DNA of 64,000 bases. Origin: Thermithiobacillus tepidarius DSM 3134. Its GTDB lineage: Bacteria > Pseudomonadota > Gammaproteobacteria > Acidithiobacillales > Thermithiobacillaceae. Positions within the stretch are counted from its first letter, which is position 1. Every line of letters starts with the position of its first letter. The position numbers were made by a program, and so were the translations under genes. Shown piece by piece: positions 1 to 64,000 of this stretch. The notes under the pieces were generated by a model, which had not been told where the DNA came from, ran no database searches, and saw nothing but the letters and a program-made list of their open reading frames with translations. Location: NCBI RefSeq assembly GCF_000423825.1, contig NZ_AUIS01000007.1:62001-126000 (forward strand). The letters run 5' to 3'.

Positions 1-2
1 GT

Positions 3-1016
3 TTCGGCACGCTGAGCCCCTGGGGCAATCCACTCACCTCGGAAGAACTCTATTTCGATGACACCAGCAAGTGGAGCAGCGCGGATAAGGGAGTAGCCAA
101 CCTGCAGAAGTACCTGGGCAAGTTCCCCAATCCCTACCGCTACGGTTACATCGTCGAGATCACCAGTCCGGCTGCCACGCCCACGCCGGTCAAGCACTTC
201 GCCATGGGCCGTTTCTCGCACGAGAACTCGGTGGTCATGCCGGACAACAAGACGGCCTATCTCAGCGATGATGGTGACGGCACCGTGTTCTTCAAGTTCG
301 TGGCGAATACGGCGAATGACCTCTCCAGTGGCACGCTCTATGCCGCGAAGGTCACGCAGGATGCCGGCGTCACTGACCCGGCCAAGGCCGGCTTCAATAT
401 TGAGTGGGTGGAAATCGGCAAGAGCGATGACACCACGATTGCAACCTGGATCGCGGCCTATGACGGGGACGGCGTCAACCCGGCCAGTTATATTACCGAT
501 GCCGACATCAATGCCTGGGCGGAAAAGAAACTGAACAAGGATCTCAATGGCAACGGCACCATTGAATCCCCACTGCACGCCGATGACCGTTACGCCTTCC
601 TCGAATCGCGCAAGGCGGCCAAGGCCTTGGGCGCCACGGCCGAATTCAAGAAGATGGAAGGCGTCAATATCAATTACAACGCCGCCAAGGATGGCAGCGT
701 GCCCTACGCCTACATGGCCATGTCGGACGTGTCCGGCACCATGGCGGATGGTACCGGCGCCATCAATGTGGATGCCAACAAGTGCGGCGTGGTCTATCGC
801 ATGAAGCTCGACACCACCTTCAATATCAGCCGCATGGAACCGGCCATTGCCGGTGGCCCCTACGACAAGACCCTGGCTGAAAACCAGTGCGCCGTGGACA
901 ACATCTCAAATCCCGACAACATCCTGGTCATGAAGGACGGCCGGGTGATCGTGGGTGAGGACACCGGCTATCACGCCAACAACATGCTCTGGGTTTTCAA
1001 TTCCACCAACAAATAA
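3..1016 (+). CDS. PhoX-family (DUF839) phosphatase, 3' part
   Basis: The reading frame is open from the left edge, so only the C-terminal 337 residues are present and the true start lies outside. The segment has the beta-propeller style of the PhoX/DUF839 family: a GRFSHE stretch followed by repeated AYLSDDGDG, VYRMKL and NILVMKDGRVIVGEDT blades. Family members are exported calcium/iron-dependent alkaline phosphatases, though many DUF839 proteins have no tested activity. A strong terminator follows, so the next gene is probably a separate unit. Family assignment is fairly secure; the substrate is not. Confidence 0.75.
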   Translation, partial: FGTLSPWGNPLTSEELYFDDTSKWSSADKGVANLQKYLGKFPNPYRYGYIVEITSPAATPTPVKHFAMGRFSHENSVVMPDNKTAYLSDDGDGTVFFKFVANTANDLSSGTLYAAKVTQDAGVTDPAKAGFNIEWVEIGKSDDTTIATWIAAYDGDGVNPASYITDADINAWAEKKLNKDLNGNGTIESPLHADDRYAFLESRKAAKALGATAEFKKMEGVNINYNAAKDGSVPYAYMAMSDVSGTMADGTGAINVDANKCGVVYRMKLDTTFNISRMEPAIAGGPYDKTLAENQCAVDNISNPDNILVMKDGRVIVGEDTGYHANNMLWVFNSTNK

Positions 1017-1034
1017 TGGTGGTTCGAGCTGTCC

Positions 1035-1061
1035 GGGGAGCGGGTTTCCGCTCCCCTTTTT
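1035..1061 (+). terminator. Rho-independent terminator after the PhoX-type gene
   Basis: A perfect 9-bp stem (GGGGAGCGG at 1035-1043 with CCGCTCCCC at 1048-1056), a GTTT loop and a five-T run at 1057-1061. It ends the transcript 18 bases after the stop codon. Confidence 0.9.
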
Positions 1062-1080
1062 GCATTGAGAGTAGAGCCAA

Positions 1081-2679
1081 ATGCAAAGATCATCCTATCT
1101 TTTATTTCCCCTGCTCACCTTGCTGAGCGCCTGCGGCAAGGAGACGCCCACGCCGGCCGCCATTACCACAGCCGCCGCCAGCGCCCCCGAGCGGATCCAT
1201 AATCTCGAAGCGACCGTACCGCCACAGTGCTACACCCGTACTCAGGGACAATTCAACCCTTGCTACACCTGCCACCAGACGCGTGCCGATAGCAATCACC
1301 CCAACCAGGCGGCGGATGGCCATCTACAGGCCGCCTATGCCTTCTCGGATTTCGCCCTGGAAAATCACTGGAAAAATCTCTTTGTCGATCGCCGTCCGGC
1401 CATCGCGCGCATCTCGAACGCCGAGATCCTGAGCTACGTGCGCCAGGACAATTACAGCGCGCTCCCGGCACAACTGCGTACCCGTGGCTGGCAGGGCTAC
1501 ACACCCGATCTGGCAAATCTCTCTCAGGGTCCCGCGGCTTTCGACGCACAGGGCTTCGCCAAGGATGGCAGCGGCTGGCGCGCCTTCAACTACAAGCCCC
1601 TGCCCAGTACCTTCTGGCCCACCAACGGCTCCGCCGATGACGTGATGCTGCGCCTGCCCCCGGCCTTCCGCCAGGACGCCGGTGGCCAGTCGTCAACCGC
1701 GATCTACCGGCTCAACCTCGACATCCTGGAACTGGCCATTCAGGAACGTAAGCAGATGGACATTGATCCCGTGGATGAAAGCACGGTGGCCTTCGATGTC
1801 AACGGCGACGGTCGAATCAAGGGCATGGCGAGAACGCTGCGCCGTCCCGGACACTATGCGGGCCAAGCGCGGACGGTGCCGGTGACGCCCGCACTGTATC
1901 CTCAGGGCACGGAATTCCTGCACAGCGTGCGTTATCTGGACCCGCGTCCCGATGGCGTGCAGGGTAGCGCGCGCATGAAGGAACTGCGCTACATGCAGAA
2001 AGTGGCCTTCTATACCCCGGCCCAGCTCAACTACCGCTACGGCAACGAGCGTCAGGAAAAGCAGGAAGAGGAGCTCCCCAGTTTTGTGAATCTGGGTGAA
2101 AAGGGATTGAGCAACGGTTTTGGCTGGCGCATTCAGGGCTTTATCGAAGCCAGTGATGGGCAACTGCGCCCACAAAGCCGCGAGGAGCAACTTTACTGCA
2201 TGGGCTGCCATACCGCGCTTGGCAGCACCATCGATCAGACCTTCGCCTTCCCACGCAAGCTGTCGGGATCAAAGGGCTGGGGCTATATCGATCTGCGCGG
2301 CATGCCTGACGCCCCGCAACGGGGACAGCGGCAGGGCGAAATCCGCCAGTATCTGGAACGCGTGGGTGGCGGAGATGAATTCCGCCAGAATGCTGAAATG
2401 CGAGCCCGATTCTTCCGGGCCGATGGCAAGCTCGATGAGCGCAAGCTGGCGGGAAAGGACGTCTATCAGCTCATCACGCCTTCAAGCGAGCGGGCCTTGG
2501 CCCTGAACAAGGCTTACCGGGTCATCGTGCGCGAGCAGAGCTTCCGCTTTGGCCGCGACGCCAGCATCACCCCAATGCGAAACGTCTTTGAGTGCATTGA
2601 TCCCGCCACCGCGCCAACGCTCTCCCCTAACGTGCGATATGACGCGGATATCCGCCTGGACTGGACGTCCGCACGTTAG
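1081..2679 (+). CDS. Lipoprotein with two c-type heme motifs
   Basis: 532 residues. The N-terminus is a lipoprotein signal ending in LLSAC with the lipidated cysteine at residue 18, so the protein is probably anchored in a membrane facing the periplasm. Two CxxCH heme-attachment motifs are visible: C61-Y-T-C64-H65 soon after the anchor and C373-M-G-C376-H377 far downstream, with about 300 residues between them that match nothing I recognise. A periplasmic di-heme electron carrier or oxidoreductase is the natural reading. It stands alone between a terminator and a phospholipase-like gene, so context gives no partner. Heme attachment is inferred from motifs only. Confidence 0.7.
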   Translation: MQRSSYLLFPLLTLLSACGKETPTPAAITTAAASAPERIHNLEATVPPQCYTRTQGQFNPCYTCHQTRADSNHPNQAADGHLQAAYAFSDFALENHWKNLFVDRRPAIARISNAEILSYVRQDNYSALPAQLRTRGWQGYTPDLANLSQGPAAFDAQGFAKDGSGWRAFNYKPLPSTFWPTNGSADDVMLRLPPAFRQDAGGQSSTAIYRLNLDILELAIQERKQMDIDPVDESTVAFDVNGDGRIKGMARTLRRPGHYAGQARTVPVTPALYPQGTEFLHSVRYLDPRPDGVQGSARMKELRYMQKVAFYTPAQLNYRYGNERQEKQEEELPSFVNLGEKGLSNGFGWRIQGFIEASDGQLRPQSREEQLYCMGCHTALGSTIDQTFAFPRKLSGSKGWGYIDLRGMPDAPQRGQRQGEIRQYLERVGGGDEFRQNAEMRARFFRADGKLDERKLAGKDVYQLITPSSERALALNKAYRVIVREQSFRFGRDASITPMRNVFECIDPATAPTLSPNVRYDADIRLDWTSAR

Positions 2680-2734
2680 GAAAAATTCAAAGATCCTTCA
2701 CAATCCTGTCATAAAACCCGGCTAGACTCGAAGC

Positions 2735-3532
2735 ATGGCCAAACGCCTCCTGCTCCTGTCCGTCGCCGCCGCTTGCCTAGCCCCCCAGGCCGCCTGGGCT
2801 TGGGGGCCGCTAACCCACATGCACTTCGCCCACCTGCTGCTCTGGTCCATTCCCCTGCCCAGCCCGGCCTGGCTGGAAGCCGCGCGCCTCCATCCCCAAT
2901 TGGTGCTGGCCGGCAGCCTGTTGCCGGACGTGGCCCTCTTCTCCGCCCTGCGTGCCAAGCACAAGCAGCGCTTCCGCACATTGCACCGCTGGGACACGGC
3001 TCTGACACTGCTCGACGGCGCCGGCAACCCCAGGCATACCGCGTTGGCACTCGGCTTTACCAGCCATTTGGCCGTGGACATCATCGCCCATCATCGTTTC
3101 GTGCCAGAATACGAGCAGCGCTGGGGGCGGCGCTTCATGCTCACCCACACCGTAGCCGAGTGGGCGATGGACGGCCACGTCGCCCGGCAGCTCCCCTTCC
3201 GCCCGCGTACCTGCCTGGAGGGATGCCGGCACGAGGCGTTGCAGTGGCTGGAAACGACGGCCCTGCCGCCAGCGCTCAGCCGTCGCTACTTTCTCTATCT
3301 CAGCCGCAGCCTGCATGCCCTGGAAAGGCTCAAGCTGGCGGAGCACTGCCACCGCGAATTGCTCGCCCGCGACCTGCAGGCAAGCGGGCGCCTGCAGCAT
3401 TACTTGCACCATACCCAGGCTCTGCTGACCCAAGTCATGCAAGCACCCCATGCCGGCGCGCACCTGCAATGGAATCCGGATGGCACCACCAGCAAGACCC
3501 TGCATCTGCCGAATGCCGGTGCCGTCGATTGA
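2735..3532 (+). CDS. Secreted zinc-dependent phospholipase C-like protein
   Basis: 265 residues. A signal peptide ends in AWA, so cleavage would expose W23-G-P-L-T-H. An N-terminal tryptophan followed closely by a histidine is the hallmark of zinc phospholipases C, where the amino-terminal Trp ligates zinc. Further candidate ligands occur in family order: the D of SLLPD, the H of TLHRWD, the H and D of SHLAVDIIAHH, and the H and E of HTVAEW. It would act in the periplasm or outside the cell on phospholipids or a related ester. Many bacterial members of this Pfam group (Zn_dep_PLPC) are untested, so substrate is unknown. No strong ribosome-binding site precedes the ATG. Confidence 0.75.
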   Translation: MAKRLLLLSVAAACLAPQAAWAWGPLTHMHFAHLLLWSIPLPSPAWLEAARLHPQLVLAGSLLPDVALFSALRAKHKQRFRTLHRWDTALTLLDGAGNPRHTALALGFTSHLAVDIIAHHRFVPEYEQRWGRRFMLTHTVAEWAMDGHVARQLPFRPRTCLEGCRHEALQWLETTALPPALSRRYFLYLSRSLHALERLKLAEHCHRELLARDLQASGRLQHYLHHTQALLTQVMQAPHAGAHLQWNPDGTTSKTLHLPNAGAVD

Positions 3533-3572
3533 ACCCGACGGGACAATCCCGCCCCTGCCCCTGCAAAGCAAC

Positions 3573-3594
3573 GGGCCGGCAACATCGCCGGCCC
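3573..3594. terminator. GC-rich hairpin between convergent genes
   Basis: An 8-bp perfect stem (GGGCCGGC and GCCGGCCC, loop AACATC) lies between the phospholipase-like gene and the convergent small secreted-protein gene. There is no T-run on either side, so termination activity is only suggested. Confidence 0.4.
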
Positions 3595-3669
3595 GCCGTG
3601 CCCGGATCGCTCCAAGCATTTAAGCATTTGAAACACCCCTACCATGGCAGCACGCCATGTGCAGGCAGT

Positions 3670-3948
3670 TCAGCTCCCGCCGGGCGTCCCGGCTACCTGG
3701 CCACTCAGGCCATAGACGGGGATGAGTCGATTGCCGTCATCGGTGGAGTTGCCATGCTCACTGCCGGTAATGGACCGGGATCGGATCTCGCCGGGATTGC
3801 CCGGACCGATGAGGGAAACACCAGGCGTATTGCCCCCCACTACCACGGACGCGGGCGCGGCATGATAGGGGTCGGCGGATGCGCTCGACAGCGCGCCAAA
3901 GGACAGGGACAGCGCCAACGCCGCCCCAAGCACGATGCGTTTTTTCAT
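3670..3948 (-). CDS. Small secreted protein, unknown function
   Basis: 92 residues with a clear signal peptide (MKKRIVLGAALALSL then an ASA cleavage site), leaving a mature protein of about 66 residues rich in Gly, Pro, Ser and Asn with no cysteine and no recognisable domain. A GGAGG ribosome-binding site lies 6 bases before the ATG, which supports it being real. It is probably periplasmic or extracellular. I do not recognise a family. Confidence 0.6.
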   Translation of the reverse strand: MKKRIVLGAALALSLSFGALSSASADPYHAAPASVVVGGNTPGVSLIGPGNPGEIRSRSITGSEHGNSTDDGNRLIPVYGLSGQVAGTPGGS

Positions 3949-4144
3949 TTTTCACCTCCACAGATAGCGACAGCGGTTGCCGGCCAGGTCTGCCGGTCCC
4001 GTGCCAGCACGCCTGCAGTCCGGCATCGCCATGCGGCCGCCGCATTGGCGGCTGGCACAGGTCTTCAATTAGACGGGCGGCGATACTACGAGTTTATCGG
4101 GATGAGCAGTTCGGCGGATGCGCGCTCCAGCAGGGAGCGGCAAT

Positions 4145-4174
4145 AAAAAACCTCCTTGGCCGAGACCAAGGAGG
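4145..4174 (-). terminator. Terminator of the Tim44-like gene
   Basis: On the minus strand a 9-bp stem (CCTCCTTGG / CCAAGGAGG) with a 6-base loop is followed by six Ts (plus-strand A-run 4145-4150). It lies about 50 bases past the stop codon at 4226. Confidence 0.85.
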
Positions 4175-4225
4175 TGGATTGGGCTGGCGCCGCGGCAGTC
4201 TGCCGGGACAAGACCGGCCAGACGG

Positions 4226-5077
4226 CTATGCCTGTTGAATACCCGCCAGATACCAAGTCGGATTGGTACTGTTGACCGGCTTGACGAAATGCCAGATCTC
4301 GCTGACCCGCTCGGGATTCGCCTGCGGGTCCTCGCGAATCAGCCCGTCGTAGCGCACGCTGGCGATCCAGCGGTCCGCCTCCGGCGTGATGTCCAGCAGC
4401 TGGGCATCCAGGCTCAGAACCTCGGTCACGTTGCGCGCCTCGCCCATTTCCTGGATCTGCGCGCCGAGCTCGCCGAACATCTCCGGCGTGGTGAAGCGGC
4501 GCAGGTCGTTCAGGTCCTTGGCATCCCAGGCGGCCTGCAGGCGGTTGTAGGCGGCCTTGGCGCTGTGCAGGAACTCGGCCTCGTCGAAGCCGGCCGGGCG
4601 CTGGCTCAGCACGCCGCCGCGAGGACTGTAGCTTTCCTGCGGTTCCAGCACGCCCTGGGCATTGGGGGCATAGTTGGGCTGCTGCCCACCGCCGAGCCCC
4701 GCATAGGCCATGGGCTGGGCCTCATGCCGGCGACGCATGGCGCGCATGATCATGAAGATCACCAGGGCGATGCCCAGCAGCACGATGATGTCCAGCGGCT
4801 TGATGCCGTCGAAGGCGCCGCCGAACAGCAGGGCGCCGAGCAGGCCGCCCGCCGCCAAGCCGGCCAGAGCGCCGCCCCAGCCGAAGCCCCGGTTGGGCGA
4901 CTGCGGCACCGTTGCCGGCGCGGGTGCCGGCGCCGGCGTGGCGGGCCGGCTGGGCGCCTCGATGGAGCGCTGCATGCCGGAACTGCGGCCGGCTCCCAGA
5001 CGCTTGGCCTCGGCATCCACGATGCCGAGGGCCAGGGTCATCATGAATACCGCCATCAACGCATAGAATTTACGCAT
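4226..5077 (-). CDS. Tim44-like domain membrane protein
   Basis: 283 residues. An N-terminal signal or anchor segment is followed by a Pro/Ala-rich linker, a glycine-rich stretch (GALAGLAAGGLLGALLFGG), a transmembrane helix (DIIVLLGIALVIFMIM) and basic residues. The C-terminal ~130 residues (from LHSAKAAYNRLQAAWDAKDLNDL) match the bacterial Tim44-like domain, the NTF2-like fold shared with the mitochondrial import factor. In bacteria the role is poorly defined; a membrane-associated scaffold is usual. Single gene with its own terminator. Confidence 0.8.
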   Translation of the reverse strand: MRKFYALMAVFMMTLALGIVDAEAKRLGAGRSSGMQRSIEAPSRPATPAPAPAPATVPQSPNRGFGWGGALAGLAAGGLLGALLFGGAFDGIKPLDIIVLLGIALVIFMIMRAMRRRHEAQPMAYAGLGGGQQPNYAPNAQGVLEPQESYSPRGGVLSQRPAGFDEAEFLHSAKAAYNRLQAAWDAKDLNDLRRFTTPEMFGELGAQIQEMGEARNVTEVLSLDAQLLDITPEADRWIASVRYDGLIREDPQANPERVSEIWHFVKPVNSTNPTWYLAGIQQA

Positions 5078-5168
5078 GACTCATCCTCACTGATTGCACT
5101 TCTACTTTTGATGCGAATAAACGTTGGAAATTCCCTGGAAAAGCACTTTTTTGCGGCCCAAAGGGCGG

Positions 5169-5190
5169 AAAAGCGGGCACGAGTGCCCGC
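5169..5190 (-). terminator. Probable terminator of the argD-gloA operon
   Basis: On the minus strand the self-complementary arms GCGGGCAC / GTGCCCGC are followed by four Ts (plus A-run 5169-5172). It lies about 60 bases beyond the gloA stop. A second GC hairpin (GGGGAGCGG / CCGCTCCCC) sits between. Confidence 0.6.
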
Positions 5191-5250
5191 CCGCGCCGGC
5201 CATCCCTGGCCGGCCTCGGCACCCGGGGAGCGGTCGCATCCCGCTCCCCG

Positions 5251-5661
5251 TCAGGCCGGCAGCTCTTCCAGCCCCTGCTGCTTGTGCTGGATCAGCTCGA
5301 TCTTGTAGCCGTCCGGGTCTTCCACGAAGGCGATCACGGTGGTGCCGTGCTTCATGGGACCGGCCTCGCGCACCACCTTGCCGCCGCGCCGCCGGATCTC
5401 GTCGCAGGCGGCATAGGCATCGTCCACCTCGATGGCGATGTGGCCGAACCCCGTGCCCAGCTCGTAGTGGTCGACGCCCCAGTTGTGGGTCAGCTCGATC
5501 ACGCTGTGCTGCGCTTCGTCACCATAGCCCACGAAGGCCAGGGTGAACTTGCCCTCCGGGTAATCATGACGGCGCAGCAGCCGCATGCCCAGGATCTCCG
5601 TATAGAAAGCGATGGAACGGTCCAGATCGCCCACGCGAATCATCGTATGCAGCATTCTCAT
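5251..5661 (-). CDS. gloA: Lactoylglutathione lyase (glyoxalase I)
   Basis: 136 residues from the ATG at 5661, preceded by GAGAGGA. This start puts the metal ligands exactly where E. coli GloA has them: H5, E56, H74 and E122. The enzyme isomerises the methylglyoxal-glutathione hemithioacetal to S-lactoylglutathione in the cytoplasm. An upstream in-frame ATG exists eight codons earlier but lacks a ribosome-binding site and shifts the ligand numbering. It is the last gene of the argD-argF-argG-ppnP-gloA string. Confidence 0.95.
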
Positions 5662-5701
5662 CGTCCTCTCCTCTTTCGCACGCAATCCGGTGTCAAGCCG
5701 C

Positions 5702-6016
5702 CTAGCCGTAGCTGCAGGCGTAATCCAGCAGATCCAGCACCTCGATGTCGAAGTGGCTGTTGCCCGGCACCGCGAAACTGTCGCCCGCCTGCACCTCGTG
5801 CCATTCGGTCTCGTCGGCCAGCTTGTAGCGCGCGTGGCCGGCGATGACCTGCATATGCTCCGGCGCCTCGGTGGAAAAACGGTAGGTGCCCGGATGGATG
5901 ATGCCGAGCGTTTTCATCTCGCCGTCCGGGAAGATCACGGTGCGGGAGGTGCACTGCCCGCCGTGATAGACGTTGGCTTTCTTGACGATGCTGACGCCCT
6001 CGAATCGTTCCGTCAT
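5702..6016 (-). CDS. ppnP: Pyrimidine/purine nucleoside phosphorylase
   Basis: 104 residues, a single cupin matching the PpnP (YaiE, formerly DUF1255) family over its whole length, with the family-typical segments [32 protein letters not shown] and [11 protein letters not shown]. Family members phosphorolyse several nucleosides to the base and ribose-1-phosphate. It begins 3 bases after argG ends, so it is surely cotranscribed. Confidence 0.9.
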
Positions 6017-6019
6017 GGT

Positions 6020-7228
<1,209 letters not shown>

Positions 7229-7281
7229 TGATGCACTCCTGAAATCCGATTTTTCCAGCGGGCGCGCGCCGCGCGCGCCCG

Positions 7282-8208
7282 TCACATCCGTTCCGCAGCC
7301 TGCGCGCCCAGCAGGAACTCCATCAACGCCTTTTGCGCGTGCAGGCGGTTCTCCGCCTCGTCCCAGACCACGCTCTGCGGGCCGTCGATCACCTCGGCGG
7401 TGACTTCCTCGCCCCGGTGAGCCGGCAGGCAGTGCATGAAGACGGCCTCCGGCCCGGCCCGCGCCATCAGCGCGCCGTTGACCTGGTAGGGCGCCAGGAT
7501 CAGGCGCCGTTCGGCCGCCTCCTCTTCCTGCCCCATGCTGGTCCACACATCGGTGACGATCAGGTCCGCGCCGCGCACCGCCTCCTGCGGATCGGCGACG
7601 ATCTGCGCCGCGTCGCCGACCGCGGCCAGAATCCCGGCATCGGGCCGGTAGCCCTCCGGGGTGCTGATGCGCAGGGTGAAGCCCATGAGGCTGGCCGCCT
7701 CGATCCAGGAGTGCGCCATGTTGTTGGCGCCATCGCCCAGATAGGCCACCACCCGGCCCGCCGGATCGCCGCGCTGCTCCATGTAGGTCATGAGGTCCGC
7801 CAGCAGCTGGCAGGGATGGTGCAGATCCGTGAGTCCATTGATCACCGGCACGCGCGAGTGCGCCGCGAAGGTTTCCAGCTTCTCGTGGGCGAAGGTGCGG
7901 ATCATCACCAGGTCCACCATGCGCGACAGCACCCGGGCGGTGTCCTCGATGGGCTCGCCGCGCCCGAGCTGGGTGTCGCGCGGCGACAGGAACAGGGAAT
8001 GCCCTCCGAACTGCGCCATGCCCACCTCGAAAGACACGCGGGTACGGGTGGAGGACTTGTCGAAGATCATCGCCAGTGTCTTGCCGACGAAGGGCGTGTG
8101 GCGCTCGCCGGCCTTGAGCATGGCCTTGAGCTCGATGCTCCGGGCCAGAATCTGCCTGAGCTCGGCCGGGCTCAGGTCGCGCAGGGTGAGAAAGTGGCGC
8201 ATGCTCAT
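7282..8208 (-). CDS. argF: Ornithine carbamoyltransferase
   Basis: 308 residues. Makes citrulline from ornithine and carbamoyl phosphate. Carbamoyl-phosphate motif [10 protein letters not shown], ornithine motif [11 protein letters not shown] (with the catalytic HCLP) and HPCQLLAD are all present. The ATG at 8208 overlaps the argD stop as ATGA and is preceded by a strong GGAGGAGGGG, so translation is probably coupled to argD. Confidence 0.97.
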
Positions 8209-9380
8209 AGCCCCTCCTCCAGCAGCGTGCCGAGCGTCTCCACCAGCAGGTCCGCCTGCTCTTCCGTGAAAATGAGGGGGGGCAACAGGCGGATGACCCG
8301 CTCCGCCGTCACGTTGATCAGCACCCCCCGGTCCAGGGCCCGCTGCACGATGGAGGCGGCCGGACGCCCCAGTTCGATGCCGAGCATGAGTCCCTGCCCG
8401 CGGATCTCCTTCACGTCCAGGATGCCCGCCAGGCGCTGGCGCAGCTTGTGCCGCAGGCTGGCGCCGGTGCGCTCGGCGCGGGCCGGCAACTGCTCCGCCC
8501 GCATGGTGTCCAGCACCGCCTGGGCCGCGGCGATGGCCAGTTGCCCGCCGCCGAAGGTCGAGCCGTGCTTGCCCGGCACGAAGAGCCGCGCCACCTCGAC
8601 GCGGGCCAGCAGGGCGCCGATTGGCACGCCGTTGCCCAAGCCCTTGGCCAGAGTCATGACGTCGGGCCGCAGGCCGGCATAGTGCTGAAAACCAAAGAAC
8701 TGCCCGGTGCGGCCCATGCCCGTCTGCACCTCGTCCAGCATCAGCAGCCAGCCGTGGCGGTCGCACAGTTCGCGCAGGCCCGGCAGGAAGCCGGCGCTCG
8801 GCAGGCGCACCCCGCCCTCCCCCTGCACCGGCTCGACCAGCACGGCCACGATATCCGGGTTGGCCCGGGCCAGGGCCTCCACGGCCGCCAAGTCGTTGTA
8901 GGGGCTGCGCACGAAGCCGCTCACCAGCGGCTCGAAGCCCTGCTGGATCTTGCGGTTGCCGGTGGCGCTCAGGGTCGCCAGGGTACGGCCGTGAAAGCTG
9001 CCGTCGAAGACCAGGATCTTGGGTTCGGCCACCTGCCGCACCTCGTGGCCGTAAAGGCGCGCCAGCTTGATGGCCGCCTCGTTGGCTTCGGCGCCGCTGT
9101 TGCAGAAGAACACCTGGTCCAGGCCGGACAGCTGGCACAGGTCGGCCGCCAGCCGCTCCTGCATGGGCATGCGGTAGATATTGGAGGTGTGGATCAGGGT
9201 CTGGGCCTGCTGGCAAACGGCCTGCGCCACCGCCGGATGGGCATGGCCCAGCCCGCACACGGCCACGCCGGACAAGGCATCCAGGTAGCGCTTGCCCGCT
9301 TCGTCCCACAACCATGCCCCTTCCCCGCGCACGAAGGCCACAGGCAGGCGCGCATAGGTGTTCATCAGGTGCTCAGTCAT
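8205..9380 (-). CDS. argD: Acetylornithine aminotransferase (PLP-dependent)
   Basis: About 391 residues. Class-III aminotransferase with [25 protein letters not shown], the PLP aspartate in [13 protein letters not shown] and the Schiff-base lysine in TLAKGLGNG. Converts N-acetylglutamate semialdehyde to N-acetylornithine; it may also serve DapC. The start at 9380 ([13 protein letters not shown]) matches the family N-terminus; an alternative ATG at 9401 sits only 8 bases past a terminator T-run. No good ribosome-binding site precedes either. First gene of the arginine operon. Confidence 0.93.
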
Positions 9381-9408
9381 ATGGCAATACTCGGTACTCA
9401 TCGGAGCA

Positions 9409-9437
9409 AAAATAAAAACGGCCCCCGGCGGGGGCCG
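9409..9437 (-). terminator. Terminator between tpx and argD
   Basis: On the minus strand CGGCCCCC / GGGGGCCG forms an 8-bp stem with a 3-base loop and is followed by TTTTTATTTT (plus-strand 9409-9418). It ends the tpx transcript yet leaves only 28 bases before the argD ATG. Confidence 0.9.
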
Positions 9438-9461
9438 CACCGCGTTTTCATTCTACATCAA

Positions 9462-9968
9462 TCACAACAAGGCGTTAACCGCTGCCATCGCGGCCTCGTA
9501 GTTGGGGTGATCGGTCAGTTCCGGTACGTACTCCACGTAGCGGATCACATCGTCCTTGTCCACCACGAAGACGGCGCGATGATCCAGGCCGTGCTCCTTG
9601 ATGTAGACACCGTATTTATAGCCGAAATCATTGTCCTTGTAATCGGACAGGAAGGTTACGTTCTTGATGCCGGTCACCTCCCGGAAGCGGGTCTGCGCGA
9701 ACGGCAGATCCTGGGAAACCACCAGCACGGCCACATCCCTGTCGCTCAGCGTTTCGTTGAATCGCGTGGCCTGCTTGGCGCACACGGGCGTATCCAGGGA
9801 CGGCACCGAGGAAATCAAACGCAGCCGCCCGGCCCAGCGCTCGCTGGAGACATCCTCCAGGCCCACGCGGGCGGTGAACACCGGCGCCTTGTCGCCGGGC
9901 TGCAGCCGGGGACCCAGCAGGGTGATCGGTGCGCCTTGCAAGGTCACTTCGTTGGAACGCTCTTGCAT
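9462..9968 (-). CDS. tpx: Thiol peroxidase (Tpx), single-cysteine form
   Basis: 168 residues. Atypical 2-Cys peroxiredoxin family, reducing hydroperoxides. The peroxidatic cysteine is intact in PSLDTPVCAKQ (C63), and DLPFAQTRF is the conserved helix. In E. coli the resolving Cys95 directly follows SRF; here that position is Arg (TRFREV) and the whole protein holds just one cysteine. It must therefore be recycled through an outside thiol. GGAGG lies 5 bases before the ATG at 9968; an upstream in-frame TTG is poorer. Divergent from sodB, so both may share stress control. Confidence 0.93.
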   Translation of the reverse strand: MQERSNEVTLQGAPITLLGPRLQPGDKAPVFTARVGLEDVSSERWAGRLRLISSVPSLDTPVCAKQATRFNETLSDRDVAVLVVSQDLPFAQTRFREVTGIKNVTFLSDYKDNDFGYKYGVYIKEHGLDHRAVFVVDKDDVIRYVEYVPELTDHPNYEAAMAAVNALL

Positions 9969-10083
9969 GAATTCCTCCAAAAACGGAAATGGAAATCGGA
10001 TGTCACGCGTTCAGCCAAAGCACAAGAACTTCTGCCATTTTACTGCGAAAAACCACTGGCGGGCCACCGCATCCGCATTCGCG

Positions 10084-10112
10084 TTGCCAGTGACGGAGCG
10101 TACTCCTATAAT
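10084..10112 (+). promoter_or_regulatory. Sigma-70 promoter of sodB
   Basis: TTGCCA at 10084-10089 and a perfect TATAAT at 10107-10112 with a 17-base spacer, 44 bases before the sodB start codon. Best promoter match I found in the window. Confidence 0.8.
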
Positions 10113-10156
10113 ACCAACCCCGTCTTCACCCAACCCGTTATCTCCCGGAGGCTACC

Positions 10157-10774
10157 ATGTTTGAATACACCGTACGAGAAGAACTCAAACCCAGCGGTCT
10201 AAACGGCATCTCGGACGAGCAGATCGAGGATCATTGGGGCCTGTACAAGGGCTATGTCGCCCAGAGCAACGCGCTGCGCAAGGAACTGGCGGACATGCGC
10301 GCCAACGGCCAGAGCGGCAGCATGGCCTATGCCGACCGTCGCCGCCGCTATGGCTTCGAGTACAACGGCATGGTGCTGCACGAGTACTACTTCGGGCACT
10401 TGAAGGCGGGCGTGAACCTGAACCCCGAATCCGGCTTCGCCAAGGCGGTCGCCGCGCAGTTCGGCAGCCTGGACGCCTGGAAGACCGATCTCATGAACAC
10501 CGGCAAGACCCGCGGCATCGGCTGGGCCGTCACCTACTACGACCCCACCACCGACCAGATCAGCAACCACTTCATCCAGCTGCACGAGGACGGCAACGTC
10601 GCCGGCTTCCAGCCGCTGGTGATCCTGGACGTCTTCGAGCACGCCTACATGGTGGACCACAAGGCTGCCGGCCGCCCGGCCTACATCGAGGCCTTCATGA
10701 ACAACATCGACTGGGACGTGGTGGAACAGCGCTACCAGACCGCCAAGAAGGGCGAAATCTTCAAGCGCTACTGA
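10157..10774 (+). CDS. sodB: Superoxide dismutase (Fe/Mn family)
   Basis: 205 residues. Dismutates superoxide to oxygen and peroxide. The four metal ligands are H26 (EDHW), H75 (VLHEYY), D158 and H162 (LDVFEHAY), all in family positions. A GGAGG site precedes the ATG. There is no signal peptide, so it is cytoplasmic. Fe versus Mn cannot be settled from sequence by eye. It has its own consensus promoter and terminator and faces away from tpx, a peroxidase that could consume its product. Confidence 0.95.
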   Translation: MFEYTVREELKPSGLNGISDEQIEDHWGLYKGYVAQSNALRKELADMRANGQSGSMAYADRRRRYGFEYNGMVLHEYYFGHLKAGVNLNPESGFAKAVAAQFGSLDAWKTDLMNTGKTRGIGWAVTYYDPTTDQISNHFIQLHEDGNVAGFQPLVILDVFEHAYMVDHKAAGRPAYIEAFMNNIDWDVVEQRYQTAKKGEIFKRY

Positions 10775-10796
10775 GCGCCGCCCCCGCAGGCACAAA

Positions 10797-10822
10797 GGCC
10801 CGGCTCATGCCGGGCCTTTTTT
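10797..10822 (+). terminator. sodB terminator
   Basis: Stem GGCCCGGC / GCCGGGCC with a TCAT loop followed by six Ts, 22 bases after the sodB stop. Confidence 0.93.
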
Positions 10823-10833
10823 GTGGCCGCGCT

Positions 10834-13800
10834 TCACTCGGCGCGGCGGCGGCGCGCCTCCCAGCGGGCTTTGCCGCCCTCCATCAGCGAGTACACCGCC
10901 GGCACCACCACCAGGGTCAGCAGGGTCGAGGTGATCATGCCGCCGATCACCGCCACCGCCAGCGGCCCATTGGTATCCGCACCGGCGCCCAGACCGAGCG
11001 CGGCCGGCAGCAGCGCCAGAATGATGGTCAGCGAGGTCATCAGGATGGGCCGCAACCGGATCGGCCCGGCCGCGCGCAGCGCCTCGTCGATGCCCTTGCC
11101 CTCCGCCCGGAACTGATTGGTCATGTCCACCAGCAGGATGGAGTTCTTGGCCACCAGGCCCACCAGCAGGATCAAGCCGATCATCGAATAGATGTTCAGG
11201 CTGTGCCCCGTCAGCCACAGGGCCGCGATGCCGCCGATCATGGCCAGCGGCTGCGCCATCATGATGATGAAGGGCTGCAGGAAGGAATTGAACTGGCTGG
11301 CCAGCACCATGTACAGCAGGATCGTCGCCATGGCGAAGGCAAAGAGAATATAGCCGACCGTCTTGCCGAACTCCTCCGCCTGGCCGAGAAACTTGACCGA
11401 ATAGCCGGTGGGCAGCACCTCCTCGCCGGCCGCCTTGACCAGATTCACCGCCTCGCCCAGGGGCATCTTGGGCGAGCCGAAGAAGGTGGCCGCGTAGCGC
11501 AGGTCATAGCGGCCGATCACCGCCGGGCCCAAGGTTTCGTCGAAGCGGGCTACGGTATCCAGCCGCACCATCTGTCCGTCCTTGCCGCGCAGATAGATCT
11601 GGCTCATGTCCGCCGGCTGCTTGAAGTCGGACTCGACTGCCTTCAGGCGGATGTCGTAACGCTCGCCGTCGCCCGGATCGTCGTTGTACTTGGCCACGTC
11701 CAGGCCGCCGGCCAGCACGTTGGCCGCGAAGGCCACGTCGCGGGTGGACAGGCCGAGGCTGGCCGCCCGCACCCGGTCCACCTCCAGCTTGAGCTGCGGC
11801 AGATCGAGCTGCAGATCCATGTCCAGGCGGCCGATGTCGGGATTGGCCGACAGGCGCTCCTGGATCTCGCGACTGTAGCGGGCCACCTCCTGCAGGTTGG
11901 GACCGCTGACCACGAACTGCAGCGGCTCGCCGCGCTGGCCGGCCACGATGGGCACCGGCGCGGCGAAAGCGCGGGCACCGGTGATCTGCGCCAGCTGCCG
12001 CTGGATCTGGGGAATCAGATCCTGCTGGCGGATGTCGCGCTCCTCGCGCGGCACCATGCGCACGAAGGCGAAGCCCTGGTTCACCTGGCCCGCCTGCCCG
12101 AGGCCCACGGCGGTGAAGTAGCTTTGCACCGCCTTGTTCCGGGCGAGCACCTGCTCCACCTCGCGCAGCTTGTCGCTGGTGTACTCGATGCTGGAGCCGA
12201 GCGGCGTGCGCACGAAGACCAGGAAACGGCCCTCGTCCTCCTCGGGCACGAAGCCCTTGCCGATGCGGGCGAAGAAAAAGGCGCTCGACGCCACCACCAG
12301 GATGGTGAGCAGAATCACGCCCCAGCGATGCCGCAGGCCCAGGCTCAGCAGGCGGCCGTAGGTCCGCTCCATGGCCAGAAAGGCATTCTCCAGGGCGTTG
12401 TACACGCGGCCGTGCTGCTTCTGCACCGCCAGGAAGCGGGAGCTCAGCATGGGCGTCAGGGTCATGGACACGAACCAGGACACCAGCACGCCAAAGGTCA
12501 CCACCACCGCGAAGGACTGGAAGAAGCGACCGATGATGCCGCCCATGAAGATCACCGGCGCGAAAATGGACACCAGGGTGAGGGTGGCCGCCATCACCGC
12601 GAACATCACCTGATTGGTGCCGTTCAGGGCGGCGCTCACGGGGTCCGGGTCGATGTGCTCGCGATGGCGATAGATGTTCTCCAGCACCACGATGGCGTCG
12701 TCCACCACCACGCCGATCAGCAGCAGCAGCGCGAGCATAGTCATGGAGTTGAAGGTATAGCCGGCGAAATACATGACCGCGATGGCGCCGAAGAGCGACA
12801 CCGGGATGGCCAGCGAGATGATCACCGTGGAGCGGAAGCTCTTGAGAAAGAGCCAGACCACCAAGGCCGCCAGCAGCGTACCGAGGATCAGATGCTCCTC
12901 CAGGGCGCGGATCAGCTCCAAGATGAAGACGGAATTGTCCACAGCAATGGAAATGGTCATGCCGGGCGGCAGATCGGGCAGGATCTCCTCGTTCAGGCGC
13001 CGCTTCACCTCGTCGACGATGGCCACCGTGTTGGTATTGGCAATCTTGACGATACCCAAGCCCACCGACGGCTTGCCGTTGTAGCGCGCCAACTGGCGGA
13101 AGTCCTCCAAGGCATCCTCCACCTGGGCCACGTCGCCCAGGTGGATCGGCGCATTGTCCTTGTAGCCTACCACCATCTGCCGCAACTGCTCCGGATCATG
13201 GTACTCCAGATCCAGCTTGATCAGGTTTTCCGTCTTGTCGCCCACCAGGAAACCACCCGGCAACTGGAAGTGCTCCTGCTGGAAGGCGTTGACCAGATCC
13301 TGCACCGTCAGCCCGTAGGCCGTCAGGCTGGCCGGCTGGATGTTGACCCGGATGGTGCGGTCGCGCCGGCCGCCGATGCGCACTTCACCCACGCCGTCGA
13401 TGGTCTCCAGACGCTTCTTCAGCACGTTGCGGGCATATTGATTGAGCTGCTGCTGAGTGCGGTCGCCCTGCAGTGACAACCACAGGATCGGCGAGGACTC
13501 CGTCTCCACCTTGGCCACCACCGGCGGATCCGCATCCTCCGGCAACTGGCTGAGGATCTGGTTGACCTTGGCCTGCACCTCGTTGAAGGCGATGTCCACG
13601 TCCTTGTCCAGATCGAAGGTGATATTCACCACGGATACGCCAGGCGAGGAGCTCGACTGGATGTGGTCGATACCCGGCACGCTGTTGACCTGGCTTTCGA
13701 TGATGTTGGTGATGCTGGCATCGATGACATCCGGATTGGCGCCCCGCAGAGTAGTGGTCACCGACACGACCGGAAAGTCGATCTGGGGGAAACGGTCCAG

Positions 13801-13899
13801 GCCGAGGCGTTGAAAGCTGACGATGCCGAACAGCACCAGCACAGCCGACAACATGAACGCCAGGACATGGCGCTTGATGGACAGCTCGGGCAAAGTCAT
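10834..13899 (-). CDS. RND multidrug efflux permease (HAE1 family)
   Basis: 1021 residues, full length for AcrB/MdtB-like inner-membrane pumps. Starts with the typical cytoplasmic stub and TM1 (IKRHVLAFMLSAVLVLFGIVS), then the periplasmic porter domain, TM2-7 with the proton-relay segment GVVVDDAIVVLENIYRH (the adjacent Asp pair), a second periplasmic domain and TM8-12. Pumps hydrophobic compounds out using proton motive force. Its ATG overlaps the stop of the fusion-protein gene by 4 bases. Substrates cannot be read from the sequence. Confidence 0.95.
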   Translation of the reverse strand: MTLPELSIKRHVLAFMLSAVLVLFGIVSFQRLGLDRFPQIDFPVVSVTTTLRGANPDVIDASITNIIESQVNSVPGIDHIQSSSSPGVSVVNITFDLDKDVDIAFNEVQAKVNQILSQLPEDADPPVVAKVETESSPILWLSLQGDRTQQQLNQYARNVLKKRLETIDGVGEVRIGGRRDRTIRVNIQPASLTAYGLTVQDLVNAFQQEHFQLPGGFLVGDKTENLIKLDLEYHDPEQLRQMVVGYKDNAPIHLGDVAQVEDALEDFRQLARYNGKPSVGLGIVKIANTNTVAIVDEVKRRLNEEILPDLPPGMTISIAVDNSVFILELIRALEEHLILGTLLAALVVWLFLKSFRSTVIISLAIPVSLFGAIAVMYFAGYTFNSMTMLALLLLIGVVVDDAIVVLENIYRHREHIDPDPVSAALNGTNQVMFAVMAATLTLVSIFAPVIFMGGIIGRFFQSFAVVVTFGVLVSWFVSMTLTPMLSSRFLAVQKQHGRVYNALENAFLAMERTYGRLLSLGLRHRWGVILLTILVVASSAFFFARIGKGFVPEEDEGRFLVFVRTPLGSSIEYTSDKLREVEQVLARNKAVQSYFTAVGLGQAGQVNQGFAFVRMVPREERDIRQQDLIPQIQRQLAQITGARAFAAPVPIVAGQRGEPLQFVVSGPNLQEVARYSREIQERLSANPDIGRLDMDLQLDLPQLKLEVDRVRAASLGLSTRDVAFAANVLAGGLDVAKYNDDPGDGERYDIRLKAVESDFKQPADMSQIYLRGKDGQMVRLDTVARFDETLGPAVIGRYDLRYAATFFGSPKMPLGEAVNLVKAAGEEVLPTGYSVKFLGQAEEFGKTVGYILFAFAMATILLYMVLASQFNSFLQPFIIMMAQPLAMIGGIAALWLTGHSLNIYSMIGLILLVGLVAKNSILLVDMTNQFRAEGKGIDEALRAAGPIRLRPILMTSLTIILALLPAALGLGAGADTNGPLAVAVIGGMITSTLLTLVVVPAVYSLMEGGKARWEARRRRAE

Positions 13900-14978
13900 T
13901 GACGCGCCCCCCGCACGACGACCGGCGCCTTGTCGCTCAGGAAGCCTGCCCCCTCATTGGCGATCGTCTCGCCCGCCGCCAGGCCGGAGGTGATTTCCAC
14001 CTGGCCGTCGCGGCGGATCCCGGTCTTGACCACGCGCTGCTGGGCACGACCGTCTCTGATCACGTACACCACGTCGCCGGCCGGCCGGCGCACCACGCTC
14101 TGCTCCGGCACCATCACCGCATCGGCACGTTCGGCCAGGATGAGTTCGCCGTTGATGCTCACCCCCGGACGCCAGTCGCCCGGATTGGTGACGGCCACGA
14201 TGACGTCCACGGCCCGACTGGCTACGCTCACCGCCGGGCGCACTTCGGTCACCCGCCCCTCGACCACCTTGCCCGGATCGGTCGGCGCGCTCAGACGCAC
14301 TGGCAAGCCCGGCTTCAGCTCCCCGGCTAGCGTTTCCGGAAACGGCAGATGCACCCGCAGCTCGCGCAGGCTCACCAATTGGAATAGCGGCTTGCCGACC
14401 GTCACGTAGTCGCCCTGGCTCACCATGCGGGTCTGGACCCGGCCATCGATGGGCGCGGTCACACGGGCCAGTCGCAGCTCCCGGCTGGCATTGGCCACCT
14501 GCGCCTGGGCGCTGGCCAGTTGCTCACGCAAGACATGCAGCTGAGTCTGGGCATCATCCAGGGTATTGCGAGGAATGTACTGCTCCTGAATCAACTGCTC
14601 ATAGCGCCCGACAGTGCGCTGCTGATTGGCGATCAAGGCCCGCAGGCGATCGACCTCCGCCTGGGCGGCGCGCAGGGCGATCTGCCGATCCTGGGGGTCC
14701 AGTTGCGCCAGCACCTGGCCCTTGCGCACCACGTCGCCTTCATCAGCGGCAATGCGCAGGACCCGCCCGGCCACCTCGGCCGCTACCTGCGGCGCCGATT
14801 CGCTGTCCACCTGACCGACCGATTTTTGAATGACCTCGATGTTCTGCGCCTGCGCCTGCACCGTCGTGATGGGCGTGCCTTGCGACCCCTTGGGAGCCTG
14901 CTGTTCCTCCTTCTTACCGCAAGCCGCCGCCATCAGGACGACACTCAGGACGAGCGCCCAAGAAGCTGGTCTGATCAT
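13896..14978 (-). CDS. RND periplasmic membrane fusion lipoprotein
   Basis: 360 residues from the ATG at 14978, preceded by AAGGA. A lipobox (LMAAAC) anchors it in the inner membrane. Barrel-sandwich (VAGRVLRIAADEGDVVRKGQVLAQLD), alpha-hairpin and beta-barrel segments (APIDGRV) are in the standard order. It bridges the permease to the TolC-type channel encoded divergently at 15825. Overlap with the permease gene implies coupled translation. Confidence 0.93.
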   Translation of the reverse strand: MIRPASWALVLSVVLMAAACGKKEEQQAPKGSQGTPITTVQAQAQNIEVIQKSVGQVDSESAPQVAAEVAGRVLRIAADEGDVVRKGQVLAQLDPQDRQIALRAAQAEVDRLRALIANQQRTVGRYEQLIQEQYIPRNTLDDAQTQLHVLREQLASAQAQVANASRELRLARVTAPIDGRVQTRMVSQGDYVTVGKPLFQLVSLRELRVHLPFPETLAGELKPGLPVRLSAPTDPGKVVEGRVTEVRPAVSVASRAVDVIVAVTNPGDWRPGVSINGELILAERADAVMVPEQSVVRRPAGDVVYVIRDGRAQQRVVKTGIRRDGQVEITSGLAAGETIANEGAGFLSDKAPVVVRGARQ

Positions 14979-15041
14979 GTTCAAATCCTTTGTGGTCGAA
15001 GACTGTACAAAGCCGCTCGGCTGCCGCCCGCCGGCACCCGG

Positions 15042-15686
15042 CTAGCGGGCCGGGGACGGCAATATGCCGTGTAACAGGATATCGATGAGCATATCCGTGT
15101 AACGCCGTGGATTTTCCGCGAAGTCCACTTCGGGATAGTGGCGCAGCACGTTCTGCGCCTCGAAAAAGAACACGTCCGCGCCGATCAGCAGGGTGGCCAC
15201 CATGGCCGGATCCAGATCCGCGCGCAATTCCCCGCTGGCCTGGCCGCCGCGGATGATGCCCACCAGGCGCGCAAAGGACGGGGCGAAGCCCTGCTCCGCC
15301 AGTTCCTTGCCGCGCTTCGGCCCCTCCTCCAGCAGCTCCCGCAACACCAGGCGGGCGAATTCGGCGCGTTCCAGCAGGGATGACAGATGGGCGTGGGCAA
15401 AGCGGGGCAGGGATTCTCTGAGCGGCACGCCCTGCGCCTCCATGTCGTTGAGCAGACCGCTGGTCACCGAGCAAGCCTCGCGCAATACCGCCATGTAGAG
15501 TTCCTGCTTGGTCGCAAAGTGATGATAGATGTTCGCCTTGCTGACTCCGGCGGTCTCCGCGATGGCGCTCATGGAGACGGCACTGAAGCCCTGCTCGGCG
15601 AAGAGACTCTCGGCGGCTTGTAAAATGCGGCGCGCGCCATCAGAATTTTCTGCGGCGCCAGCGCCCCTGGAAGAAGGCTTGGCCAT
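15042..15686 (-). CDS. TetR-family repressor of the efflux system
   Basis: 214 residues. The N-terminal helix-turn-helix is typical (AESLFAEQGFSAVSMSAIAETAGVSKANIYHHF, spread over residues ~25-57), and the C-terminal ligand domain is of the AcrR/CerR-like type. GGAG lies 10 bases before the ATG at 15686. It is transcribed with the pump genes and divergent from tolC; the inverted repeat at 15765-15780 is its probable operator. It likely derepresses pump and channel when a substrate binds. Confidence 0.9.
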   Translation of the reverse strand: MAKPSSRGAGAAENSDGARRILQAAESLFAEQGFSAVSMSAIAETAGVSKANIYHHFATKQELYMAVLREACSVTSGLLNDMEAQGVPLRESLPRFAHAHLSSLLERAEFARLVLRELLEEGPKRGKELAEQGFAPSFARLVGIIRGGQASGELRADLDPAMVATLLIGADVFFFEAQNVLRHYPEVDFAENPRRYTDMLIDILLHGILPSPAR

Positions 15687-15764
15687 AATCGGATGCTCCA
15701 ATGCCGCCACGCCGCCTGGACGAGCCGTGCGGCAGCATGCAAATAACAAGTCACTCTTGACGAA

Positions 15765-15780
15765 CTGACCGGTCGGTCAG
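15765..15780. promoter_or_regulatory. Inverted-repeat operator, probable TetR site
   Basis: CTGACCG and CGGTCAG, perfect 7-bp arms with a 2-base spacer, in the 138-bp divergent region. A TTGACG (15757-15762) abuts it on the left and a TATAC (15786-15790) on the right, so a bound repressor would cover the tolC promoter; the spacing of those elements is long, so the exact promoter is unsure. Confidence 0.75.
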
Positions 15781-15824
15781 CACACTATACCCACCGGCAT
15801 TTCCGCTGACAAGAGGTCAAACCC

Positions 15825-17153
15825 ATGCGCATCAAGAACGTGCTTCGGCTCTCTCTGGCCGCGACCCTCGGCTTGGCCTTCCCACTCGCCCACGGGGCAG
15901 ACCTGTGGACCGTGTATGAGCTGGCCGCCAAGCGGGATCCGCAACTGGGACAGGCACGGGCGCAGATCGCTGTATCCCAGGAAAACCTGCCGCTGGCGCG
16001 CGCCGCCCTGCTGCCCAAGGTGGATGCCGCCGCGGGCATCAACCGCCACCGGCTGACCTTGAGTGGCTTCGGACCGGGCACCACCACCCATTTCACCGGC
16101 AACAACTACAGCATCACCCTGAGCCAGCCGGTCTTCAACGGCCAGAGCTGGGTCGCCCTGCGTGCGGCCCGGGCGGACATCCGCGGCGCCCAGGCCAACC
16201 TGCTGGCGGCCCAGCAAAACCTCATCCTGCGCGTCACCCAGGCATACTTCGCCCTGCTCAATGCCCAGGAGCAGGAGCGCATCGCCCAGAGCGAGAAGAA
16301 TCGCCTGGAGGCCCTGCTACGCCAGGCCCAGGCCTTTCTGAAGGCCGGCACCGGCGAAATCATCTCGGTGCGCGAAGCCGAAGCGCGGGTCAGCGGCGCC
16401 GAAGCCGCGCTCATCCAGGCGCAAAACAACCGCCGCATCGCCGAGCAGCAGCTGTATCGCCTGACCCAGCAGCCGATCACCAGCGTGGCCAGCCTGGCCC
16501 AGTTCGAGCCCATGGGCCCGCAACCAGCCACGGTCGGGCCCTGGATCGCCAGCGCCGAGGCCAACCAACCCCTGCTCACCGCCGCCCGCGAGCAGCTCAA
16601 CATCGCCACCGAGCAGGTGGAAATCGCCCGCCGCGAACGCTGGCCGGTCGTCACCCTGGACGGCGGCTACGTGCACAACAAGGGCGGCTTCACCGGCACC
16701 ATCAAGACCGACGACTGGTTCGCCGGCCTGAACCTGACGATGCCGCTCTACGATGCCGGCGAGATCAGCGCCCGCACCCGCCAGGCCCGCGCCCGCGCCC
16801 AGCAAAGCAGTTATCAACTGGAAGATCTCCGCGACGAGATCCGCCTGAATACCGAGACCGCCTTCCTGCGGCTGCAGGACAGCATGGCCACCCTCAAAGC
16901 CCTGCAGGAGCAGGTGCGCAGTGCCCAGGTCAGCCTGGAGGCCACCCGCAAGGGCCGCGAGATCGGCACCCGCACCAACGTGGACGTGCTCAACGCCGTG
17001 CAGGCCCTCGCCAGCGCCGAGCGCAATCTCAACGATGCCCGCTACAATCATGTCCTGGCCCGCGTGCAGCTCAAGCAGGCCGCCGGCGTGCTGACCGAAG
17101 ACGATGTGCGCGCCCTCAACGCCATGCTGGCGGAACAGCAACCCTCTTCATAA
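15825..17153 (+). CDS. tolC: TolC-family outer-membrane efflux protein
   Basis: 442 residues with a signal peptide ending in AHGA. Two internally repeated OEP halves give the TolC trimer its barrel and long coiled tunnel; heptad-rich alanine/glutamine helices (around IRGAQANLLAAQQNLILRV and ARRERWPVVTL) are evident. It is the outer-membrane exit for the RND pump encoded divergently, and could also serve type I secretion. GAGG lies 8 bases before the ATG. Confidence 0.93.
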   Translation: MRIKNVLRLSLAATLGLAFPLAHGADLWTVYELAAKRDPQLGQARAQIAVSQENLPLARAALLPKVDAAAGINRHRLTLSGFGPGTTTHFTGNNYSITLSQPVFNGQSWVALRAARADIRGAQANLLAAQQNLILRVTQAYFALLNAQEQERIAQSEKNRLEALLRQAQAFLKAGTGEIISVREAEARVSGAEAALIQAQNNRRIAEQQLYRLTQQPITSVASLAQFEPMGPQPATVGPWIASAEANQPLLTAAREQLNIATEQVEIARRERWPVVTLDGGYVHNKGGFTGTIKTDDWFAGLNLTMPLYDAGEISARTRQARARAQQSSYQLEDLRDEIRLNTETAFLRLQDSMATLKALQEQVRSAQVSLEATRKGREIGTRTNVDVLNAVQALASAERNLNDARYNHVLARVQLKQAAGVLTEDDVRALNAMLAEQQPSS

Positions 17154-17211
17154 AAATCAATCCTTTCAGATGCTTGCGAAACCCCTGGGGCGCCGGCGCT
17201 CGCGCCCCGGC

Positions 17212-17267
17212 TTGACGCACCTGCGGTTCCATCCGATGATATGCCGTTTTTCGCAGTTGGCGAAAAA
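17212..17267 (+). promoter_or_regulatory. Candidate pdh promoter and palindromic operator
   Basis: TTGACG (17212-17217) and GATGAT (17235-17240) are 17 bases apart. Just downstream is a perfect inverted repeat, TTTTTCGC (17247-17254) and GCGAAAAA (17260-17267) around AGTTG, 75 bases before pdhA. A further short hairpin CGGACG / CGTCCG is at 17305-17320 in the leader. A hairpin with GGGGCGC / GCGCCCC arms (17187-17208) may end the tolC transcript. Confidence 0.45.
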
Positions 17268-17341
17268 CAAACCAGCTTTGCTCCAGGAGGGTGCGAGCCG
17301 TAACCGGACGCTACCGTCCGCGCATATCATTAGGGAGAACT

Positions 17342-18316
17342 ATGGACGCCGCAGATCAGAAACGCCTACTGCGCGAAATGCTTTTTGCGCGCCGCTTCGA
17401 GGAGCGCTGCGCGGAAGCCTACCATGAACGTAAAATCGGTGGCTTCCTCCATCTGTACCCGGGCCAGGAGGCCTGCGCCATCGGCGTGCTGGAGGCCGCC
17501 CGTCCCGGCCACGACTACGTCATTACGGGCTATCGGGATCACGTCCACGCCATCAAGGCCGGCGTGCCGGCGCGCGAGGTCATGGCCGAACTCTACGGCA
17601 AGGAAACGGGTTCCTCCCGCGGGCGTGGCGGCTCCATGCACATCTTCGATCCCGACTACAACTTCATGGGCGGCTACGCCCTCGTGGGCGGCCCCTTCCC
17701 GCTGGCGGCAGGTCTGGCCAAGGGCATCAAGATGAAGGGCACCGACCAGATCTCCATCTGCTTCCTCGGCGAAGGCGCCAACAACCAGGGCACCTTCCAC
17801 GAGACCATGAACATGGCCAAGATTTGGAATCTACCCGTGCTGTTCGTCTGCGAGAACAACCACTACGGCATCGGCACCGCCGACTACCGCTGCACCGCCG
17901 TGACCGACCAGTACAAGCGCGCCGCCGCCTACAGCATCGAATCCAGCCAGCACGACGGCCAGGACATCGAAACAGTCATGGAGGCCGCCCGCAAGGCCGT
18001 CGACCACGTGCGCTCGGGCCAGGGCCCCTATTTCCTGGAGCTGCTCACTTACCGCCTGCGCGGCCATTCCATGTCCGACTCCGGCGCCTACCGCAGCAAG
18101 GAGGAAGTGGAGCAGTGGGCGCGCCGCGATCCCGTCCTGCTCTACAAGAACAAGCTCGTCGAGCGTGGCGTCATCAGCGAGGACGACTATCAGGCTATGG
18201 AAAAATCGGTGCTGGACGAAATCGAAAACGACATTATCAAGTTCGCCGAGGAAAGCCCCGAACCGCGGGTGGAGGACCTGGGGAAATACGTGTTGGTCGA
18301 AGGGGGTTGCAAATGA
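17342..18316 (+). CDS. pdhA: Pyruvate dehydrogenase E1 component, alpha subunit
   Basis: 324 residues from the ATG at 17342, with AGGGAGAA just upstream. Thiamine-diphosphate motif GEGANNQGTFHETMNMA...N and the phosphorylation-loop segment YRLRGHSMSD are intact; GSMHIFDPDYNFMGG is family-typical. With E1 beta it decarboxylates pyruvate (or a related 2-oxo acid) and reductively acetylates lipoate on E2. The stop overlaps the pdhB start (ATGA). Confidence 0.93.
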   Translation: MDAADQKRLLREMLFARRFEERCAEAYHERKIGGFLHLYPGQEACAIGVLEAARPGHDYVITGYRDHVHAIKAGVPAREVMAELYGKETGSSRGRGGSMHIFDPDYNFMGGYALVGGPFPLAAGLAKGIKMKGTDQISICFLGEGANNQGTFHETMNMAKIWNLPVLFVCENNHYGIGTADYRCTAVTDQYKRAAAYSIESSQHDGQDIETVMEAARKAVDHVRSGQGPYFLELLTYRLRGHSMSDSGAYRSKEEVEQWARRDPVLLYKNKLVERGVISEDDYQAMEKSVLDEIENDIIKFAEESPEPRVEDLGKYVLVEGGCK

Positions 18317-19293
18317 GCGAGATGATGTACTGGCAGGCCATTCAGCGGGCCCACGATGAAGAGCTGGCCCGCGACCCCCTGGTCTTCGCCATGGGCGAGG
18401 ACATCGGCGTGGCCGGCGGCACCTACAAGGCCACCCAGGGCCTCTACGCCAAATACGGTCCCGAGCGGATCATCGACACGCCCATCTCCGAAAACTCCTA
18501 CACCGGCATCGGCATTGGCGCCAGCATGATCGGCTGCCGTCCCATCATCGAAATCATGAGCGTCAATTTCGCCTGGCTGGCCATGGATCAGATCATCAAC
18601 GTGGCCGCCAAGGTCCACTACATGTCCGGCGGCCGCATCAAGGCCCCGGTGGTGGTCCGCATGCCCGGCGGCACCGCCCACCAGCTCGGTGCCCAGCACT
18701 CGGCGCGCATGGAGAAAGTGTTCATGGGCGTTTCCGGCCTGCGCGTGGTCACTCCCCGCGATCCCCGCGACGCCTACGGCCTGCTGAAGAGCGCCGTACG
18801 TTGCGACGACCCGGTGGTGATCATCGAACACGAACTCATGTACAACATGAAAGGCGAGGTGCCGGACGAGGAATACTTCACGCCCCTGGAAGGCGCCGAG
18901 GTGATCCGTCCCGGCAAGGACGTCTCCCTGTTCGGCTACAACATCAGCGTGCACTGGGCGCTGGAAGCCGCCGAGTTCCTGGCCAAGCATCACAACATCG
19001 ACTGCGAAGTGGTCGATCTGCGCGCCCTGAAGCCGCTGGACCGCGCCGCCATCAAGACCAGCGTGGCCAAGACCCACCGCGCCATCGTGGTGGAGGAAGA
19101 CGAGGCACCGTGCGGCGTGGGCTCCGAAGTGATCGCTATTATCAACGAAGAGGCCTTCTTCGAGCTGGACGCCGCCCCGGTGCGCATCCACGCCGCCGAC
19201 GTGCCCATTCCCTACAATCACAAGCTGGAAAAAGCCGCCATTCCCAATGCCTCGCAAGTGGTGCATGCGGTGCTGCGGATGCTCGGCAAGTAA
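18313..19293 (+). CDS. pdhB: Pyruvate dehydrogenase E1 component, beta subunit
   Basis: 326 residues. Transketolase-like pyrimidine-binding domain (AMGEDIGVAGGTYKATQGL, DTPISE, IEIMSVNFAWLAMDQIINVAAK) then the C-terminal domain (EVVDLRALKPLD). The alpha2-beta2 E1 type accepts 2-oxo acids; the E2 partner downstream and gene order favour pyruvate. A hairpin (TCACGCTG / CAGCGTGA, 19339-19359) lies in the 153-bp gap to the E2-E3 gene. Confidence 0.93.
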   Translation: MSEMMYWQAIQRAHDEELARDPLVFAMGEDIGVAGGTYKATQGLYAKYGPERIIDTPISENSYTGIGIGASMIGCRPIIEIMSVNFAWLAMDQIINVAAKVHYMSGGRIKAPVVVRMPGGTAHQLGAQHSARMEKVFMGVSGLRVVTPRDPRDAYGLLKSAVRCDDPVVIIEHELMYNMKGEVPDEEYFTPLEGAEVIRPGKDVSLFGYNISVHWALEAAEFLAKHHNIDCEVVDLRALKPLDRAAIKTSVAKTHRAIVVEEDEAPCGVGSEVIAIINEEAFFELDAAPVRIHAADVPIPYNHKLEKAAIPNASQVVHAVLRMLGK

Positions 19294-19446
19294 GTAGTCA
19301 TCGCGGGCGGCGCCGCGGCTTGATCCCGCTGCCCCCGCTCACGCTGCCAGGCAGCGTGAATCCAGTTTTCCAAGTCTTGCAGACAGCGGGCCCCGTCTTT
19401 CCGCACAGGTTGGCGGTCCGCTGACAGCTCACTAAAAAGGTGTAGC

Positions 19447-22437
19447 ATGGCCGAAGCTTATGTCATCAAGATGCCGCAGCTGTCCGACACCATGACCGAA
19501 GGCGTGGTGGTGTCCTGGGAGAAGCAGCCGGGCGACAAGATCAATCGCGGCGACGTGGTCGCCACCGTGGAGACCGACAAGGCCATCATGGACGTGGAGG
19601 TGTTCCGCGAAGGCTACCTGTCCGGCCCCTTGGCCGCCGTGGACAGCGTCGTGCCCGTCGGCGAAGCCATGGGCTACCTGGTGGCCACGCCGGAGGAAGT
19701 GGGCCAAGTGGCTCCCGGCGGCGCCGTGGCCATGGCCGAGCCCACCCCCAACACCGCGGCCCCGACTGCCGCGCCCGCCGCTGCGCCGGCGGAGGCGAGC
19801 TATACTATCAAGATGCCGCAGCTGTCCGACACCATGACCGAAGGCGTGGTGGTGTCCTGGGAGAAGCAGCCGGGCGACAAGATCAATCGCGGCGACGTGG
19901 TCGCCACCGTGGAGACCGACAAGGCCATCATGGACGTGGAGGTGTTCCGCGAAGGCTACCTGTCCGGCCCCTTGGCCGCCGTGGACAGCGTCGTGCCCGT
20001 CGGCGAAGCCATGGGCTACCTGGTGGATCATCCCGAGCAAGTGGTCAGCGAGTCGGTGAAAGTGGCTGGCGCGGCCAAGGCGCCGGAAACCCAGGCGACA
20101 ACCCAGTCCTCCGCCGCGCCATCCAAACCGGCATCCGCGGCCGCCCCGATCCTGACCGGCGGCAAGCCGGCTCCGCGCCCGGCGGGCAAGCTCGCCACGC
20201 CCTACGCGCGCAAGCTAGCCGGCGGCCTGAATGTGAACCTTGCCGGCCTGAACGGCAGCGGTCCTCAGGGCCTGATCGTCGGCAACGACGTGCTGCAAGC
20301 CCGGCCGGGCCAAGCAGCCGCCGCCCCCGCTGGCTGGGAGCTGCCCGAGATCCAGGTGCCCGGCGAAGGCCGGCCCATGAGCGCCATCGAAAAGGCGGTC
20401 AGCCGCAGCATGACGGCGAGCCTCACCATGCCGACCTTCCATGTGACCGTCAACGTGCAGCCCGAGGCGCTGATCCGCGCCGCCAAGGCCAACGGCGTGT
20501 CCGTGACCGTGGCCATCGCCAAGGCCGCCGCCGAGGCGCTCAAGCTGCATCCCCTGGTCAACGCCGCCTATCAGCCGGTGGACAAGATCGTCGAGCGCGA
20601 CTTCCAGGATATCGGCATCGCCGTGACCGCCGAGGGCGGCGGCTTGGTGGTACCGGTGCTGCGCAATGTCGGCGCCCGCGACGTCCAGACGCTGCACCAG
20701 GAATGGAACGGCATCGTCGAACGGGCGCGCAAGCGCCGCCTGGCTCCCGAGGAGTACGCCAACCCCACCTTCACGGTTTCCAACATGGGCATGTACGGCG
20801 TCGCCCAATTCGACGCCATCGTCACCCCCGGCACTGCGGCCATCATCGCCATCGCCGCCGCCGGACCCAGCGGCATGCCCATCACCATCACCGCCGACCA
20901 CCGGGTGGTCAATGGCGCCGAGGCGGCCGCCTTCCTGGTGGATCTCAAGCGCGTCATCGAGCAGCCGGAGTCCTGGCTCGGCAGTCCCGGTCCGGCCATC
21001 CCGGCGGGCGACTACGACTATCAGGTGGTGGTGATCGGCGGCGGCCCGGGCGGCGAGGACTGCGCCCGCGAACTGGCCGAGCACGGCATCAAGGTGGCCA
21101 TGATCAACAATGCCCCCCTGCCCGGCGGCGAGTGCCTGTGGCGCGGCTGCATTCCGTCCAAGGCTTGGCGCGCGGCCGCCGACCGCATGCGCGACCGCCA
21201 TCATGACGCTCTGCTGGGCATTGGGAACACCGACCGTCCCGAGCTCGATTGGGAGCGCCTGGAGGCCCACCGCAAGCAGGTCCTGCAGACCCGCGGCGAA
21301 ATGGCGCTGAAGACCGACAAGGGCATGAAGATCGCCGTGCTCGAAGGCTTCGCCAGCTTCACCGGCCCCCATGGTGTCCGCATCGAGGGCAAGGACGCTG
21401 GCGAGATCAGCTTCGGCGCCGCCGTCATCGCCACCGGCGCCCCGACCTTCGTGCCGCCCATTCCCGGCGCGGCCGAGGGCCTGCAAAGCGGCGGCGTCGT
21501 CACTTCCGACACGGTCTGGAACCTGGCCTCCCCGCCCCGCCGCCTGTGCGTGATCGGTGCCGGCGCCATCGGCATGGAAATGGCGCAGATCTTCCGCGAC
21601 TTCGGCGCCGAGGTCACCGTGCTGGAAGCCCAGGCCCGGCCCCTGGCCGAAGTGGAAGCGGAGATCGCCACCACCCTGGCGAAGCTGCTCTCCGCCGAGG
21701 AGCGCATGCAGATCCTGACCAGCGCCAAGGTGCAGGCCATCGACGGCCAGCCCGGCGCCATGCGCGTGCGCTTTGCCGACGGCGAAGGCCGCGAGCAGCG
21801 GCTCGACTGCGATCTGGTCCTCATGGCCACCGGCAAGCGTCCGCAGACCGATGGCCTGAATCTGGCCGCCGCCGGCGTGCAGCTCGGCGAGCGCGGCGCC
21901 ATCGCCGTGGATGCCGGCGGCCGCACCAACGTGCCGCACATCTACGCCGTCGGCGACGTGATCGGCGGGCTCATGCTGGCGCACACGGCGGGCCAGCAGG
22001 GCCGCGTGGCGGCCTCCAACCTGCTCGGCCACCCGGCCAAGTACGACGAGGCCAAGGATTGCGGCGTGATCTTCACCCGGCCCGAAGCCGCCTTCGTGGG
22101 CCTGTCCGTGGAGCAGGCCAAGGCCCGGGGCCTGGACTGCGCCGAAGTCAAGGTGCCCATGAGCATCGACGCCAAGGCCATGATGACCGGCGAAACCGAC
22201 GGCCTCATCAAGATCGTCGCCGAGAAGAGCAGCCACCGCATCGTCGGCGTGCACTTCCTGGCCGACCACGCGGACACCCTGATCGGCGAGGCGGTCATGA
22301 TGGTGTCGGCGGGCCTGACCCTGGAGCAGGTGGCCCACGCCATCCATCCGCACCCGACGCAGACGGAGCTCTTCGGAGAGATGGCCCGCCGCCTGCTGTC
22401 CCGGCTGCGGCGCAGCGCGGCCAAGCAAGGCGCCTGA
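19447..22437 (+). CDS. Fused dihydrolipoamide acetyltransferase-dihydrolipoamide dehydrogenase (E2-E3) with two lipoyl domains
   Basis: 996 residues. Order: lipoyl domain 1 (~1-80, lipoyl Lys45 in ETDKAIMD), Pro/Ala linker, lipoyl domain 2 (~115-195, Lys159), linker, E1/E3-binding domain (~249-285, TPYARKLA...GSGPQG), E2 catalytic domain (~310-520) and a full E3 flavoprotein (~525-990). E3 keeps the FAD loop GGGPGGEDCA, redox pair C563/C568 (ECLWRGC) and the C-terminal HPHPTQTE base. The E2 motif reads H485-R-V-V-N489-G where HRxxDG is usual. The two lipoyl domains share 220 identical bases. AAGG lies 8 bases before the ATG. Fusion would fix E3 stoichiometry at one per E2 chain. Confidence 0.93.
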   Translation: MAEAYVIKMPQLSDTMTEGVVVSWEKQPGDKINRGDVVATVETDKAIMDVEVFREGYLSGPLAAVDSVVPVGEAMGYLVATPEEVGQVAPGGAVAMAEPTPNTAAPTAAPAAAPAEASYTIKMPQLSDTMTEGVVVSWEKQPGDKINRGDVVATVETDKAIMDVEVFREGYLSGPLAAVDSVVPVGEAMGYLVDHPEQVVSESVKVAGAAKAPETQATTQSSAAPSKPASAAAPILTGGKPAPRPAGKLATPYARKLAGGLNVNLAGLNGSGPQGLIVGNDVLQARPGQAAAAPAGWELPEIQVPGEGRPMSAIEKAVSRSMTASLTMPTFHVTVNVQPEALIRAAKANGVSVTVAIAKAAAEALKLHPLVNAAYQPVDKIVERDFQDIGIAVTAEGGGLVVPVLRNVGARDVQTLHQEWNGIVERARKRRLAPEEYANPTFTVSNMGMYGVAQFDAIVTPGTAAIIAIAAAGPSGMPITITADHRVVNGAEAAAFLVDLKRVIEQPESWLGSPGPAIPAGDYDYQVVVIGGGPGGEDCARELAEHGIKVAMINNAPLPGGECLWRGCIPSKAWRAAADRMRDRHHDALLGIGNTDRPELDWERLEAHRKQVLQTRGEMALKTDKGMKIAVLEGFASFTGPHGVRIEGKDAGEISFGAAVIATGAPTFVPPIPGAAEGLQSGGVVTSDTVWNLASPPRRLCVIGAGAIGMEMAQIFRDFGAEVTVLEAQARPLAEVEAEIATTLAKLLSAEERMQILTSAKVQAIDGQPGAMRVRFADGEGREQRLDCDLVLMATGKRPQTDGLNLAAAGVQLGERGAIAVDAGGRTNVPHIYAVGDVIGGLMLAHTAGQQGRVAASNLLGHPAKYDEAKDCGVIFTRPEAAFVGLSVEQAKARGLDCAEVKVPMSIDAKAMMTGETDGLIKIVAEKSSHRIVGVHFLADHADTLIGEAVMMVSAGLTLEQVAHAIHPHPTQTELFGEMARRLLSRLRRSAAKQGA
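19465..19684 (+). repeat. Lipoyl-domain direct repeat, copy 1
   Basis: 220 bases identical to 19807-20026 at an offset of 342 bases; the bases just outside differ on both sides. Encodes residues ~7-79 of the E2-E3 fusion. Confidence 0.97.
19807..20026 (+). repeat. Lipoyl-domain direct repeat, copy 2
   Basis: Exact copy of 19465-19684, in frame. Synonymous sites are also identical, indicating recent duplication or continuing gene conversion rather than protein-level selection. Confidence 0.97.
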
Positions 22438-22450
22438 GAGCGCTCAACCC

Positions 22451-22473
22451 AAAGGGCCTTTCGCGGGCCCTTT
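22451..22473 (+). terminator. Probable pdh operon terminator
   Basis: AAAGGGCC / GGCCCTTT, 8-bp stem with a 7-base loop, then GCTTTT. The T-run is imperfect and the next gene's ribosome-binding site starts at 22481. Confidence 0.65.
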
Positions 22474-22492
22474 GCTTTTGGGAGGAACGAAA

Positions 22493-22948
22493 GTGGATCT
22501 GAAAAACCGCACCATGCGCCTTTACGCGCAGCTTCTGGACATCCTCGTCATCGGCCTGATCCTGGTCATGCTGGTGACCCTGGCCATCAGCTTCTACAAG
22601 CTGGTCATGGACCTCATGCTGATCTTTCCGGTGGTCGACAGCGCCGGCAAGGGCGTTACCCAGCTGGTCATCAATGTGCTCGGCGTCTTCGTCCTCATCG
22701 AGCTGTTCCGCACCTTCACCGACTACGTGGAGTTCCATCGCATCCGCCTGCACGTGCTGGCCGACGTCACCATCGTCTTCATCATGCGCGAACTCCTCAT
22801 CGGCTTGTACGGCCACAGCCTCGCCTGGCCCGACCTGCTGGCCATCGCCGGGCTCCTGGCCGTGCTGGTGGGCGCCCGTACCCTGGCCATCCGCTACCCG
22901 CCGCGCCCGGAAAGCAGAAGCGAGCGGGCGAATACCGGCAACGGCTAG
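22493..22948 (+). CDS. PsiE-like inner-membrane protein
   Basis: 151 residues starting at GTG 22493; GGAGG lies 7 bases upstream, whereas the in-frame TTG 21 bases earlier sits inside the terminator region. Four hydrophobic helices (LDILVIGLILVMLVTLAIS, VTQLVINVLGVFVLIELF, VLADVTIVFIMRELLIGL, LLAIAGLLAVLVGART) and the FRTFTDYVEFHRIRLHV segment fit the PsiE (phosphate-starvation-inducible E) family. Function unknown. Convergent with the next gene, 12 bases apart. Confidence 0.75.
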   Translation: MDLKNRTMRLYAQLLDILVIGLILVMLVTLAISFYKLVMDLMLIFPVVDSAGKGVTQLVINVLGVFVLIELFRTFTDYVEFHRIRLHVLADVTIVFIMRELLIGLYGHSLAWPDLLAIAGLLAVLVGARTLAIRYPPRPESRSERANTGNG

Positions 22949-22960
22949 CGCACCACCCCG

Positions 22961-23578
22961 TCAGCTCTCCAGGACCCGATTGATGGCGGCCTGGATGGCT
23001 GCGTCGGCGCCGGGACCGTAGCGGGTCACGCCCGGCTCGAAGCGATCGGTGAAGGCGTACTCGTAATGCAGGTCCTGCAAGCCCAGCACACCGAAGAGCC
23101 GGGACTCGGCGGAGTGATCATCCGGGTGGAACACCAGCGTCGGCCAGCCGTCCGCGCCCGGCTCCAGAATCGGTCCGAAGAAGATGGCGCCCGGCTTGTT
23201 CTTGAAGCGCAAGGCGCAGGCGCCGGCCGTGCGCCCCGACATGGGCAGGAAGTCCATGGTGCGGGTGAAGCGGGTCTTGTTGTCCAACTCGACATCCATG
23301 GGCACCTCCAGCCCCCGCCCCTCATGGCCGTAGGCCACCAGCTTCACGCCAGCCGCCTGCCAGGCGCCGAGATCCTGCGCGCCCAGGCGGCTGGGCAGAA
23401 AAAGATAGGCCGGCTCCACGATGGCGCGCAGCTGCGCCAGCCGTTCCGGGGAGAAGCGCGGGGCATTCACCAGGATGCCGCCTGCCTCACGGTCATGGAT
23501 GTAGTACACGGCCGGACGCTCGTTGCCGCCTTCCACCCAGTATACGCTGCGATCGAAAAAGCTCAGGAGTTCTTGCAT
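22961..23578 (-). CDS. Conserved hypothetical, degenerate metallo-hydrolase-like fold
   Basis: 205 residues, no signal or membrane segment. The order AVYYIHDREAGGILVNAPRFS, then LRAIVEPAYLFLPSR, then DLGAWQAAGVKLVAYGHEG resembles the first strands of a metallo-beta-lactamase-like domain, but the HxHxDH zinc motif is absent, so this is only a resemblance. No family assigned. The ribosome-binding site is weak. Confidence 0.5.
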   Translation of the reverse strand: MQELLSFFDRSVYWVEGGNERPAVYYIHDREAGGILVNAPRFSPERLAQLRAIVEPAYLFLPSRLGAQDLGAWQAAGVKLVAYGHEGRGLEVPMDVELDNKTRFTRTMDFLPMSGRTAGACALRFKNKPGAIFFGPILEPGADGWPTLVFHPDDHSAESRLFGVLGLQDLHYEYAFTDRFEPGVTRYGPGADAAIQAAINRVLES

Positions 23579-23648
23579 AGGCAGGCCATTCTCATTTGCG
23601 GGAGATTCGATTTAAAATCAGAGTGGGGTAAAAGACAAGGAGACACAC

Positions 23649-23765
23649 ATGCTGAACTTTCTCGATACCGATCTGGGCATCATGAGTCTGGCAGCTTTCG
23701 TCGGCATCATTGTCGTACTGATCTCTTTGGCCGTTTTCCTGTTCCTCAAGGCTTCAGGCAAATAG
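23649..23765 (+). CDS. DUF3149-type 38-residue membrane protein (first)
   Basis: 38 residues: a short amphipathic start (MLNFLDTDLGIMSL) and one transmembrane helix (AAFVGIIVVLISLAVFLFL) ending in KASGK. The layout matches the tiny DUF3149 proteins of proteobacteria. AAGGAG lies 8 bases before the ATG. A second member follows 176 bases downstream. Confidence 0.7.
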   Translation: MLNFLDTDLGIMSLAAFVGIIVVLISLAVFLFLKASGK

Positions 23766-23862
23766 GCAACATTCCGGCCGCTCTCCCGACGCACGGACGG
23801 AGGGTTGCCGCCTAGCCTCCCCGCTTCGGGTGCGTTGCACGCCCCCGGCATCGGCACGCCTC

Positions 23863-23891
23863 TTTACAAAATAAAAATACCTTTATATTTT
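23863..23891 (+). promoter_or_regulatory. Promoter for the second DUF3149-type gene
   Basis: TTTACA (23863-23868) and TATTTT (23886-23891), 17-base spacer, in an AT-rich island unlike its surroundings, 50 bases before the start codon. Suggests a strongly expressed transcript of its own. Confidence 0.6.
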
Positions 23892-23941
23892 TTTATCTTG
23901 GCAGTATCATGGAACCGCCACAAACACCCAAGGAGGCTACA

Positions 23942-24061
23942 ATGCTGGATGTCCTGTTTAGCACGAGCACTGGAGTGCTGTCGGTCTTCACCGTTGCTTT
24001 CGCGGTGGGCATGGTCGGGGTCATGTCGGCCTATTTCGCCATCAAGTCCATGAAAAAGTAA
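23942..24061 (+). CDS. DUF3149-type 39-residue membrane protein (second)
   Basis: 39 residues: MLDVLFSTSTGVLSV, then one helix (FTVAFAVGMVGVMSAYFAI) and KSMKK. Same architecture as the protein at 23649 with little residue identity, so an old duplication. Near-consensus AAGGAGG 6 bases before the ATG, its own promoter and a hairpin after the stop make this a credible gene despite its size. Role unknown. Confidence 0.75.
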   Translation: MLDVLFSTSTGVLSVFTVAFAVGMVGVMSAYFAIKSMKK

Positions 24062-24074
24062 GGCCGAAACGAGA

Positions 24075-24104
24075 GCGCCCTCCCGGCTCCGGCCAGGAGG
24101 GCGC
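24075..24104. terminator. Hairpin between DUF3149-type gene and rppH
   Basis: GCGCCCTCC / GGAGGGCGC, 9-bp stem with an internal CGG/CCG, placed between convergent genes. No T-run on either strand. Confidence 0.5.
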
Positions 24105-24168
24105 CTGCACCTCCGCAGTCCCCGCCAGAGCGCTTGAAGCGCTCCGCGGCAACATCTCCGCGTTTCCC

Positions 24169-24675
24169 CTACACGCTCCCGCTACGCACTGCCCAGCGCC
24201 CCGACGGCACCGCCTTGCCCAGCAAGGGCGCCAGTTCGCATAGGGCCTGCTGATAGACTTGGCGCTTGAACTCGATGATCTCGTCGATGGGCGACCAGTA
24301 GTCCACCCAGCGCCACTCGTCGAATTCAGGCCGGGCGGTGGCCAGGTTGATCTCCTCTTCATCACCGGCAAAGCGCAACAGGAACCAGATTTGCTTCTGG
24401 CCGCGGTAGCGGGTGCGCGAGCGGGCACGGTGACGGCTGTAGGGGAGCTCGTAGCGCAGCCAGTTGCGGGTACGCCCCAGAATTTCGACCTTGTCGGTAC
24501 CCACCTCCTCCTTCAGCTCCCGAAACATGGCTTCTTCCGGGCTCTCGTGGGGGTGCATGCCGCCCTGCGGAAACTGCCAGGAGCGCTCTCCGATGCGGCG
24601 CGCCCACAGCACTTCGTCCTTGTCATTGCAAATTATCATCCCCACATTGGGACGGTAGCCGTCTGCGTCAATCAT
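24169..24675 (-). CDS. rppH: RNA 5'-pyrophosphohydrolase (Nudix)
   Basis: 168 residues. Removes pyrophosphate from 5'-triphosphate mRNA to trigger decay. The Nudix box (GGMHPHESPEEAMFREL then KEEVG) has all glutamate ligands, and MIDADGYRPNVGMIICN and WQFPQGG are RppH signatures. Stands alone, divergent from the SoxK-like gene. Confidence 0.95.
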   Translation of the reverse strand: MIDADGYRPNVGMIICNDKDEVLWARRIGERSWQFPQGGMHPHESPEEAMFRELKEEVGTDKVEILGRTRNWLRYELPYSRHRARSRTRYRGQKQIWFLLRFAGDEEEINLATARPEFDEWRWVDYWSPIDEIIEFKRQVYQQALCELAPLLGKAVPSGRWAVRSGSV

Positions 24676-24867
24676 TTTAGCATCCTGTCGTGACCCGTCT
24701 TACCGGTCAGCTTGATCTTATCTTTAATATAGCATAACTCCCCTGCGGGAAAATCGCAGCATCCGCTGCCGCAGAGTCAGCCTCGCTTGGCAAAAGCCGG
24801 CACAGGATCTATGCTTAAAAGCGCACGAGGAAAGCGCTTGAAACCATCCGGACTGAAGGAGATGTGC

Positions 24868-25167
24868 ATGAAAAAGCTTTTGACCGCCGTTGCCGCGGGC
24901 GCGGCGCTCTTCGCCTCCCTGCCCGCGTTGGCAGACCAGGCCAGTGCTGACCAGGCGCTGAAGGAGGCCCAGGCAGCCGTGGCCCAGGCCGACTCCATCC
25001 ATTATCTGTGGACCACCACGGAGAAACTGATGAAGGACGCCCAGGACGCCTACAAGAAGAACGAATTCGACAAGGCCGAACAGCTGGCGAAGGAGGCCAA
25101 GATCCAGGCGGAACTGGCCTATCAGCAAGGACAAACCGAAACCAAACGGGCTCAGGCCAAGCGCTAA
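24868..25167 (+). CDS. SoxXA-binding protein (SoxK)-like periplasmic protein
   Basis: 99 residues from the ATG at 24868, chosen because AAGGAG is 6 bases upstream. Signal peptide ends in ALA. The mature part is a helical bundle with WTTTEKLMKDAQDAYKKNEFDKAEQLAKEAKIQAELAYQQ, spread over ~50-90, closely resembling SoxXA-binding proteins of sulfur oxidisers and DUF4398-like helices. In other bacteria SoxK aids the SoxXA cytochrome that loads thiosulfate on SoxYZ. No sox genes are in this window, so a general periplasmic helical protein remains possible. Confidence 0.6.
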   Translation: MKKLLTAVAAGAALFASLPALADQASADQALKEAQAAVAQADSIHYLWTTTEKLMKDAQDAYKKNEFDKAEQLAKEAKIQAELAYQQGQTETKRAQAKR

Positions 25168-25211
25168 AGGCAGCACCCGTTTCATTGAAGTGTTGGCCCG
25201 CCCATGGCGGG

Positions 25212-25601
25212 CTAACTTTTTTCTATCGCCTCCATCTCCGCGTCGGACAGGCCCAAGTAGTGGCCGACCTCATGCACCACCACGTGGCGGACGCAATGCC
25301 GCAGATCCTCCCCGGTCTCCTCGCAATAAGCCAGGATGGGCTCACGATACAGGTAAATGGCGTCGGGCAGATTCCCGTAACCGTATTGCCCGCCCCGATC
25401 GGGCAAGGGCGTGCCGGTGTAAAGGCCAAGCAGATCGTAAGGATCCTCCACGCCCAGGCTGGCCTGGACTTCGGCGCTCGGATAGGCCTCCACGAAAAAG
25501 GCGACATTGCTCATTTGCGCCTGCACCCAATCCGGCAACGCAGCCACCGCCTCCTCGGCTTCATCGAGAAACAGCGCTTCCAGCGATTCTTCATGCTCCA
25601 T
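25212..25601 (-). CDS. Minimal zincin-type metallopeptidase family protein
   Basis: 129 residues. HExxH at H110-E111-x-x-H114 followed by YLGLSD (D120) is the signature of the small one-domain zincin family (formerly DUF1025). The N-terminal part (ALPDWVQAQMSNVAFFVE) and NLPDAIYLYREPIL are also conserved there. Cytoplasmic by lack of a signal. Substrate unknown in the family. Confidence 0.85.
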   Translation of the reverse strand: MEHEESLEALFLDEAEEAVAALPDWVQAQMSNVAFFVEAYPSAEVQASLGVEDPYDLLGLYTGTPLPDRGGQYGYGNLPDAIYLYREPILAYCEETGEDLRHCVRHVVVHEVGHYLGLSDAEMEAIEKS

Positions 25602-25827
25602 GGCGCATCTCCACAGACAGGCGATTATTTCGTAGAACTAAAGGCTTATTGCTGGAACCACCTTTAAAGGCTAAAAACATATTACCGAACATGCTTCGGG
25701 CAACAAGCTGCGGGAGGATAGATTTCGGGTCGGCTGGAAACCGTCATTCGCCGGGGGTACAGCATCCTTCTAATCAGCACTGTTTACAGGCTTTATTGCA
25801 ACATTCAAACGAGCAAGAGGACGACAC

Positions 25828-26031
25828 ATGCAAACCGGTACCGTGAAGTGGTTCAACGATGCGAAGGGCTATGGCTTCATCACCCCCACCGATGGCGGCG
25901 AGGACGTCTTCACCCATTTTTCCTCCATTGAGATCAACGGCTTCAAAACCCTCTCCGAAGGCCAGAGAGTCGAATTCGAAGTAACGCGGGGTCCGAAGGG
26001 TCTGCAGACCAGCCGAGTGATTCCTCGTTAA
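25828..26031 (+). CDS. Cold-shock protein, CspA family
   Basis: 67 residues. One OB-fold with RNP1 KGYGFI and RNP2 VFTHF; start [10 protein letters not shown] is typical. Binds single-stranded RNA/DNA as an RNA chaperone. The 226-bp upstream gap would allow a long 5' leader as in many csp genes, and a strong terminator follows. Confidence 0.95.
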
Positions 26032-26042
26032 AATACTGATTC

Positions 26043-26073
26043 AAGCCCGTCCCGCCGATGCGGGACGGGCTTT
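26043..26073 (+). terminator. csp terminator
   Basis: 13-bp stem AAGCCCGTCCCGC / GCGGGACGGGCTT, CGAT loop, then T and GTTG; 11 bases after the stop. Could act in both directions. Confidence 0.85.
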
Positions 26074-26277
26074 GTTGCATTTGGCGCCGGGTTCGAAAAA
26101 CCGCCCAAAGCCTGTATTTTCCTGTTGCGATTACCAAGCAGGTTCCACCATGGCCCGCCGCTTCTCGGGCACCCTCCAACAACCCATATTCCCCCTGCTT
26201 GCGGGTGCGCCACGGCGCAGTCAGCGACACCCGTGCCGCAAGAAAGGCCCCATAGGGATCGTCAGCGTCCTGTCGCG

Positions 26278-26352
26278 CTACATCAAACCCAATACCCGCA
26301 AAACCACCACGATGACCACGATGGCGCCGATGATATACAGAATGTTGTACAT
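26278..26352 (-). CDS. 24-residue hydrophobic membrane peptide
   Basis: MYNILYIIGAIVVI then VVVLRVLGLM, a single transmembrane helix with one arginine. AAAGGAG lies 6 bases before the ATG, which with the clean hydrophobic pattern is the reason for calling it. Many bacteria carry such tiny one-helix proteins; role unknown. It lies in the gap between the csp terminator and the purL stop. Confidence 0.55.
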   Translation of the reverse strand: MYNILYIIGAIVVIVVVLRVLGLM

Positions 26353-26500
26353 TACGCGCTCCTTTTGCCCTTGCATGTAAGTAAAGACGGTTTTCTGTAA
26401 AACACCGCTCATTTACCGAGTTTGCTGGCATCGGCCGGCGCAGGCAACTTACCAAAGGCGTACGCGCTTCATCGGAGTGGCTTTTCTGCTCATCGGCTCC

Positions 26501-29500
26501 TCACTGGGTCCACACGCGCGCATTCCTGAACATCCGCATCCACGGGCCATCCTCGCTCCAATCGTCCGGCCGCCATGAGTGCTGTATCGCCCGGAACACG
26601 CGCTCCGGATGCGGCATGGCAACGGTGAAGCGTCCATCGGGCGTGGTCAGCCCGGCAATGCCGCTGGGCGAGCCATTGGGGTTGAAAGGATAGCGTTGGG
26701 TCGGCTGGCCGCGGTGATCCACCCAGCGCATGGCCACGATCCCGGACGCCAGCGCCTGGTCCAGTTGCGCCGGATCGCGGAATTCGGCCCGGCCTTCGCC
26801 GTGGGCCACGGCAATGGGCATGCGCGAGTCGGCCATGCCTCGGAAGAAAATGGACGGGTTTTCCGGCACCTCCACCAGCGCCAGCCGGGCCTCGAACTGC
26901 TCCGATTCGTTGCGCACGAAGTGCGGCCACAGCTCGGCGCCGGGGATGATCTCGTGCAGGTTCGACATCATCTGGCAACCATTGCAGATACCGAGGGCAA
27001 AGCTGTCGCTGCGCTGGAAGAAGGCTTCGAACTCGTCGCGGGCGCGAGCATTGAAGAGGATGGACTTGGCCCAGCCCTCGCCGGCGCCCAGCACGTCGCC
27101 GTAGGAAAAGCCGCCGCAGGCGACGAAGCCGCGGAAATCCTGCAGACTGACCCGCCCGGCGATGATGTCGCTCATGTGCACGTCCACGGCGGCGAAGCCG
27201 GCGCGCTCGAAGGCCGCCGCCATCTCCACTTGGCCGTTGACGCCCTGTTCGCGCAGGACGGCCACCCGCGGCCGGGTGCCCAGGTTGAGATAGGGCGCGG
27301 CCACGTCCTCGTCGGGATCGAAGCTCAGATGAGCATGCAGGCCGGGATCCTCGGCGTCCAGCAGGGCATCGTACTCCTCCTGGGCGCACTTGGGGTTGTC
27401 GCGCAGGGACTGCATGCGGTAGCTGGTCTCCGACCAGGCGCGCTGGAGATCGATGCGGCTGTCCGCCAGCACCTCGCGCCCGCCCATGCGAAAAACGATG
27501 CGGTCGTCGCTCGCGGGTGCGCCGATGCAGTGGCTGACGGCTGCCAATCCGTGCTGACCGAGCACGGCCAGCACCCGTTCCCGTGCCGCGCGAGGGGTCT
27601 GCAGCACGGCGCCGAGCTCTTCGCTGAAGAGCACGGCCAGCGGCTCGTCGCCCAGGCCGTCGAGCTGCACGTCGAGGCCCGAGTGCCCGGCGAAGGCCAT
27701 TTCGCAGAGGGTGGCGAAGAGGCCGCCGTCGGAGCGGTCGTGGTAGGCCAGCACCAAGCCGGCCTCGTTCAACTGCTGCACGGCGGCGAAAAAGCCTCTG
27801 AAGAGCTGCGGATCGTCGAGATCGGGCGGTGTGTCGCCCAGCTGCTTGTAGACCTGGGCCAACGCCGAGCCGCCTAGCCGGTTGCGGCCGGCGCCGAGGT
27901 CGACGAGGAAGAGATCCGTCTGCGGATCGGCGCGTAGCTGCGGCGTCAGGGTCCTGCGCACGTCCGGCACCCGGGCAAAGGCGGACACGATCAGGGACAG
28001 GGGCGCGGTGACCGCCTTGTCCTCCCCGCCCTCGCGCCAGACCGTCTTCATGGACATGGAATCCTTGCCCACCGGGATGGCGATGCCGAGCGCCGGACAC
28101 AGCTCCATGCCCACGGCCCGGACCGTGTCATAGAGGCCGGCGTCCTCGCCCGGGTGGCCGGCCGGCGCCATCCAGTTGGCAGACAGCTTCACGTCTTCCA
28201 GGCGCTCGACGCGGGCCGCCGCCAGGTTGGTCAGCGCCTCGCCGATGGCCATGCGGCCGCTGGCGGCCGGATCGAGCAGTGCCATCGGCGTGCGCTCGCC
28301 CATGCTCATGGCCTCGCCTCGATAGCCCGTAAAGCTCATGGCGGTGACGCCCACGTCGGCCACCGGCACCTGCCAGGGGCCGACCATCTGGTCGCGGCAG
28401 ACCAGCCCGCCGACGCTGCGGTCGCCGATGGTGATCAGAAAGCGCTTGTCCGCCACGGTCGGCAGGCGCAGCACCCGGTAGGCCGCCTCCCGCAGCTCGA
28501 TGCCGGTGCTGTCGAGGGGCACCGCCGGGCGCGGCAAACGCTGCACGACCCGGGTCATGCGCGGCGGCTTGCCCAGCAGCACGCTCAGCTCCATGTCGAT
28601 GGGGGTGTTGCGGAAGTAGCTGTCTTCGAGCACCAGGCGCTGCTCGGCGGTGGCTTCGCCCACCACCGCATAAAGGCAACGCTCGCGCTCGCACAGGGCC
28701 CGGAAGCGTTCGAAATGCTCCTGGCCGACGGCCAGCACGTAGCGCTCCTGGGCTTCGTTGGACCAGATCTGCATGGGCGACATGCCCAGATCCTCGTTGG
28801 GCACGCTGCGCAGCTGAAAGCGTCCGCCGCGGCCGGCATCGTTCACCAGTTCCGGCAGGGCATTGGACAGGCCGCCCGCCCCCACATCGTGGATGGACAC
28901 GATGGGATTGGCCTCACCCAACTGCCAGCACCGGTCGATCACCTCTTGGGCGCGGCGCTGCATCTCCGGGTTGCCGCGCTGCACCGAGGCGAAATCCAGC
29001 TCCTCCTGGCCCTCGCCGGTGGCCACGCTGGAGGCAGCGCCGCCGCCCAGGCCGATCAGCATGGCCGGCCCGCCCAGCACGACGAGATAGGCGCCCGCCG
29101 GGATCTCCCGCTTTTGCACGTGCTGGGGGCGGATGTTGCCCAGGCCGCCGGCCAGCATGATGGGCTTGTGATAGCCGCGCACTTCGCCGGCCACCGCCTG
29201 CTCGAAGGTGCGGAAGTAGCCGCAGATGCTGGGACGCCCGAACTCGTTGTTGAAGGCCGCCGCGCCGATGGGGCCTTCCAGCATGATGTCCAGCGCCGAA
29301 GCGATGCGTTCCGGCTTGCCGTAGGCCGGCTGTTCCCAGGGCTGCTCGGCACCGGGAATGCGCAGGTTGGACACGGAAAAGCCGCTGAGCCCCGCCTTGG
29401 GCTTGGCGCCGCGGCCGGTGGCGCCCTCGTCGCGGATCTCGCCGCCGGCCCCGGTCGCCGCCCCCGGGAAAGGCGAGATGGCGGTGGGGTGATTGTGGGT

Positions 29501-30388
29501 CTCCACCTTCATGAGGATGTGGGTATCCTCGGCATGGTAAGCATAGCCCTGGGTTTCGGGGTCGGGGAAGAAGCGCTCGACGGCGAAGCCCTCGATCACC
29601 GCCGCGTTGTCCTTGTAGGCGGACAGGGTGCCCGCGGGATGCTGCCGGTGGGTATTGCGGATCATGGCGAAAAGGGACAGTTCCTGCCGCTCGCCGTCGA
29701 TGACCCATTCGGCATTGAAGATCTTGTGGCGGCAATGCTCCGAATTGGCCTGGGCGAACATCATGAGCTCCACGTCCGTGGGGTTGCGCCCCATGCGGGT
29801 GAAATTCTCCACCAGATAATCCATCTCGTCCGGGCTCAAGGCCAGGCCCCAGGCCAGATTGGCCTGCGCCAGCGCCGCCCGGCCGCCGTTCAGGACATCC
29901 ACGGTCTGCAGGGGCGCCGGCTCGGCGTGCCGGAACAGGCCCTCGGCATCGGCCAGATCGTCCACCACCATCTCGGTCATGCGATCGTGGATCAGGGGCA
30001 GCAGCGCCGCCCGCTCGGCGGACGTCAGGGCGCTCTCGTCCGCCTTGCGCACATAGAAGGCCACGCCCCGCTCCAGGCGCCTGATTTTTTCGAGACCGCA
30101 ATGCCGGGCGATGTCGGTGGCCTTGCTGGACCAGGGCGAGATGGTGCCGAAGCGCGGCAGCACCAGCAACAATTGCCCGACGGGCTCCTCCTCCGCCAGC
30201 CTGGGGCCGTAGGTCAACAGACGCTCCAGCACAATGTGCTCATCCGCGCCCAGATCACCGCCCAACTCAGCAAAGTGGACGAATTCGGCGTAAACATGGC
30301 GGATGTGCGGAGTTTTTTCCCGCAGGGCGGACATCAGCTTGTCCAGACGGAAGGGAGACAGGGCAGCGGAGCCGCGAATTTGGAGCAT
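26501..30388 (-). CDS. purL: Phosphoribosylformylglycinamidine synthase (large, single-chain)
   Basis: 1295 residues, the length of the E. coli enzyme. N-terminal PurS-like domain, FGAM-synthetase domains with ATP-binding [29 protein letters not shown] stretch (residues ~290-320), and a C-terminal glutamine amidotransferase with GICNGCQM nucleophile cysteine and HGEGR histidine. Catalyses the ATP- and glutamine-dependent fourth step of purine synthesis. AAAAGG precedes the ATG. Confidence 0.97.
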
Positions 30389-30522
30389 GGTTCGACCTTT
30401 TCAAACCCGGTGGATATCGAGAGGTGCGCCGCCTGGGACGAGAGCGCGTGCCGGCAGCGCAGCTCGGCGCAACCGTCTTCGCAAGCGCAACCTCGCATTT
30501 GCGAAACAGACGTGGCAAAACG

Positions 30523-31155
30523 CTAATTATCCAACGTCTGCATCATCTCCGCCAGCGCCAGATCATCATGCCCACCCCGCTCCCGCAACGCCTCCCGAAT
30601 GCGCCGGCGGTCCGCCGCGGAACGGTTCTGGCCCAATTTGAACTTGCCTTCCCAGCGGGTAATGTCGATCTCGAAAGCCACGATGGCGGACAGCAGCTGC
30701 TGCGTGCGCGCCGCAGGGGGCTGCAGCGGCACATGGCCGCCTTCGGGCTGGAAGCGCGCCGTCATGTCCCGCAGCAGGACAAGTGCCTCCTCCGTGTCCG
30801 CGATCAGCCGGACCCGGCCATAGACATGCACCGCCGCGTAATTCCAGGTCGGCACAGCCGCAGCCGGTTCCTCGTACCAGGCGGAAGACACGGCGGCATG
30901 CGGCCCATGGAAAATCGCCAGCACCTCCCGCGCTGGCGCGAAGTGCCGCCACTGCGGATTGGCCCGCGCCACATGCCCGCGCAGCACGCCCTGCGCTCCC
31001 CGATCGGCATTCAGCAGCAGCGGCACATGACTCGCAAAGGGCCCCGCTCCGGAGCGCTCGGACGGGCAAGTCACCAGGGCGGCGAAAGGATGGTCCTGCA
31101 CGAACGCCTGCAAGCGCGGCAGCGAGCTTTCCTTGAAAGCAGAGGGGATGTACAT
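30523..31155 (-). CDS. PaiB-family FMN-binding protein
   Basis: 210 residues. MYIPSAF start, HPFAALVTC, ASHVPLLLN, GHVARANPQW and SAWYEEPAAAVPTWNYAAVHVYGR are hallmarks of the PaiB/FMN-binding split-barrel family. In Bacillus PaiB is described as a negative regulator of sporulation and protease genes; in proteobacteria its role is unproven and an FMN-dependent enzyme is equally likely. Upstream of purL by 134 bases on the same strand. Confidence 0.85.
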   Translation of the reverse strand: MYIPSAFKESSLPRLQAFVQDHPFAALVTCPSERSGAGPFASHVPLLLNADRGAQGVLRGHVARANPQWRHFAPAREVLAIFHGPHAAVSSAWYEEPAAAVPTWNYAAVHVYGRVRLIADTEEALVLLRDMTARFQPEGGHVPLQPPAARTQQLLSAIVAFEIDITRWEGKFKLGQNRSAADRRRIREALRERGGHDDLALAEMMQTLDN

Positions 31156-31315
31156 GCAGTGACCTCCCGCACGCGGAGCAGATGATTAAGGAACAGGGAC
31201 CGCCGAATCCAAATCGTCCCCATCCCGCCCGTTCCTGGCAGAAGAGCATGCGGCGCGCGGGCGCCGTGCCATCGTTGCCACGGCAGCAAACTGGGCCGCG
31301 CGGGTTCACGGGAGG

Positions 31316-31382
31316 GTAGGAGCGGACTGGCCCGTGACTCGGCGGCGGTCGCTATGCTGATCGCGGGCCAGCCCGCTCCTAC
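31316..31382. repeat. REPIN-like inverted pair 1
   Basis: A 22-base REP on the plus strand (GTAGGAGCGGACTGGCCCG then TGA) and its inverted partner at 31361-31382, ending ...CGCTCCTAC. The GTAG head plus an internal GC hairpin is the form of REP sequences moved by RAYT transposases in Pseudomonas. Confidence 0.8.
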
Positions 31383-31523
31383 GGCTGGCGGCGGCAGCGC
31401 GGTCCAGGGGCGATGGCCGGGCCTTCGCACTACCGTCCCCTCACCCTGCCCTCTCCCCCAGAGAGCGGGTGTTCCGGGCGGCTGCGTCGCCATGCCAAGC
31501 CTAGCGGGCCGGCAGCTTAGGCT

Positions 31524-31591
31524 GTAGAAGCGGGCTGGCCCGCGATCGGGCGGCGGCCGGGGTGGCGGATCGCGAGCCAGCTCGCTCCTAC
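31524..31591. repeat. REPIN-like inverted pair 2
   Basis: REP at 31524-31545 (GTAGAAGCGGGCTGG then CCCGCGA) and inverted partner at 31570-31591 (TCGCGAGCCAGCTCG then CTCCTAC), 68 bp overall with a 24-base spacer. Confidence 0.85.
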
Positions 31592-31730
31592 CTTAAACCC
31601 GTTGGGCTACGCAGGTGCAGCCCAACCTACTCGCTTGCGCGTCCAAGAATGCGAACGCAACGAGCGGCAAAAAGCCGATTGCCGCCGGGCAACCCCCGGC
31701 ACCTAACTCCAGCCGCAAGCGCAGCCCAGG

Positions 31731-32441
31731 CTACAACGCCACCCCCAGCCTCCTCGCCACCTCCTGATACGCCTCCACCACGCCCCCCAAGCCGCGGCGG
31801 AAGCGATCCTTGTCCAGTTTCTCGCGCGTCTGCGCATCCCACAGGCGGCAACCATCCGGGCTGAACTCGTCGCCGAGCAGCACCTGGCCGTCGAAGCGGC
31901 CGAATTCCAGCTTGAAGTCCACCAGGATCAGCCCGGCGTCGGCAAAGAGCTTCTTCAGGACCTCGTTGGCCCTGTAGGTGAGCTCCTTCATGCGTGCCAC
32001 CTCTTCTTCCGTGGCCCAGCCGAAGGCACGGATGTGCGACTCGTTGACCATGGGATCATGCAAAGCGTCGTTCTTGAGGAAGAACTCGAAGGTAGGCGGA
32101 TCGAGTTCCATGCCTTCGGGCACGCCGAGGCGTCGGGAGATGGAGCCCGCGGTGACGTTGCGCACCACGCACTCCACCGGGATCATCTCCAAACGCTTGA
32201 CTACGCTCTCCCGCTCGGAGAGCAGGCGCTCGAAGTGATTGGGGATGCCCGCCGCCGCCAGCTTCTGCATGATGAAGGCGTTGAACTTGTTGTTCACCTC
32301 GCCCTTGTGGGCCAAGCGTTCCACCTTCTCGCCGTCGAAAGCGGAGGTATCGTCCTTGAAGTGCAGGATGAGGCGCTGGGGGTCGTCGGTGGCGTACACC
32401 ACCTTGGCCTTGCCCTCGTACAGTTGCTCGCCTTTTTGCAT
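31731..32441 (-). CDS. purC: SAICAR synthetase
   Basis: 236 residues, normal length. Condenses CAIR and aspartate with [34 protein letters not shown] and [10 protein letters not shown] are family motifs. GGAG lies 9 bases before the ATG; starts 29 bases after purB on the same strand, so one operon. Confidence 0.96.
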
Positions 32442-32470
32442 GCTATGGCTCCAGGCCGGGCGCGCCCGGC

Positions 32471-33778
32471 TTACACGGAAAGGGACGGCCCGAACACCCG
32501 CTCGAAGATCCGGTCGATCTCCTTGGTGTGGTAATCCAGGCTGAAGAGCTCATCCAGCTCGGCCGGGCTCAACTTGCCGCTCACGTCCGGATCCCGGGCC
32601 AGCAGGGACTTGAAGTCCTCGCCCGCCTCCCAGACGCGCATGGCGTTGCGCTGCACCCAGCGGTAGGCATCCTCCCGGAGCGCGCCCTTCTCGGTGAGGG
32701 CCAGCAGCACCCGCTGCGAAAAGATGAGGCCGTGCATCTGGTTGAGATTCTTCAGCATGTTCTCGGGGTAGACCACCAGGTTTTCGATGAGCCCGCTCAC
32801 CCGATGCAGCATGAAGTCCAGCGTGATGGTGGCATCCGGCCCGATCACCCGCTCCACGGAGGAATGGGAGATGTCGCGCTCGTGCCAGAGGGCGATGTTC
32901 TCCAGGGCCATGCCCGCATAGCCGCGCACCAGCCGCGCCAAACCCGTCAGGTTCTCCGACAGGATCGGGTTGCGCTTGTGCGGCATGGCGGAGCTGCCCT
33001 TCTGCCCCTTGGTGAAGGGCTCCTCGGCTTCCAGCACCTCGGTGCGCTGCAGATGGCGGATCTCCACCGCAATCTTTTCGATGGAGCCGGCAATCACGGC
33101 CAGGGTGTTGAAAAAATGGGCGTGGCGGTCGCGGGAAATGACCTGGGTACTGGCCGGCTCGGGGGTCAGGCCCAACTCGCGGCACACCGCCTCTTCCACC
33201 GAGGGATCGATGTTGGCGAAGGTGCCCACCGCGCCGGAGAGCATGCCCACCGCCACGTCGTCGATGGCAGCCTGCAGCCGTGCCCGGTTGCGGCCGGCCT
33301 CGGCGTACCAGACGGCCAGCTTGAGGCCGAAGGTCACCGGCTCGGCATGGATGCCATGGGAGCGACCGATCATGATGGTGTCCTTGTGTTCCCAGGCACG
33401 GCGGTGCAGGGCGCGCATGAGACGGTCCATGCCTTGCAGCAGCAGCTCGCCGGCCCGCTTCAATTGCAGGGCGAAGCCGGTGTCCACCACGTCGGAGCTG
33501 GTCAGCCCTTGGTGGATGAAGCGGCTGGACGGCCCCACGAACTCGGCTACGGAGGTCAAGAAGGCGATGACGTCATGCTTGACCTCGCGTTCGATCTCTT
33601 CGATGCGCGCCGCGTCGAAAGCGGCCTTGGCCTCGATGGTGGCTAGATCCTCGGCCGGAATCCGGCCCTGGGCCGCCAAGGCCCGACAGGCGGCCAGCTC
33701 CACGTCCAGCCAGGCCTGATACTTGGCTTCCTGGGTCCACAGGGCGCCCATTTCCGGGCGGGTATAACGTTCGATCAT
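32471..33778 (-). CDS. purB: Adenylosuccinate lyase
   Basis: 435 residues. Fumarase-superfamily enzyme acting twice in purine synthesis (SAICAR to AICAR, adenylosuccinate to AMP). Signature [11 protein letters not shown] and the catalytic region [12 protein letters not shown] and SHGIHAEP are intact. Lies between the MBL-fold gene (11 bases upstream) and purC. Confidence 0.97.
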
Positions 33779-33789
33779 GTCTCAACCTT

Positions 33790-34557
33790 CTAAACAGTAT
33801 GCCAATCCAGTCCTTGGTGCTGATCCGCAACGCGCACCTCTGCGGGCGCGCAGCCCAGCACCTGGGCCAAGGCCCCCTGCGCCAGGGCCGGCCGATTATT
33901 CTTGGCGCTCAGATGGGCGGCGACCACCGTCCCCAGATGCCCATGCCGCAATGCACCCAGCAGCGCCGCGCCCTGGGCGTTGGACAGGTGCCCGTAGGCG
34001 CCACCGACCCGCTGCTTCAGGCTGGCCGGATAGGGCCCGGTCCGCAGCATGTCCGGATCATGATTGCACTCCAGCACCAAAGCGTGGCAGGCCGCCAGGG
34101 CGGCTTCCACCGGCGGGGTGACGCAGCCCAGGTCGGTGGCCAAGCCCAAGCGGCGATCGCCGTCGGAAACCACAAAAGCGCACGGTTCGGCGGCGTCGTG
34201 CAGGACTGCAAAGGGGTCCAGGCGCAAGTCGCCCAAGACGATGGGCGCACCCGCCCGGAAGGCGTGCAACTCGGGAAAAGGCCCCAGGCGCGCCACGGCG
34301 CGCGCGGTGCCGGCAGTCGACCACACGGGCAGGCGGAAGCGCCGCGCCAGCACGCCGGCCCCGCGCACGTGATCGCCATGCTCGTGGGTCAGGATCACGG
34401 CATCCAGGTCCGCCGGCGACAGGCCCAATCGCCCCAGGCGCCAAGCGGTTTCCTGCCCGAAAAAACCGGCGTCCAGCAGCACGCGGGTGCTGCCGCTGGC
34501 CACCACCCAGGCATTGCCGCCGCTGCCGCTTCCCAGACAGGCGAAGCGCACGGCCAT
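33790..34557 (-). CDS. MBL-fold metallo-hydrolase (YycJ/WalJ-like)
   Basis: 255 residues from the ATG at 34557, one base after the bamC stop. Zinc motif H58-E-H60-G-D62-H63 in LTHEHGDHVRG, start CLGSGSGGNAWVV, and ECNHD / AAHLSAKNN segments match the YycJ/WalJ-type exonuclease-like hydrolases. DNA substrate is proposed for homologues; not shown here. Part of the dapA-bamC-mbl-purB-purC string. Confidence 0.88.
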   Translation of the reverse strand: MAVRFACLGSGSGGNAWVVASGSTRVLLDAGFFGQETAWRLGRLGLSPADLDAVILTHEHGDHVRGAGVLARRFRLPVWSTAGTARAVARLGPFPELHAFRAGAPIVLGDLRLDPFAVLHDAAEPCAFVVSDGDRRLGLATDLGCVTPPVEAALAACHALVLECNHDPDMLRTGPYPASLKQRVGGAYGHLSNAQGAALLGALRHGHLGTVVAAHLSAKNNRPALAQGALAQVLGCAPAEVRVADQHQGLDWHTV

Positions 34558-34558
34558 C

Positions 34559-35698
34559 TCAGGCGGCCGAACGGCCGCCCAGACGCTCGGCCAACTGCTG
34601 CAGCAGGCGCTCCACCGCGCCCTGGGCGCCCTGGTCAACCGGCAGCACCTCCAACACGCTGCCCGGGCCTTGGGCATCGCGGGACAGGCGCACGCGCATC
34701 TGCACTTGCGCCGCCTTGGCCTTGTCATCGCTGCGGAAAGCGCCGCGCACGCCCTCGCTCAATTGCGACCAGATGTCCGCAAGGATGCCCTTTTTCTTCT
34801 GCGCCTGCTCCGCCGACGCGGTGACGACGAACTCGCCCGGGCGCTGGCCGGCCACGGCCTGATAGCCCAAACCCTTGAGGGTTTCTTCCACCCGCGCCTG
34901 GGCCTGCTCCGGCGGCAGGCTCAACACCAGATAGCTGCCCTGCTGATCGCGCAGGCGCTCCACTTTCATGGATGGCAGAGCGGCCTGCTTGCCACCCTGC
35001 TCGATGCTCTCCTGGATGGACTTCAGCAGGGCCACCACCGCCTTGGCATCGGGTTGCGCCTCGGTCCAGGCCTCGCCGGTCGTCTGCGGATCGCTGTCCT
35101 GGCGGATCTGCCGCGCGCTCAGCACCTGGCTGCCATCCGCTTCGCCGCGCATGATCACGATGTATTTTTCCCGCGCGTTCGGGGCCACGGCCGATCCGAG
35201 CAGAGCGCTCAAGCCAGTACGCTGCCCCTGCCAATCCGTTTCCAGCACGCCGGCCTGCTCGTCCAGACTGGCCACCGTGAAGCCCTCCTTCTGCAGGGCC
35301 GTCCGCACCACCGGCCACAGCACGGCGGCAGGCATCTGGACGCGCAGAGTGGAGGCCGCACCGCTGTCCGTCAGCGTACTGGCGGCGACTGTTGCCGGCT
35401 GCGTTGCGGCCGGCGCGGCGGACGGCACATCGCGACCGCGTTCGGACACGGCGAAACCGGCCGGACTGGCGGGCGCCGGACTGGCAGGGCTGCCCCCCGC
35501 CGGTGCCGCCGCCCTGGCGGGCGGGATCTGCAATCCCGGCTGGACCGGCGCGGCCAGGAGATCCGGCGGCACTTCCAGGGGGGGCAGAGTCTTGGCGTCA
35601 TTGTACTTGGGCCCGCTCTTATCTCCCGTGAAAGGCAAATACTGGCAGCCGGCCAGCAGGAACGCCGACGAGGCGGCAACGATGATCCAACGCGACAT
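34559..35698 (-). CDS. bamC: Outer-membrane assembly lipoprotein BamC
   Basis: 379 residues from the ATG at 35698. Lipobox LLAGC with Cys18, then QYLPFTGDKSGPKYNDAKTLPPLEVPPDLL, the flexible BamC segment that binds BamD (residues ~19-50), a Pro/Ala linker and two helix-grip domains. Accessory part of the Bam complex inserting outer-membrane proteins. Follows dapA, as in many proteobacteria. Confidence 0.93.
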   Translation of the reverse strand: MSRWIIVAASSAFLLAGCQYLPFTGDKSGPKYNDAKTLPPLEVPPDLLAAPVQPGLQIPPARAAAPAGGSPASPAPASPAGFAVSERGRDVPSAAPAATQPATVAASTLTDSGAASTLRVQMPAAVLWPVVRTALQKEGFTVASLDEQAGVLETDWQGQRTGLSALLGSAVAPNAREKYIVIMRGEADGSQVLSARQIRQDSDPQTTGEAWTEAQPDAKAVVALLKSIQESIEQGGKQAALPSMKVERLRDQQGSYLVLSLPPEQAQARVEETLKGLGYQAVAGQRPGEFVVTASAEQAQKKKGILADIWSQLSEGVRGAFRSDDKAKAAQVQMRVRLSRDAQGPGSVLEVLPVDQGAQGAVERLLQQLAERLGGRSAA

Positions 35699-35730
35699 GG
35701 GTTTCGATCTCCGGACTGGAATCGGCAAAA

Positions 35731-36606
35731 TCACAGGCAGCCCGCCTGGCGCATGGACGCCAAGAGCTGGGGCCGCAAGCTTTCGCTGAGCGGGGTCAGG
35801 GGCAGGCGCAGCATCGGGCCGATGCGGCCCATCTCCGCCAACGCCCATTTGACAGGGATGGGATTGGATTCAAGGAAGAGATCCACGTGCAGGGGCAGCA
35901 GCTTGTCGTTGAGGGTGCGCGCCGTCGCCAGGTCGCCCTCGCGTGCCGCGCGGCACATGCGCGCCATGTCGCCCGGCGCCACGTTGGCGGTGACGGAGAT
36001 GACGCCCTTGGCACCCAGCAGCATCAGCGCCAAGGCTGACGCATCGTCGCCGGCATAGACGTCCATGCGCCCGCCGCAGCGGGCCAGGATCTCCTCGGCG
36101 CGGGTGATGTTGCCGGTGGCCTCCTTGACCCCGATGATATTGGGAATCGCGGCCAGGCGTTCGATGGTGGCGGGTTGCAGATCGCAGCCGGTGCGCCCAG
36201 GCACGTTGTAGAGGATCTGCGGCAGGGGGCAGGCCTGGGCAATGGCGCGATAATGCTGAAACAGGCCTTCCTGGGTCGGCTTGTTGTAGTAGGGGGTGAC
36301 CAGCAGGGCTGCGTCGGCCCCCAGCTCCGCCGCCGCCGTGGTGAGCGCGATGGCCTCGCTGGTGGCGTTGGCCCCAGTGCCGGCAATCACCGGCGCCCGC
36401 TCACGCACCTGTTCCACCACGATCTGGATGGCGCGCAGGTGTTCCGTCTCGTTCAGCGTGGCGGATTCGCCGGTCGTTCCCACGGCCACGATGGCATCCG
36501 TGCCCTCGGACAGGTGCCACTCCACCAGCTCGCGCAGACGGACCTCGTCGAGGGTGCCGTCGTCCTGCATGGGCGTCACCAGGGCAACCATACTGCCTTG
36601 GAACAT
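35731..36606 (-). CDS. dapA: 4-hydroxy-tetrahydrodipicolinate synthase
   Basis: 291 residues from the ATG at 36606, which has GGAG 9 bases upstream; an ATG 9 bases earlier abuts that site. Class-I aldolase fold with GTTGESATL, the catalytic tyrosine in YYNKPTQEG and Schiff-base lysine in GVKEATGN. First step of the lysine branch from aspartate semialdehyde and pyruvate. First gene of the operon leading to purC; divergent from bcp. Confidence 0.97.
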   Translation of the reverse strand: MFQGSMVALVTPMQDDGTLDEVRLRELVEWHLSEGTDAIVAVGTTGESATLNETEHLRAIQIVVEQVRERAPVIAGTGANATSEAIALTTAAAELGADAALLVTPYYNKPTQEGLFQHYRAIAQACPLPQILYNVPGRTGCDLQPATIERLAAIPNIIGVKEATGNITRAEEILARCGGRMDVYAGDDASALALMLLGAKGVISVTANVAPGDMARMCRAAREGDLATARTLNDKLLPLHVDLFLESNPIPVKWALAEMGRIGPMLRLPLTPLSESLRPQLLASMRQAGCL

Positions 36607-36777
36607 AAAGCGCATCTCCACCAGTCGCAAATGAAGAGCAATGGTACTGAGCCTTACCCCGATTTGGCAAGGCAATTCCCGCAATCGGCCCCGATCCGCC
36701 GGCCTTCCGGGGCTGGACAAGGGCGGTGCGGCTGGCTAACTTGGAACTTGTGGAGCTTGCGACAACATGGAGGGGAA

Positions 36778-37254
36778 ATGAACGACACCGCTTTGCAAAC
36801 CGGCGCCGCCGCACCGGATTTCACCTTGCCCGCCCATGACGGGCGCCAGATCCGCCTTGCCGACCTGCGCGGCCGGAAGATAGTGCTGTACTTCTATCCC
36901 AAGGACGACACCCCCGGCTGCACCACCGAAGGGCGCGATTTCGCCGCCTTGTACCCGGAGTTCCAAGGCGCCGACGCCGAGGTGCTGGGCATCTCCCGCG
37001 ACACCATCCAGTCCCACTGCAAGTTCGCTGAAAAATACGGCTTCCCCTTTCCGCTCCTGGCTGACGTCGACGAAACCGCATGCCGCGCCTACGACGTGAT
37101 CAAGGAAAAGAACATGTACGGCAAAAAGGTCATGGGCATCGAGCGCAGCACCTTCGTCATCGACCGCGACGGCCGCCTGGCCCACGTGGAGCGCAAGGTC
37201 AAGGTGGATGGCCACGCCGCCGCCATGCTGGATCTCGTCAAGCGGCTTCCCTAG
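36778..37254 (+). CDS. bcp: Peroxiredoxin, Bcp/PrxQ type
   Basis: 158 residues. Peroxidatic C48 in DDTPGCTTEGRDF. The resolving cysteine found five residues later in many PrxQ enzymes is absent (Gly-Arg instead); other cysteines are C81 and C102. Reduces peroxides using thioredoxin or another thiol. GGAGGGG before the ATG. Cotranscribed with the PhoH-like gene 28 bases on. Confidence 0.94.
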   Translation: MNDTALQTGAAAPDFTLPAHDGRQIRLADLRGRKIVLYFYPKDDTPGCTTEGRDFAALYPEFQGADAEVLGISRDTIQSHCKFAEKYGFPFPLLADVDETACRAYDVIKEKNMYGKKVMGIERSTFVIDRDGRLAHVERKVKVDGHAAAMLDLVKRLP

Positions 37255-37282
37255 CGATCATTCCAAGTACAGGGCAGACATC

Positions 37283-38668
37283 ATGCAATCCGACTCCCCC
37301 GACGCCAGCCGCAAAAGACTCTACGTCCTGGACACCAACGTGCTGATGCACGATCCGAGCGCCCTGTTCCGCTTTCAGGAGCACGACATCCTGCTGCCCA
37401 TGGTGGTCCTGGAGGAGCTGGATGCCCACAAGAAGGGCCTGACCGAAACCGCCCGCAACGTGCGTCAGGTCAGCCGCTATCTCGACGAACTCCTGGGCAG
37501 CACGGCCGACATCGACACCGGCCTGCCCCTGCCCCATGCCGAGGGCCGGCTCTACTTTCAGACCATCGCCCACACCCACACACTGCCGAGCAACATGGCC
37601 GGCGGCAAGGTGGACAACCAGATCCTGGCCATCACGCTGGATTTGCGCGAGCAGCATCCCGACCGTGACGTGATCCTGGTCAGCAAGGACATCAACCTGC
37701 GCATCAAGGGCCGCACCCTGGGCCTGCGGGTGGAGGACTACACCACCGACCAGGCTCTGGAGGACGCCGACCTGCTCTACACGGGCGTGTGCGCCGTGCC
37801 GGCCGACTTCTGGGAAAACCACGAGAAGGAAGTGGCCGCCTGGCGCGAGGAAGGCCGCACCTTCTATCGCATCACCGGACCGCTGACCCGGCAGTGGCAT
37901 CCCAATCAGTTCCTCTACCTGGAGGACGACCCGGACTTCAACTTCATCGTCCGCGAGGTGGAGCCCAACGCCGCCATCATCGAGCGCGCCCGGGATTACA
38001 CCCAGAGCCGCCACAGCGTGTGGGGCATCAACGCCCGCAACCGGGAGCAGAATTTCGCCCTGAACATGCTCATGGATCCGGAGATCGACTTCGTGTCCAT
38101 CCTCGGCCAGGCCGGCACCGGCAAGACCCTGCTGACCCTGGCCGCGGCTCTGCACCAGATCATGGACGAGAAGCGCTACAACGAGATCATCATCACCCGC
38201 GCCACCGTGCCGGTGGGCGAGGACATCGGCTACCTGCCCGGCACCGAGGAGGAAAAGATGATGCCGTGGATGGGCGCGCTGGAGGACAACCTGGAGATCC
38301 TGGGGCAGAGCGGCGACGGCGGGGTCTGGGGTCGGCAGGCTACTCAGGACCTGCTGAGCAAGCGCATCCGGGTCAAGTCCCTGAGCTTCATGCGCGGGCG
38401 CACCTTCCTGAACAAGTTCGTCATCATCGACGAGGCCCAGAATCTGACTCCCAAGCAGATGAAGACCCTGGTCACCCGCGCCGGCCCGGAAACCAAGATC
38501 GTCTGCCTGGGCAACATCGCCCAGATCGATACGCCTTACCTGACGGAAACCACCTCGGGCCTGACCTACGTGGTGGACCGCTTCAAGGACTGGCCCCACA
38601 GCGGCCACATCACCCTGCGCCGCGGCGAACGCTCGCGCCTGGCGGACTACGCGTCGGAGGCGCTGTAG
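37283..38668 (+). CDS. PIN-PhoH fusion ATPase (PhoH2/YlaK type)
   Basis: 461 residues. N-terminal PIN nuclease domain (YVLDTNVLMHDPSALF, residues ~13-28; ELDAHKKG; DNQILA; VSKDINLRIK give the acidic site) and C-terminal PhoH ATPase (Walker A GQAGTGKT at 275-282, Walker B FVIIDEAQN). PhoH2 proteins are RNA helicase/ribonucleases; the family is often linked to toxin-antitoxin behaviour in mycobacteria, with no antitoxin gene here. Its 3' end overlaps the convergent gene by 22 bases. Confidence 0.92.
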   Translation: MQSDSPDASRKRLYVLDTNVLMHDPSALFRFQEHDILLPMVVLEELDAHKKGLTETARNVRQVSRYLDELLGSTADIDTGLPLPHAEGRLYFQTIAHTHTLPSNMAGGKVDNQILAITLDLREQHPDRDVILVSKDINLRIKGRTLGLRVEDYTTDQALEDADLLYTGVCAVPADFWENHEKEVAAWREEGRTFYRITGPLTRQWHPNQFLYLEDDPDFNFIVREVEPNAAIIERARDYTQSRHSVWGINARNREQNFALNMLMDPEIDFVSILGQAGTGKTLLTLAAALHQIMDEKRYNEIIITRATVPVGEDIGYLPGTEEEKMMPWMGALEDNLEILGQSGDGGVWGRQATQDLLSKRIRVKSLSFMRGRTFLNKFVIIDEAQNLTPKQMKTLVTRAGPETKIVCLGNIAQIDTPYLTETTSGLTYVVDRFKDWPHSGHITLRRGERSRLADYASEAL

Positions 38669-39030
38669 AAGGTTTCGCAGTAAAGAGTGTAATGACGGGC
38701 GAAGACCTCCTCGAGTTCGTCGATGACGATCTCCGCCTTGACGCCGCCGATGGCATGCTTGGACATGGCCGCGGAGGTCTCGTTCAGGAGCTTGCGCCGG
38801 TCCAGCATGGGATAGCTCTGGCGCAGCCGCTTGATGGCGCCCACCACCGTTTCCTGCTCGGGACGCGGGAGCAGATCCGGTTGCGCCGGCTCCCGCGTCC
38901 GGGGTGCGGGCAAAGCCCGCACCGCACCGGCCCGGCTCGCCAGAAACTCCGCGAAATCCAGCAGGCTCCGCTGTTCGGTCTCGCCGAGATCCGCCAGGAT
39001 CAGCAGCAGTCTTTTCTCAACTTCGGTCAT
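38647..39030 (-). CDS. Conserved hypothetical, 127 residues
   Basis: Mostly helical, no cysteine pairs except one, no signal. N-terminal MTEVEKRLLLILADLGETEQ and LLDFAEFLASRAG resemble short helix-rich regulators; nothing assigned. Its ATG overlaps the stop of the amidotransferase-like gene (ATGA), implying coupled translation and a joint role with it and the LysR regulator upstream. Confidence 0.65.
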   Translation of the reverse strand: MTEVEKRLLLILADLGETEQRSLLDFAEFLASRAGAVRALPAPRTREPAQPDLLPRPEQETVVGAIKRLRQSYPMLDRRKLLNETSAAMSKHAIGGVKAEIVIDELEEVFARHYTLYCETFYSASDA

Positions 39031-39767
39031 TGCTCCACCTTCAGGCTGAACACGGGCGGCTTGTGGCGCTCCTGCATCAGCTGCAGGCTGCTCACCAGCG
39101 CCACCACCACCTTGTCGGTCTGGCGCTGCATCTGCGGCCACAGCTCGCGCATGCGTTCCATGAGCTCACCGACATTCTCGGGCACTTCGCGGTCCTCCTC
39201 CATGAGGATGTCCTCGATCATGCCCGGCTTCATTTCCGGCCGAAACAGCATGCCGATGCTCTGGGCGTCGGGGCGGAAGGCGATCCAGCGGCCGGCGTCG
39301 TCCACCAGGATCGGTTCCATGCCCGGCGGCAGGATCGCCTGTCCCGGCGCCCACACCAGCACGGGCTCACCATCCACTGCCTCGGCCAGGGGATCCCCCT
39401 CTCCGGTGCGGGTCTTGTGCGCCGTGGTCCAGTAGGCGTTGATGGCGGGCTCCGCGCTCAGCTGCGCCCCCTCGTAAGCCGCCATCAGCATGGCGCCCAT
39501 GCCGATGCCGACGATGGGACGCCTGGCTTGGCGGAAAGCGCCGATCACGCGGATCTCGTCCTGCAGCCAGGCATGCTGCCCGCTATCCAGCGGCGACATG
39601 GGCCCGCCCAGCAGGAAGAGGGCATCGAATTGCAGGCCGCTGCCCGGCAGATCCTGGCCCAGGAAAGGCCGGAAGTAGATGAAGCCGATGTCGCGCTTCT
39701 CAAGCTGGGTTTCGATCAGGCCCAGAAATTCGGAATAGCTGTGCTGCACCACGGCAAATCGCTTCAC
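39027..39767 (-). CDS. Class-I glutamine amidotransferase-like protein lacking the nucleophile
   Basis: 246 residues, GTG start at 39767 with AGGAG 6 bases upstream. The fold markers are there: VVQHSYSEFLGLIE start, FDALFLLGGPMSPLD, ARRPIVGIGMGAMLMA, PILVDDAGRWIAFRPDAQSIGMLFRPE. In active enzymes the elbow reads GxCxG; here it reads GIGMG, so the cysteine is glycine. A glutaminase role is unlikely; it may bind a small molecule or a partner. Sits between a LysR regulator (29 bases) and an overlapping small gene. Confidence 0.75.
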   Translation of the reverse strand: MKRFAVVQHSYSEFLGLIETQLEKRDIGFIYFRPFLGQDLPGSGLQFDALFLLGGPMSPLDSGQHAWLQDEIRVIGAFRQARRPIVGIGMGAMLMAAYEGAQLSAEPAINAYWTTAHKTRTGEGDPLAEAVDGEPVLVWAPGQAILPPGMEPILVDDAGRWIAFRPDAQSIGMLFRPEMKPGMIEDILMEEDREVPENVGELMERMRELWPQMQRQTDKVVVALVSSLQLMQERHKPPVFSLKVEQ

Positions 39768-39796
39768 ACCCGACTCCTGCAATAAGGAAACGTCCG

Positions 39797-40708
39797 TTAG
39801 GACGGGAAGACCCACTCGTCGCCGCAGCGCTCCTTGGCGAATTCCAGAAACTCGTCCATCACATGGCTGCGGAACTTCTGCTTCTGATACACGAACAGGA
39901 AGGGCCGGGCCAGGGGCGGCTCCAGCGGTATCGCCACCAGCGTGCCCAGGGCGATCTCCTTGCGCACCGTCGCTTCCGACACCACGGAAATGCCCAGCCC
40001 GCCTTCCACGGCGCCCTTGACGGACTCGGGGCTGCCCAGCTCCATGGTGATGTTGAGGTCGTTGGGGTCCAGGCCGGCGGCGGCCAGATACTCGTTGGTG
40101 ACTTCCCGCGTGCCGGACCCCTCTTCGCGCGATACGAAGGCGTAATTGAGCAGATCCGCCGCCCTCACGCTGCTTTGCTGCGCCAGAAAATGGGTCGGCG
40201 GGAAAATGGCCACCATCTGGTCCATGCAGCACTTGCGCACGGCCAGGCTCTTGTTGCTGACCGCCGCTTCCACCACGCCCAAATCGATGGTGTTGTCTTC
40301 CACCATGCTCACGATGCGGTCGGTATTGGCCACGTGCATGCGCACCTGCACCTCAGGGTAGCGCTCCTTGAAGTCCCCCAGCACGCGCGGCAGCATGTAC
40401 TCGGCAATGGTGGTGCTCGCGCCCAGCAGGAGCACGCCGCGCACGTCCCCGGTCATTTCGCCCACCCGGTTCTGCAGCTCGCTGTAGAGATTGAGGATGC
40501 GCTCCGCGTACTCGAAAACGATGGTGCCCGCCTCGGTCAGGCTGATGCGGTTGTGGGTACGGTCAAACAGACGTGTGTTAAACTGCTCCTCCAGCTGTTT
40601 GATCTGGAAGGTGACAGCCGGCTGCGTCATGTGCAGGATTTCGGCCGCCTTGGTGAAGCTCAACAGGCGGGCCACGGTGTGAAAGACTTGCAATCTTCTG
40701 TCAGCCAT
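39797..40708 (-). CDS. LysR-family transcriptional regulator
   Basis: 303 residues. N-terminal winged helix-turn-helix (FTKAAEILHMTQPAVTFQIKQLEEQ over residues ~18-42) and the periplasmic-binding-like effector domain (from ~90). The CysB/CbbR-like subgroup is suggested by overall look but not proven. First gene of an operon with the amidotransferase-like and 127-residue genes, divergent from the TM2-like gene. Confidence 0.9.
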   Translation of the reverse strand: MADRRLQVFHTVARLLSFTKAAEILHMTQPAVTFQIKQLEEQFNTRLFDRTHNRISLTEAGTIVFEYAERILNLYSELQNRVGEMTGDVRGVLLLGASTTIAEYMLPRVLGDFKERYPEVQVRMHVANTDRIVSMVEDNTIDLGVVEAAVSNKSLAVRKCCMDQMVAIFPPTHFLAQQSSVRAADLLNYAFVSREEGSGTREVTNEYLAAAGLDPNDLNITMELGSPESVKGAVEGGLGISVVSEATVRKEIALGTLVAIPLEPPLARPFLFVYQKQKFRSHVMDEFLEFAKERCGDEWVFPS

Positions 40709-40819
40709 TTGCGATTCCCGGTTGGCCCCTTGCGCGCAGGCGCAGACTGCTTACAACAATAAACTTAGACCAGAACATTATCAAACGGTTTAATACCGCA
40801 TTCAACGAAGGTATGAGCC

Positions 40820-41398
40820 ATGACCAAGACATGGAAGAAAATGGATCTGGAAGGCGGCGGCCTGCAATCGCTGCAGCTGCGCCTACTGCGCGCCCAACGC
40901 AAGCCCGCCGTGGCCTACGCCCTGTGGCTGCTGTTCCCTCTGGGGCTGCACCGCTGGTATCTGAAGGAACCCTGGTTCTGGCTCTACCCCGCAGCCAGCG
41001 CTGCGGCATTGGGCCTGTTCGCGGCAGGCTGGCCGCTGCCCGGCGCCGTGCTGCTCGGAGCCATGGCGGCTGCGGCCCTCTACGATCTCAGCCGCATCGC
41101 CGACCGCATCTCCCAGCTCAACAAGGAGCTGCGAAAGACCCTGTGGCTCAGCAAGAGCGCCCCTCCGGCCCCGCCTGGCTACCAGGGACGCTACGCGGAT
41201 TACGACCAGGGCCTGCATGACTATGTGTCCACCAAGGAACGGGAGCAGGCGGGCCATGTGCCCGTCAACCAGGGCAAGGAGCCCGACAAAACCCGATACG
41301 GGGCCGGCAAGCGCGCGCCCTCCTTCGCGGAGCAGGAGCGCATGCTGGCTGAGCTGGCCCGGCTCAAGCAGGCGCCGAAAAAGGATGACGAGAGCTGA
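40820..41398 (+). CDS. TM2-like membrane protein
   Basis: 192 residues. Residues ~25-90 hold two to three hydrophobic helices with the TM2-type sequence AVAYALWLLFPLGLHRWYL, then a long charged cytoplasmic tail (KELRKTLWLSK..., ending QAPKKDDES). Function unknown. AAGG precedes the ATG by 9 bases. The 111-bp divergent region to lysR is AT-rich and likely holds both promoters. Confidence 0.7.
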   Translation: MTKTWKKMDLEGGGLQSLQLRLLRAQRKPAVAYALWLLFPLGLHRWYLKEPWFWLYPAASAAALGLFAAGWPLPGAVLLGAMAAAALYDLSRIADRISQLNKELRKTLWLSKSAPPAPPGYQGRYADYDQGLHDYVSTKEREQAGHVPVNQGKEPDKTRYGAGKRAPSFAEQERMLAELARLKQAPKKDDES

Positions 41399-41631
41399 GA
41401 CCAGGGAGCAGCCGGGCGAAATCCGGCGCCAGTCCCAGCCTGTCGGCCCGGCATTCAGCACCTCCCCTGCCAATCAGACCAAGGCCTCATGGCCACGCCT
41501 CCCGGAAGGCATACACTTGCCTCGGGGAGAACTTAAAGCGACTCAGTGCTGCACCGCGTCAACATAACAGCGCCGGCATCTGAAGGCCGCAAAGCGCACC
41601 AAGCTTGGATCAACTCACAAAGGGGAAAAAC

Positions 41632-41916
41632 ATGGAAAACCGTCTTCCAAAGGGAAGCCTGTTTGCTCTGCTGTTCCTTTGCGCCATACTGCTTGCAGCC
41701 ATGCCGCTGACCGCCTTGGCGCAGGCTCCGCAAAGCATCCCGCTGCTGGCCAGCGCGTCTGGCACTCCGCTGGGCGCAGCCGATGCAGCCGACTTGAGCA
41801 GGTTGCTGGCCGAGGAGGAAGCCCATCCGGCGCGCCACCCCAACCTGGACTCCGTCATGCTGGCCTTGGGCTTTTTGTCCGTGCTCTACTTCCTGAACCG
41901 CCGCTACAGCCACTAG
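41632..41916 (+). CDS. Small exported protein with C-terminal membrane tail
   Basis: 94 residues. Signal peptide (SLFALLFLCAILLAAMPLTALA), ~40-residue variable middle, then LDSVMLALGFLSVLYFL followed by NRRYSH. A signal peptide plus a terminal helix with an Arg pair is the layout of C-terminal sorting tails (exosortase or rhombosortase style), but no recognised tag motif is visible. AGGGG lies 6 bases before the ATG. Confidence 0.6.
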   Translation: MENRLPKGSLFALLFLCAILLAAMPLTALAQAPQSIPLLASASGTPLGAADAADLSRLLAEEEAHPARHPNLDSVMLALGFLSVLYFLNRRYSH

Positions 41917-41935
41917 GCTGTCCCGCCCGGCCCGG

Positions 41936-41958
41936 GCAGCCCCCAGCGCGGGGGCTGC
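41936..41958. terminator. GC hairpin between convergent genes
   Basis: GCAGCCCCC / GGGGGCTGC, 9-bp stem, AGCGC loop, between the small exported protein and the aldo/keto reductase. No T-run. Confidence 0.5.
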
Positions 41959-41984
41959 TGTGCGAATGCCGGCTCCGCTGGGGC

Positions 41985-43133
41985 CTAATCCTCCGCCCGC
42001 TGATACATTTTCAGATACTGCTCCTTCGGCAAAGGCTCGCTGCGCGCCACCGCCAACGCATCTTCCAGGTGGGCCGGCTGGCTGATGCCCACCAGGGTGG
42101 TGCCCACCCCCGGCGTGGAGCGGTTGAACTGGATGGCCCGCTGCGCCGGATTGGCCAACGTGGGCATCATGGCCGGGAAGATTTCCGGGCTCTCGCGGGC
42201 CAGGATGCCCTTGCCCAGGGTGTGGCTGGCCATGAGATACAGGCGCAGCTGGAAGGCGGCCTGGATGGTGGAGGCCACATTGCCCTGGCCGGTGGCTTGG
42301 CTGAAGCGGGTGAAGCCTTCGGTCATCAGGTAGTTGAAGGGCATCTGCACGATGCGCAGGTGGTGCCGCTTGCCCTCGCCGGCAGCCTTCTCCGCCAAGC
42401 CGATCAGACTGGTCATGGACTGGAAGAGCGGATTGTCCGTCTCGACCCGGCAAGCATTGAAGGTGGAAATACCGTAGTAACGCAGCTTGCCCGCCGCCAC
42501 CGCCATCTCCAGCGCCTCGAAAACGCGCAGCAGCTTGCGGTGCATGCGCTCCTTGCCGATCAGCGGAATGTGGATCTCCGGCTGGTCCACCAGGAAGGCG
42601 TCCAGGGTTTCCACGCCCATGGCCCGGCGGCTCTGCTCCAGTTGCCAAAGGATGTAGGCGGGGTTCAGCAGATGGATGCCTTGGGCCAAGTCCTCGGGCG
42701 AGCCCAGTCCTTTGGCCATGATCTCCCGCCTGAAGAAAGCCGCCATGTCGTCGGGCCGTCCCTCGGGCAGAGTGAGGAAACCGCCCTTGGACACCAGGAA
42801 CATGGCTTCGCGGGGCACGCCCGCCGCCAAAGCCCGGCGCACCCCCTCCCCCACCGCGCGCGGAGAGCGGCCGTAGCGGTAGTTGGCCCCGGTATCGATG
42901 ACGTTGACCCCTTCCTGCAGCGCGCGGCTGACGATCCGGGCGTAGGCCTCGTCGGTGGCCTCGTCGGGCTGCCCCGGAAAGGTGCCGATGCCGATGGATG
43001 ACATCTTGATGTGCGTCTTCAGAAAGTCGCTGTAATGCGACTCGGGCAGGCGGGCGCCGAAGCGGGCCTGATAGGCCTTGGTCCCCTCCGGCGTGGCATG
43101 GCCGGGCAGCAATGCAGTTTCTTGGTTTGGCAT
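41985..43133 (-). CDS. Aldo/keto reductase family protein
   Basis: 382 residues from ATG 43133. (beta/alpha)8 barrel with GIGTFPG near the start, NVIDTGANYRYGRSPRAVGEGVRRAL (catalytic D and Y, residues ~77-102), SKGG lysine and LVGISQPAHLEDAL cofactor region. Longer than usual owing to an N-terminal extension. NADPH-dependent reduction of an unknown carbonyl. 10 bases after the deacetylase-like gene on the same strand. Confidence 0.85.
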   Translation of the reverse strand: MPNQETALLPGHATPEGTKAYQARFGARLPESHYSDFLKTHIKMSSIGIGTFPGQPDEATDEAYARIVSRALQEGVNVIDTGANYRYGRSPRAVGEGVRRALAAGVPREAMFLVSKGGFLTLPEGRPDDMAAFFRREIMAKGLGSPEDLAQGIHLLNPAYILWQLEQSRRAMGVETLDAFLVDQPEIHIPLIGKERMHRKLLRVFEALEMAVAAGKLRYYGISTFNACRVETDNPLFQSMTSLIGLAEKAAGEGKRHHLRIVQMPFNYLMTEGFTRFSQATGQGNVASTIQAAFQLRLYLMASHTLGKGILARESPEIFPAMMPTLANPAQRAIQFNRSTPGVGTTLVGISQPAHLEDALAVARSEPLPKEQYLKMYQRAED

Positions 43134-43143
43134 GGGGTTCGTC

Positions 43144-44346
43144 TCAGTCCTTGCTTTCAATCTGTCTGACGGCCATGACCCGCGGCGCCAGCAGCGGGTG
43201 ACTGTCCAGCAGCCGCTGCACGCGCGCCCGCACTTCTTCCCGCACCGGGCCGTCGTTGGGCAGGTCGCTCAAGTGGGTATACAGCCGCTCGGTTTCCTCG
43301 GCATCTTCGTCGTCCAGCTCCCAGTTGACGGCGCGCAGCAGGGCACTGGCGGCATCCGGCAGGCGCTCGTCCAGAGCGCGTCCCGTCAGTCGCGCCCACA
43401 CGCCGGTCCAGCAGCGCGCCAAGGCGATGGGATGATAGCCGCCGCCGCCCAGCACCAGCAGCCGTGGACTCTCGTCGATGACGCGTGTCGCCGCCTCCCA
43501 GAACACGCCGTTGGAGACCCGGAATTTGCTCAGGGGATCGTGGGTCAGGATGTCCGTCCCCGCCTGCAGCACCACCACGTCCGGCCGGAAGCCTTCCAGC
43601 AGCCGCGACCACAGGCTGTGGAAGGCCAGGCGGTACTCCGCGTCGTTGATGCCCGGCGGCAGGGGCAGGTTGACGGCACCACCCGGCTGGTCGTCGATGC
43701 CGCCGCCCTGGAAGGGATAGGCGTAGCTCGTGTCCATGTGGATGGAGGCGGTCAGAGTCTCCGGATCATCGACGAAGGCGGCTTCCACCCCGTCGCCATG
43801 GTGCGCGTCGATATCCAGGTACAACACCCGCAGTCCCGCCCGCCGCAGGCGCATGATAGCCAATGCCGGATCGTTGAGATAGCAGAAGCCGCGCGCCTGA
43901 TGCGGCGCGGCGTGGTGCATGCCGCCCGCCGGACTGAAGGCGGTGCGCCCGGCGAGCACCTGCTCCGCCCCTTGGATGCTGGAGCCGGTGGCGAGGCTCG
44001 GCGTGTCGAAAAAATCCGGGAAATACGGATTTTCCAGGTTGCCGAGCTGGAAGCGCTCGCGATCGGCCTGGGTCACCTTGCCGCGGAACTGGGCGCGCTG
44101 GAACGCCTGGATATAGGCCGGCTCGTGGAACCAGGTCAGCTCCTTGTTGCTGGCTTTGCGGCCGGTCAGGTACTCGGCGGGCGTGATGGCGCCGTAGGCG
44201 TTGATGAGATCCAAGGCCAGGGAGACCCGCGGGATGGCCAGCGGGTGATTGGAGGTGTAGCTCGGCCGCCGGTAGCGGGCCGCGCCGATGAACAGCGCAT
44301 CGCGGGTGGGCAGGCTCCGGGGCGCAAACTTGTCGGTCTCGTTCAT
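43144..44346 (-). CDS. Histone deacetylase/AcuC-like amidohydrolase
   Basis: 400 residues. Arginase-like zinc deacetylase fold: catalytic histidines in GGMHHAAPHQARGFCYLND, zinc ligands in LDIDAHHGDGVE, and GTDILTHDP, plus the GGGGYH strand. Bacterial relatives deacetylate acetyl-CoA synthetase (AcuC) or polyamines. Seven bases after cbbO, so cotranscribed with it; the link to CO2 fixation is unknown. Confidence 0.9.
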   Translation of the reverse strand: MNETDKFAPRSLPTRDALFIGAARYRRPSYTSNHPLAIPRVSLALDLINAYGAITPAEYLTGRKASNKELTWFHEPAYIQAFQRAQFRGKVTQADRERFQLGNLENPYFPDFFDTPSLATGSSIQGAEQVLAGRTAFSPAGGMHHAAPHQARGFCYLNDPALAIMRLRRAGLRVLYLDIDAHHGDGVEAAFVDDPETLTASIHMDTSYAYPFQGGGIDDQPGGAVNLPLPPGINDAEYRLAFHSLWSRLLEGFRPDVVVLQAGTDILTHDPLSKFRVSNGVFWEAATRVIDESPRLLVLGGGGYHPIALARCWTGVWARLTGRALDERLPDAASALLRAVNWELDDEDAEETERLYTHLSDLPNDGPVREEVRARVQRLLDSHPLLAPRVMAVRQIESKD

Positions 44347-44353
44347 GCCGCAC

Positions 44354-46852
44354 TCAGGCCTTGCGCAGGCGCAGATACACTTCCGGCAACCGGGCCGGCA
44401 AGCTGTCCAGATGATCCAGCACCAAGTAGTGCCCGACGCCGAAGATGCCGGGCAGATATTGGCTGCCCTGCGGGTCGAGGGTGATGCAGAAGGAATGCAC
44501 GCCGGCGTCCACCGCCTCCTTCACCGCCATCCGCGTGTCCTCGTGCAGGTAGCGCGCGTCGCCGCCGTCGTCGTAATCGGAGGGGCGGCCGTCCGACAGG
44601 ATGAGCAGGAGCCGCCGCTGGGCCGGACTCGCCTGCATGGTGCGGGTGGCATGCCGGATGGCCGCGCCCATGCGCGTGGCCAAGCGTCCCGACAGGCCGC
44701 CGATGACGGCGCGCACTCGGGAGTCGAAGGCATCCTGGAAGCGCTTGATGGGATAGACCGACACGTTGTCCCGATACTTGCTGGCGAAGCCGTAGAGGGC
44801 GTAAGGGTCGCCCACCTCGTTGAGCGCTTCAGCGAAGAGCAGCATGGCCGCGCGCAGGCGGTCGACGATGCGCCCGCCGCCGTCCGGCAACTGGGCCATG
44901 ATGGAGGTGGACATGTCCGCCAGCAGGAGCACGCTGGTGTCGCGGTGCTGCTGACGGCGTTGGCGGTAGACGTTGGCCTTGGGCGACTGGCCGGCGTGCC
45001 GCTCGGCCACGAACTGCACCGCCGCCTCGATGTCGATCTCCTCGCCTTCCATCTGGCGCCGCAGCGGGGCCAAGCGGGTCGGCTTCTGCGCCTGGATGGC
45101 TTTTTTCAGGCGCAGCAGCGCGCTGCGATATTGGCCCATCAGCTGCTCGGCCTCGGCGGCGTCCTCCTCCTGCAGCTTGCGCAGGTGCACGCGCGCCCAG
45201 TCCGCCTTGAAGCTCCCCGCCCGGTAGTCCCACTCCGGATAGGGAATGCCGCCTTCCGTCTTCTTGAAGCCCCGCCCGCGGCCGGTCACCTTGCTCGGCA
45301 TGGGCTTGCCCACGCCCACGCGCCCACCTTGACCGCTGGTGTCCTCCGGCGGGATGTCGAAGTCGGGATCGTGACCAGCGGCCTGCTGCGGCACCTCCTT
45401 CCTGGGTTCCTCCTCGTGGGGCTGGCCCAGCAAGCCGCCTTCATCCGCGCCGGCATCGTCCACCGGCTTGCCTTTGCGGGTGGGGAAGACCGGCCGGGCG
45501 GCGTTGGGCGAGCGGCCGGGCAGGTAAGCCTCGCCGCGCTGACTCAGGGCAATGGACGGGAAGCTGTCCTCGGCGTACCACGCCAGCGCGATGCGGAAGC
45601 TGTCGACGATGGTGGCGCCGGGTTCGAGCAGCGGCTGCAGCCGCTCGGGCAATCTGCCCTGGCCCAGCAGGGCCCTGGCCTGCTCCAGCGCCGCCGTGAA
45701 ATAGGCGCCGGCCGGCCCTGCGGGGCGCGGGCGACGCTCGGCCAATTGCACTATGCGTTCCAGGTAGTGGGGCACCTCCTGCCGGACCCGGTTGTCCACG
45801 CGCAGGTCCTCGCATAGGTCGAAGATCAGCTGGAAGCGGATCATGTCCTGCCCGAACTGGGCAAAGAGCGGGCGCCAGGTGATGCGCTCCTGGTCATCGA
45901 GGGGCGGATGCTCGACGCCGATCACGGCAAAAAGCGCCTCGATGGCCGCGCGGTCGTAGCTGCCGGCGCGGATGTGTCCCGCCGTATGCAGCAGGGCCAG
46001 CACGGCTTCCTCGCGGTCGGCCATGATGGCCGGCACGAACAGGCGGCGCCCGTCCGTTTCCACGAAGGCGCGCCCCTTGTCCGGCGCCCAGTTGCTGTCC
46101 TCCAGCGGCATGGGCAGGCCGAACCAGGCCTGCACCAGCAGGGCCAGCAGACGCTGCTGAGAGCGGGTGCGATAGCCGGGCAGCACCTCCAGCAGGAAAC
46201 CCAGACTCTCTTCGCTTTCCAACCGGAAATAAGCCTCCCCGCGCAGACGGCCGCTTTGCAGCACGTCGGCGCCGCGCCGCGCCCAGTCCAGCAGACCGGC
46301 GTCGTCGGTCATCTGGCGCACGCGCAGCGCCCCCTGCAGGTAAGTGCCGAGTCCCAGCCGCTGATTCAGGAGCTCCCTGGCCGGTGCGAGCAGGGCTTCC
46401 ATCCGCGCCACGCTGCCCGCCGTCCCCGCCAGCTCGGCGAAGGGTGCCCGGAAAAAGGCGGTGCCGCTGTCCACGTGGCTGGCCAGGAAGGCGTAGCCCA
46501 GCTCGTACCAGCGGGTTTCCACCTCCGCGCCGTAGCGGCTGCGCACCTCGCCGGCCTGTTCGAGGAAGGCGCTCAGGGCCTTCCAACTGCCGCGGAACTT
46601 GCGAAAGCTGTCCGCCTGCGTGATCCAGGGCTCCACGCCGCCGAAGGCGGGCACCAGCGCCGCCGTATGCTGGAAAAGCGCCTTGCCCGCCTCGCGATCG
46701 TAAAAAAACAAGTCGCGCCCGGCTTCCAGATAGCGCAGCACCGCGGCATCGCCCAGCGGCTCCACCGCCGGCAACGCCGCCCGCGCATCCCGCCCCGCGA
46801 CGAAGCTGATGGCGGCCAGGTGTTCGAGAACTTCTTCAGCAGCAGTGTTCAT
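44354..46852 (-). CDS. cbbO: RuBisCO activase subunit CbbO (VWA domain)
   Basis: 832 residues from ATG 46852. C-terminal von Willebrand A domain with MIDAS D646-M-S648-T-S650. The long N-terminal helical part distinguishes CbbO from the shorter NorD. CbbO bridges the CbbQ hexamer to inhibited RuBisCO. Separated from cbbQ by a 509-bp repeat-bearing gap. NorD-type activation of nitric-oxide reductase is the main alternative; length favours CbbO. Confidence 0.85.
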   Translation of the reverse strand: MNTAAEEVLEHLAAISFVAGRDARAALPAVEPLGDAAVLRYLEAGRDLFFYDREAGKALFQHTAALVPAFGGVEPWITQADSFRKFRGSWKALSAFLEQAGEVRSRYGAEVETRWYELGYAFLASHVDSGTAFFRAPFAELAGTAGSVARMEALLAPARELLNQRLGLGTYLQGALRVRQMTDDAGLLDWARRGADVLQSGRLRGEAYFRLESEESLGFLLEVLPGYRTRSQQRLLALLVQAWFGLPMPLEDSNWAPDKGRAFVETDGRRLFVPAIMADREEAVLALLHTAGHIRAGSYDRAAIEALFAVIGVEHPPLDDQERITWRPLFAQFGQDMIRFQLIFDLCEDLRVDNRVRQEVPHYLERIVQLAERRPRPAGPAGAYFTAALEQARALLGQGRLPERLQPLLEPGATIVDSFRIALAWYAEDSFPSIALSQRGEAYLPGRSPNAARPVFPTRKGKPVDDAGADEGGLLGQPHEEEPRKEVPQQAAGHDPDFDIPPEDTSGQGGRVGVGKPMPSKVTGRGRGFKKTEGGIPYPEWDYRAGSFKADWARVHLRKLQEEDAAEAEQLMGQYRSALLRLKKAIQAQKPTRLAPLRRQMEGEEIDIEAAVQFVAERHAGQSPKANVYRQRRQQHRDTSVLLLADMSTSIMAQLPDGGGRIVDRLRAAMLLFAEALNEVGDPYALYGFASKYRDNVSVYPIKRFQDAFDSRVRAVIGGLSGRLATRMGAAIRHATRTMQASPAQRRLLLILSDGRPSDYDDGGDARYLHEDTRMAVKEAVDAGVHSFCITLDPQGSQYLPGIFGVGHYLVLDHLDSLPARLPEVYLRLRKA

Positions 46853-47361
46853 GTGCGTCCGGTAGGTGAAACGTGAGTCGTGAAATGCGAGTGGAATGCC
46901 TGACCTTGCGCTCCAGTCCCAAGTCGCTCCGTGGGCATCCAATCTTGCAGCGAACCCGCCCTAGCCGCATTGTCCCTCTCACCTGCCGGCTTTCCGCGGA
47001 AACGGGTATTCCGGGCGGCTGCGGTGCCGTGCCAAATCCTGGCGGGCCGGCATCCTGGCTCGTAGGAGCGAGCTCGCTCGCGATTGCCTCCCCATCGGCA
47101 CAGTGGCTCGCGAGCAAGCTCGCTCCTACCGCCAGGGGCGGCAGCAACGAGCGAGTGCCTGTCCGAGCCGGCGCCGTCGGCGCCTCAGGCAACGGGCGCT
47201 GCCCGTTTTCGCGAGCCGCAGGCGAGCGTGAGCGCAGCGAATGGCAAAGGTCGCAGGCTGTCGGGCAACCCCCGACACCCAAGCACCCGCGGGCGGAAGC
47301 CCGCTCCAACCCTCAACCCCATTGGACTGAACCAATTTCAGCCCAGTCCAACCCGCTCCAC
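46853..47361. other. 509-bp non-coding gap with REPIN between cbbQ and cbbO
   Basis: No gene supported. Contains a REPIN (47062-47129) with flanks matching the 31.5-kb region: 47003-47061 against 31466-31523, and 47244-47283 (hairpin GTCGGG-CAACC-CCCGAC) against 31666-31706. A further palindrome, TTGGACTG... CAGTCCAA, lies near 47326-47354. Confidence 0.8.
47062..47129. repeat. REPIN-like inverted pair 3
   Basis: REP 47062-47083 (GTAGGAGCGAGCTCG then CTCGCGA) and inverted partner 47108-47129 (TCGCGAGCAAGCTCG then CTCCTAC), 68 bp, 24-base spacer. Confidence 0.88.
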
Positions 47362-48162
47362 TTATCCAAAATACGCCCGAAAAATCTCCATCAACGCCTC
47401 CGCCAGCTCGGCATCATCCGTCTGCGGATTGACGATAGCCACCTGGCAGGCCTCCAGGGGTGCCACGCCGCTGGCCATCAGGCTGCCCGCGTAGACCAGC
47501 GCCCGCGTGGAAGTCACCTCCTGCAGGCCATGGTCCTTCAGGTTGCGGGCCTTGCGCGCCGCGGCGACCAGCTTGCCCGCCAGGGCCGCGTCCACGCCCG
47601 CTTCGTGGGCCACGATCCGCGCCTCGATCTCCTCGGGCGGGTAGTCGAAGGTCAAGGCCACGAAGCGCTGCTTGGTGGAGGGCTTCAAATCCTTGAGCAC
47701 GGTCTGGTAGCCGGGATTGTACGAGATCACCAGCATGAAGTCGTCGTGGGCCTGGATCTCCTGCCCGCGCTTTTCCAGGGGCAGGTGGCGGCGATGATCG
47801 GTCAGGGGGTGGATCACCACGGTGGTGTCCGTGCGCGCCTCGACGATCTCATCAAGATAGCAGAAGGCTCCGGTCTTGACCGCCTGGGTCAGCGGGCCAT
47901 CCTGCCAGACCGTTTCCGCTCCTTCCAGCAGGAAGCGACCGACCAGATCCGAGCTGGTGAGATCCTCGTGACACGCCACCGTGATCAGCGGCCGGCGCAG
48001 ACGATGGGCCATGTATTCCACGAAGCGGGTCTTGCCGCAGCCCGTCGGCCCCTTCAGCATCACCGGCAGCCGCTTGCGGTAGGCCGCCTCGAAAATCTCC
48101 ACCTCGTTGCCGACCGGCTGATAAAAAGGGGCCTGGTCGGCGGCTGTGCGCATGGTTTCCAT
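47362..48162 (-). CDS. cbbQ: RuBisCO activase AAA+ ATPase CbbQ
   Basis: 266 residues. MoxR-group AAA+: Walker A GPTGCGKT (38-45), Walker B CYLDE (101-105), start [17 protein letters not shown] typical of CbbQ/NirQ/NorQ. Forms hexamers that, with CbbO, strip inhibitory sugar phosphates from RuBisCO. GGGAGAG precedes the ATG. NorQ cannot be excluded by sequence alone; pairing with a long CbbO supports CbbQ. RuBisCO itself is not in this window. Confidence 0.87.
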
Positions 48163-48194
48163 TCACTCTCCCGCTGGCTAAAGCTGGTATGGCG

Positions 48195-48605
48195 TCAGTC
48201 TTCCTGCAGCATGCCGCGCTGCTCGGCGCGGCTGCGCATGTACAAGTAGATGTGGCGGGCGGTCCGCACGGCCATCCGTTCCGGATGCGGCGGCAGGGCG
48301 TCCTCGCGCTGCATGTCGATGCAGTTGCGGTAGTACACCAGTTCCCGACAGTTGTCGCGGATTGTATTCAAGGTAGGCTCGCCTTTCACCAGTTTTTTCC
48401 ACAACTCGAGGATGCGGTCGGACTCGGCGTAGGGCTTCCCCTCGGCATCGGCGAAGGCGCGCAGGATGTCCTCGACCAAGGCAATCGCTTGATCGACCGT
48501 CTCCGACAGGGGCAGCTTTTCTCCCTGGGACAGGCGCCGCTCCAATCCGAACAGCGCGGTGTTTACCGCATCCAGCTTTGCTGGCAAGTCATTTTTGCTT
48601 TCCAT
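48195..48605 (-). CDS. Conserved hypothetical upstream of cbbQ
   Basis: 136 residues from ATG 48605 (GGAG 8 bases before); an in-frame GTG 30 bases earlier is possible. Helical, charged, cytoplasmic. Segments DNCRELVYYRNCIDMQREDALP and ARHIYLYMRSRAEQRG (spread over ~85-130) look conserved but match no family I know. 32 bases before cbbQ, so probably cotranscribed with it. Confidence 0.65.
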   Translation of the reverse strand: MESKNDLPAKLDAVNTALFGLERRLSQGEKLPLSETVDQAIALVEDILRAFADAEGKPYAESDRILELWKKLVKGEPTLNTIRDNCRELVYYRNCIDMQREDALPPHPERMAVRTARHIYLYMRSRAEQRGMLQED

Positions 48606-48737
48606 CGACCCCGCTCCCGATATGGCGTCCGCCACTCTATCGTCCAGTAAAAATTTCGTTTAGCATAGGCCCCCACGTATCCTTCAAACGTCCGATAGAT
48701 CTACAAATTTTTCTTATTCGCTCATAAAGGAGGGCAC

Positions 48738-49061
48738 ATGAGCCAGAAACTGATCAAAATGGTCAAGCTGAACAACCTGCAGTACAACGCCAACCGTGAC
48801 CCGCAAGTCTACCGCCGGGTGGCGGGCCATCCTTTCCGCGTGCAGCTCATGCTGGACGGCAGCGGTCAGGCCAACGTGGAGCTGGAGGCGGAAGGCAAGG
48901 TGCTGTGCAGCAAGACCGTTGCCCTCCCCGGCACCTTCAGCTGCGAAGTCAGCTTCAACACCCCGGGCGTGCGCATCGCCAACATCACGGTCAATGCCGG
49001 CGGCCGCAGCGAGACCGTCGATCTGCGCCTGGATGTCGAAGCGCACGTCTGGGTCGGCTGA
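48738..49061 (+). CDS. Small beta-rich protein, unknown
   Basis: 107 residues, predicted mostly strand (VQLMLDGSGQANVELEAEGKVL, GTFSCEVSFNTPGVRIANITV), giving an Ig-like or SoxZ-like sandwich appearance, but without SoxZ sequence motifs. Two cysteines (in LCSK and FSCE). AAAGGAGG lies 5 bases before the ATG, hinting at strong expression. No signal peptide. Faces the lipoate-ligase-like operon tail to tail. Confidence 0.65.
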   Translation: MSQKLIKMVKLNNLQYNANRDPQVYRRVAGHPFRVQLMLDGSGQANVELEAEGKVLCSKTVALPGTFSCEVSFNTPGVRIANITVNAGGRSETVDLRLDVEAHVWVG

Positions 49062-49100
49062 ACCGACTGTCGGCAAGGGGTACCGCGGTCGCGGCGCCCC

Positions 49101-49496
49101 TTACCCACCCCAGCCGAACTGTTCCAGAAATTCCGGCAAGCGCCGCACGATTTCCTCGCGCCCGAAGAACCGGTCCGCCCGGGCCAACCGCGCCTGATCC
49201 CGCACCACCTCATCCCCGCCAAAGCAGAAAATCGGCGTCTGCAGCATGTATTCGGTGCGCACTTCCCGGATGGGCGCCAACGGATCGAAGACGTCCACCT
49301 CGTCGAGATCCACCAGGATGAAGCGATGCAGCAGGATTTCCTGCCACTCGCCCACTTCTTCCAGATCCGTCACGGCCTTCATCTCCCATCCGGCCGGCGT
49401 GGCCGCCCGCAACGCCGCGATGATCTCCGGGTCCGAAGACATCACGATGTAGGCCCGCTGCAAGCGCCGCTGAATGGTCGGTGTCTTGTCGCTCAT
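49101..49496 (-). CDS. CheY-like receiver-domain protein, stand-alone
   Basis: 131 residues with the alternating pattern of a receiver: AYIVMSSDPEIIAAL, the phospho-acceptor-like strand FILVDLDEVDVFDP, TPIFCFGGDE and a terminal helix. The acidic pair after strand 1 is missing (SSD), so it may be a pseudo-receiver. Third gene of the operon with the lipoate-ligase-like protein (12-base gap). Confidence 0.6.
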   Translation of the reverse strand: MSDKTPTIQRRLQRAYIVMSSDPEIIAALRAATPAGWEMKAVTDLEEVGEWQEILLHRFILVDLDEVDVFDPLAPIREVRTEYMLQTPIFCFGGDEVVRDQARLARADRFFGREEIVRRLPEFLEQFGWGG

Positions 49497-49508
49497 GCTT
49501 CGTTCTCT

Positions 49509-50573
49509 CTAGCCATTCTCTTCCACATGGGCCGTCTGCCGTATGCGCTCGGCCCAGTGCCGTGCCGCCGCCGGCCCGAGACACCGCAGGCGCGGTTCCA
49601 GCTCGGGCGCGGTTGGCCGGCAACCCAGCACCGCCTCGGTGATCGCCGCCTGCATCAGCGGGCCGGCCCCGGCCACGCGCGCGATCCGGCCGGCACGGGT
49701 GAGAATGCGCACCCACTCCCCATCCCAGTGGCGCTCCGTCAGATAGGTGTCCGCCTTCACCTTGATGCCGTATGGCACGCGCCGCTTGGACGAACTGCTT
49801 TCCGCCTCCCATTCGTCCGCCTCCACCTCGTCCAGGGCCGCGGCCATGGCGGCCGCCTCGGAGGGCGTCGGCGCGCTTTCCTCCAGGCGCCAGCCCAGAT
49901 GCCGCTCCACCTGCGCACGCAGGGCCGCCGCCAGCGCCGTCGGCGCCGGCACGCTTCCCTCGGCGCGCCAGGAAGTCATCGACTCGGCCAGCGCTTCCGC
50001 CAACCAGGCCCGGAACCCGGCGGACGGCGCCGCCACCAGGCGGGCGAACAAAGCCGCGTCGAAGTCCAGCATGAAGCTGCTGGCAAAAACCTGGCACGGC
50101 CCCAGCAGGCCCGAACCGGTGCCGGCGATCTTGCGGCCATTCACCCAGAAATCATGTCTGCCCTGCGCCGCCGCCGGCAGGCCCAGGGCTTGGTACGTCC
50201 CGACGATGGCCGGTGCCAGGAAATCGAAGAGCGCCTGCGGCTGAAGCGGAGGACGGCGGGCATCGAAGGCGCGGGGCAGCACGAAAAAGAAGCTGTACTG
50301 GCGACCGTCCACCAGCACCGTGCCGCCACCCAGGGGACGCCTGATCCATGGGATGTCTTGCGTGCGGCAGGCCGCCGGATCCAGCTCCAGCGCGGCCTCC
50401 TGGGAGGCGCCCAGACTGAGATGCGGCCCACTGCGCCCCCACAGCAGCAGCGGCGGCGCATCAACCGCCTGGCTGGCCGCCAGTCCCATGTAGGCGGCAT
50501 GCAACGCCCGCGGCGCCACGTCGCCCAAGTCGATCCAGCGGGCCCGCAGCGATTGCGGCAAGGCCGGCCTCAC
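49509..50573 (-). CDS. Second lipoate-protein-ligase-like protein (LplA/BPL fold)
   Basis: 354 residues. Ligase motifs WIRRPLGGGTVLVDG (RRxxGGG) and NGRKIAGTGSG with the catalytic lysine, then SSFMLDFD, are all present, so it should be active or bind lipoyl-AMP. A C-terminal region (RRVPYGIKVKADTYLTERHW, GAGPLMQAAITE) resembles the LplB-type accessory domain. It is distinct from the sLpl(AB) at 56808. ATGA overlap with the gene before. Target protein unknown; the nearby LbpA pair or PDH E2 are candidates. Confidence 0.82.
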   Translation of the reverse strand: MRPALPQSLRARWIDLGDVAPRALHAAYMGLAASQAVDAPPLLLWGRSGPHLSLGASQEAALELDPAACRTQDIPWIRRPLGGGTVLVDGRQYSFFFVLPRAFDARRPPLQPQALFDFLAPAIVGTYQALGLPAAAQGRHDFWVNGRKIAGTGSGLLGPCQVFASSFMLDFDAALFARLVAAPSAGFRAWLAEALAESMTSWRAEGSVPAPTALAAALRAQVERHLGWRLEESAPTPSEAAAMAAALDEVEADEWEAESSSSKRRVPYGIKVKADTYLTERHWDGEWVRILTRAGRIARVAGAGPLMQAAITEAVLGCRPTAPELEPRLRCLGPAAARHWAERIRQTAHVEENG

Positions 50574-50977
50574 CCCTCCTGGCCGGACTCCCCGCCCTCG
50601 GGCTTGGGCTTGTAGAAGGCGTTGAAGTAGAAATCCCGCTGGTTCAGCTCCTGATACCAGCGCGCCCGATCCTGCACGCCCTGACGCAGGACTTCGATGA
50701 TGGCCTTGGCCTGCTCGGCGTCCAGGATCAGAATGGCGTCCTGCAGGTCCTCGTCCAGGTCGATGAAATGGGCCGCCATGCCCTCCGGCGGCATCACGTG
50801 CACCAGGTAGGACTCCACGCTCGGGTCCTCCAGGTCGAAAGGCGTCATCACCAACCGCCCCAGATAGGCCAGCCGGGCCAGCTGATTGAAGCGGGGAATT
50901 TCCAGCTTCTTGCCCTTCCGGTACTTGTTCAGCTCGTTCTTGAGCGCACTGACGTCGGTGAGTTGAATGGTTTTCAT
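50570..50977 (-). CDS. Conserved hypothetical preceding the lipoate-ligase-like gene
   Basis: 135 residues from ATG 50977; overlaps the ligase-like start by 4 bases (ATGA). Acidic, cytoplasmic, with MKTIQLTDVSALKNELNK, FIDLDEDLQDAILILD and QDRARWYQELNQRDFYFNAFYK regions. No cysteines. No family recognised. Coupled translation suggests a complex or joint role with the ligase-like protein. Confidence 0.65.
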   Translation of the reverse strand: MKTIQLTDVSALKNELNKYRKGKKLEIPRFNQLARLAYLGRLVMTPFDLEDPSVESYLVHVMPPEGMAAHFIDLDEDLQDAILILDAEQAKAIIEVLRQGVQDRARWYQELNQRDFYFNAFYKPKPEGGESGQEG

Positions 50978-51131
50978 CGCGCTATTCCGTATCAATTTGG
51001 TCGGGTATTAGTGTGCACTGATAGAGGCATGCAAGACAAGTCCCGAAACGGGTGCCGCGGGGAAGCATTATGTGTCGCCTGCACGGCAACAGCCATATCC
51101 GACCACTTCCATGCTGCGCTGCGAGCGCAAC

Positions 51132-51161
51132 AAAAATCCGGATCCTTGCGAATCCGGATTT
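51132..51161 (-). terminator. Terminator of the first FadL gene
   Basis: AAATCCGGAT / ATCCGGATTT, 10-bp stem, 8-base loop, T-run on the minus strand (plus A-run 51132-51136); 18 bases past the stop. Confidence 0.9.
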
Positions 51162-51178
51162 CGCTGTGTCTCCGGCCT

Positions 51179-52471
51179 TTAAAACTTGAACTGCATCTGC
51201 ATGGAGACGGAGTCCTCGCTCAGCCTGTTGGTCACGCTGGTGCCCGCCAGCGGCCCTGCGGCGGGATTGACGACCCGACCCGACTCCTCATTTTCGAACG
51301 CATGGTAATAGGCGGCATTCAGCACCAAATTCTTGGTCAGCTGATAGCCGGCACCGACGCTGGCATGATGCTGCACGATGGCGGGGGCGAAGACGTTGAA
51401 GAACTGCTGATCCCCCTTGATCGGATTCTGGCCGTAGTTGTAGCCGGCCCGCAAGGCCAAGCGCGGGGTCACCATGTACTGGGTACCCAGGCCCAGGGTC
51501 CAAATGTCCTCCCAGCCGAAGCCCCGAACCCTGCCGCTGCTGTCGAAGCCGCTTTCCTGGAAGCCGTCGGTGTCGCTGTAGTTGATCCACTCGAGATCGG
51601 CCGCCAGCATCCACTCCGGAATCGGTTTGTAGCTGAAGCCCGCGCCAATCATCATCGGATAGTCCAGCTTGAAGCTGGGCGTGGCCGGCGAGCCGTCCGG
51701 ATACTGAGAGTTCCACTTGAAGTCCTGGAACCACTGCGGGCTCTTGAAGGACAAGCCCAGCGCCAGGTTCGGCATCGGCTTGTAGGTGGTGCCCAGGGTG
51801 AAGCCCCAGCCCCAGGCGGTGGCGGTGTGCAGGGCATCCGGGTAGCCGCTGGCGTTCGGGGGGGTGGCCGGGAACGGATTGACCGCCAAGGACGACCAAT
51901 CGATGTTCACGCCGGCGCCCACCGACCAGTTCGGCGTGATCTGGTAGGACGCCGAGGGGGTCATCTGCATCAACTGATAGTTGGCATAGATGGAGCCGAA
52001 GCCACCGGCGGATTGAGGCGCGGCCAAGGGGTTGGAGTTGCCGGCACCCGCGACAAAGGGGTTGGCAGGATAATCCACGCTGAAGCCGCCGATCCCCAAC
52101 GCGGTGAAACCGAGGGTCCACGGCCCCTGCGTCTTGTAGACGATGCCCATGGACGGAATCGGTGCCGCTCGGGTCTCGCTCTCCACAGTCCCGCTGCTCC
52201 CCAAGGGGCCGAATACGGTGGTATCGGCCGACATGCTGCGGTCGGGGATGAAGAGTTCGAAGCCGAACTCCATGGAGCTCTGGTCCATGAAGGAGATGGA
52301 CGAGGCATTGTTGTGGTTGGAACCGATGGCATCCAGGGAAGTCGCGATGCTGGCACCGCCCATGGACTGGTTGATGGAGCCGATGCCGTGCAGGACGTGA
52401 CCGTTGGTGGCCAGCGCGGGTGCCGCGTAGAGCAGCGCCACGGAAGCCGCGAGCAGGTTGGATTTACGCAT
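51179..52471 (-). CDS. FadL/OmpP1-family outer-membrane channel, copy 1
   Basis: 430 residues. Signal peptide ends in ALA; the mature N-terminus TNGHVLHGIGSINQSMGGASIA is the FadL hatch (residues ~22-43); the chain ends in MQFKF, a C-terminal Phe as in outer-membrane barrels. FadL proteins admit hydrophobic molecules; in sulfur oxidisers they have been proposed to take in sulfur compounds, which is inference. Shares a 651-bp near-identical core with the neighbour at 52899. AAGGAA precedes the ATG. Confidence 0.88.
   Translation of the reverse strand: MRKSNLLAASVALLYAAPALATNGHVLHGIGSINQSMGGASIATSLDAIGSNHNNASSISFMDQSSMEFGFELFIPDRSMSADTTVFGPLGSSGTVESETRAAPIPSMGIVYKTQGPWTLGFTALGIGGFSVDYPANPFVAGAGNSNPLAAPQSAGGFGSIYANYQLMQMTPSASYQITPNWSVGAGVNIDWSSLAVNPFPATPPNASGYPDALHTATAWGWGFTLGTTYKPMPNLALGLSFKSPQWFQDFKWNSQYPDGSPATPSFKLDYPMMIGAGFSYKPIPEWMLAADLEWINYSDTDGFQESGFDSSGRVRGFGWEDIWTLGLGTQYMVTPRLALRAGYNYGQNPIKGDQQFFNVFAPAIVQHHASVGAGYQLTKNLVLNAAYYHAFENEESGRVVNPAAGPLAGTSVTNRLSEDSVSMQMQFKF
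51369..52019 (-). repeat. fadL core repeat, copy 1
   Basis: 651 bases matching 53110-53760 at a fixed offset of 1741 with three differences seen by eye (51800, 51970, 51977). Flanks on both sides diverge sharply. Confidence 0.95.
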
Positions 52472-52843
52472 TTACATTCCTTTTTTGAGGCCGCAGGGGA
52501 TCTGCCTGCTCAGGGGCAGGCTTCATTCACTGGTTACCCGCTACTTCGGGGAAGAGCTGCAAAAAGCAGGAGGTCTGCCTTGCTTTGTTCTTCAAAGCGG
52601 AAAAAACGTAGCGAGGGTGCCGATCAGCCCATCCATCCAGCGCATCGCCAGCACTCGCGCTCAGTCTGTGTACTAGCATACACATTATGGCTTTGCGGCA
52701 AATCTAAAATTGTTTATCGATGGATTAAGACTCAGAATAGAATAATTTAAAAATATTAGGACTTGATTATTTCGTTTAAAACAGCCACAACGCTGCCTAG
52801 CGCAACACCGTCAGAATCTTAGTCTCATAGGCTCTACGTCAAT
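52472..52843. other. AT-rich regulatory region between the fadL genes
   Basis: No gene supported in 372 bases. The stretch 52680-52800 is strikingly AT-rich for this genome and lies upstream of fadL copy 1 (minus strand), so it probably holds its promoter and control sites. I could not settle a single promoter. Confidence 0.5.
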
Positions 52844-52872
52844 AAAAAATCCGGGCCTTGGGGACCCGGATT
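52844..52872 (-). terminator. Terminator of the second FadL gene
   Basis: AATCCGGG / CCCGGATT, 8-bp stem, 9-base loop, followed on the minus strand by six Ts then ATT. Shows that the two fadL genes are separate transcription units. Confidence 0.88.
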
Positions 52873-52898
52873 GCAATATCAATGCGAGGCTAGATGAT

Positions 52899-54227
52899 TT
52901 AGAATTTAAACTGCATCTGCATGGAGACGGAGTCCTCGCTCAGCTTGTTGGTCACATTCGAGCCGGGAACAGCCGTGTTCATGGGCGGGAACCCCGGCGC
53001 CCCGCTGCTGATGATCGGCCCCGACTCCTCGTTCTCGAAGACGTGATAGAAGGCGGCATTCAACGCCAGGTTCTTGGTCAACTGGTAACCCGCACCCAGG
53101 CTGACGTGGTGCTGCACGATGGCGGGGGCGAAGACGTTGAAGAACTGCTGATCCCCCTTGATCGGATTCTGGCCGTAGTTGTAGCCGGCCCGCAAGGCCA
53201 AGCGCGGGGTCACCATGTACTGGGTACCCAGGCCCAGGGTCCAAATGTCCTCCCAGCCGAAGCCCCGAACCCTGCCGCTGCTGTCGAAGCCGCTTTCCTG
53301 GAAGCCGTCGGTGTCGCTGTAGTTGATCCACTCGAGATCGGCCGCCAGCATCCACTCCGGAATCGGTTTGTAGCTGAAGCCCGCGCCAATCATCATCGGA
53401 TAGTCCAGCTTGAAGCTGGGCGTGGCCGGCGAGCCGTCCGGATACTGAGAGTTCCACTTGAAGTCCTGGAACCACTGCGGGCTCTTGAAGGACAAGCCCA
53501 GCGCCAGGTTCGGCATCGGCTTGTAGGTGGTGCCCAGGGTAAAGCCCCAGCCCCAGGCGGTGGCGGTGTGCAGGGCATCCGGGTAGCCGCTGGCGTTCGG
53601 GGGGGTGGCCGGGAACGGATTGACCGCCAAGGACGACCAATCGATGTTCACGCCGGCGCCCACCGACCAGTTCGGCGTGATCTGGTAGGACGCCGAGGGG
53701 GTCATCTGCAGCAACTGGTAGTTGGCATAGATGGAGCCGAAGCCACCGGCGGATTGAGGCACAGCCAGCGGATTACAGCTGGGACAGGTAGCTGGATTCA
53801 CGCCGGGGTAATCGACGCCGAAGCCGCCGATGCCGAGCGCGGTGAAGCCGAGGGTCCAAGGGCTGTTGGTTTTATAGACGATGCCCATGGACGGAATCGG
53901 TGACTCGCGCGTTTCGCTGTCCACCGTCCCTGATGCAGAAACACCGGGAAATGCGGTAGGCGCAGTAGCGGAATAACTGCGGTCGGGGATGAAGAGTTCG
54001 AAGCCGAACTCCACCGAGCTCTGGTCCATGAAGGAAGTGGACGAGACGTTGTTGTGGTTGGAGCCGATGGCGTCGATGGAGGTGGCGATGCCCGCGCCGC
54101 CCATGGACTGGTTGATGGAACCCACCCCGTGCAGGACGTGGCCGTTGGTGGCCAGCGCGGGCGCTGCATAGGCCAGCGCAATTGATGCTGCAAGAATGTT
54201 GCGTTTACGTATCATTTTTCTGTGCAT
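52899..54227 (-). CDS. FadL/OmpP1-family outer-membrane channel, copy 2
   Basis: 442 residues from ATG 54227 with GGGGAGAAACGA upstream. Same plan as copy 1: signal peptide, hatch TNGHVLHGVGSINQSMGGAGIA, barrel, final MQFKF. Differs from copy 1 mainly before residue ~160 (for instance NPATCPSCNP, two cysteines in an external loop region) and after ~365. A paired hydrophobic-compound or sulfur uptake role next to the sHdr/lip cluster is plausible but untested. Confidence 0.88.
   Translation of the reverse strand: MHRKMIRKRNILAASIALAYAAPALATNGHVLHGVGSINQSMGGAGIATSIDAIGSNHNNVSSTSFMDQSSVEFGFELFIPDRSYSATAPTAFPGVSASGTVDSETRESPIPSMGIVYKTNSPWTLGFTALGIGGFGVDYPGVNPATCPSCNPLAVPQSAGGFGSIYANYQLLQMTPSASYQITPNWSVGAGVNIDWSSLAVNPFPATPPNASGYPDALHTATAWGWGFTLGTTYKPMPNLALGLSFKSPQWFQDFKWNSQYPDGSPATPSFKLDYPMMIGAGFSYKPIPEWMLAADLEWINYSDTDGFQESGFDSSGRVRGFGWEDIWTLGLGTQYMVTPRLALRAGYNYGQNPIKGDQQFFNVFAPAIVQHHVSLGAGYQLTKNLALNAAFYHVFENEESGPIISSGAPGFPPMNTAVPGSNVTNKLSEDSVSMQMQFKF
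53110..53760 (-). repeat. fadL core repeat, copy 2
   Basis: Partner of 51369-52019; about 99.5% identical over 651 bases. Confidence 0.95.
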
Positions 54228-54394
54228 TCGTTTCTCCCCATTATTTTGTAGCGGCAGCCCATCTGCCTTTTATGAGTTTTAGCACGTTTTGGCGCATGCG
54301 CAACAAAGCGTAGAAATAAACTTTTGTATTCGACGATAAAAATCAGATATTAAGGCACATGAAAATATAAGATTTTTCTAAACGTCGGACATGA

Positions 54395-54420
54395 AAAAGG
54401 CGGCCCAAAGGCCGCCTTTT
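54395..54420 (-). terminator. Terminator of the lip gene string
   Basis: Perfect 11-bp stem AAAAGGCGGCC / GGCCGCCTTTT with a CAAA loop, works on both strands; 22 bases past the LipS-type stop at 54443. Ends the sHdr/lip transcript before fadL. Confidence 0.93.
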
Positions 54421-54442
54421 GAAAGCCCAGCAACTCCACCCT

Positions 54443-55582
54443 TTAGTCGCAGCGCAGCTCCTGCAGGCGCATCTGCCGGCGCACGATTTCCACGTCGCCC
54501 TTGTTCAGGGCGAAGGGGAAGGAGCGGATGTCCGAGGGCGAGGAGTCGCCGTAGGGCCGGTTGCAGGCGGACACCTCCTCGTCGTCCTTGCCGGGGCAGC
54601 CGGAAGTCTGGAAGGGCTTGCCAGAGTTGATGATGTCCTCCAGCTCGGCCTGCGGATAACCGAAGTCCACCACGCGGCCGTACTCGTCGAAGCTCATGTC
54701 CTTGACGTTGCCGCCGGCGTAGTCGATCAGGAAGCGGCCCAGCTGCACGCGGCGCCACTGGTCCTGGGGCACGGCGTCCCAGTCGTCCATCATGGAGCCC
54801 TTCTCCGGGAAGAAGGCGAACATGTGGTTGTGGCCGCCCATGTCCTTGATCTTCTGGCAGACCTCCAGCATCTCCTGCTCGGTCTCGCCCATGCCGCAAA
54901 TGAGATGGGCGCCGAACTTCTCGGGGCCGAAGACCTCGGCGGCCCATTCGATGGCCTGCCAGTACTTCTCCCAACGGTGCGGGCTCTGCACGGTCTTGCC
55001 GCGGGTGCGCTCGAAGATCTCCGGCGTGACCGCGTCCAGGGCCACCGTGAAGATGTCGGCGCCCAGGTTCTTGAGCTCGATCAGATCTTCCTTCTGCATG
55101 GTGGTGGGGTTGGATAGGATGGAGACCGGGATATGCGGGGCCACTTCCATCCAGCGCTTCAGGATGACGCGGGTGTCATGGTCGGAGTTGGGGTGGGTGA
55201 TCATGCTGATGCACATGCGCTCGAACTGGCCCTTGTCGTGGGCGGCGGCGATCTTTTCCAGCATTTCGTCCACCCGCACGGTCGGCCAGTCGACGCGGAT
55301 GAAGTTGCGGTCGGCGTAGTCGCGCGCTTCCTCGCGGTGGCGGGCCAGGCCGCAGTAGGTGCAGTTGGCGCGGCAACCCTCGGGATAGGTCATGAGCAGG
55401 TTGAGGCAATGGGTGCAGGCGGTACGGTGCATGACGCCGGGAATCAGGCCCAGGGTGATGGCCGCCGCGGTGCTCATCTGGATGTACTCCGGCGAGCGCA
55501 TCTCCGGGGTCTTGATGTTGTAGTTCGGCCGGTAGAAGGTCACCGGCTGGGGAGTGTTGAGATGTTCAGGTGCAGCGCTCAT
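54443..55582 (-). CDS. LipS1/LipS2-type radical SAM lipoyl synthase (a)
   Basis: 379 residues from ATG 55582 with AGGAGG upstream. Radical-SAM CxxxCxxC at C70, C74, C77 (CRANCTYC), preceded by extra cysteines in TACTHC and followed by a C-terminal TSGCPG / SACNRP region that may hold an auxiliary cluster. Its place beside LbpA, a lipoate ligase and the other radical SAM gene matches the LipS1/LipS2 pathway, where two enzymes insert the two sulfurs of lipoate. Which of the two it is I cannot say. A solitary REP lies in the gap upstream. Confidence 0.8.
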   Translation of the reverse strand: MSAAPEHLNTPQPVTFYRPNYNIKTPEMRSPEYIQMSTAAAITLGLIPGVMHRTACTHCLNLLMTYPEGCRANCTYCGLARHREEARDYADRNFIRVDWPTVRVDEMLEKIAAAHDKGQFERMCISMITHPNSDHDTRVILKRWMEVAPHIPVSILSNPTTMQKEDLIELKNLGADIFTVALDAVTPEIFERTRGKTVQSPHRWEKYWQAIEWAAEVFGPEKFGAHLICGMGETEQEMLEVCQKIKDMGGHNHMFAFFPEKGSMMDDWDAVPQDQWRRVQLGRFLIDYAGGNVKDMSFDEYGRVVDFGYPQAELEDIINSGKPFQTSGCPGKDDEEVSACNRPYGDSSPSDIRSFPFALNKGDVEIVRRQMRLQELRCD

Positions 55583-55660
55583 AAATTGCCTCCTCGGTCT
55601 CCATGACTCTAAGCTGTTGTGTAATGGGCGCCGACGGGTCAATCCCGTTGCCCCTGGTTT

Positions 55661-55682
55661 GTAGGAGCGAGCTTGCTCGCGA
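55661..55682 (+). repeat. Solitary REP sequence
   Basis: GTAGGAGCGAGCTTGC then TCGCGA, same 22-base unit as in the REPINs, without an inverted partner nearby. It sits in the 167-bp gap between the LipT-like and LipS-type genes. Confidence 0.85.
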
Positions 55683-55749
55683 AACCCCGCCCTCTTCCCA
55701 ATTCCGCAGGGATGCCTCAGAAAAGCGGCCCGCCCCGACCAAGCTGCCG

Positions 55750-56811
55750 TTACGCGGCGAAGTATTCCTCAAAAGCGATCCAACCGGTCCGCATGACCCT
55801 GTCGTCGTGCGCCGCGGGCCGCCGCCAGACCTGCTCCAAAGCCTTGCGCCGCGCCACCGCGCGCGCCAGCGTGGTCTCGAACTGGTCCTGCATGTCCTCC
55901 TCGAAGTCGGCGAACTCTGCTTCGTCGCCGAACTTGAGGTAAGCCGCCGCCGCCCGCCCCGCCCGCTCGCCGCTGATGACGGCTGCGGGAATGCCGGCAC
56001 CGGTGATCGGATGGGTCAGGCCCGCCGCGTCGCCCACCAGCAGCGTGGTGCCGTGCACCATGCGCCGCAGGCCACTGACCGGAATCGCCCCGCCGGTGCG
56101 CCCCAGGATCTCCTCGCCCACCAGTCCGCGCTCCACCATCTGTCGGTGCAGGTTCTCCAAGGGCGCCTTGAGATTGTCCTCGAAGCGGCGATCCGCGCCG
56201 ATGCCCAGGTTGGCCACCTCGCCCTTGGGAAAGAGCCAGCCGTAGCCGCCCGGAAAGGCGTCGGATAGAAAAATGTCCGTGTCGGCATAGGGCCGGCGCA
56301 ACGGGACCGTGTACTGGCGGGTATAGACCACCTCCAGGTCCGGCACCCCGACGGCACGTCCGACCAGGCTGTGCGGGCCATCGGCGCCGATGAGCACGCG
56401 CGGCCGGATCAGATGCTCGTTGTCCTGATAGCGCAGCACGGCCGTATCGCCATCCCAGCGCAGCAGGCGGGCCGCGGTCCACAGCGTGGCGCCGGCGGCA
56501 ACGGCCTTGGCCGCCAGCGCCCGGTCGAAGGCGCCGCGGTCGATCATGAGGCCGGGGAAGGCACTGCGGTGGCTGGCGCTCGACGGCAGAAAGGTGAGCA
56601 TGCCCTCGACCTGCTGGGCCAGCACGCCTTCGCCCCGGGTGTAGGGCAGCATGGGAGTCGGCACGAATTCGGCGCACTGCACCGGCTCGCCGATCTCGGC
56701 GCGCTTGTCGATGACCAGCACCCGCGCCCCGCCCTCGGCGGCGCGGTAGGCGGCGCTGGCCCCGGCCGGGCCGCAGCCCACCACCAGGACGTCCACGGCG
56801 GTCGCGGTCAT
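55750..56811 (-). CDS. lipT: LipT-like FAD-dependent oxidoreductase (geranylgeranyl-reductase family)
   Basis: 353 residues. N-terminal FAD loop VVGCGPAGASAAYRAA, DKRAEIG, and the second FAD motif LVGDAAGLTHPITGAGI are intact. The family holds geranylgeranyl reductases, but genes of this kind sit with sHdr/LipS clusters and are called LipT; a reductase or electron-supply role for lipoate assembly is proposed in the literature, not shown here. Overlaps the ligase stop as ATGA. Confidence 0.8.
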   Translation of the reverse strand: MTATAVDVLVVGCGPAGASAAYRAAEGGARVLVIDKRAEIGEPVQCAEFVPTPMLPYTRGEGVLAQQVEGMLTFLPSSASHRSAFPGLMIDRGAFDRALAAKAVAAGATLWTAARLLRWDGDTAVLRYQDNEHLIRPRVLIGADGPHSLVGRAVGVPDLEVVYTRQYTVPLRRPYADTDIFLSDAFPGGYGWLFPKGEVANLGIGADRRFEDNLKAPLENLHRQMVERGLVGEEILGRTGGAIPVSGLRRMVHGTTLLVGDAAGLTHPITGAGIPAAVISGERAGRAAAAYLKFGDEAEFADFEEDMQDQFETTLARAVARRKALEQVWRRPAAHDDRVMRTGWIAFEEYFAA

Positions 56812-57893
56812 TGCCCCACCTGCCGCGCCGCCTGCTCGCGATGCTCCAGCAGCAGCGCAAAAGCGTGGATGAAATCCTCTGGAGTCAGCAGCATCATGTC
56901 CGCCTCGCGACTGGCGAAGAACTCCCTGATGCGCCCAGGCACCTCATCCAGGCGCACGTTGCGCAGATGCGCTTCCAGATCGGCAATCAGCCGCTTGGGG
57001 TTGACGAAGAAGTCGCCGGTGAAAAGGATCTGGGCCAGCCGGCCCTTGTAATCATCCACCAACGCCTCTACCCGGATGAGTCCGCCCGGGGCCTTGTAGG
57101 CAACGGACAGGGTGGGCAGCTCCTGGCGCGGACGGTCCACCAGATAAATCCATTCGGGATCGTCGATCTCGCGAAGCGCCTGGGCGAACAAGGCTTCCTC
57201 GGCCTCGCTCAGGCCGGCCTGCTCGAAGTGCAGGCCGAGCCCTTCGCCGAAGCCCTGCCGCAGTGCACCCTTGACCGCGGCCAGATCCGGCGCCGTGCCC
57301 AAGAGGGTACGCAGACAGGTCACCCGCTCGCGGGCCGAGGCGATGGCATGGGCCGACAGCTTCTCCGCCGGGATGCGCAGCACCCGCAGCATGGCCTCGA
57401 TATCGAAGTCCACCAGCACCGTACCCTGAAACAGCACCGAATCGCCATCGAAGACGCCGCCGGTGCCGGAAATCTTCCGGCCTTCCACCTCGATGTCGTT
57501 GCGCGGGCGGAACTGCGCCGCGATGCCCAGCTTGCTCAAGCCGGCGGCGGCCGCCTCGCAGATGGCAGCCGAGATGCCGGCCATCTCGGCCCGGCCCAGG
57601 TCGCGCCTGTTGAAATAGAGTTCCCAGCCCAGTTGGCCGGGATCGAAATAAATGGCGCCGCCGCCGGTAATGCGCCGCTGGATCTCCACGCCCTGGGCCC
57701 GGCAGTAGTCCTCCTGCAGTTCCTGGACGACCGACTGGTGATAGCCGACCAGCGCGGCCGGCCGGAACTGCAGAAAGCGCAGCGTGTTGGGGATGCGTCC
57801 CTGCTGGTGCGCTTCCAGCAGGGCGCGGTTCAGGGCCATGTTCTCAGCCGCCGAGCGCAGTCCCGTGTCGATGATCCGCCACCTTGTCGACAT
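56808..57893 (-). CDS. sLpl(AB)-type lipoate-protein ligase
   Basis: 361 residues. RRITGGGAIYFDPGQLGWELY and GRKISGTGG carry the lipoyl-AMP site and catalytic lysine; a C-terminal accessory domain (from ~265, VAYKAPGGLIRVEALVDDYKGRL) makes it an LplA-LplB fusion. In sHdr organisms sLpl(AB) loads octanoate or lipoate on LbpA. ATGA-coupled to lipT and 32 bases after the radical SAM gene. Confidence 0.87.
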   Translation of the reverse strand: MSTRWRIIDTGLRSAAENMALNRALLEAHQQGRIPNTLRFLQFRPAALVGYHQSVVQELQEDYCRAQGVEIQRRITGGGAIYFDPGQLGWELYFNRRDLGRAEMAGISAAICEAAAAGLSKLGIAAQFRPRNDIEVEGRKISGTGGVFDGDSVLFQGTVLVDFDIEAMLRVLRIPAEKLSAHAIASARERVTCLRTLLGTAPDLAAVKGALRQGFGEGLGLHFEQAGLSEAEEALFAQALREIDDPEWIYLVDRPRQELPTLSVAYKAPGGLIRVEALVDDYKGRLAQILFTGDFFVNPKRLIADLEAHLRNVRLDEVPGRIREFFASREADMMLLTPEDFIHAFALLLEHREQAARQVGQ

Positions 57894-57925
57894 CTCAGAC
57901 CCTCACGATCCTGGGCGGCTCCGCC

Positions 57926-59050
57926 CTAATTGGCGACCACCACGGGAATGTCCCGGATGCTCATGCGCCGCTTGGGTGCGCTCGGCACGTAATCCAGCAC
58001 CACGCTGCCCGATTCGCCGGAGGTCAGCGCCAACACTTCTTCGCCGACCACCATGGAGCAGCAGGACGGCGTGACCCGCACGTCGCGGTCCAAGTGCTTG
58101 GCCAGCGCCAACATGCCGTCCGAGGGGAAGGCGACACCGTTCAGGCCGGCCATGACCGCATAGGTGTCCGTCACCATGCGATGCATGCCCGAGGGCCGGG
58201 CACAACCCAGCAGCACCGGCGTGTCGGGCAGCGCCTCGCGGGCGTCGATGAAGAACTTGCCGATCTCACGCGTCTCCGGAGTGGCGAAAGGCCGGCTCGA
58301 CGGCGCATAGTGGGGCATGATCACCACCAGCACCAGGGCGTCGGGCACGTGGCGCCGCACGATCTCCAGCGCATTCCACTCGCCCAGCAGCTTGCCGTAG
58401 TGCAGGCCGAGCACGATATGGGGCACCACCTTCATCTTGGTGGACACCAGCGCCTCCAGGGAGGCCTCGAAGTCGTCCACGCTGCGCTTCAGGTGATAGA
58501 CCTGGGTGATGGTGTCCTGCGAGCCGATGACATCCATCATCGCCACGTCCACCCCGGCGTCCTCCATGCCGCGGGCGAACTCCGGCGTAGCCAGGCCCGT
58601 GTGCATGGCGATCTGCAGATGGGGATATTGATCCTTGATGCGGCGGACGGTGGGGAAGTAAGGCTCGTAATGTACTACGTTGCGGTGATCGGAGCCGCCG
58701 CTCAGGAGCATGCCCCGCGCCCCGTCGGCCACCAGCTCGTCCGCCAGCCGGGCCAGATCCTCAGGCGTGCGCGCCGGGATCATGGGCTCGAGAATTTTCG
58801 CTTTGCAATGATCACATTGCAGCTTGCAGTCACCGCCGGTGATGGAAATGGCGGGAAACGCGTTCTTCCCGCAGGCGGCGACTTCGGATGTTTCGTGATG
58901 CTTGAAAGAGGGTGTATAGAAATTGACCTGGCCGGTTTTGCTGCCCTGCAGATGGGCCCACCGGGATTGCATGTCGGCGACAAGCTCCGCATCCAGGACC
59001 AAATCCTCAAGCGCCTCGACTTGTGCCACCGCATCCAGCCATGAACTCAT
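57926..59050 (-). CDS. LipS1/LipS2-type radical SAM lipoyl synthase (b)
   Basis: 374 residues. CxxxCxxC at C75, C79, C82 (CKLQCDHC), SAM-binding TGGDC and LSGGSD segments, and late cysteines (CARP, SCCS) that may ligate a sulfur-donor cluster. Little similarity to the paralogue at 54443 beyond the motif, in keeping with two different enzymes acting in turn on octanoyl-LbpA. 62 bases after lbpA with a hairpin (59079-59104) between. Confidence 0.8.
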   Translation of the reverse strand: MSSWLDAVAQVEALEDLVLDAELVADMQSRWAHLQGSKTGQVNFYTPSFKHHETSEVAACGKNAFPAISITGGDCKLQCDHCKAKILEPMIPARTPEDLARLADELVADGARGMLLSGGSDHRNVVHYEPYFPTVRRIKDQYPHLQIAMHTGLATPEFARGMEDAGVDVAMMDVIGSQDTITQVYHLKRSVDDFEASLEALVSTKMKVVPHIVLGLHYGKLLGEWNALEIVRRHVPDALVLVVIMPHYAPSSRPFATPETREIGKFFIDAREALPDTPVLLGCARPSGMHRMVTDTYAVMAGLNGVAFPSDGMLALAKHLDRDVRVTPSCCSMVVGEEVLALTSGESGSVVLDYVPSAPKRRMSIRDIPVVVAN

Positions 59051-59078
59051 ATCAACCCCGCGTAAATTCGGTAAGGAA

Positions 59079-59104
59079 GGGGCAAGGGCGCCAGCCCCTG
59101 CCCC
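59079..59104 (-). terminator. Weak intra-operon hairpin between lbpA and radical SAM gene
   Basis: GGGGCA / TGCCCC outer and GGGC / GCCC inner stems, then TTCCTT on the minus strand. Too T-poor for a full stop; attenuation or RNA-stability element possible. Confidence 0.45.
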
Positions 59105-59112
59105 CAGACAGA

Positions 59113-59550
59113 CTAGCAGCCGCCGAAGCCGTCCGCGGCCATCTTGGCCTCGAAAGCGCTCAGGGCGTCAGCACCGGTCTTCAACTCGCCGGACTCGCCG
59201 GCCCAGTCGGAGGGCTTGAGCTTGACCACCCAGCCGTTGCCGTAGGGATCCTTGTTGATCAGGCCGGGATTGGCCGCCACATCGGCGTTGGTGGCGGTGA
59301 TCTCGCCGGTCACGGGGCTCTTCAGGGGGCCCACCCACTTGCCGGATTCCACGGTTGCCGCGGACTTGTCCTTGGCCACTTCCTTGCCCACCTTCTTGGG
59401 GGTGTAGGAAACGATTTCACCGGCCAGGGAGCAGGCGTAGGAGGTCATGCCGACGGTGACTGTCCCGTCGTCTTCCTTGCGCACCCATACGTTGTTTTCG
59501 ACGTTGTAGTAAAGGTCTTCCGGAATGTTACAACCACGAACAGTTCCCAT
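59113..59550 (-). CDS. lbpA: sHdr-associated lipoate-binding protein LbpA
   Basis: 145 residues. GcvH-like fold with lipoyl-lysine K71 in TVESGKWVGPL and the N-terminus RGCNIPEDLYYNVENNVWVRK typical of LbpA. Three cysteines, one the very last residue (GFGGC). In sHdr bacteria LbpA carries sulfur intermediates on its lipoate during oxidation. GGAGGAG precedes the ATG. Preceded and followed by hairpins. Confidence 0.93.
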   Translation of the reverse strand: MGTVRGCNIPEDLYYNVENNVWVRKEDDGTVTVGMTSYACSLAGEIVSYTPKKVGKEVAKDKSAATVESGKWVGPLKSPVTGEITATNADVAANPGLINKDPYGNGWVVKLKPSDWAGESGELKTGADALSAFEAKMAADGFGGC

Positions 59551-59568
59551 ATTCTCCTCCTTAAGGGT

Positions 59569-59618
59569 AAAAGAAAAGCCGATCCGCCGGGTGGGTGAGC
59601 ACCCTTCTTCTACGGATC
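59569..59618 (-). terminator. Terminator-like element between dsrE and lbpA
   Basis: Minus strand: outer stem GATCCG / CGGATC with inner GGGTG / CACCC, then GGCTTTTCTTTTACC. It stands in the 96-bp gap upstream of lbpA. Confidence 0.6.
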
Positions 59619-59646
59619 AGACAAACTCACGGACAAAACTTGGTTT

Positions 59647-60039
59647 TCAGAAAAACAGCAGCCGGTCTGAAGTGAGAATCAGGTCGGCGAGATCGCCCGC
59701 GCTGGCTGTCGCGGTGACCTCCGGAATCAGATTGCCCTCCTCCATCTTATAGCCAGGCATGGCGGGACGACAAACATAGAATTTCACCCCGGCGGTCTTG
59801 GCATCCCGGATGAATTCGATGATCCGCTTCCCCCCCTCCATGGCGGCCATGTTTTCCGCGACCCCCGGCTCCATCAGGCGCACGCCTTCCATGGTGAAAA
59901 AGATCTTAACGTCAGCATCCATGGAAGACAATAAGGCGCCCAGGTAAAAGGGCGTGGCGCAACGCTGCGGCGTGCTGGGGCCGCTGGTCATGACGATGAC
60001 CACGCTCTGCTCTTCGTGATCGACGAAATGTTTTTCCAT
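59647..60039 (-). CDS. DsrE-like sulfur carrier protein
   Basis: 130 residues. DsrE/TusD fold: VVIVMTSGPSTPQRCATPF (C27), ALLSSMDADVKIFFTMEGVRLM, and GVKFYVCRPAM (C90). Such proteins pass protein-bound persulfide to oxidising enzymes. Lies between two lipoate-binding protein genes, 3 bases after the second one, so it likely serves the sHdr system. Exact DsrE subtype not determined. Confidence 0.85.
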   Translation of the reverse strand: MEKHFVDHEEQSVVIVMTSGPSTPQRCATPFYLGALLSSMDADVKIFFTMEGVRLMEPGVAENMAAMEGGKRIIEFIRDAKTAGVKFYVCRPAMPGYKMEEGNLIPEVTATASAGDLADLILTSDRLLFF

Positions 60040-60042
60040 GAC

Positions 60043-60489
60043 TTACCGGATACCCCGTTCGCAGGTGATGTTGTCGCGCTCGCAACGGGCTTTGTAGCCC
60101 TCCCACGCCTGCTCACCGGTGAGCATGACGCTGAGCGCCGCCTCGGGGCCGCCCACCGGCTCCACCCGGGCGATCCAGGCCTCATAGGGCTCGATGTTGA
60201 GAAGATTGGGGTCCTCGAGGACTTCCTCGTTGGCCTCGGCAATCACGCAGTCGAAGAAATTGGGCACCGGCCCTGCCCACTTGCCGCTTTCAATGGTGGC
60301 AACAGGCTTGCCGGGCGGGCGGCGGGTGCCGGGTCGGCGTACCCGGACGTGCAGGATCTTCCCGGCGATGCTCTGGGAAATGTCCGTCATGCCCACCGTC
60401 AGGGTGCCGTCATCCTCGCGACGGGCCCAGACCTGGTATTCGTCGTCATAGTAGAGTTCGGGTCTGAACTCGCAGCCGTGAAATTCCAT
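60043..60489 (-). CDS. Second lipoate-binding protein (LbpA paralogue)
   Basis: 148 residues from ATG 60489. Same GcvH-like plan: FHGCEFRPELYYDDEYQVWARREDDGTLTVGM, lipoyl-lysine K70 in TIESGKWAGPV, but with an unusual basic insert RVRRPGTRRPPG before it and a different C-terminus (CERDNITCERG). Ribosome-binding site is weak (GGAA). First gene after the terminator at 60530-60557. Confidence 0.9.
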   Translation of the reverse strand: MEFHGCEFRPELYYDDEYQVWARREDDGTLTVGMTDISQSIAGKILHVRVRRPGTRRPPGKPVATIESGKWAGPVPNFFDCVIAEANEEVLEDPNLLNIEPYEAWIARVEPVGGPEAALSVMLTGEQAWEGYKARCERDNITCERGIR

Positions 60490-60529
60490 AGGGTTCCATC
60501 TATCAAGACTGAGCCTCTGAAACGCAGGC

Positions 60530-60557
60530 AAAAAAAGGGGCGCATCATGCGCGCCCC
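60530..60557 (-). terminator. Strong terminator inside the sHdr locus, after hdrB2
   Basis: GGGGCGC / GCGCCCC, 7-bp GC stem and 7-base loop, followed on the minus strand by seven Ts. It is 15 bases after the hdrB2 stop and 41 bases before the next start. Confidence 0.88.
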
Positions 60558-60571
60558 GGTGCAGATCGTTG

Positions 60572-61483
60572 TTAGGCCAGACCCTTGGACTTCAGGAGAT
60601 CCAGAGAGTCGCTCACGTTGTCGGTCGCGCCGACCTTGCGCGGGGACAAACCCATGGCCATGCCTAGCAACTGGGTAAAGTAGATGATCTTGACGTTGGT
60701 CTTGATGCCGAACTCGGTTTCAGCACGCACCTGATGCATCTCCAGGCCGGAATGGCAGGTCGGGCACTCGGTGGCGATCACTTCGGCGCCCGCGTCCTCG
60801 GCCGCCTGCAGCAGATTCAGCACCAGCTGCGTGGAAGTGTCCGCATCGGACAGGGTATGGGCGCCGCCGCAGCAGGCGGTCTTCAACGGGAAATCCACGT
60901 TGACGGCACCGGCCGCTTCCAGCAGGTCATCCATGAAGTGGGGCTTGTAGGAGGATTCGGAGCCGGGGCCCTGATCCTTTTCCGGGAAGATCTGGCGCGG
61001 CCGGGTGTACATGCAGCCATAGTAGTTGGCCACCTTCAACCCGTTCAGGCTCTTCTTGATGTGGCCCTTGATGCCCTCGGGGCCCACCTCTTCCATCAGC
61101 CACTCCAGGAGGTGCACCGTGCGCACGTCACCCTCGAAGACCGGATCGTCCGCCTTGCGAGCGAGATCCTGCACGGTATCGAGCGCCTTCTCGGAAGTCG
61201 CCAGCTCGTACTCGGCCTTCTTCAGGTTGTGATAGCAGCCGTTGCAGGGCGCCATCACCGTGTCGCAGCCCTGCAGCTTGCTGGCGATGGCCAGATTGCG
61301 GGCAGACATGTAGGTCTGCAGCATGGGGTGGATGTTCTTCGCCTCCATGGCGCCGCAGCAGTTGTAGTCCTGCAGGTTTTCCATCTGCAGGCCGAGCTCC
61401 TTGACGAGCACACGGGTGGACTTGTCGTAGGGGCCGCCGGAACCTTCCAGCGCGCAACCCGGATAGTATGCAACCTTAGCCAT
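60572..61483 (-). CDS. hdrB2: Heterodisulfide-reductase-like subunit HdrB2
   Basis: 303 residues. Two CCG domains: YYPGCAL...NCCGAME...APCNGC and YGCMYTRP...ACCGGAH...ECPTC, which in HdrB bind the unusual [4Fe-4S] clusters at the disulfide site. In sulfur oxidisers the complex runs in the oxidising direction and forms sulfite. Overlaps hdrC2 by 8 bases. Confidence 0.93.
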   Translation of the reverse strand: MAKVAYYPGCALEGSGGPYDKSTRVLVKELGLQMENLQDYNCCGAMEAKNIHPMLQTYMSARNLAIASKLQGCDTVMAPCNGCYHNLKKAEYELATSEKALDTVQDLARKADDPVFEGDVRTVHLLEWLMEEVGPEGIKGHIKKSLNGLKVANYYGCMYTRPRQIFPEKDQGPGSESSYKPHFMDDLLEAAGAVNVDFPLKTACCGGAHTLSDADTSTQLVLNLLQAAEDAGAEVIATECPTCHSGLEMHQVRAETEFGIKTNVKIIYFTQLLGMAMGLSPRKVGATDNVSDSLDLLKSKGLA

Positions 61484-62195
61484 GATGCATGGCCTCCTTC
61501 TGCTCTTTCACGTATTCACGCAGCACTTCGCCAGTGCGGCCCCAGGACTTGGTCTTCGGGGTGAAGACCATGTTCATGCCCATGCGCATGAGATGGCCGA
61601 CGGGCAAATGCTTGTTCATGCGCTTGGTCAACTCGACCAGCCAGTCCTGCACCAGCGGCTGCTTGGTCTTTTTCAGGAAGTTCACCAGCACGTGGGTATC
61701 CTCGATGCGACCATGATCGAGGCACTGTTCGGTAAACTCCTCATCGAAGATGCTGGAGCGGGTCTTCTCGGTGTGGCCGTTTTCCTCCAGCCAGTGAGCC
61801 GTCGCCTTCATCACGCCTTCCGGACGCACGTCCTTGGGGCAGATGTTGGTGCACTTGTTGCAGGACACGCATTGCCAGATGATGTCCTTGTCCTTCAGCA
61901 ACTCGTCTTTCAGGCCCAGGCGGATGAGATAGATCCAGTAGCGGGGATTGAAGTCGATGTTCTGAGCATACATGGTGCAGGAGTTGGTACAGGAACCGCA
62001 CTGCCAGCAGCGATGCACGTTCTCGCCGCCCGGATAGCTCTGAATCACCTGCTCGAACTGCGCATCGTAGTCGGTCAGCGTGCGCGGGGTGATCATGGTA
62101 TTCCAGTGCCCGGAAACATCGACTCCGTCCACCACGAGCTTGTCGTGGGTCAGAATGCGATCTTGATCAATAAGGGACTTCTCATGAATGGCCAT
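61476..62195 (-). CDS. hdrC2: Heterodisulfide-reductase-like subunit HdrC2
   Basis: 239 residues. Two ferredoxin-type motifs, CWQCGSCTNSC and CVSCNKCTNICPK, supply [4Fe-4S] clusters linking HdrA to HdrB. The C-terminal half (TKRMNKHLPVGHLMRMGMNMVF) is the HdrC helix region. 16 bases after the Hyp gene. Confidence 0.93.
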   Translation of the reverse strand: MAIHEKSLIDQDRILTHDKLVVDGVDVSGHWNTMITPRTLTDYDAQFEQVIQSYPGGENVHRCWQCGSCTNSCTMYAQNIDFNPRYWIYLIRLGLKDELLKDKDIIWQCVSCNKCTNICPKDVRPEGVMKATAHWLEENGHTEKTRSSIFDEEFTEQCLDHGRIEDTHVLVNFLKKTKQPLVQDWLVELTKRMNKHLPVGHLMRMGMNMVFTPKTKSWGRTGEVLREYVKEQKEAMHHG

Positions 62196-62211
62196 ATTAA
62201 CTCCTGCCCGG

Positions 62212-63045
62212 TTAATGCAAGGTTTCTTTCTTCACTCGCGAGGCACCTTGCCGGCGATGCGAGTCAATCCCTAACAATTTGCTGATATGCTCGGCCGGAT
62301 CGCTCTGCCCGCCGAAATCGGAGCGCAGGAACCCTTCCGCCATGGCCCGCAGGTACTCGCTGTACTGGTGAGCCAGGATGAGATCGATCAGCAGCGGAAG
62401 GTCACGATACACCCCCTGTTCCGCCAACCGCTCCCGCAACCACGCCCGTGCGCCTTCGAACACCTCTGGAGCCTCCCCGAAGGGGACTTCCTGCATGTGA
62501 TCGTTGCCGCTCACGAACTCGCGCAGGGCACCGGAAACCGTGCCTTGGTCCCACACCCACCGCGTCATCAGCGGATAACGCTCGGGGTCGTTGAAATGCA
62601 GCAGTTCGGCGGCGAAGTCGCGCAGGCTCCGCTTGGGCTTGCCTTCGGCCGGGATAGCGGCCTCGAAGCGGCGCATCCGCTCCGCCACCGGACCGTTGCC
62701 GTAGAGCAGATCGGCAACCTGCTCGGCGACCGCCTCGGCCCCCAACTCGTGCAGGACAGGCCACAGCTTGCGCCGCACGGTGAACATCTGCTCGACCAAC
62801 TGATGCAGGGCGGAAGCATCCAGGCTCCGCACCTGCTCCCGGCTCAACAAGGACTGGAACAAGGCGACTTTGGCCCGCAACTGTTCCAGGTAGGCATCGA
62901 TGCCGCCCTGCGCCTCCAGCATCTGCGCCAGCGCATTGAAGCCTCGCTGAAAGATGCCGGCATCCAGGGGCAGGGCCAGCTGGGCGGGGGTGATCGTCTC
63001 ACCCCCGCCGCCGCCTTTAGCCTGCGGCTTGCTTGGTCGAAGCAT
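62212..63045 (-). CDS. sHdr-associated Hyp protein
   Basis: 277 residues, soluble, helical, no cysteine motif. It occupies the position of the conserved hypothetical always found between hdrA and hdrC2 in sHdr clusters. The start at 63045 (MLRPSKPQAKGGGGG) overlaps hdrA by 29 bases and lacks a clear ribosome-binding site; a later start would cut the well-formed region from ITPAQLALPLDAG onward, so translation is probably coupled. Function unknown in all organisms. Confidence 0.82.
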   Translation of the reverse strand: MLRPSKPQAKGGGGGETITPAQLALPLDAGIFQRGFNALAQMLEAQGGIDAYLEQLRAKVALFQSLLSREQVRSLDASALHQLVEQMFTVRRKLWPVLHELGAEAVAEQVADLLYGNGPVAERMRRFEAAIPAEGKPKRSLRDFAAELLHFNDPERYPLMTRWVWDQGTVSGALREFVSGNDHMQEVPFGEAPEVFEGARAWLRERLAEQGVYRDLPLLIDLILAHQYSEYLRAMAEGFLRSDFGGQSDPAEHISKLLGIDSHRRQGASRVKKETLH

Positions 63046-64000
63046 AGAGGTCGGCGATGGCACGGGAAGCCGCGGACTGGCCCTGGGCGATCGAGGTGTC
63101 GATGTCCTCGGGACCCGTGGCCGCACCGGCGACGTAGATGCCGCGTCGGGTCGTGCCCTGGCTGTTGGTGTACTGCTCGGCGCGGTCAATGAAGCCGTGC
63201 TTCTCGAGGCCGATGCCAAAGACCTTGGCGATCTCGGGGTTCTCCTCGTTCGGATCCATGCCGATGGCGTGCACCACGATGTCCATGGGAATCACGATGG
63301 GGCGCTTGACCAAGGTATCTTCGCCCTTGACCAGCAGGCGGCCGTCGGGAGACTTGGTCACCTCGGCGATACGGGCCTTCACGAACTTGGTCTTGAACTC
63401 TTCCTGGGACTTCCAGTAGAACTTGTCCTCGTACAGGCCGAAGGTACGGATGTCCATGTAGTAGATGAACACATCGGTCTGCGGGCTGAGCTCCTTGATC
63501 TCCATGGCCAGGTTGGTGGAAACGGTACAGCAGATCTTGCTGCACCACTCGCGGCCGATCTGGCGGTCACGCGAGCCGACGCAGAGCAGGATGCAGACCC
63601 GCTCCGGCACGCGGCCATCGGAAGGGCAGCGGATTTGGCCGCTGGCCACCATCTGCTCCATCTGGGTCGTGGTGAGCACGTCCTCGTAGGTGCCGAAGCC
63701 CCACTCGGGCTTGTTGATGGAATCGAAGTGGGTGAAGCCGGTGGCCAGCACGATGGAGCCGGCACTGACGCTCTGCCCATTGCTCAACTGGCAGGTGAAG
63801 TTGCCCGCCTCGCCGTCCACCTTGGTGACCTTGGTGGACTTGTAGATGGTCACGTTGGGGTTGTTCTCCACGCGCGCCACCATGCGGCCCATGGCGTCCT
63901 TGGCCCATTCGCCGGAGGGAACCAGCTTCGCATAGCCCGAGATGACCGGGGCACCGCCGAGCACGTCTTCCTTTTCGACCAGGATCGCTTTCTTGCCGGC
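63017..64000 (-). CDS. hdrA: Heterodisulfide-reductase-like subunit HdrA, 3' part
   Basis: 328 residues run to the window edge; the N-terminal FAD-loop part lies outside. Visible: AILVEKEDVLGGAPVISGY, IVLATGFTHFDS, the cysteine region CILLCVGSRDRQIGREWCSKICCTVSTN (residues spread over ~145-175 of this part) with cluster-binding Cys, and the FAD-site GIYVAGAATGPEDIDTSIAQG. The flavin core of the sHdr complex. hdrC1 and hdrB1 are expected just beyond the right edge. Confidence 0.93.
   Translation of the reverse strand, partial: AGKKAILVEKEDVLGGAPVISGYAKLVPSGEWAKDAMGRMVARVENNPNVTIYKSTKVTKVDGEAGNFTCQLSNGQSVSAGSIVLATGFTHFDSINKPEWGFGTYEDVLTTTQMEQMVASGQIRCPSDGRVPERVCILLCVGSRDRQIGREWCSKICCTVSTNLAMEIKELSPQTDVFIYYMDIRTFGLYEDKFYWKSQEEFKTKFVKARIAEVTKSPDGRLLVKGEDTLVKRPIVIPMDIVVHAIGMDPNEENPEIAKVFGIGLEKHGFIDRAEQYTNSQGTTRRGIYVAGAATGPEDIDTSIAQGQSAASRAIADLYASTKQAAG

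Follow-up and report, generated by a model that had tools for sequence, protein, structure and literature searches.

Why does a sulfur-oxidation operon carry the genes for two different lipoate-binding proteins (LbpA) with a DsrE-family sulfurtransferase gene between them? This arrangement is found in a 64,000-nucleotide stretch of Thermithiobacillus tepidarius DSM 3134 DNA (the window). The 2018 discovery paper reported no conserved cysteine difference between the two LbpA proteins and left the reason for having two unexplained.

The sHdr-LbpA Operon

The locus is, with near certainty, a group-I sHdr-LbpA sulfur-oxidation operon of the ordinary type. With such clusters, bacteria oxidize sulfur within the cell by means of a lipoate-carrying protein. 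In the window, the genes lie on the minus strand in the order hdrA-hyp-hdrC2-hdrB2-lbpA-dsrE-lbpA-lipS1-slpl-lipT-lipS2, and profile matches and open reading frame positions bear out the gene string, strand, and coordinates of the original prediction. Ahead of hdrA, just outside the window but still on this contig (L006), are the genes rhd-dsrE2-hdrC1-hdrB1, of which rhd codes for a rhodanese. Both group-I criteria of Cao et al. (2018) are seen here, namely the order hdrC1-hdrB1-hdrA-hyp-hdrC2-hdrB2 and the presence of lbpA and the lipoate-assembly genes in what a single strand and short gaps or overlaps predict to be one operon.

The FAD protein sHdrA (63017 to 64000) is cut by the window edge; the whole gene, at L006:5018-6088, codes for 356 amino acids and has orthologues at the same position in more than 100 loci. 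The hyp gene between hdrA and hdrC2 (62212 to 63000, start codon provisional) keeps its position in nearly all complete loci, and its product had zero matches in a Pfam and NCBIfam profile search. The gene for the iron-sulfur subunit sHdrC2 (61476 to 62195; PF13183) overlaps hdrB2 by 8 bp, and the CCG-domain subunit sHdrB2 (60572 to 61483) matches PF02754 twice, with a partial score for TIGR03288. The lipoate-assembly genes code for the radical-SAM lipoyl synthases LipS1 (57926 to 59050) and LipS2 (54443 to 55582), the lipoate:protein ligase sLpl(AB) (56808 to 57893), and the FAD-dependent oxidoreductase LipT (55750 to 56811). The two synthases were assigned by synteny and by their best profile matches, NF053742 for LipS1 (203 bits against a cut-off of 230) and NF053743 for LipS2 (200 bits against a cut-off of 270). 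The ligase matches PF21948 and, in part, NF053749 (LplB), and its gene overlaps lipT by 4 bp; LipT was assigned by PF01494/PF22578 and synteny.

In gene content, order, and strand, the locus matches that of Thioalkalivibrio (PMC6382920, PMC6067878, PMC10332631), in which hdrC1B1A-hyp-hdrC2B2-lbpA1-dsrE-lbpA2 also places two LbpA types around dsrE and the lipoate-assembly genes have the same order, lipS1-slpl-lipT-lipS2. In strain K90mix, for example, TK90_0638 and TK90_0640 are LbpA1 and LbpA2, and TK90_0641-0644 are lipS1-slpl-lipT-lipS2 (same sources). However, the upstream sulfurtransferases and the downstream genes differ, with T. tepidarius having a tandem pair of FadL-type genes and another LplA-like gene after lipS2. 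Hyphomicrobium denitrificans (PMC6067878, PMC10332631) shares the sHdr complex, a lipoylated LbpA2, and LipS1/LipS2/sLpl/LipT, but its LbpA2 stands alone, without the LbpA1-DsrE pair, and its assembly genes are ordered differently. The locus itself is ordinary, both carriers and the DsrE between them having been described already in 2018-2019. The pairing around DsrE had been singled out as standing out, but it is the rule, seen in 109 of 109 gammaproteobacterial loci with LbpA1, although these loci represent few independent events because most are related by descent.

The genes named in the original prediction are real, but the conserved cluster does not stop at lipS2. Its downstream part (49101 to 54227) codes for FadL-type transporters, a 141-amino acid protein, a second LplA-like protein, and a 131-amino acid protein, which recur after lipS2 in 59, 51, 33, and 33 of 88 loci, respectively. 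The first tandem copy of the OmpP1/FadL-type outer-membrane transporter gene (52899 to 54227; PF03349) is possibly the published lipY, and the second (51179 to 52471; PF03349) has 89% DNA identity to it over 1.2 kb. The 141-amino acid protein (50570 to 50995) has no significant match in Pfam, NCBIfam, or PDB. The second LplA-like catalytic-domain protein (49509 to 50573) matches PF21948 with 77 bits, and its gene adjoins that of the 131-amino acid protein (49101 to 49496), for which family searches returned no match. These genes are all on the minus strand as well.

Two Old Types of LbpA

In the published naming, the gene adjoining hdrB2 is lbpA1 (60043 to 60489) and the gene adjoining lipS1 is lbpA2 (59113 to 59550), so the labels first given to them were reversed. 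The names rest on the published gene order and on the LbpA2-only Alphaproteobacteria, the K90mix sequences being absent from the tree set. Taken together, the operon identity and the LbpA1/LbpA2 assignment are almost certainly correct.

Profile matches (GCV_H, PF01597), alignment, and AF2 models (pLDDT 95 for each) all fit a GcvH-like fold with a strictly conserved lipoyl lysine, which had been placed correctly at Lys70 in LbpA1 and Lys71 in LbpA2. Fold and lysine are common with the glycine cleavage H protein, GcvH (PDB 3ab9; TM 0.75 normalized to the query, 0.87 to the target), but LbpA carries the motif ESVKA instead of ESGKW, has two end cysteines that GcvH lacks, and belongs to separate clades. 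Against the GcvH model TIGR00527, the two proteins score 49 and 97 bits, below the value of 115.85, and both fall outside the GcvH clade. Caution is needed with automatic annotation, since LbpA2 passes NF002270 and NCBIfam would name it a GcvH.

The two LbpA proteins of the window are 35% identical to one another, and across 80 loci the identity of LbpA1 to LbpA2 in the same locus is 28-38%, or about 33%. In a tree with GcvH as the outgroup, they are found in separate clades, with support of 85/68 for LbpA1 and 99/95 for LbpA2 (including LbpA2 types from sHdr-free genomes), while LbpA1 groups with a third type, LbpA3, with support of 100/93. The phylogeny bears out the expectation that the pair are different paralogues and not recent interchangeable copies; the split is old, and it was published together with the names LbpA1 and LbpA2 in 2018 (PMC6067878). 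A recent duplication or gene conversion was considered as well and is ruled out by the tree and the low identity within loci.

Some of the differences first proposed between the two proteins are not differences between types. The sequence RRPGTRRPPG had been read as a basic insert before the lipoyl site, but the 14-residue loop there is equally long in 85 LbpA1, 89 LbpA2, 23 LbpA3, and 11 GcvH proteins, which rules out a partner-specific insertion. Its mean charge does vary, from +5.6 in LbpA1 and +3.5 in LbpA2 to -2.6 in GcvH. Likewise, the protein at 59113 to 59550 does end in cysteine (GGC), but this is no contrast, since an invariant C-terminal cysteine is common to both types and in LbpA1 is followed by about five more residues. 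The cysteines near the two ends (C6 and C143 in LbpA1, C7 and C145 in LbpA2) are present in 100% of 85 LbpA1 and 89 LbpA2 proteins.

A conserved cysteine difference between LbpA1 and LbpA2 nevertheless exists, contrary to the 2018 statement. Cys81 is found in 84 of 85 LbpA1 proteins, the most divergent one (L023) having Gly at this position, compared to none of 89 LbpA2 proteins, which have Gly or Ala there. It is one of 22 type-specific positions that are at least 85% conserved in both LbpA1 and LbpA2.

Occurrence of the Carriers

The gene for the DsrE-family sulfurtransferase (59647 to 60039; PF02635) begins 3 bp past lbpA1. This gap is 20 bp or less in 95 of 107 loci, and its median is -1 bp compared to 56 bp between dsrE and lbpA2; lbpA1 and dsrE behave as a single coupled pair. 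Still, two genomes (G267 and G033) retain dsrE beside lbpA2 without lbpA1, which weakens the case for DsrE as a strict or exclusive LbpA1 partner.

Occurrence was surveyed in 274 gammaproteobacterial genomes, 18 with HdrB2 and 256 without. LbpA1 is present in 16 of the former and in none of the latter, and no LbpA1 without sHdr was seen among the 274. LbpA2-type proteins, in contrast, occur in nine of the 256 genomes without HdrB2, often beside tusA/dsrE. None of these nine has an sHdrA of more than 36% identity, and five of them retain LipS1 beside rhd-dsrE2 or tusA-dsrE. For example, G267 keeps tusA-dsrE-lbpA2-lipS1-slpl-lipT-lipS2 while sHdr, LbpA1, and LbpA3 are all missing; a member of the same genus (G156) has sHdr and all three LbpA types. 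In the Alphaproteobacteria (L024-L028, L212-L219), every locus seen has HdrB1 and HdrB2, yet only LbpA2, and H. denitrificans cannot oxidize sulfur without its sole LbpA2 (PMC6067878, PMC10332631).

A Proposed Division of Labor between LbpA1 and LbpA2

The explanation as a whole, a group-I operon with LbpA2 as the core carrier and LbpA1-DsrE as an auxiliary, is rather probable, and the division of labor between the two carriers is proposed tentatively. Both proteins would be made as apo-proteins and receive lipoate on K70 and K71 from the adjacent LipS2, LipS1, sLpl, and LipT. For orthologues this has been shown: LbpA1 and LbpA2 of K90mix were both lipoylated in vitro, and the LipS1-sLpl-LipT-LipS2 set modified LbpA proteins in E. 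coli. The concern that LbpA2 might never be lipoylated is thus answered for orthologues, both types being modified by the same pathway. In line with the published model, the lipoyl arm of LbpA2 would take sulfane sulfur from a TusA/DsrE-type relay and deliver it to the sHdr complex, where it would be oxidized to sulfite. LbpA1, made with its coupled DsrE, may be an auxiliary, non-obligatory carrier linked to the sHdr complex, rather than one partner in a strict pairing of the two LbpA with HdrB1 and HdrB2. Its own conserved Cys81 and its more basic loop suggest that LbpA1 has a separate step of docking or of holding sulfur. The unequal occurrence of the types lends weak, indirect support to the earlier idea of one LbpA for sulfur loading and one for oxidation.

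It could also be, though this is fairly unlikely, that both proteins do the same job, either as a duplicated carrier that gives more lipoyl arms per sHdr complex, as in E2 proteins, which have several lipoyl domains, or as a hetero-oligomer. The 2018 authors preferred simple multimer or gene-dosage reasons. The types share their fold, both end cysteines, and the lipoyl lysine, their orthologues are modified by the same ligase, and Alphaproteobacteria manage with one LbpA. However, the 22 type-specific positions with Cys81 among them, the age of the split and low identity within loci, and the finding of LbpA2 but not LbpA1 without sHdr all argue against a shared job. An improbable alternative is that LbpA1 and DsrE mainly form a side branch for storage or sensing, holding sulfane sulfur outside the catalytic cycle when the complex is saturated; the extra cysteine, the coupling with DsrE, and the dispensability of LbpA1 in evolution agree with this, but its absence together with sHdr in G267 is equally consistent with a catalytic role. 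The presence of two B subunits alongside two LbpA in one operon might suggest that one LbpA serves HdrB1 and the other HdrB2, as originally predicted, but this is very unlikely because Alphaproteobacteria keep both HdrB with LbpA2 only, the essential carrier of H. denitrificans.

A Third Carrier

The T. tepidarius genome codes for the third type, provisionally named LbpA3, away from the sHdr operon (G000:C6:57689-58132), with genes for a CxxC thioredoxin-like protein and a hemerythrin as neighbors. It is the sister of LbpA1 in the tree and has the LbpA cysteines and one further cysteine. In the same survey, LbpA3 was present in 15 of the 18 genomes with sHdr and in none of the other 256. No report of a third LbpA was found in open-access papers, to which the search was confined. 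The chances are about even that sHdr oxidizers use three lipoate carriers, with LbpA3 in a separate, transferable thioredoxin-like/hemerythrin module working with sHdr, LbpA1 and LbpA3 specific to sHdr, and LbpA2 a broader TusA/DsrE-linked carrier that is also used without it. Cys81, the unequal occurrence, the lbpA1-dsrE coupling, and the third LbpA turn the open remark of 2018 into specific mutants. As an example of a role among three carriers, LbpA3 could be an oxygen- or redox-linked branch that reoxidizes, protects, or stores lipoyl-bound sulfur.

Operon and carrier names

The sHdr operon lies on the minus strand at 54443-64000, where the order in gene direction is hdrA (cut)-hyp-hdrC2-hdrB2-lbpA-dsrE-lbpA-lipS1-slpl-lipT-lipS2. 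Pfam and NCBIfam concur on every gene except "hyp," which matches no family in either; LipS1 and LipS2 score below their NCBIfam cut-offs, with no other family scoring better for either. The window comes from contig C5, in a genome of 2.96 Mb, and past the window's edge the same contig carries rhd, dsrE2 (NF047629 match, 298 bits), hdrC1, hdrB1, and the remainder of hdrA. The operon is real, was correctly read in the original prediction, and is ordinary. Its order is identical to that of the Thioalkalivibrio locus, where hdrC1B1A-hyp-hdrC2B2-lbpA1-dsrE-lbpA2 is found in all genomes with the system (PMC6382920). In strain K90mix, lbpA1 is TK90_0638, lbpA2 is TK90_0640, and lipS1-slpl-lipT-lipS2 are TK90_0641-0644 (PMC6067878, PMC10332631). 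By these published orders, the hdrB2-adjacent gene (60043-60489) is lbpA1 and the lipS1-adjacent gene (59113-59550) is lbpA2, the reverse of the names first given to them. The published naming also fits the tree, since alphaproteobacterial LbpA groups with the lipS1-proximal protein and the single LbpA of H. denitrificans is named LbpA2. LbpA2 of the window passes the cut-off of the NCBIfam GcvH subfamily NF002270 (126.9 versus 117 bits), so automatic annotation will label it a glycine cleavage H protein.

Much about these carriers has been published. Two distinct LbpA clades are known, and organisms with two LbpA carry one of each (PMC6067878). The conserved end cysteines and the LipS1/LipS2/sLpl/LipT pathway have been described, both K90mix proteins are lipoylated by the sHdr-linked ligase, and LbpA2 is essential in H. 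denitrificans. The paired LbpA around DsrE, taken at first as the standout of the locus, is likewise a published, lineage-wide feature. Among loci fetched with HdrB2 as query (40 + 80), hdrB2-lbpA-dsrE-lbpA-lipS1 is the order in all gammaproteobacterial loci of sufficient length, including those of Acidithiobacillus, Thioalkalivibrio, Ectothiorhodospira, Sulfuriferula, and several metagenome-derived lineages, apart from one genome without lipS1 and two exceptions: a gammaproteobacterium whose cluster is of alphaproteobacterial type (L022) and Acidithiobacillus sp. HP-2, which has a second hdr set without lbpA besides a full operon. That second set (L036, L049) shows B1, C2, B2, and C1 matches with no lbpA nearby. 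The complete 2.0-Mb genome G106 (L009) has sHdr, LbpA1, and LbpA2, and a LipS1 search of it gave no match.

Differences between LbpA1 and LbpA2

The 2018 paper left the reason for having two LbpA unexplained and reported that no functionally important residue, cysteine for example, differs consistently between the types (PMC6067878). When 85 distinct LbpA1 are compared with 89 LbpA2, 22 positions differ by type, each at least 85% conserved within both. Position 81 of LbpA1 is cysteine in 84 of 85 sequences, the sole exception being the most divergent (L023); its equivalent is glycine in 87 LbpA2 and alanine in 2, and glycine in GcvH and in the third type described below. The supposed basic insert before the lipoyl site of one carrier does not exist, since the loop there has 14 residues in every sequence compared; its mean charge is +5.6 in LbpA1, +3.5 in LbpA2, and -2.6 in GcvH. 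AlphaFold2 models of both proteins are confident (pLDDT 95 each), that of LbpA1 matches solved H proteins, and a sequence search of the PDB returned H proteins only. The genes also differ in spacing. A dsrE directly follows the hdrB2-proximal lbpA in 109/109 loci; with dsrE start codons set by rule, lbpA1 and dsrE are separated by a median of -1 bp (20 bp or less in 95/107 loci), whereas the median spacing from dsrE to lbpA2 is 56 bp. The pair lbpA1-dsrE thus resembles a single unit lying ahead of lbpA2.

The two types are also unevenly distributed, in counts uncorrected for shared descent. In a sample of 274 gammaproteobacterial genomes, LbpA1 is present in 16 of the 18 with HdrB2 and absent from all 256 that lack HdrB2; of the remaining two HdrB2 genomes, one has a locus truncated at a contig end and the other carries an alphaproteobacterial-type cluster. 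LbpA2-type proteins occur in nine of those 256, the type being confirmed for all nine. No sHdrA orthologue was found in the nine; the best matches are 30-36% identical, stand in tandem in six genomes, and look like Qmo subunits. LipS1 is kept in five. Four of these have rhd-dsrE2-lbpA2-lipS1-slpl, followed by lipT and lipS2 where the contig allows, with tusA seen in one (L221). The fifth, G267, has tusA-dsrE-lbpA2-lipS1-slpl-lipT-lipS2 and no hdr gene; G156, of the same genus, has the complete system. These sHdr-free loci with lipS1-slpl (L203, L220, L221, L222, L223) may reflect a use of lipoate in sulfur transfer without sHdr. Nine of 385 alphaproteobacterial genomes have sHdr, and the only LbpA at their sHdr loci is LbpA2. 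This pattern makes LbpA2 the common denominator, able to exist without sHdr, and LbpA1 an optional, sHdr-dependent addition. It mildly supports a difference in role and, with the LbpA2-only alphaproteobacterial loci, speaks against the suggestion that the two carriers are divided between HdrB1 and HdrB2.

By analogy with orthologues, sLpl would attach an octanoyl group to LbpA, and LipS2/LipS1 would then complete the lipoate. Under the published model, sulfane sulfur would be delivered via rhodanese, TusA, and DsrE-type proteins to the lipoyl arm of LbpA2, which would present it to the sHdr complex, from which sulfite would be released. The survival of tusA/dsrE-lbpA2 and the assembly genes without sHdr supports the uptake part of this model and suggests that LbpA2 has another user, perhaps, speculatively, reverse Dsr. 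LbpA1 and its DsrE would be tied to sHdr. The value of the locus is a sharper question about LbpA1, together with a third LbpA.

A third LbpA

This protein, provisionally LbpA3, is encoded on the minus strand far from the operon (contig C6, 57689-58132; L157:9687-10130). It has an N-terminal cysteine, an ESGKW motif, and two C-terminal cysteines (CMRC). In the tree its clade (support 100/97) is the sister group of LbpA1, the two joined on a branch with support 100/93, and lies apart from both LbpA2 and GcvH. In the 274-genome sample, LbpA3 matches, all at E < 1e-70 against 2e-44 for the next best hit, came from 15 of the 18 genomes with HdrB2 and from no genome of the 256 lacking it (Fisher p 4e-22, uncorrected for descent). 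Most of the genome's order, which comprises 31 species in the genome collection searched, including Acidithiobacillus (matched to named loci), has one to four copies. An open-access literature search found no paper on LbpA3, which is weak evidence of novelty.

At 24 LbpA3 loci, the genes within 3 kb include one for a CxxC thioredoxin-like protein (21 loci) and one for a hemerythrin (19 loci); the same seeds gave no hit at 121 control sHdr loci. In T. tepidarius the neighbor is instead a Crp-type regulator, and genes resembling those for a persulfide dioxygenase, an ArsR-type regulator, and a rhodanese lie 2-4 kb away. The LbpA3-hemerythrin-thioredoxin-like trio also occurs in G592, an alphaproteobacterium with sHdr and LbpA2 (L227:7369-7815). 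LbpA3 is absent from G626, a genome of the same genus, which suggests that the trio moved between sHdr organisms. In G592 the trio adjoins genes resembling TauE/SafE and TDT-type transporters.

Surroundings of the operon

After lipS2, the cluster continues at 49101-54227 with two tandem FadL-type genes (89% DNA identity), two genes whose products (141 and 131 aa) fit no known family, and a gene for a second LplA-like protein; this set recurs at many sHdr loci. Upstream of rhd-dsrE2-sHdr, at 10802-15349 of the extracted locus L006 and outside the window, are molybdopterin oxidoreductase, iron-sulfur, and DmsC-type membrane genes. These appear SoeABC-like, and their products would oxidize the sulfite made by sHdr.
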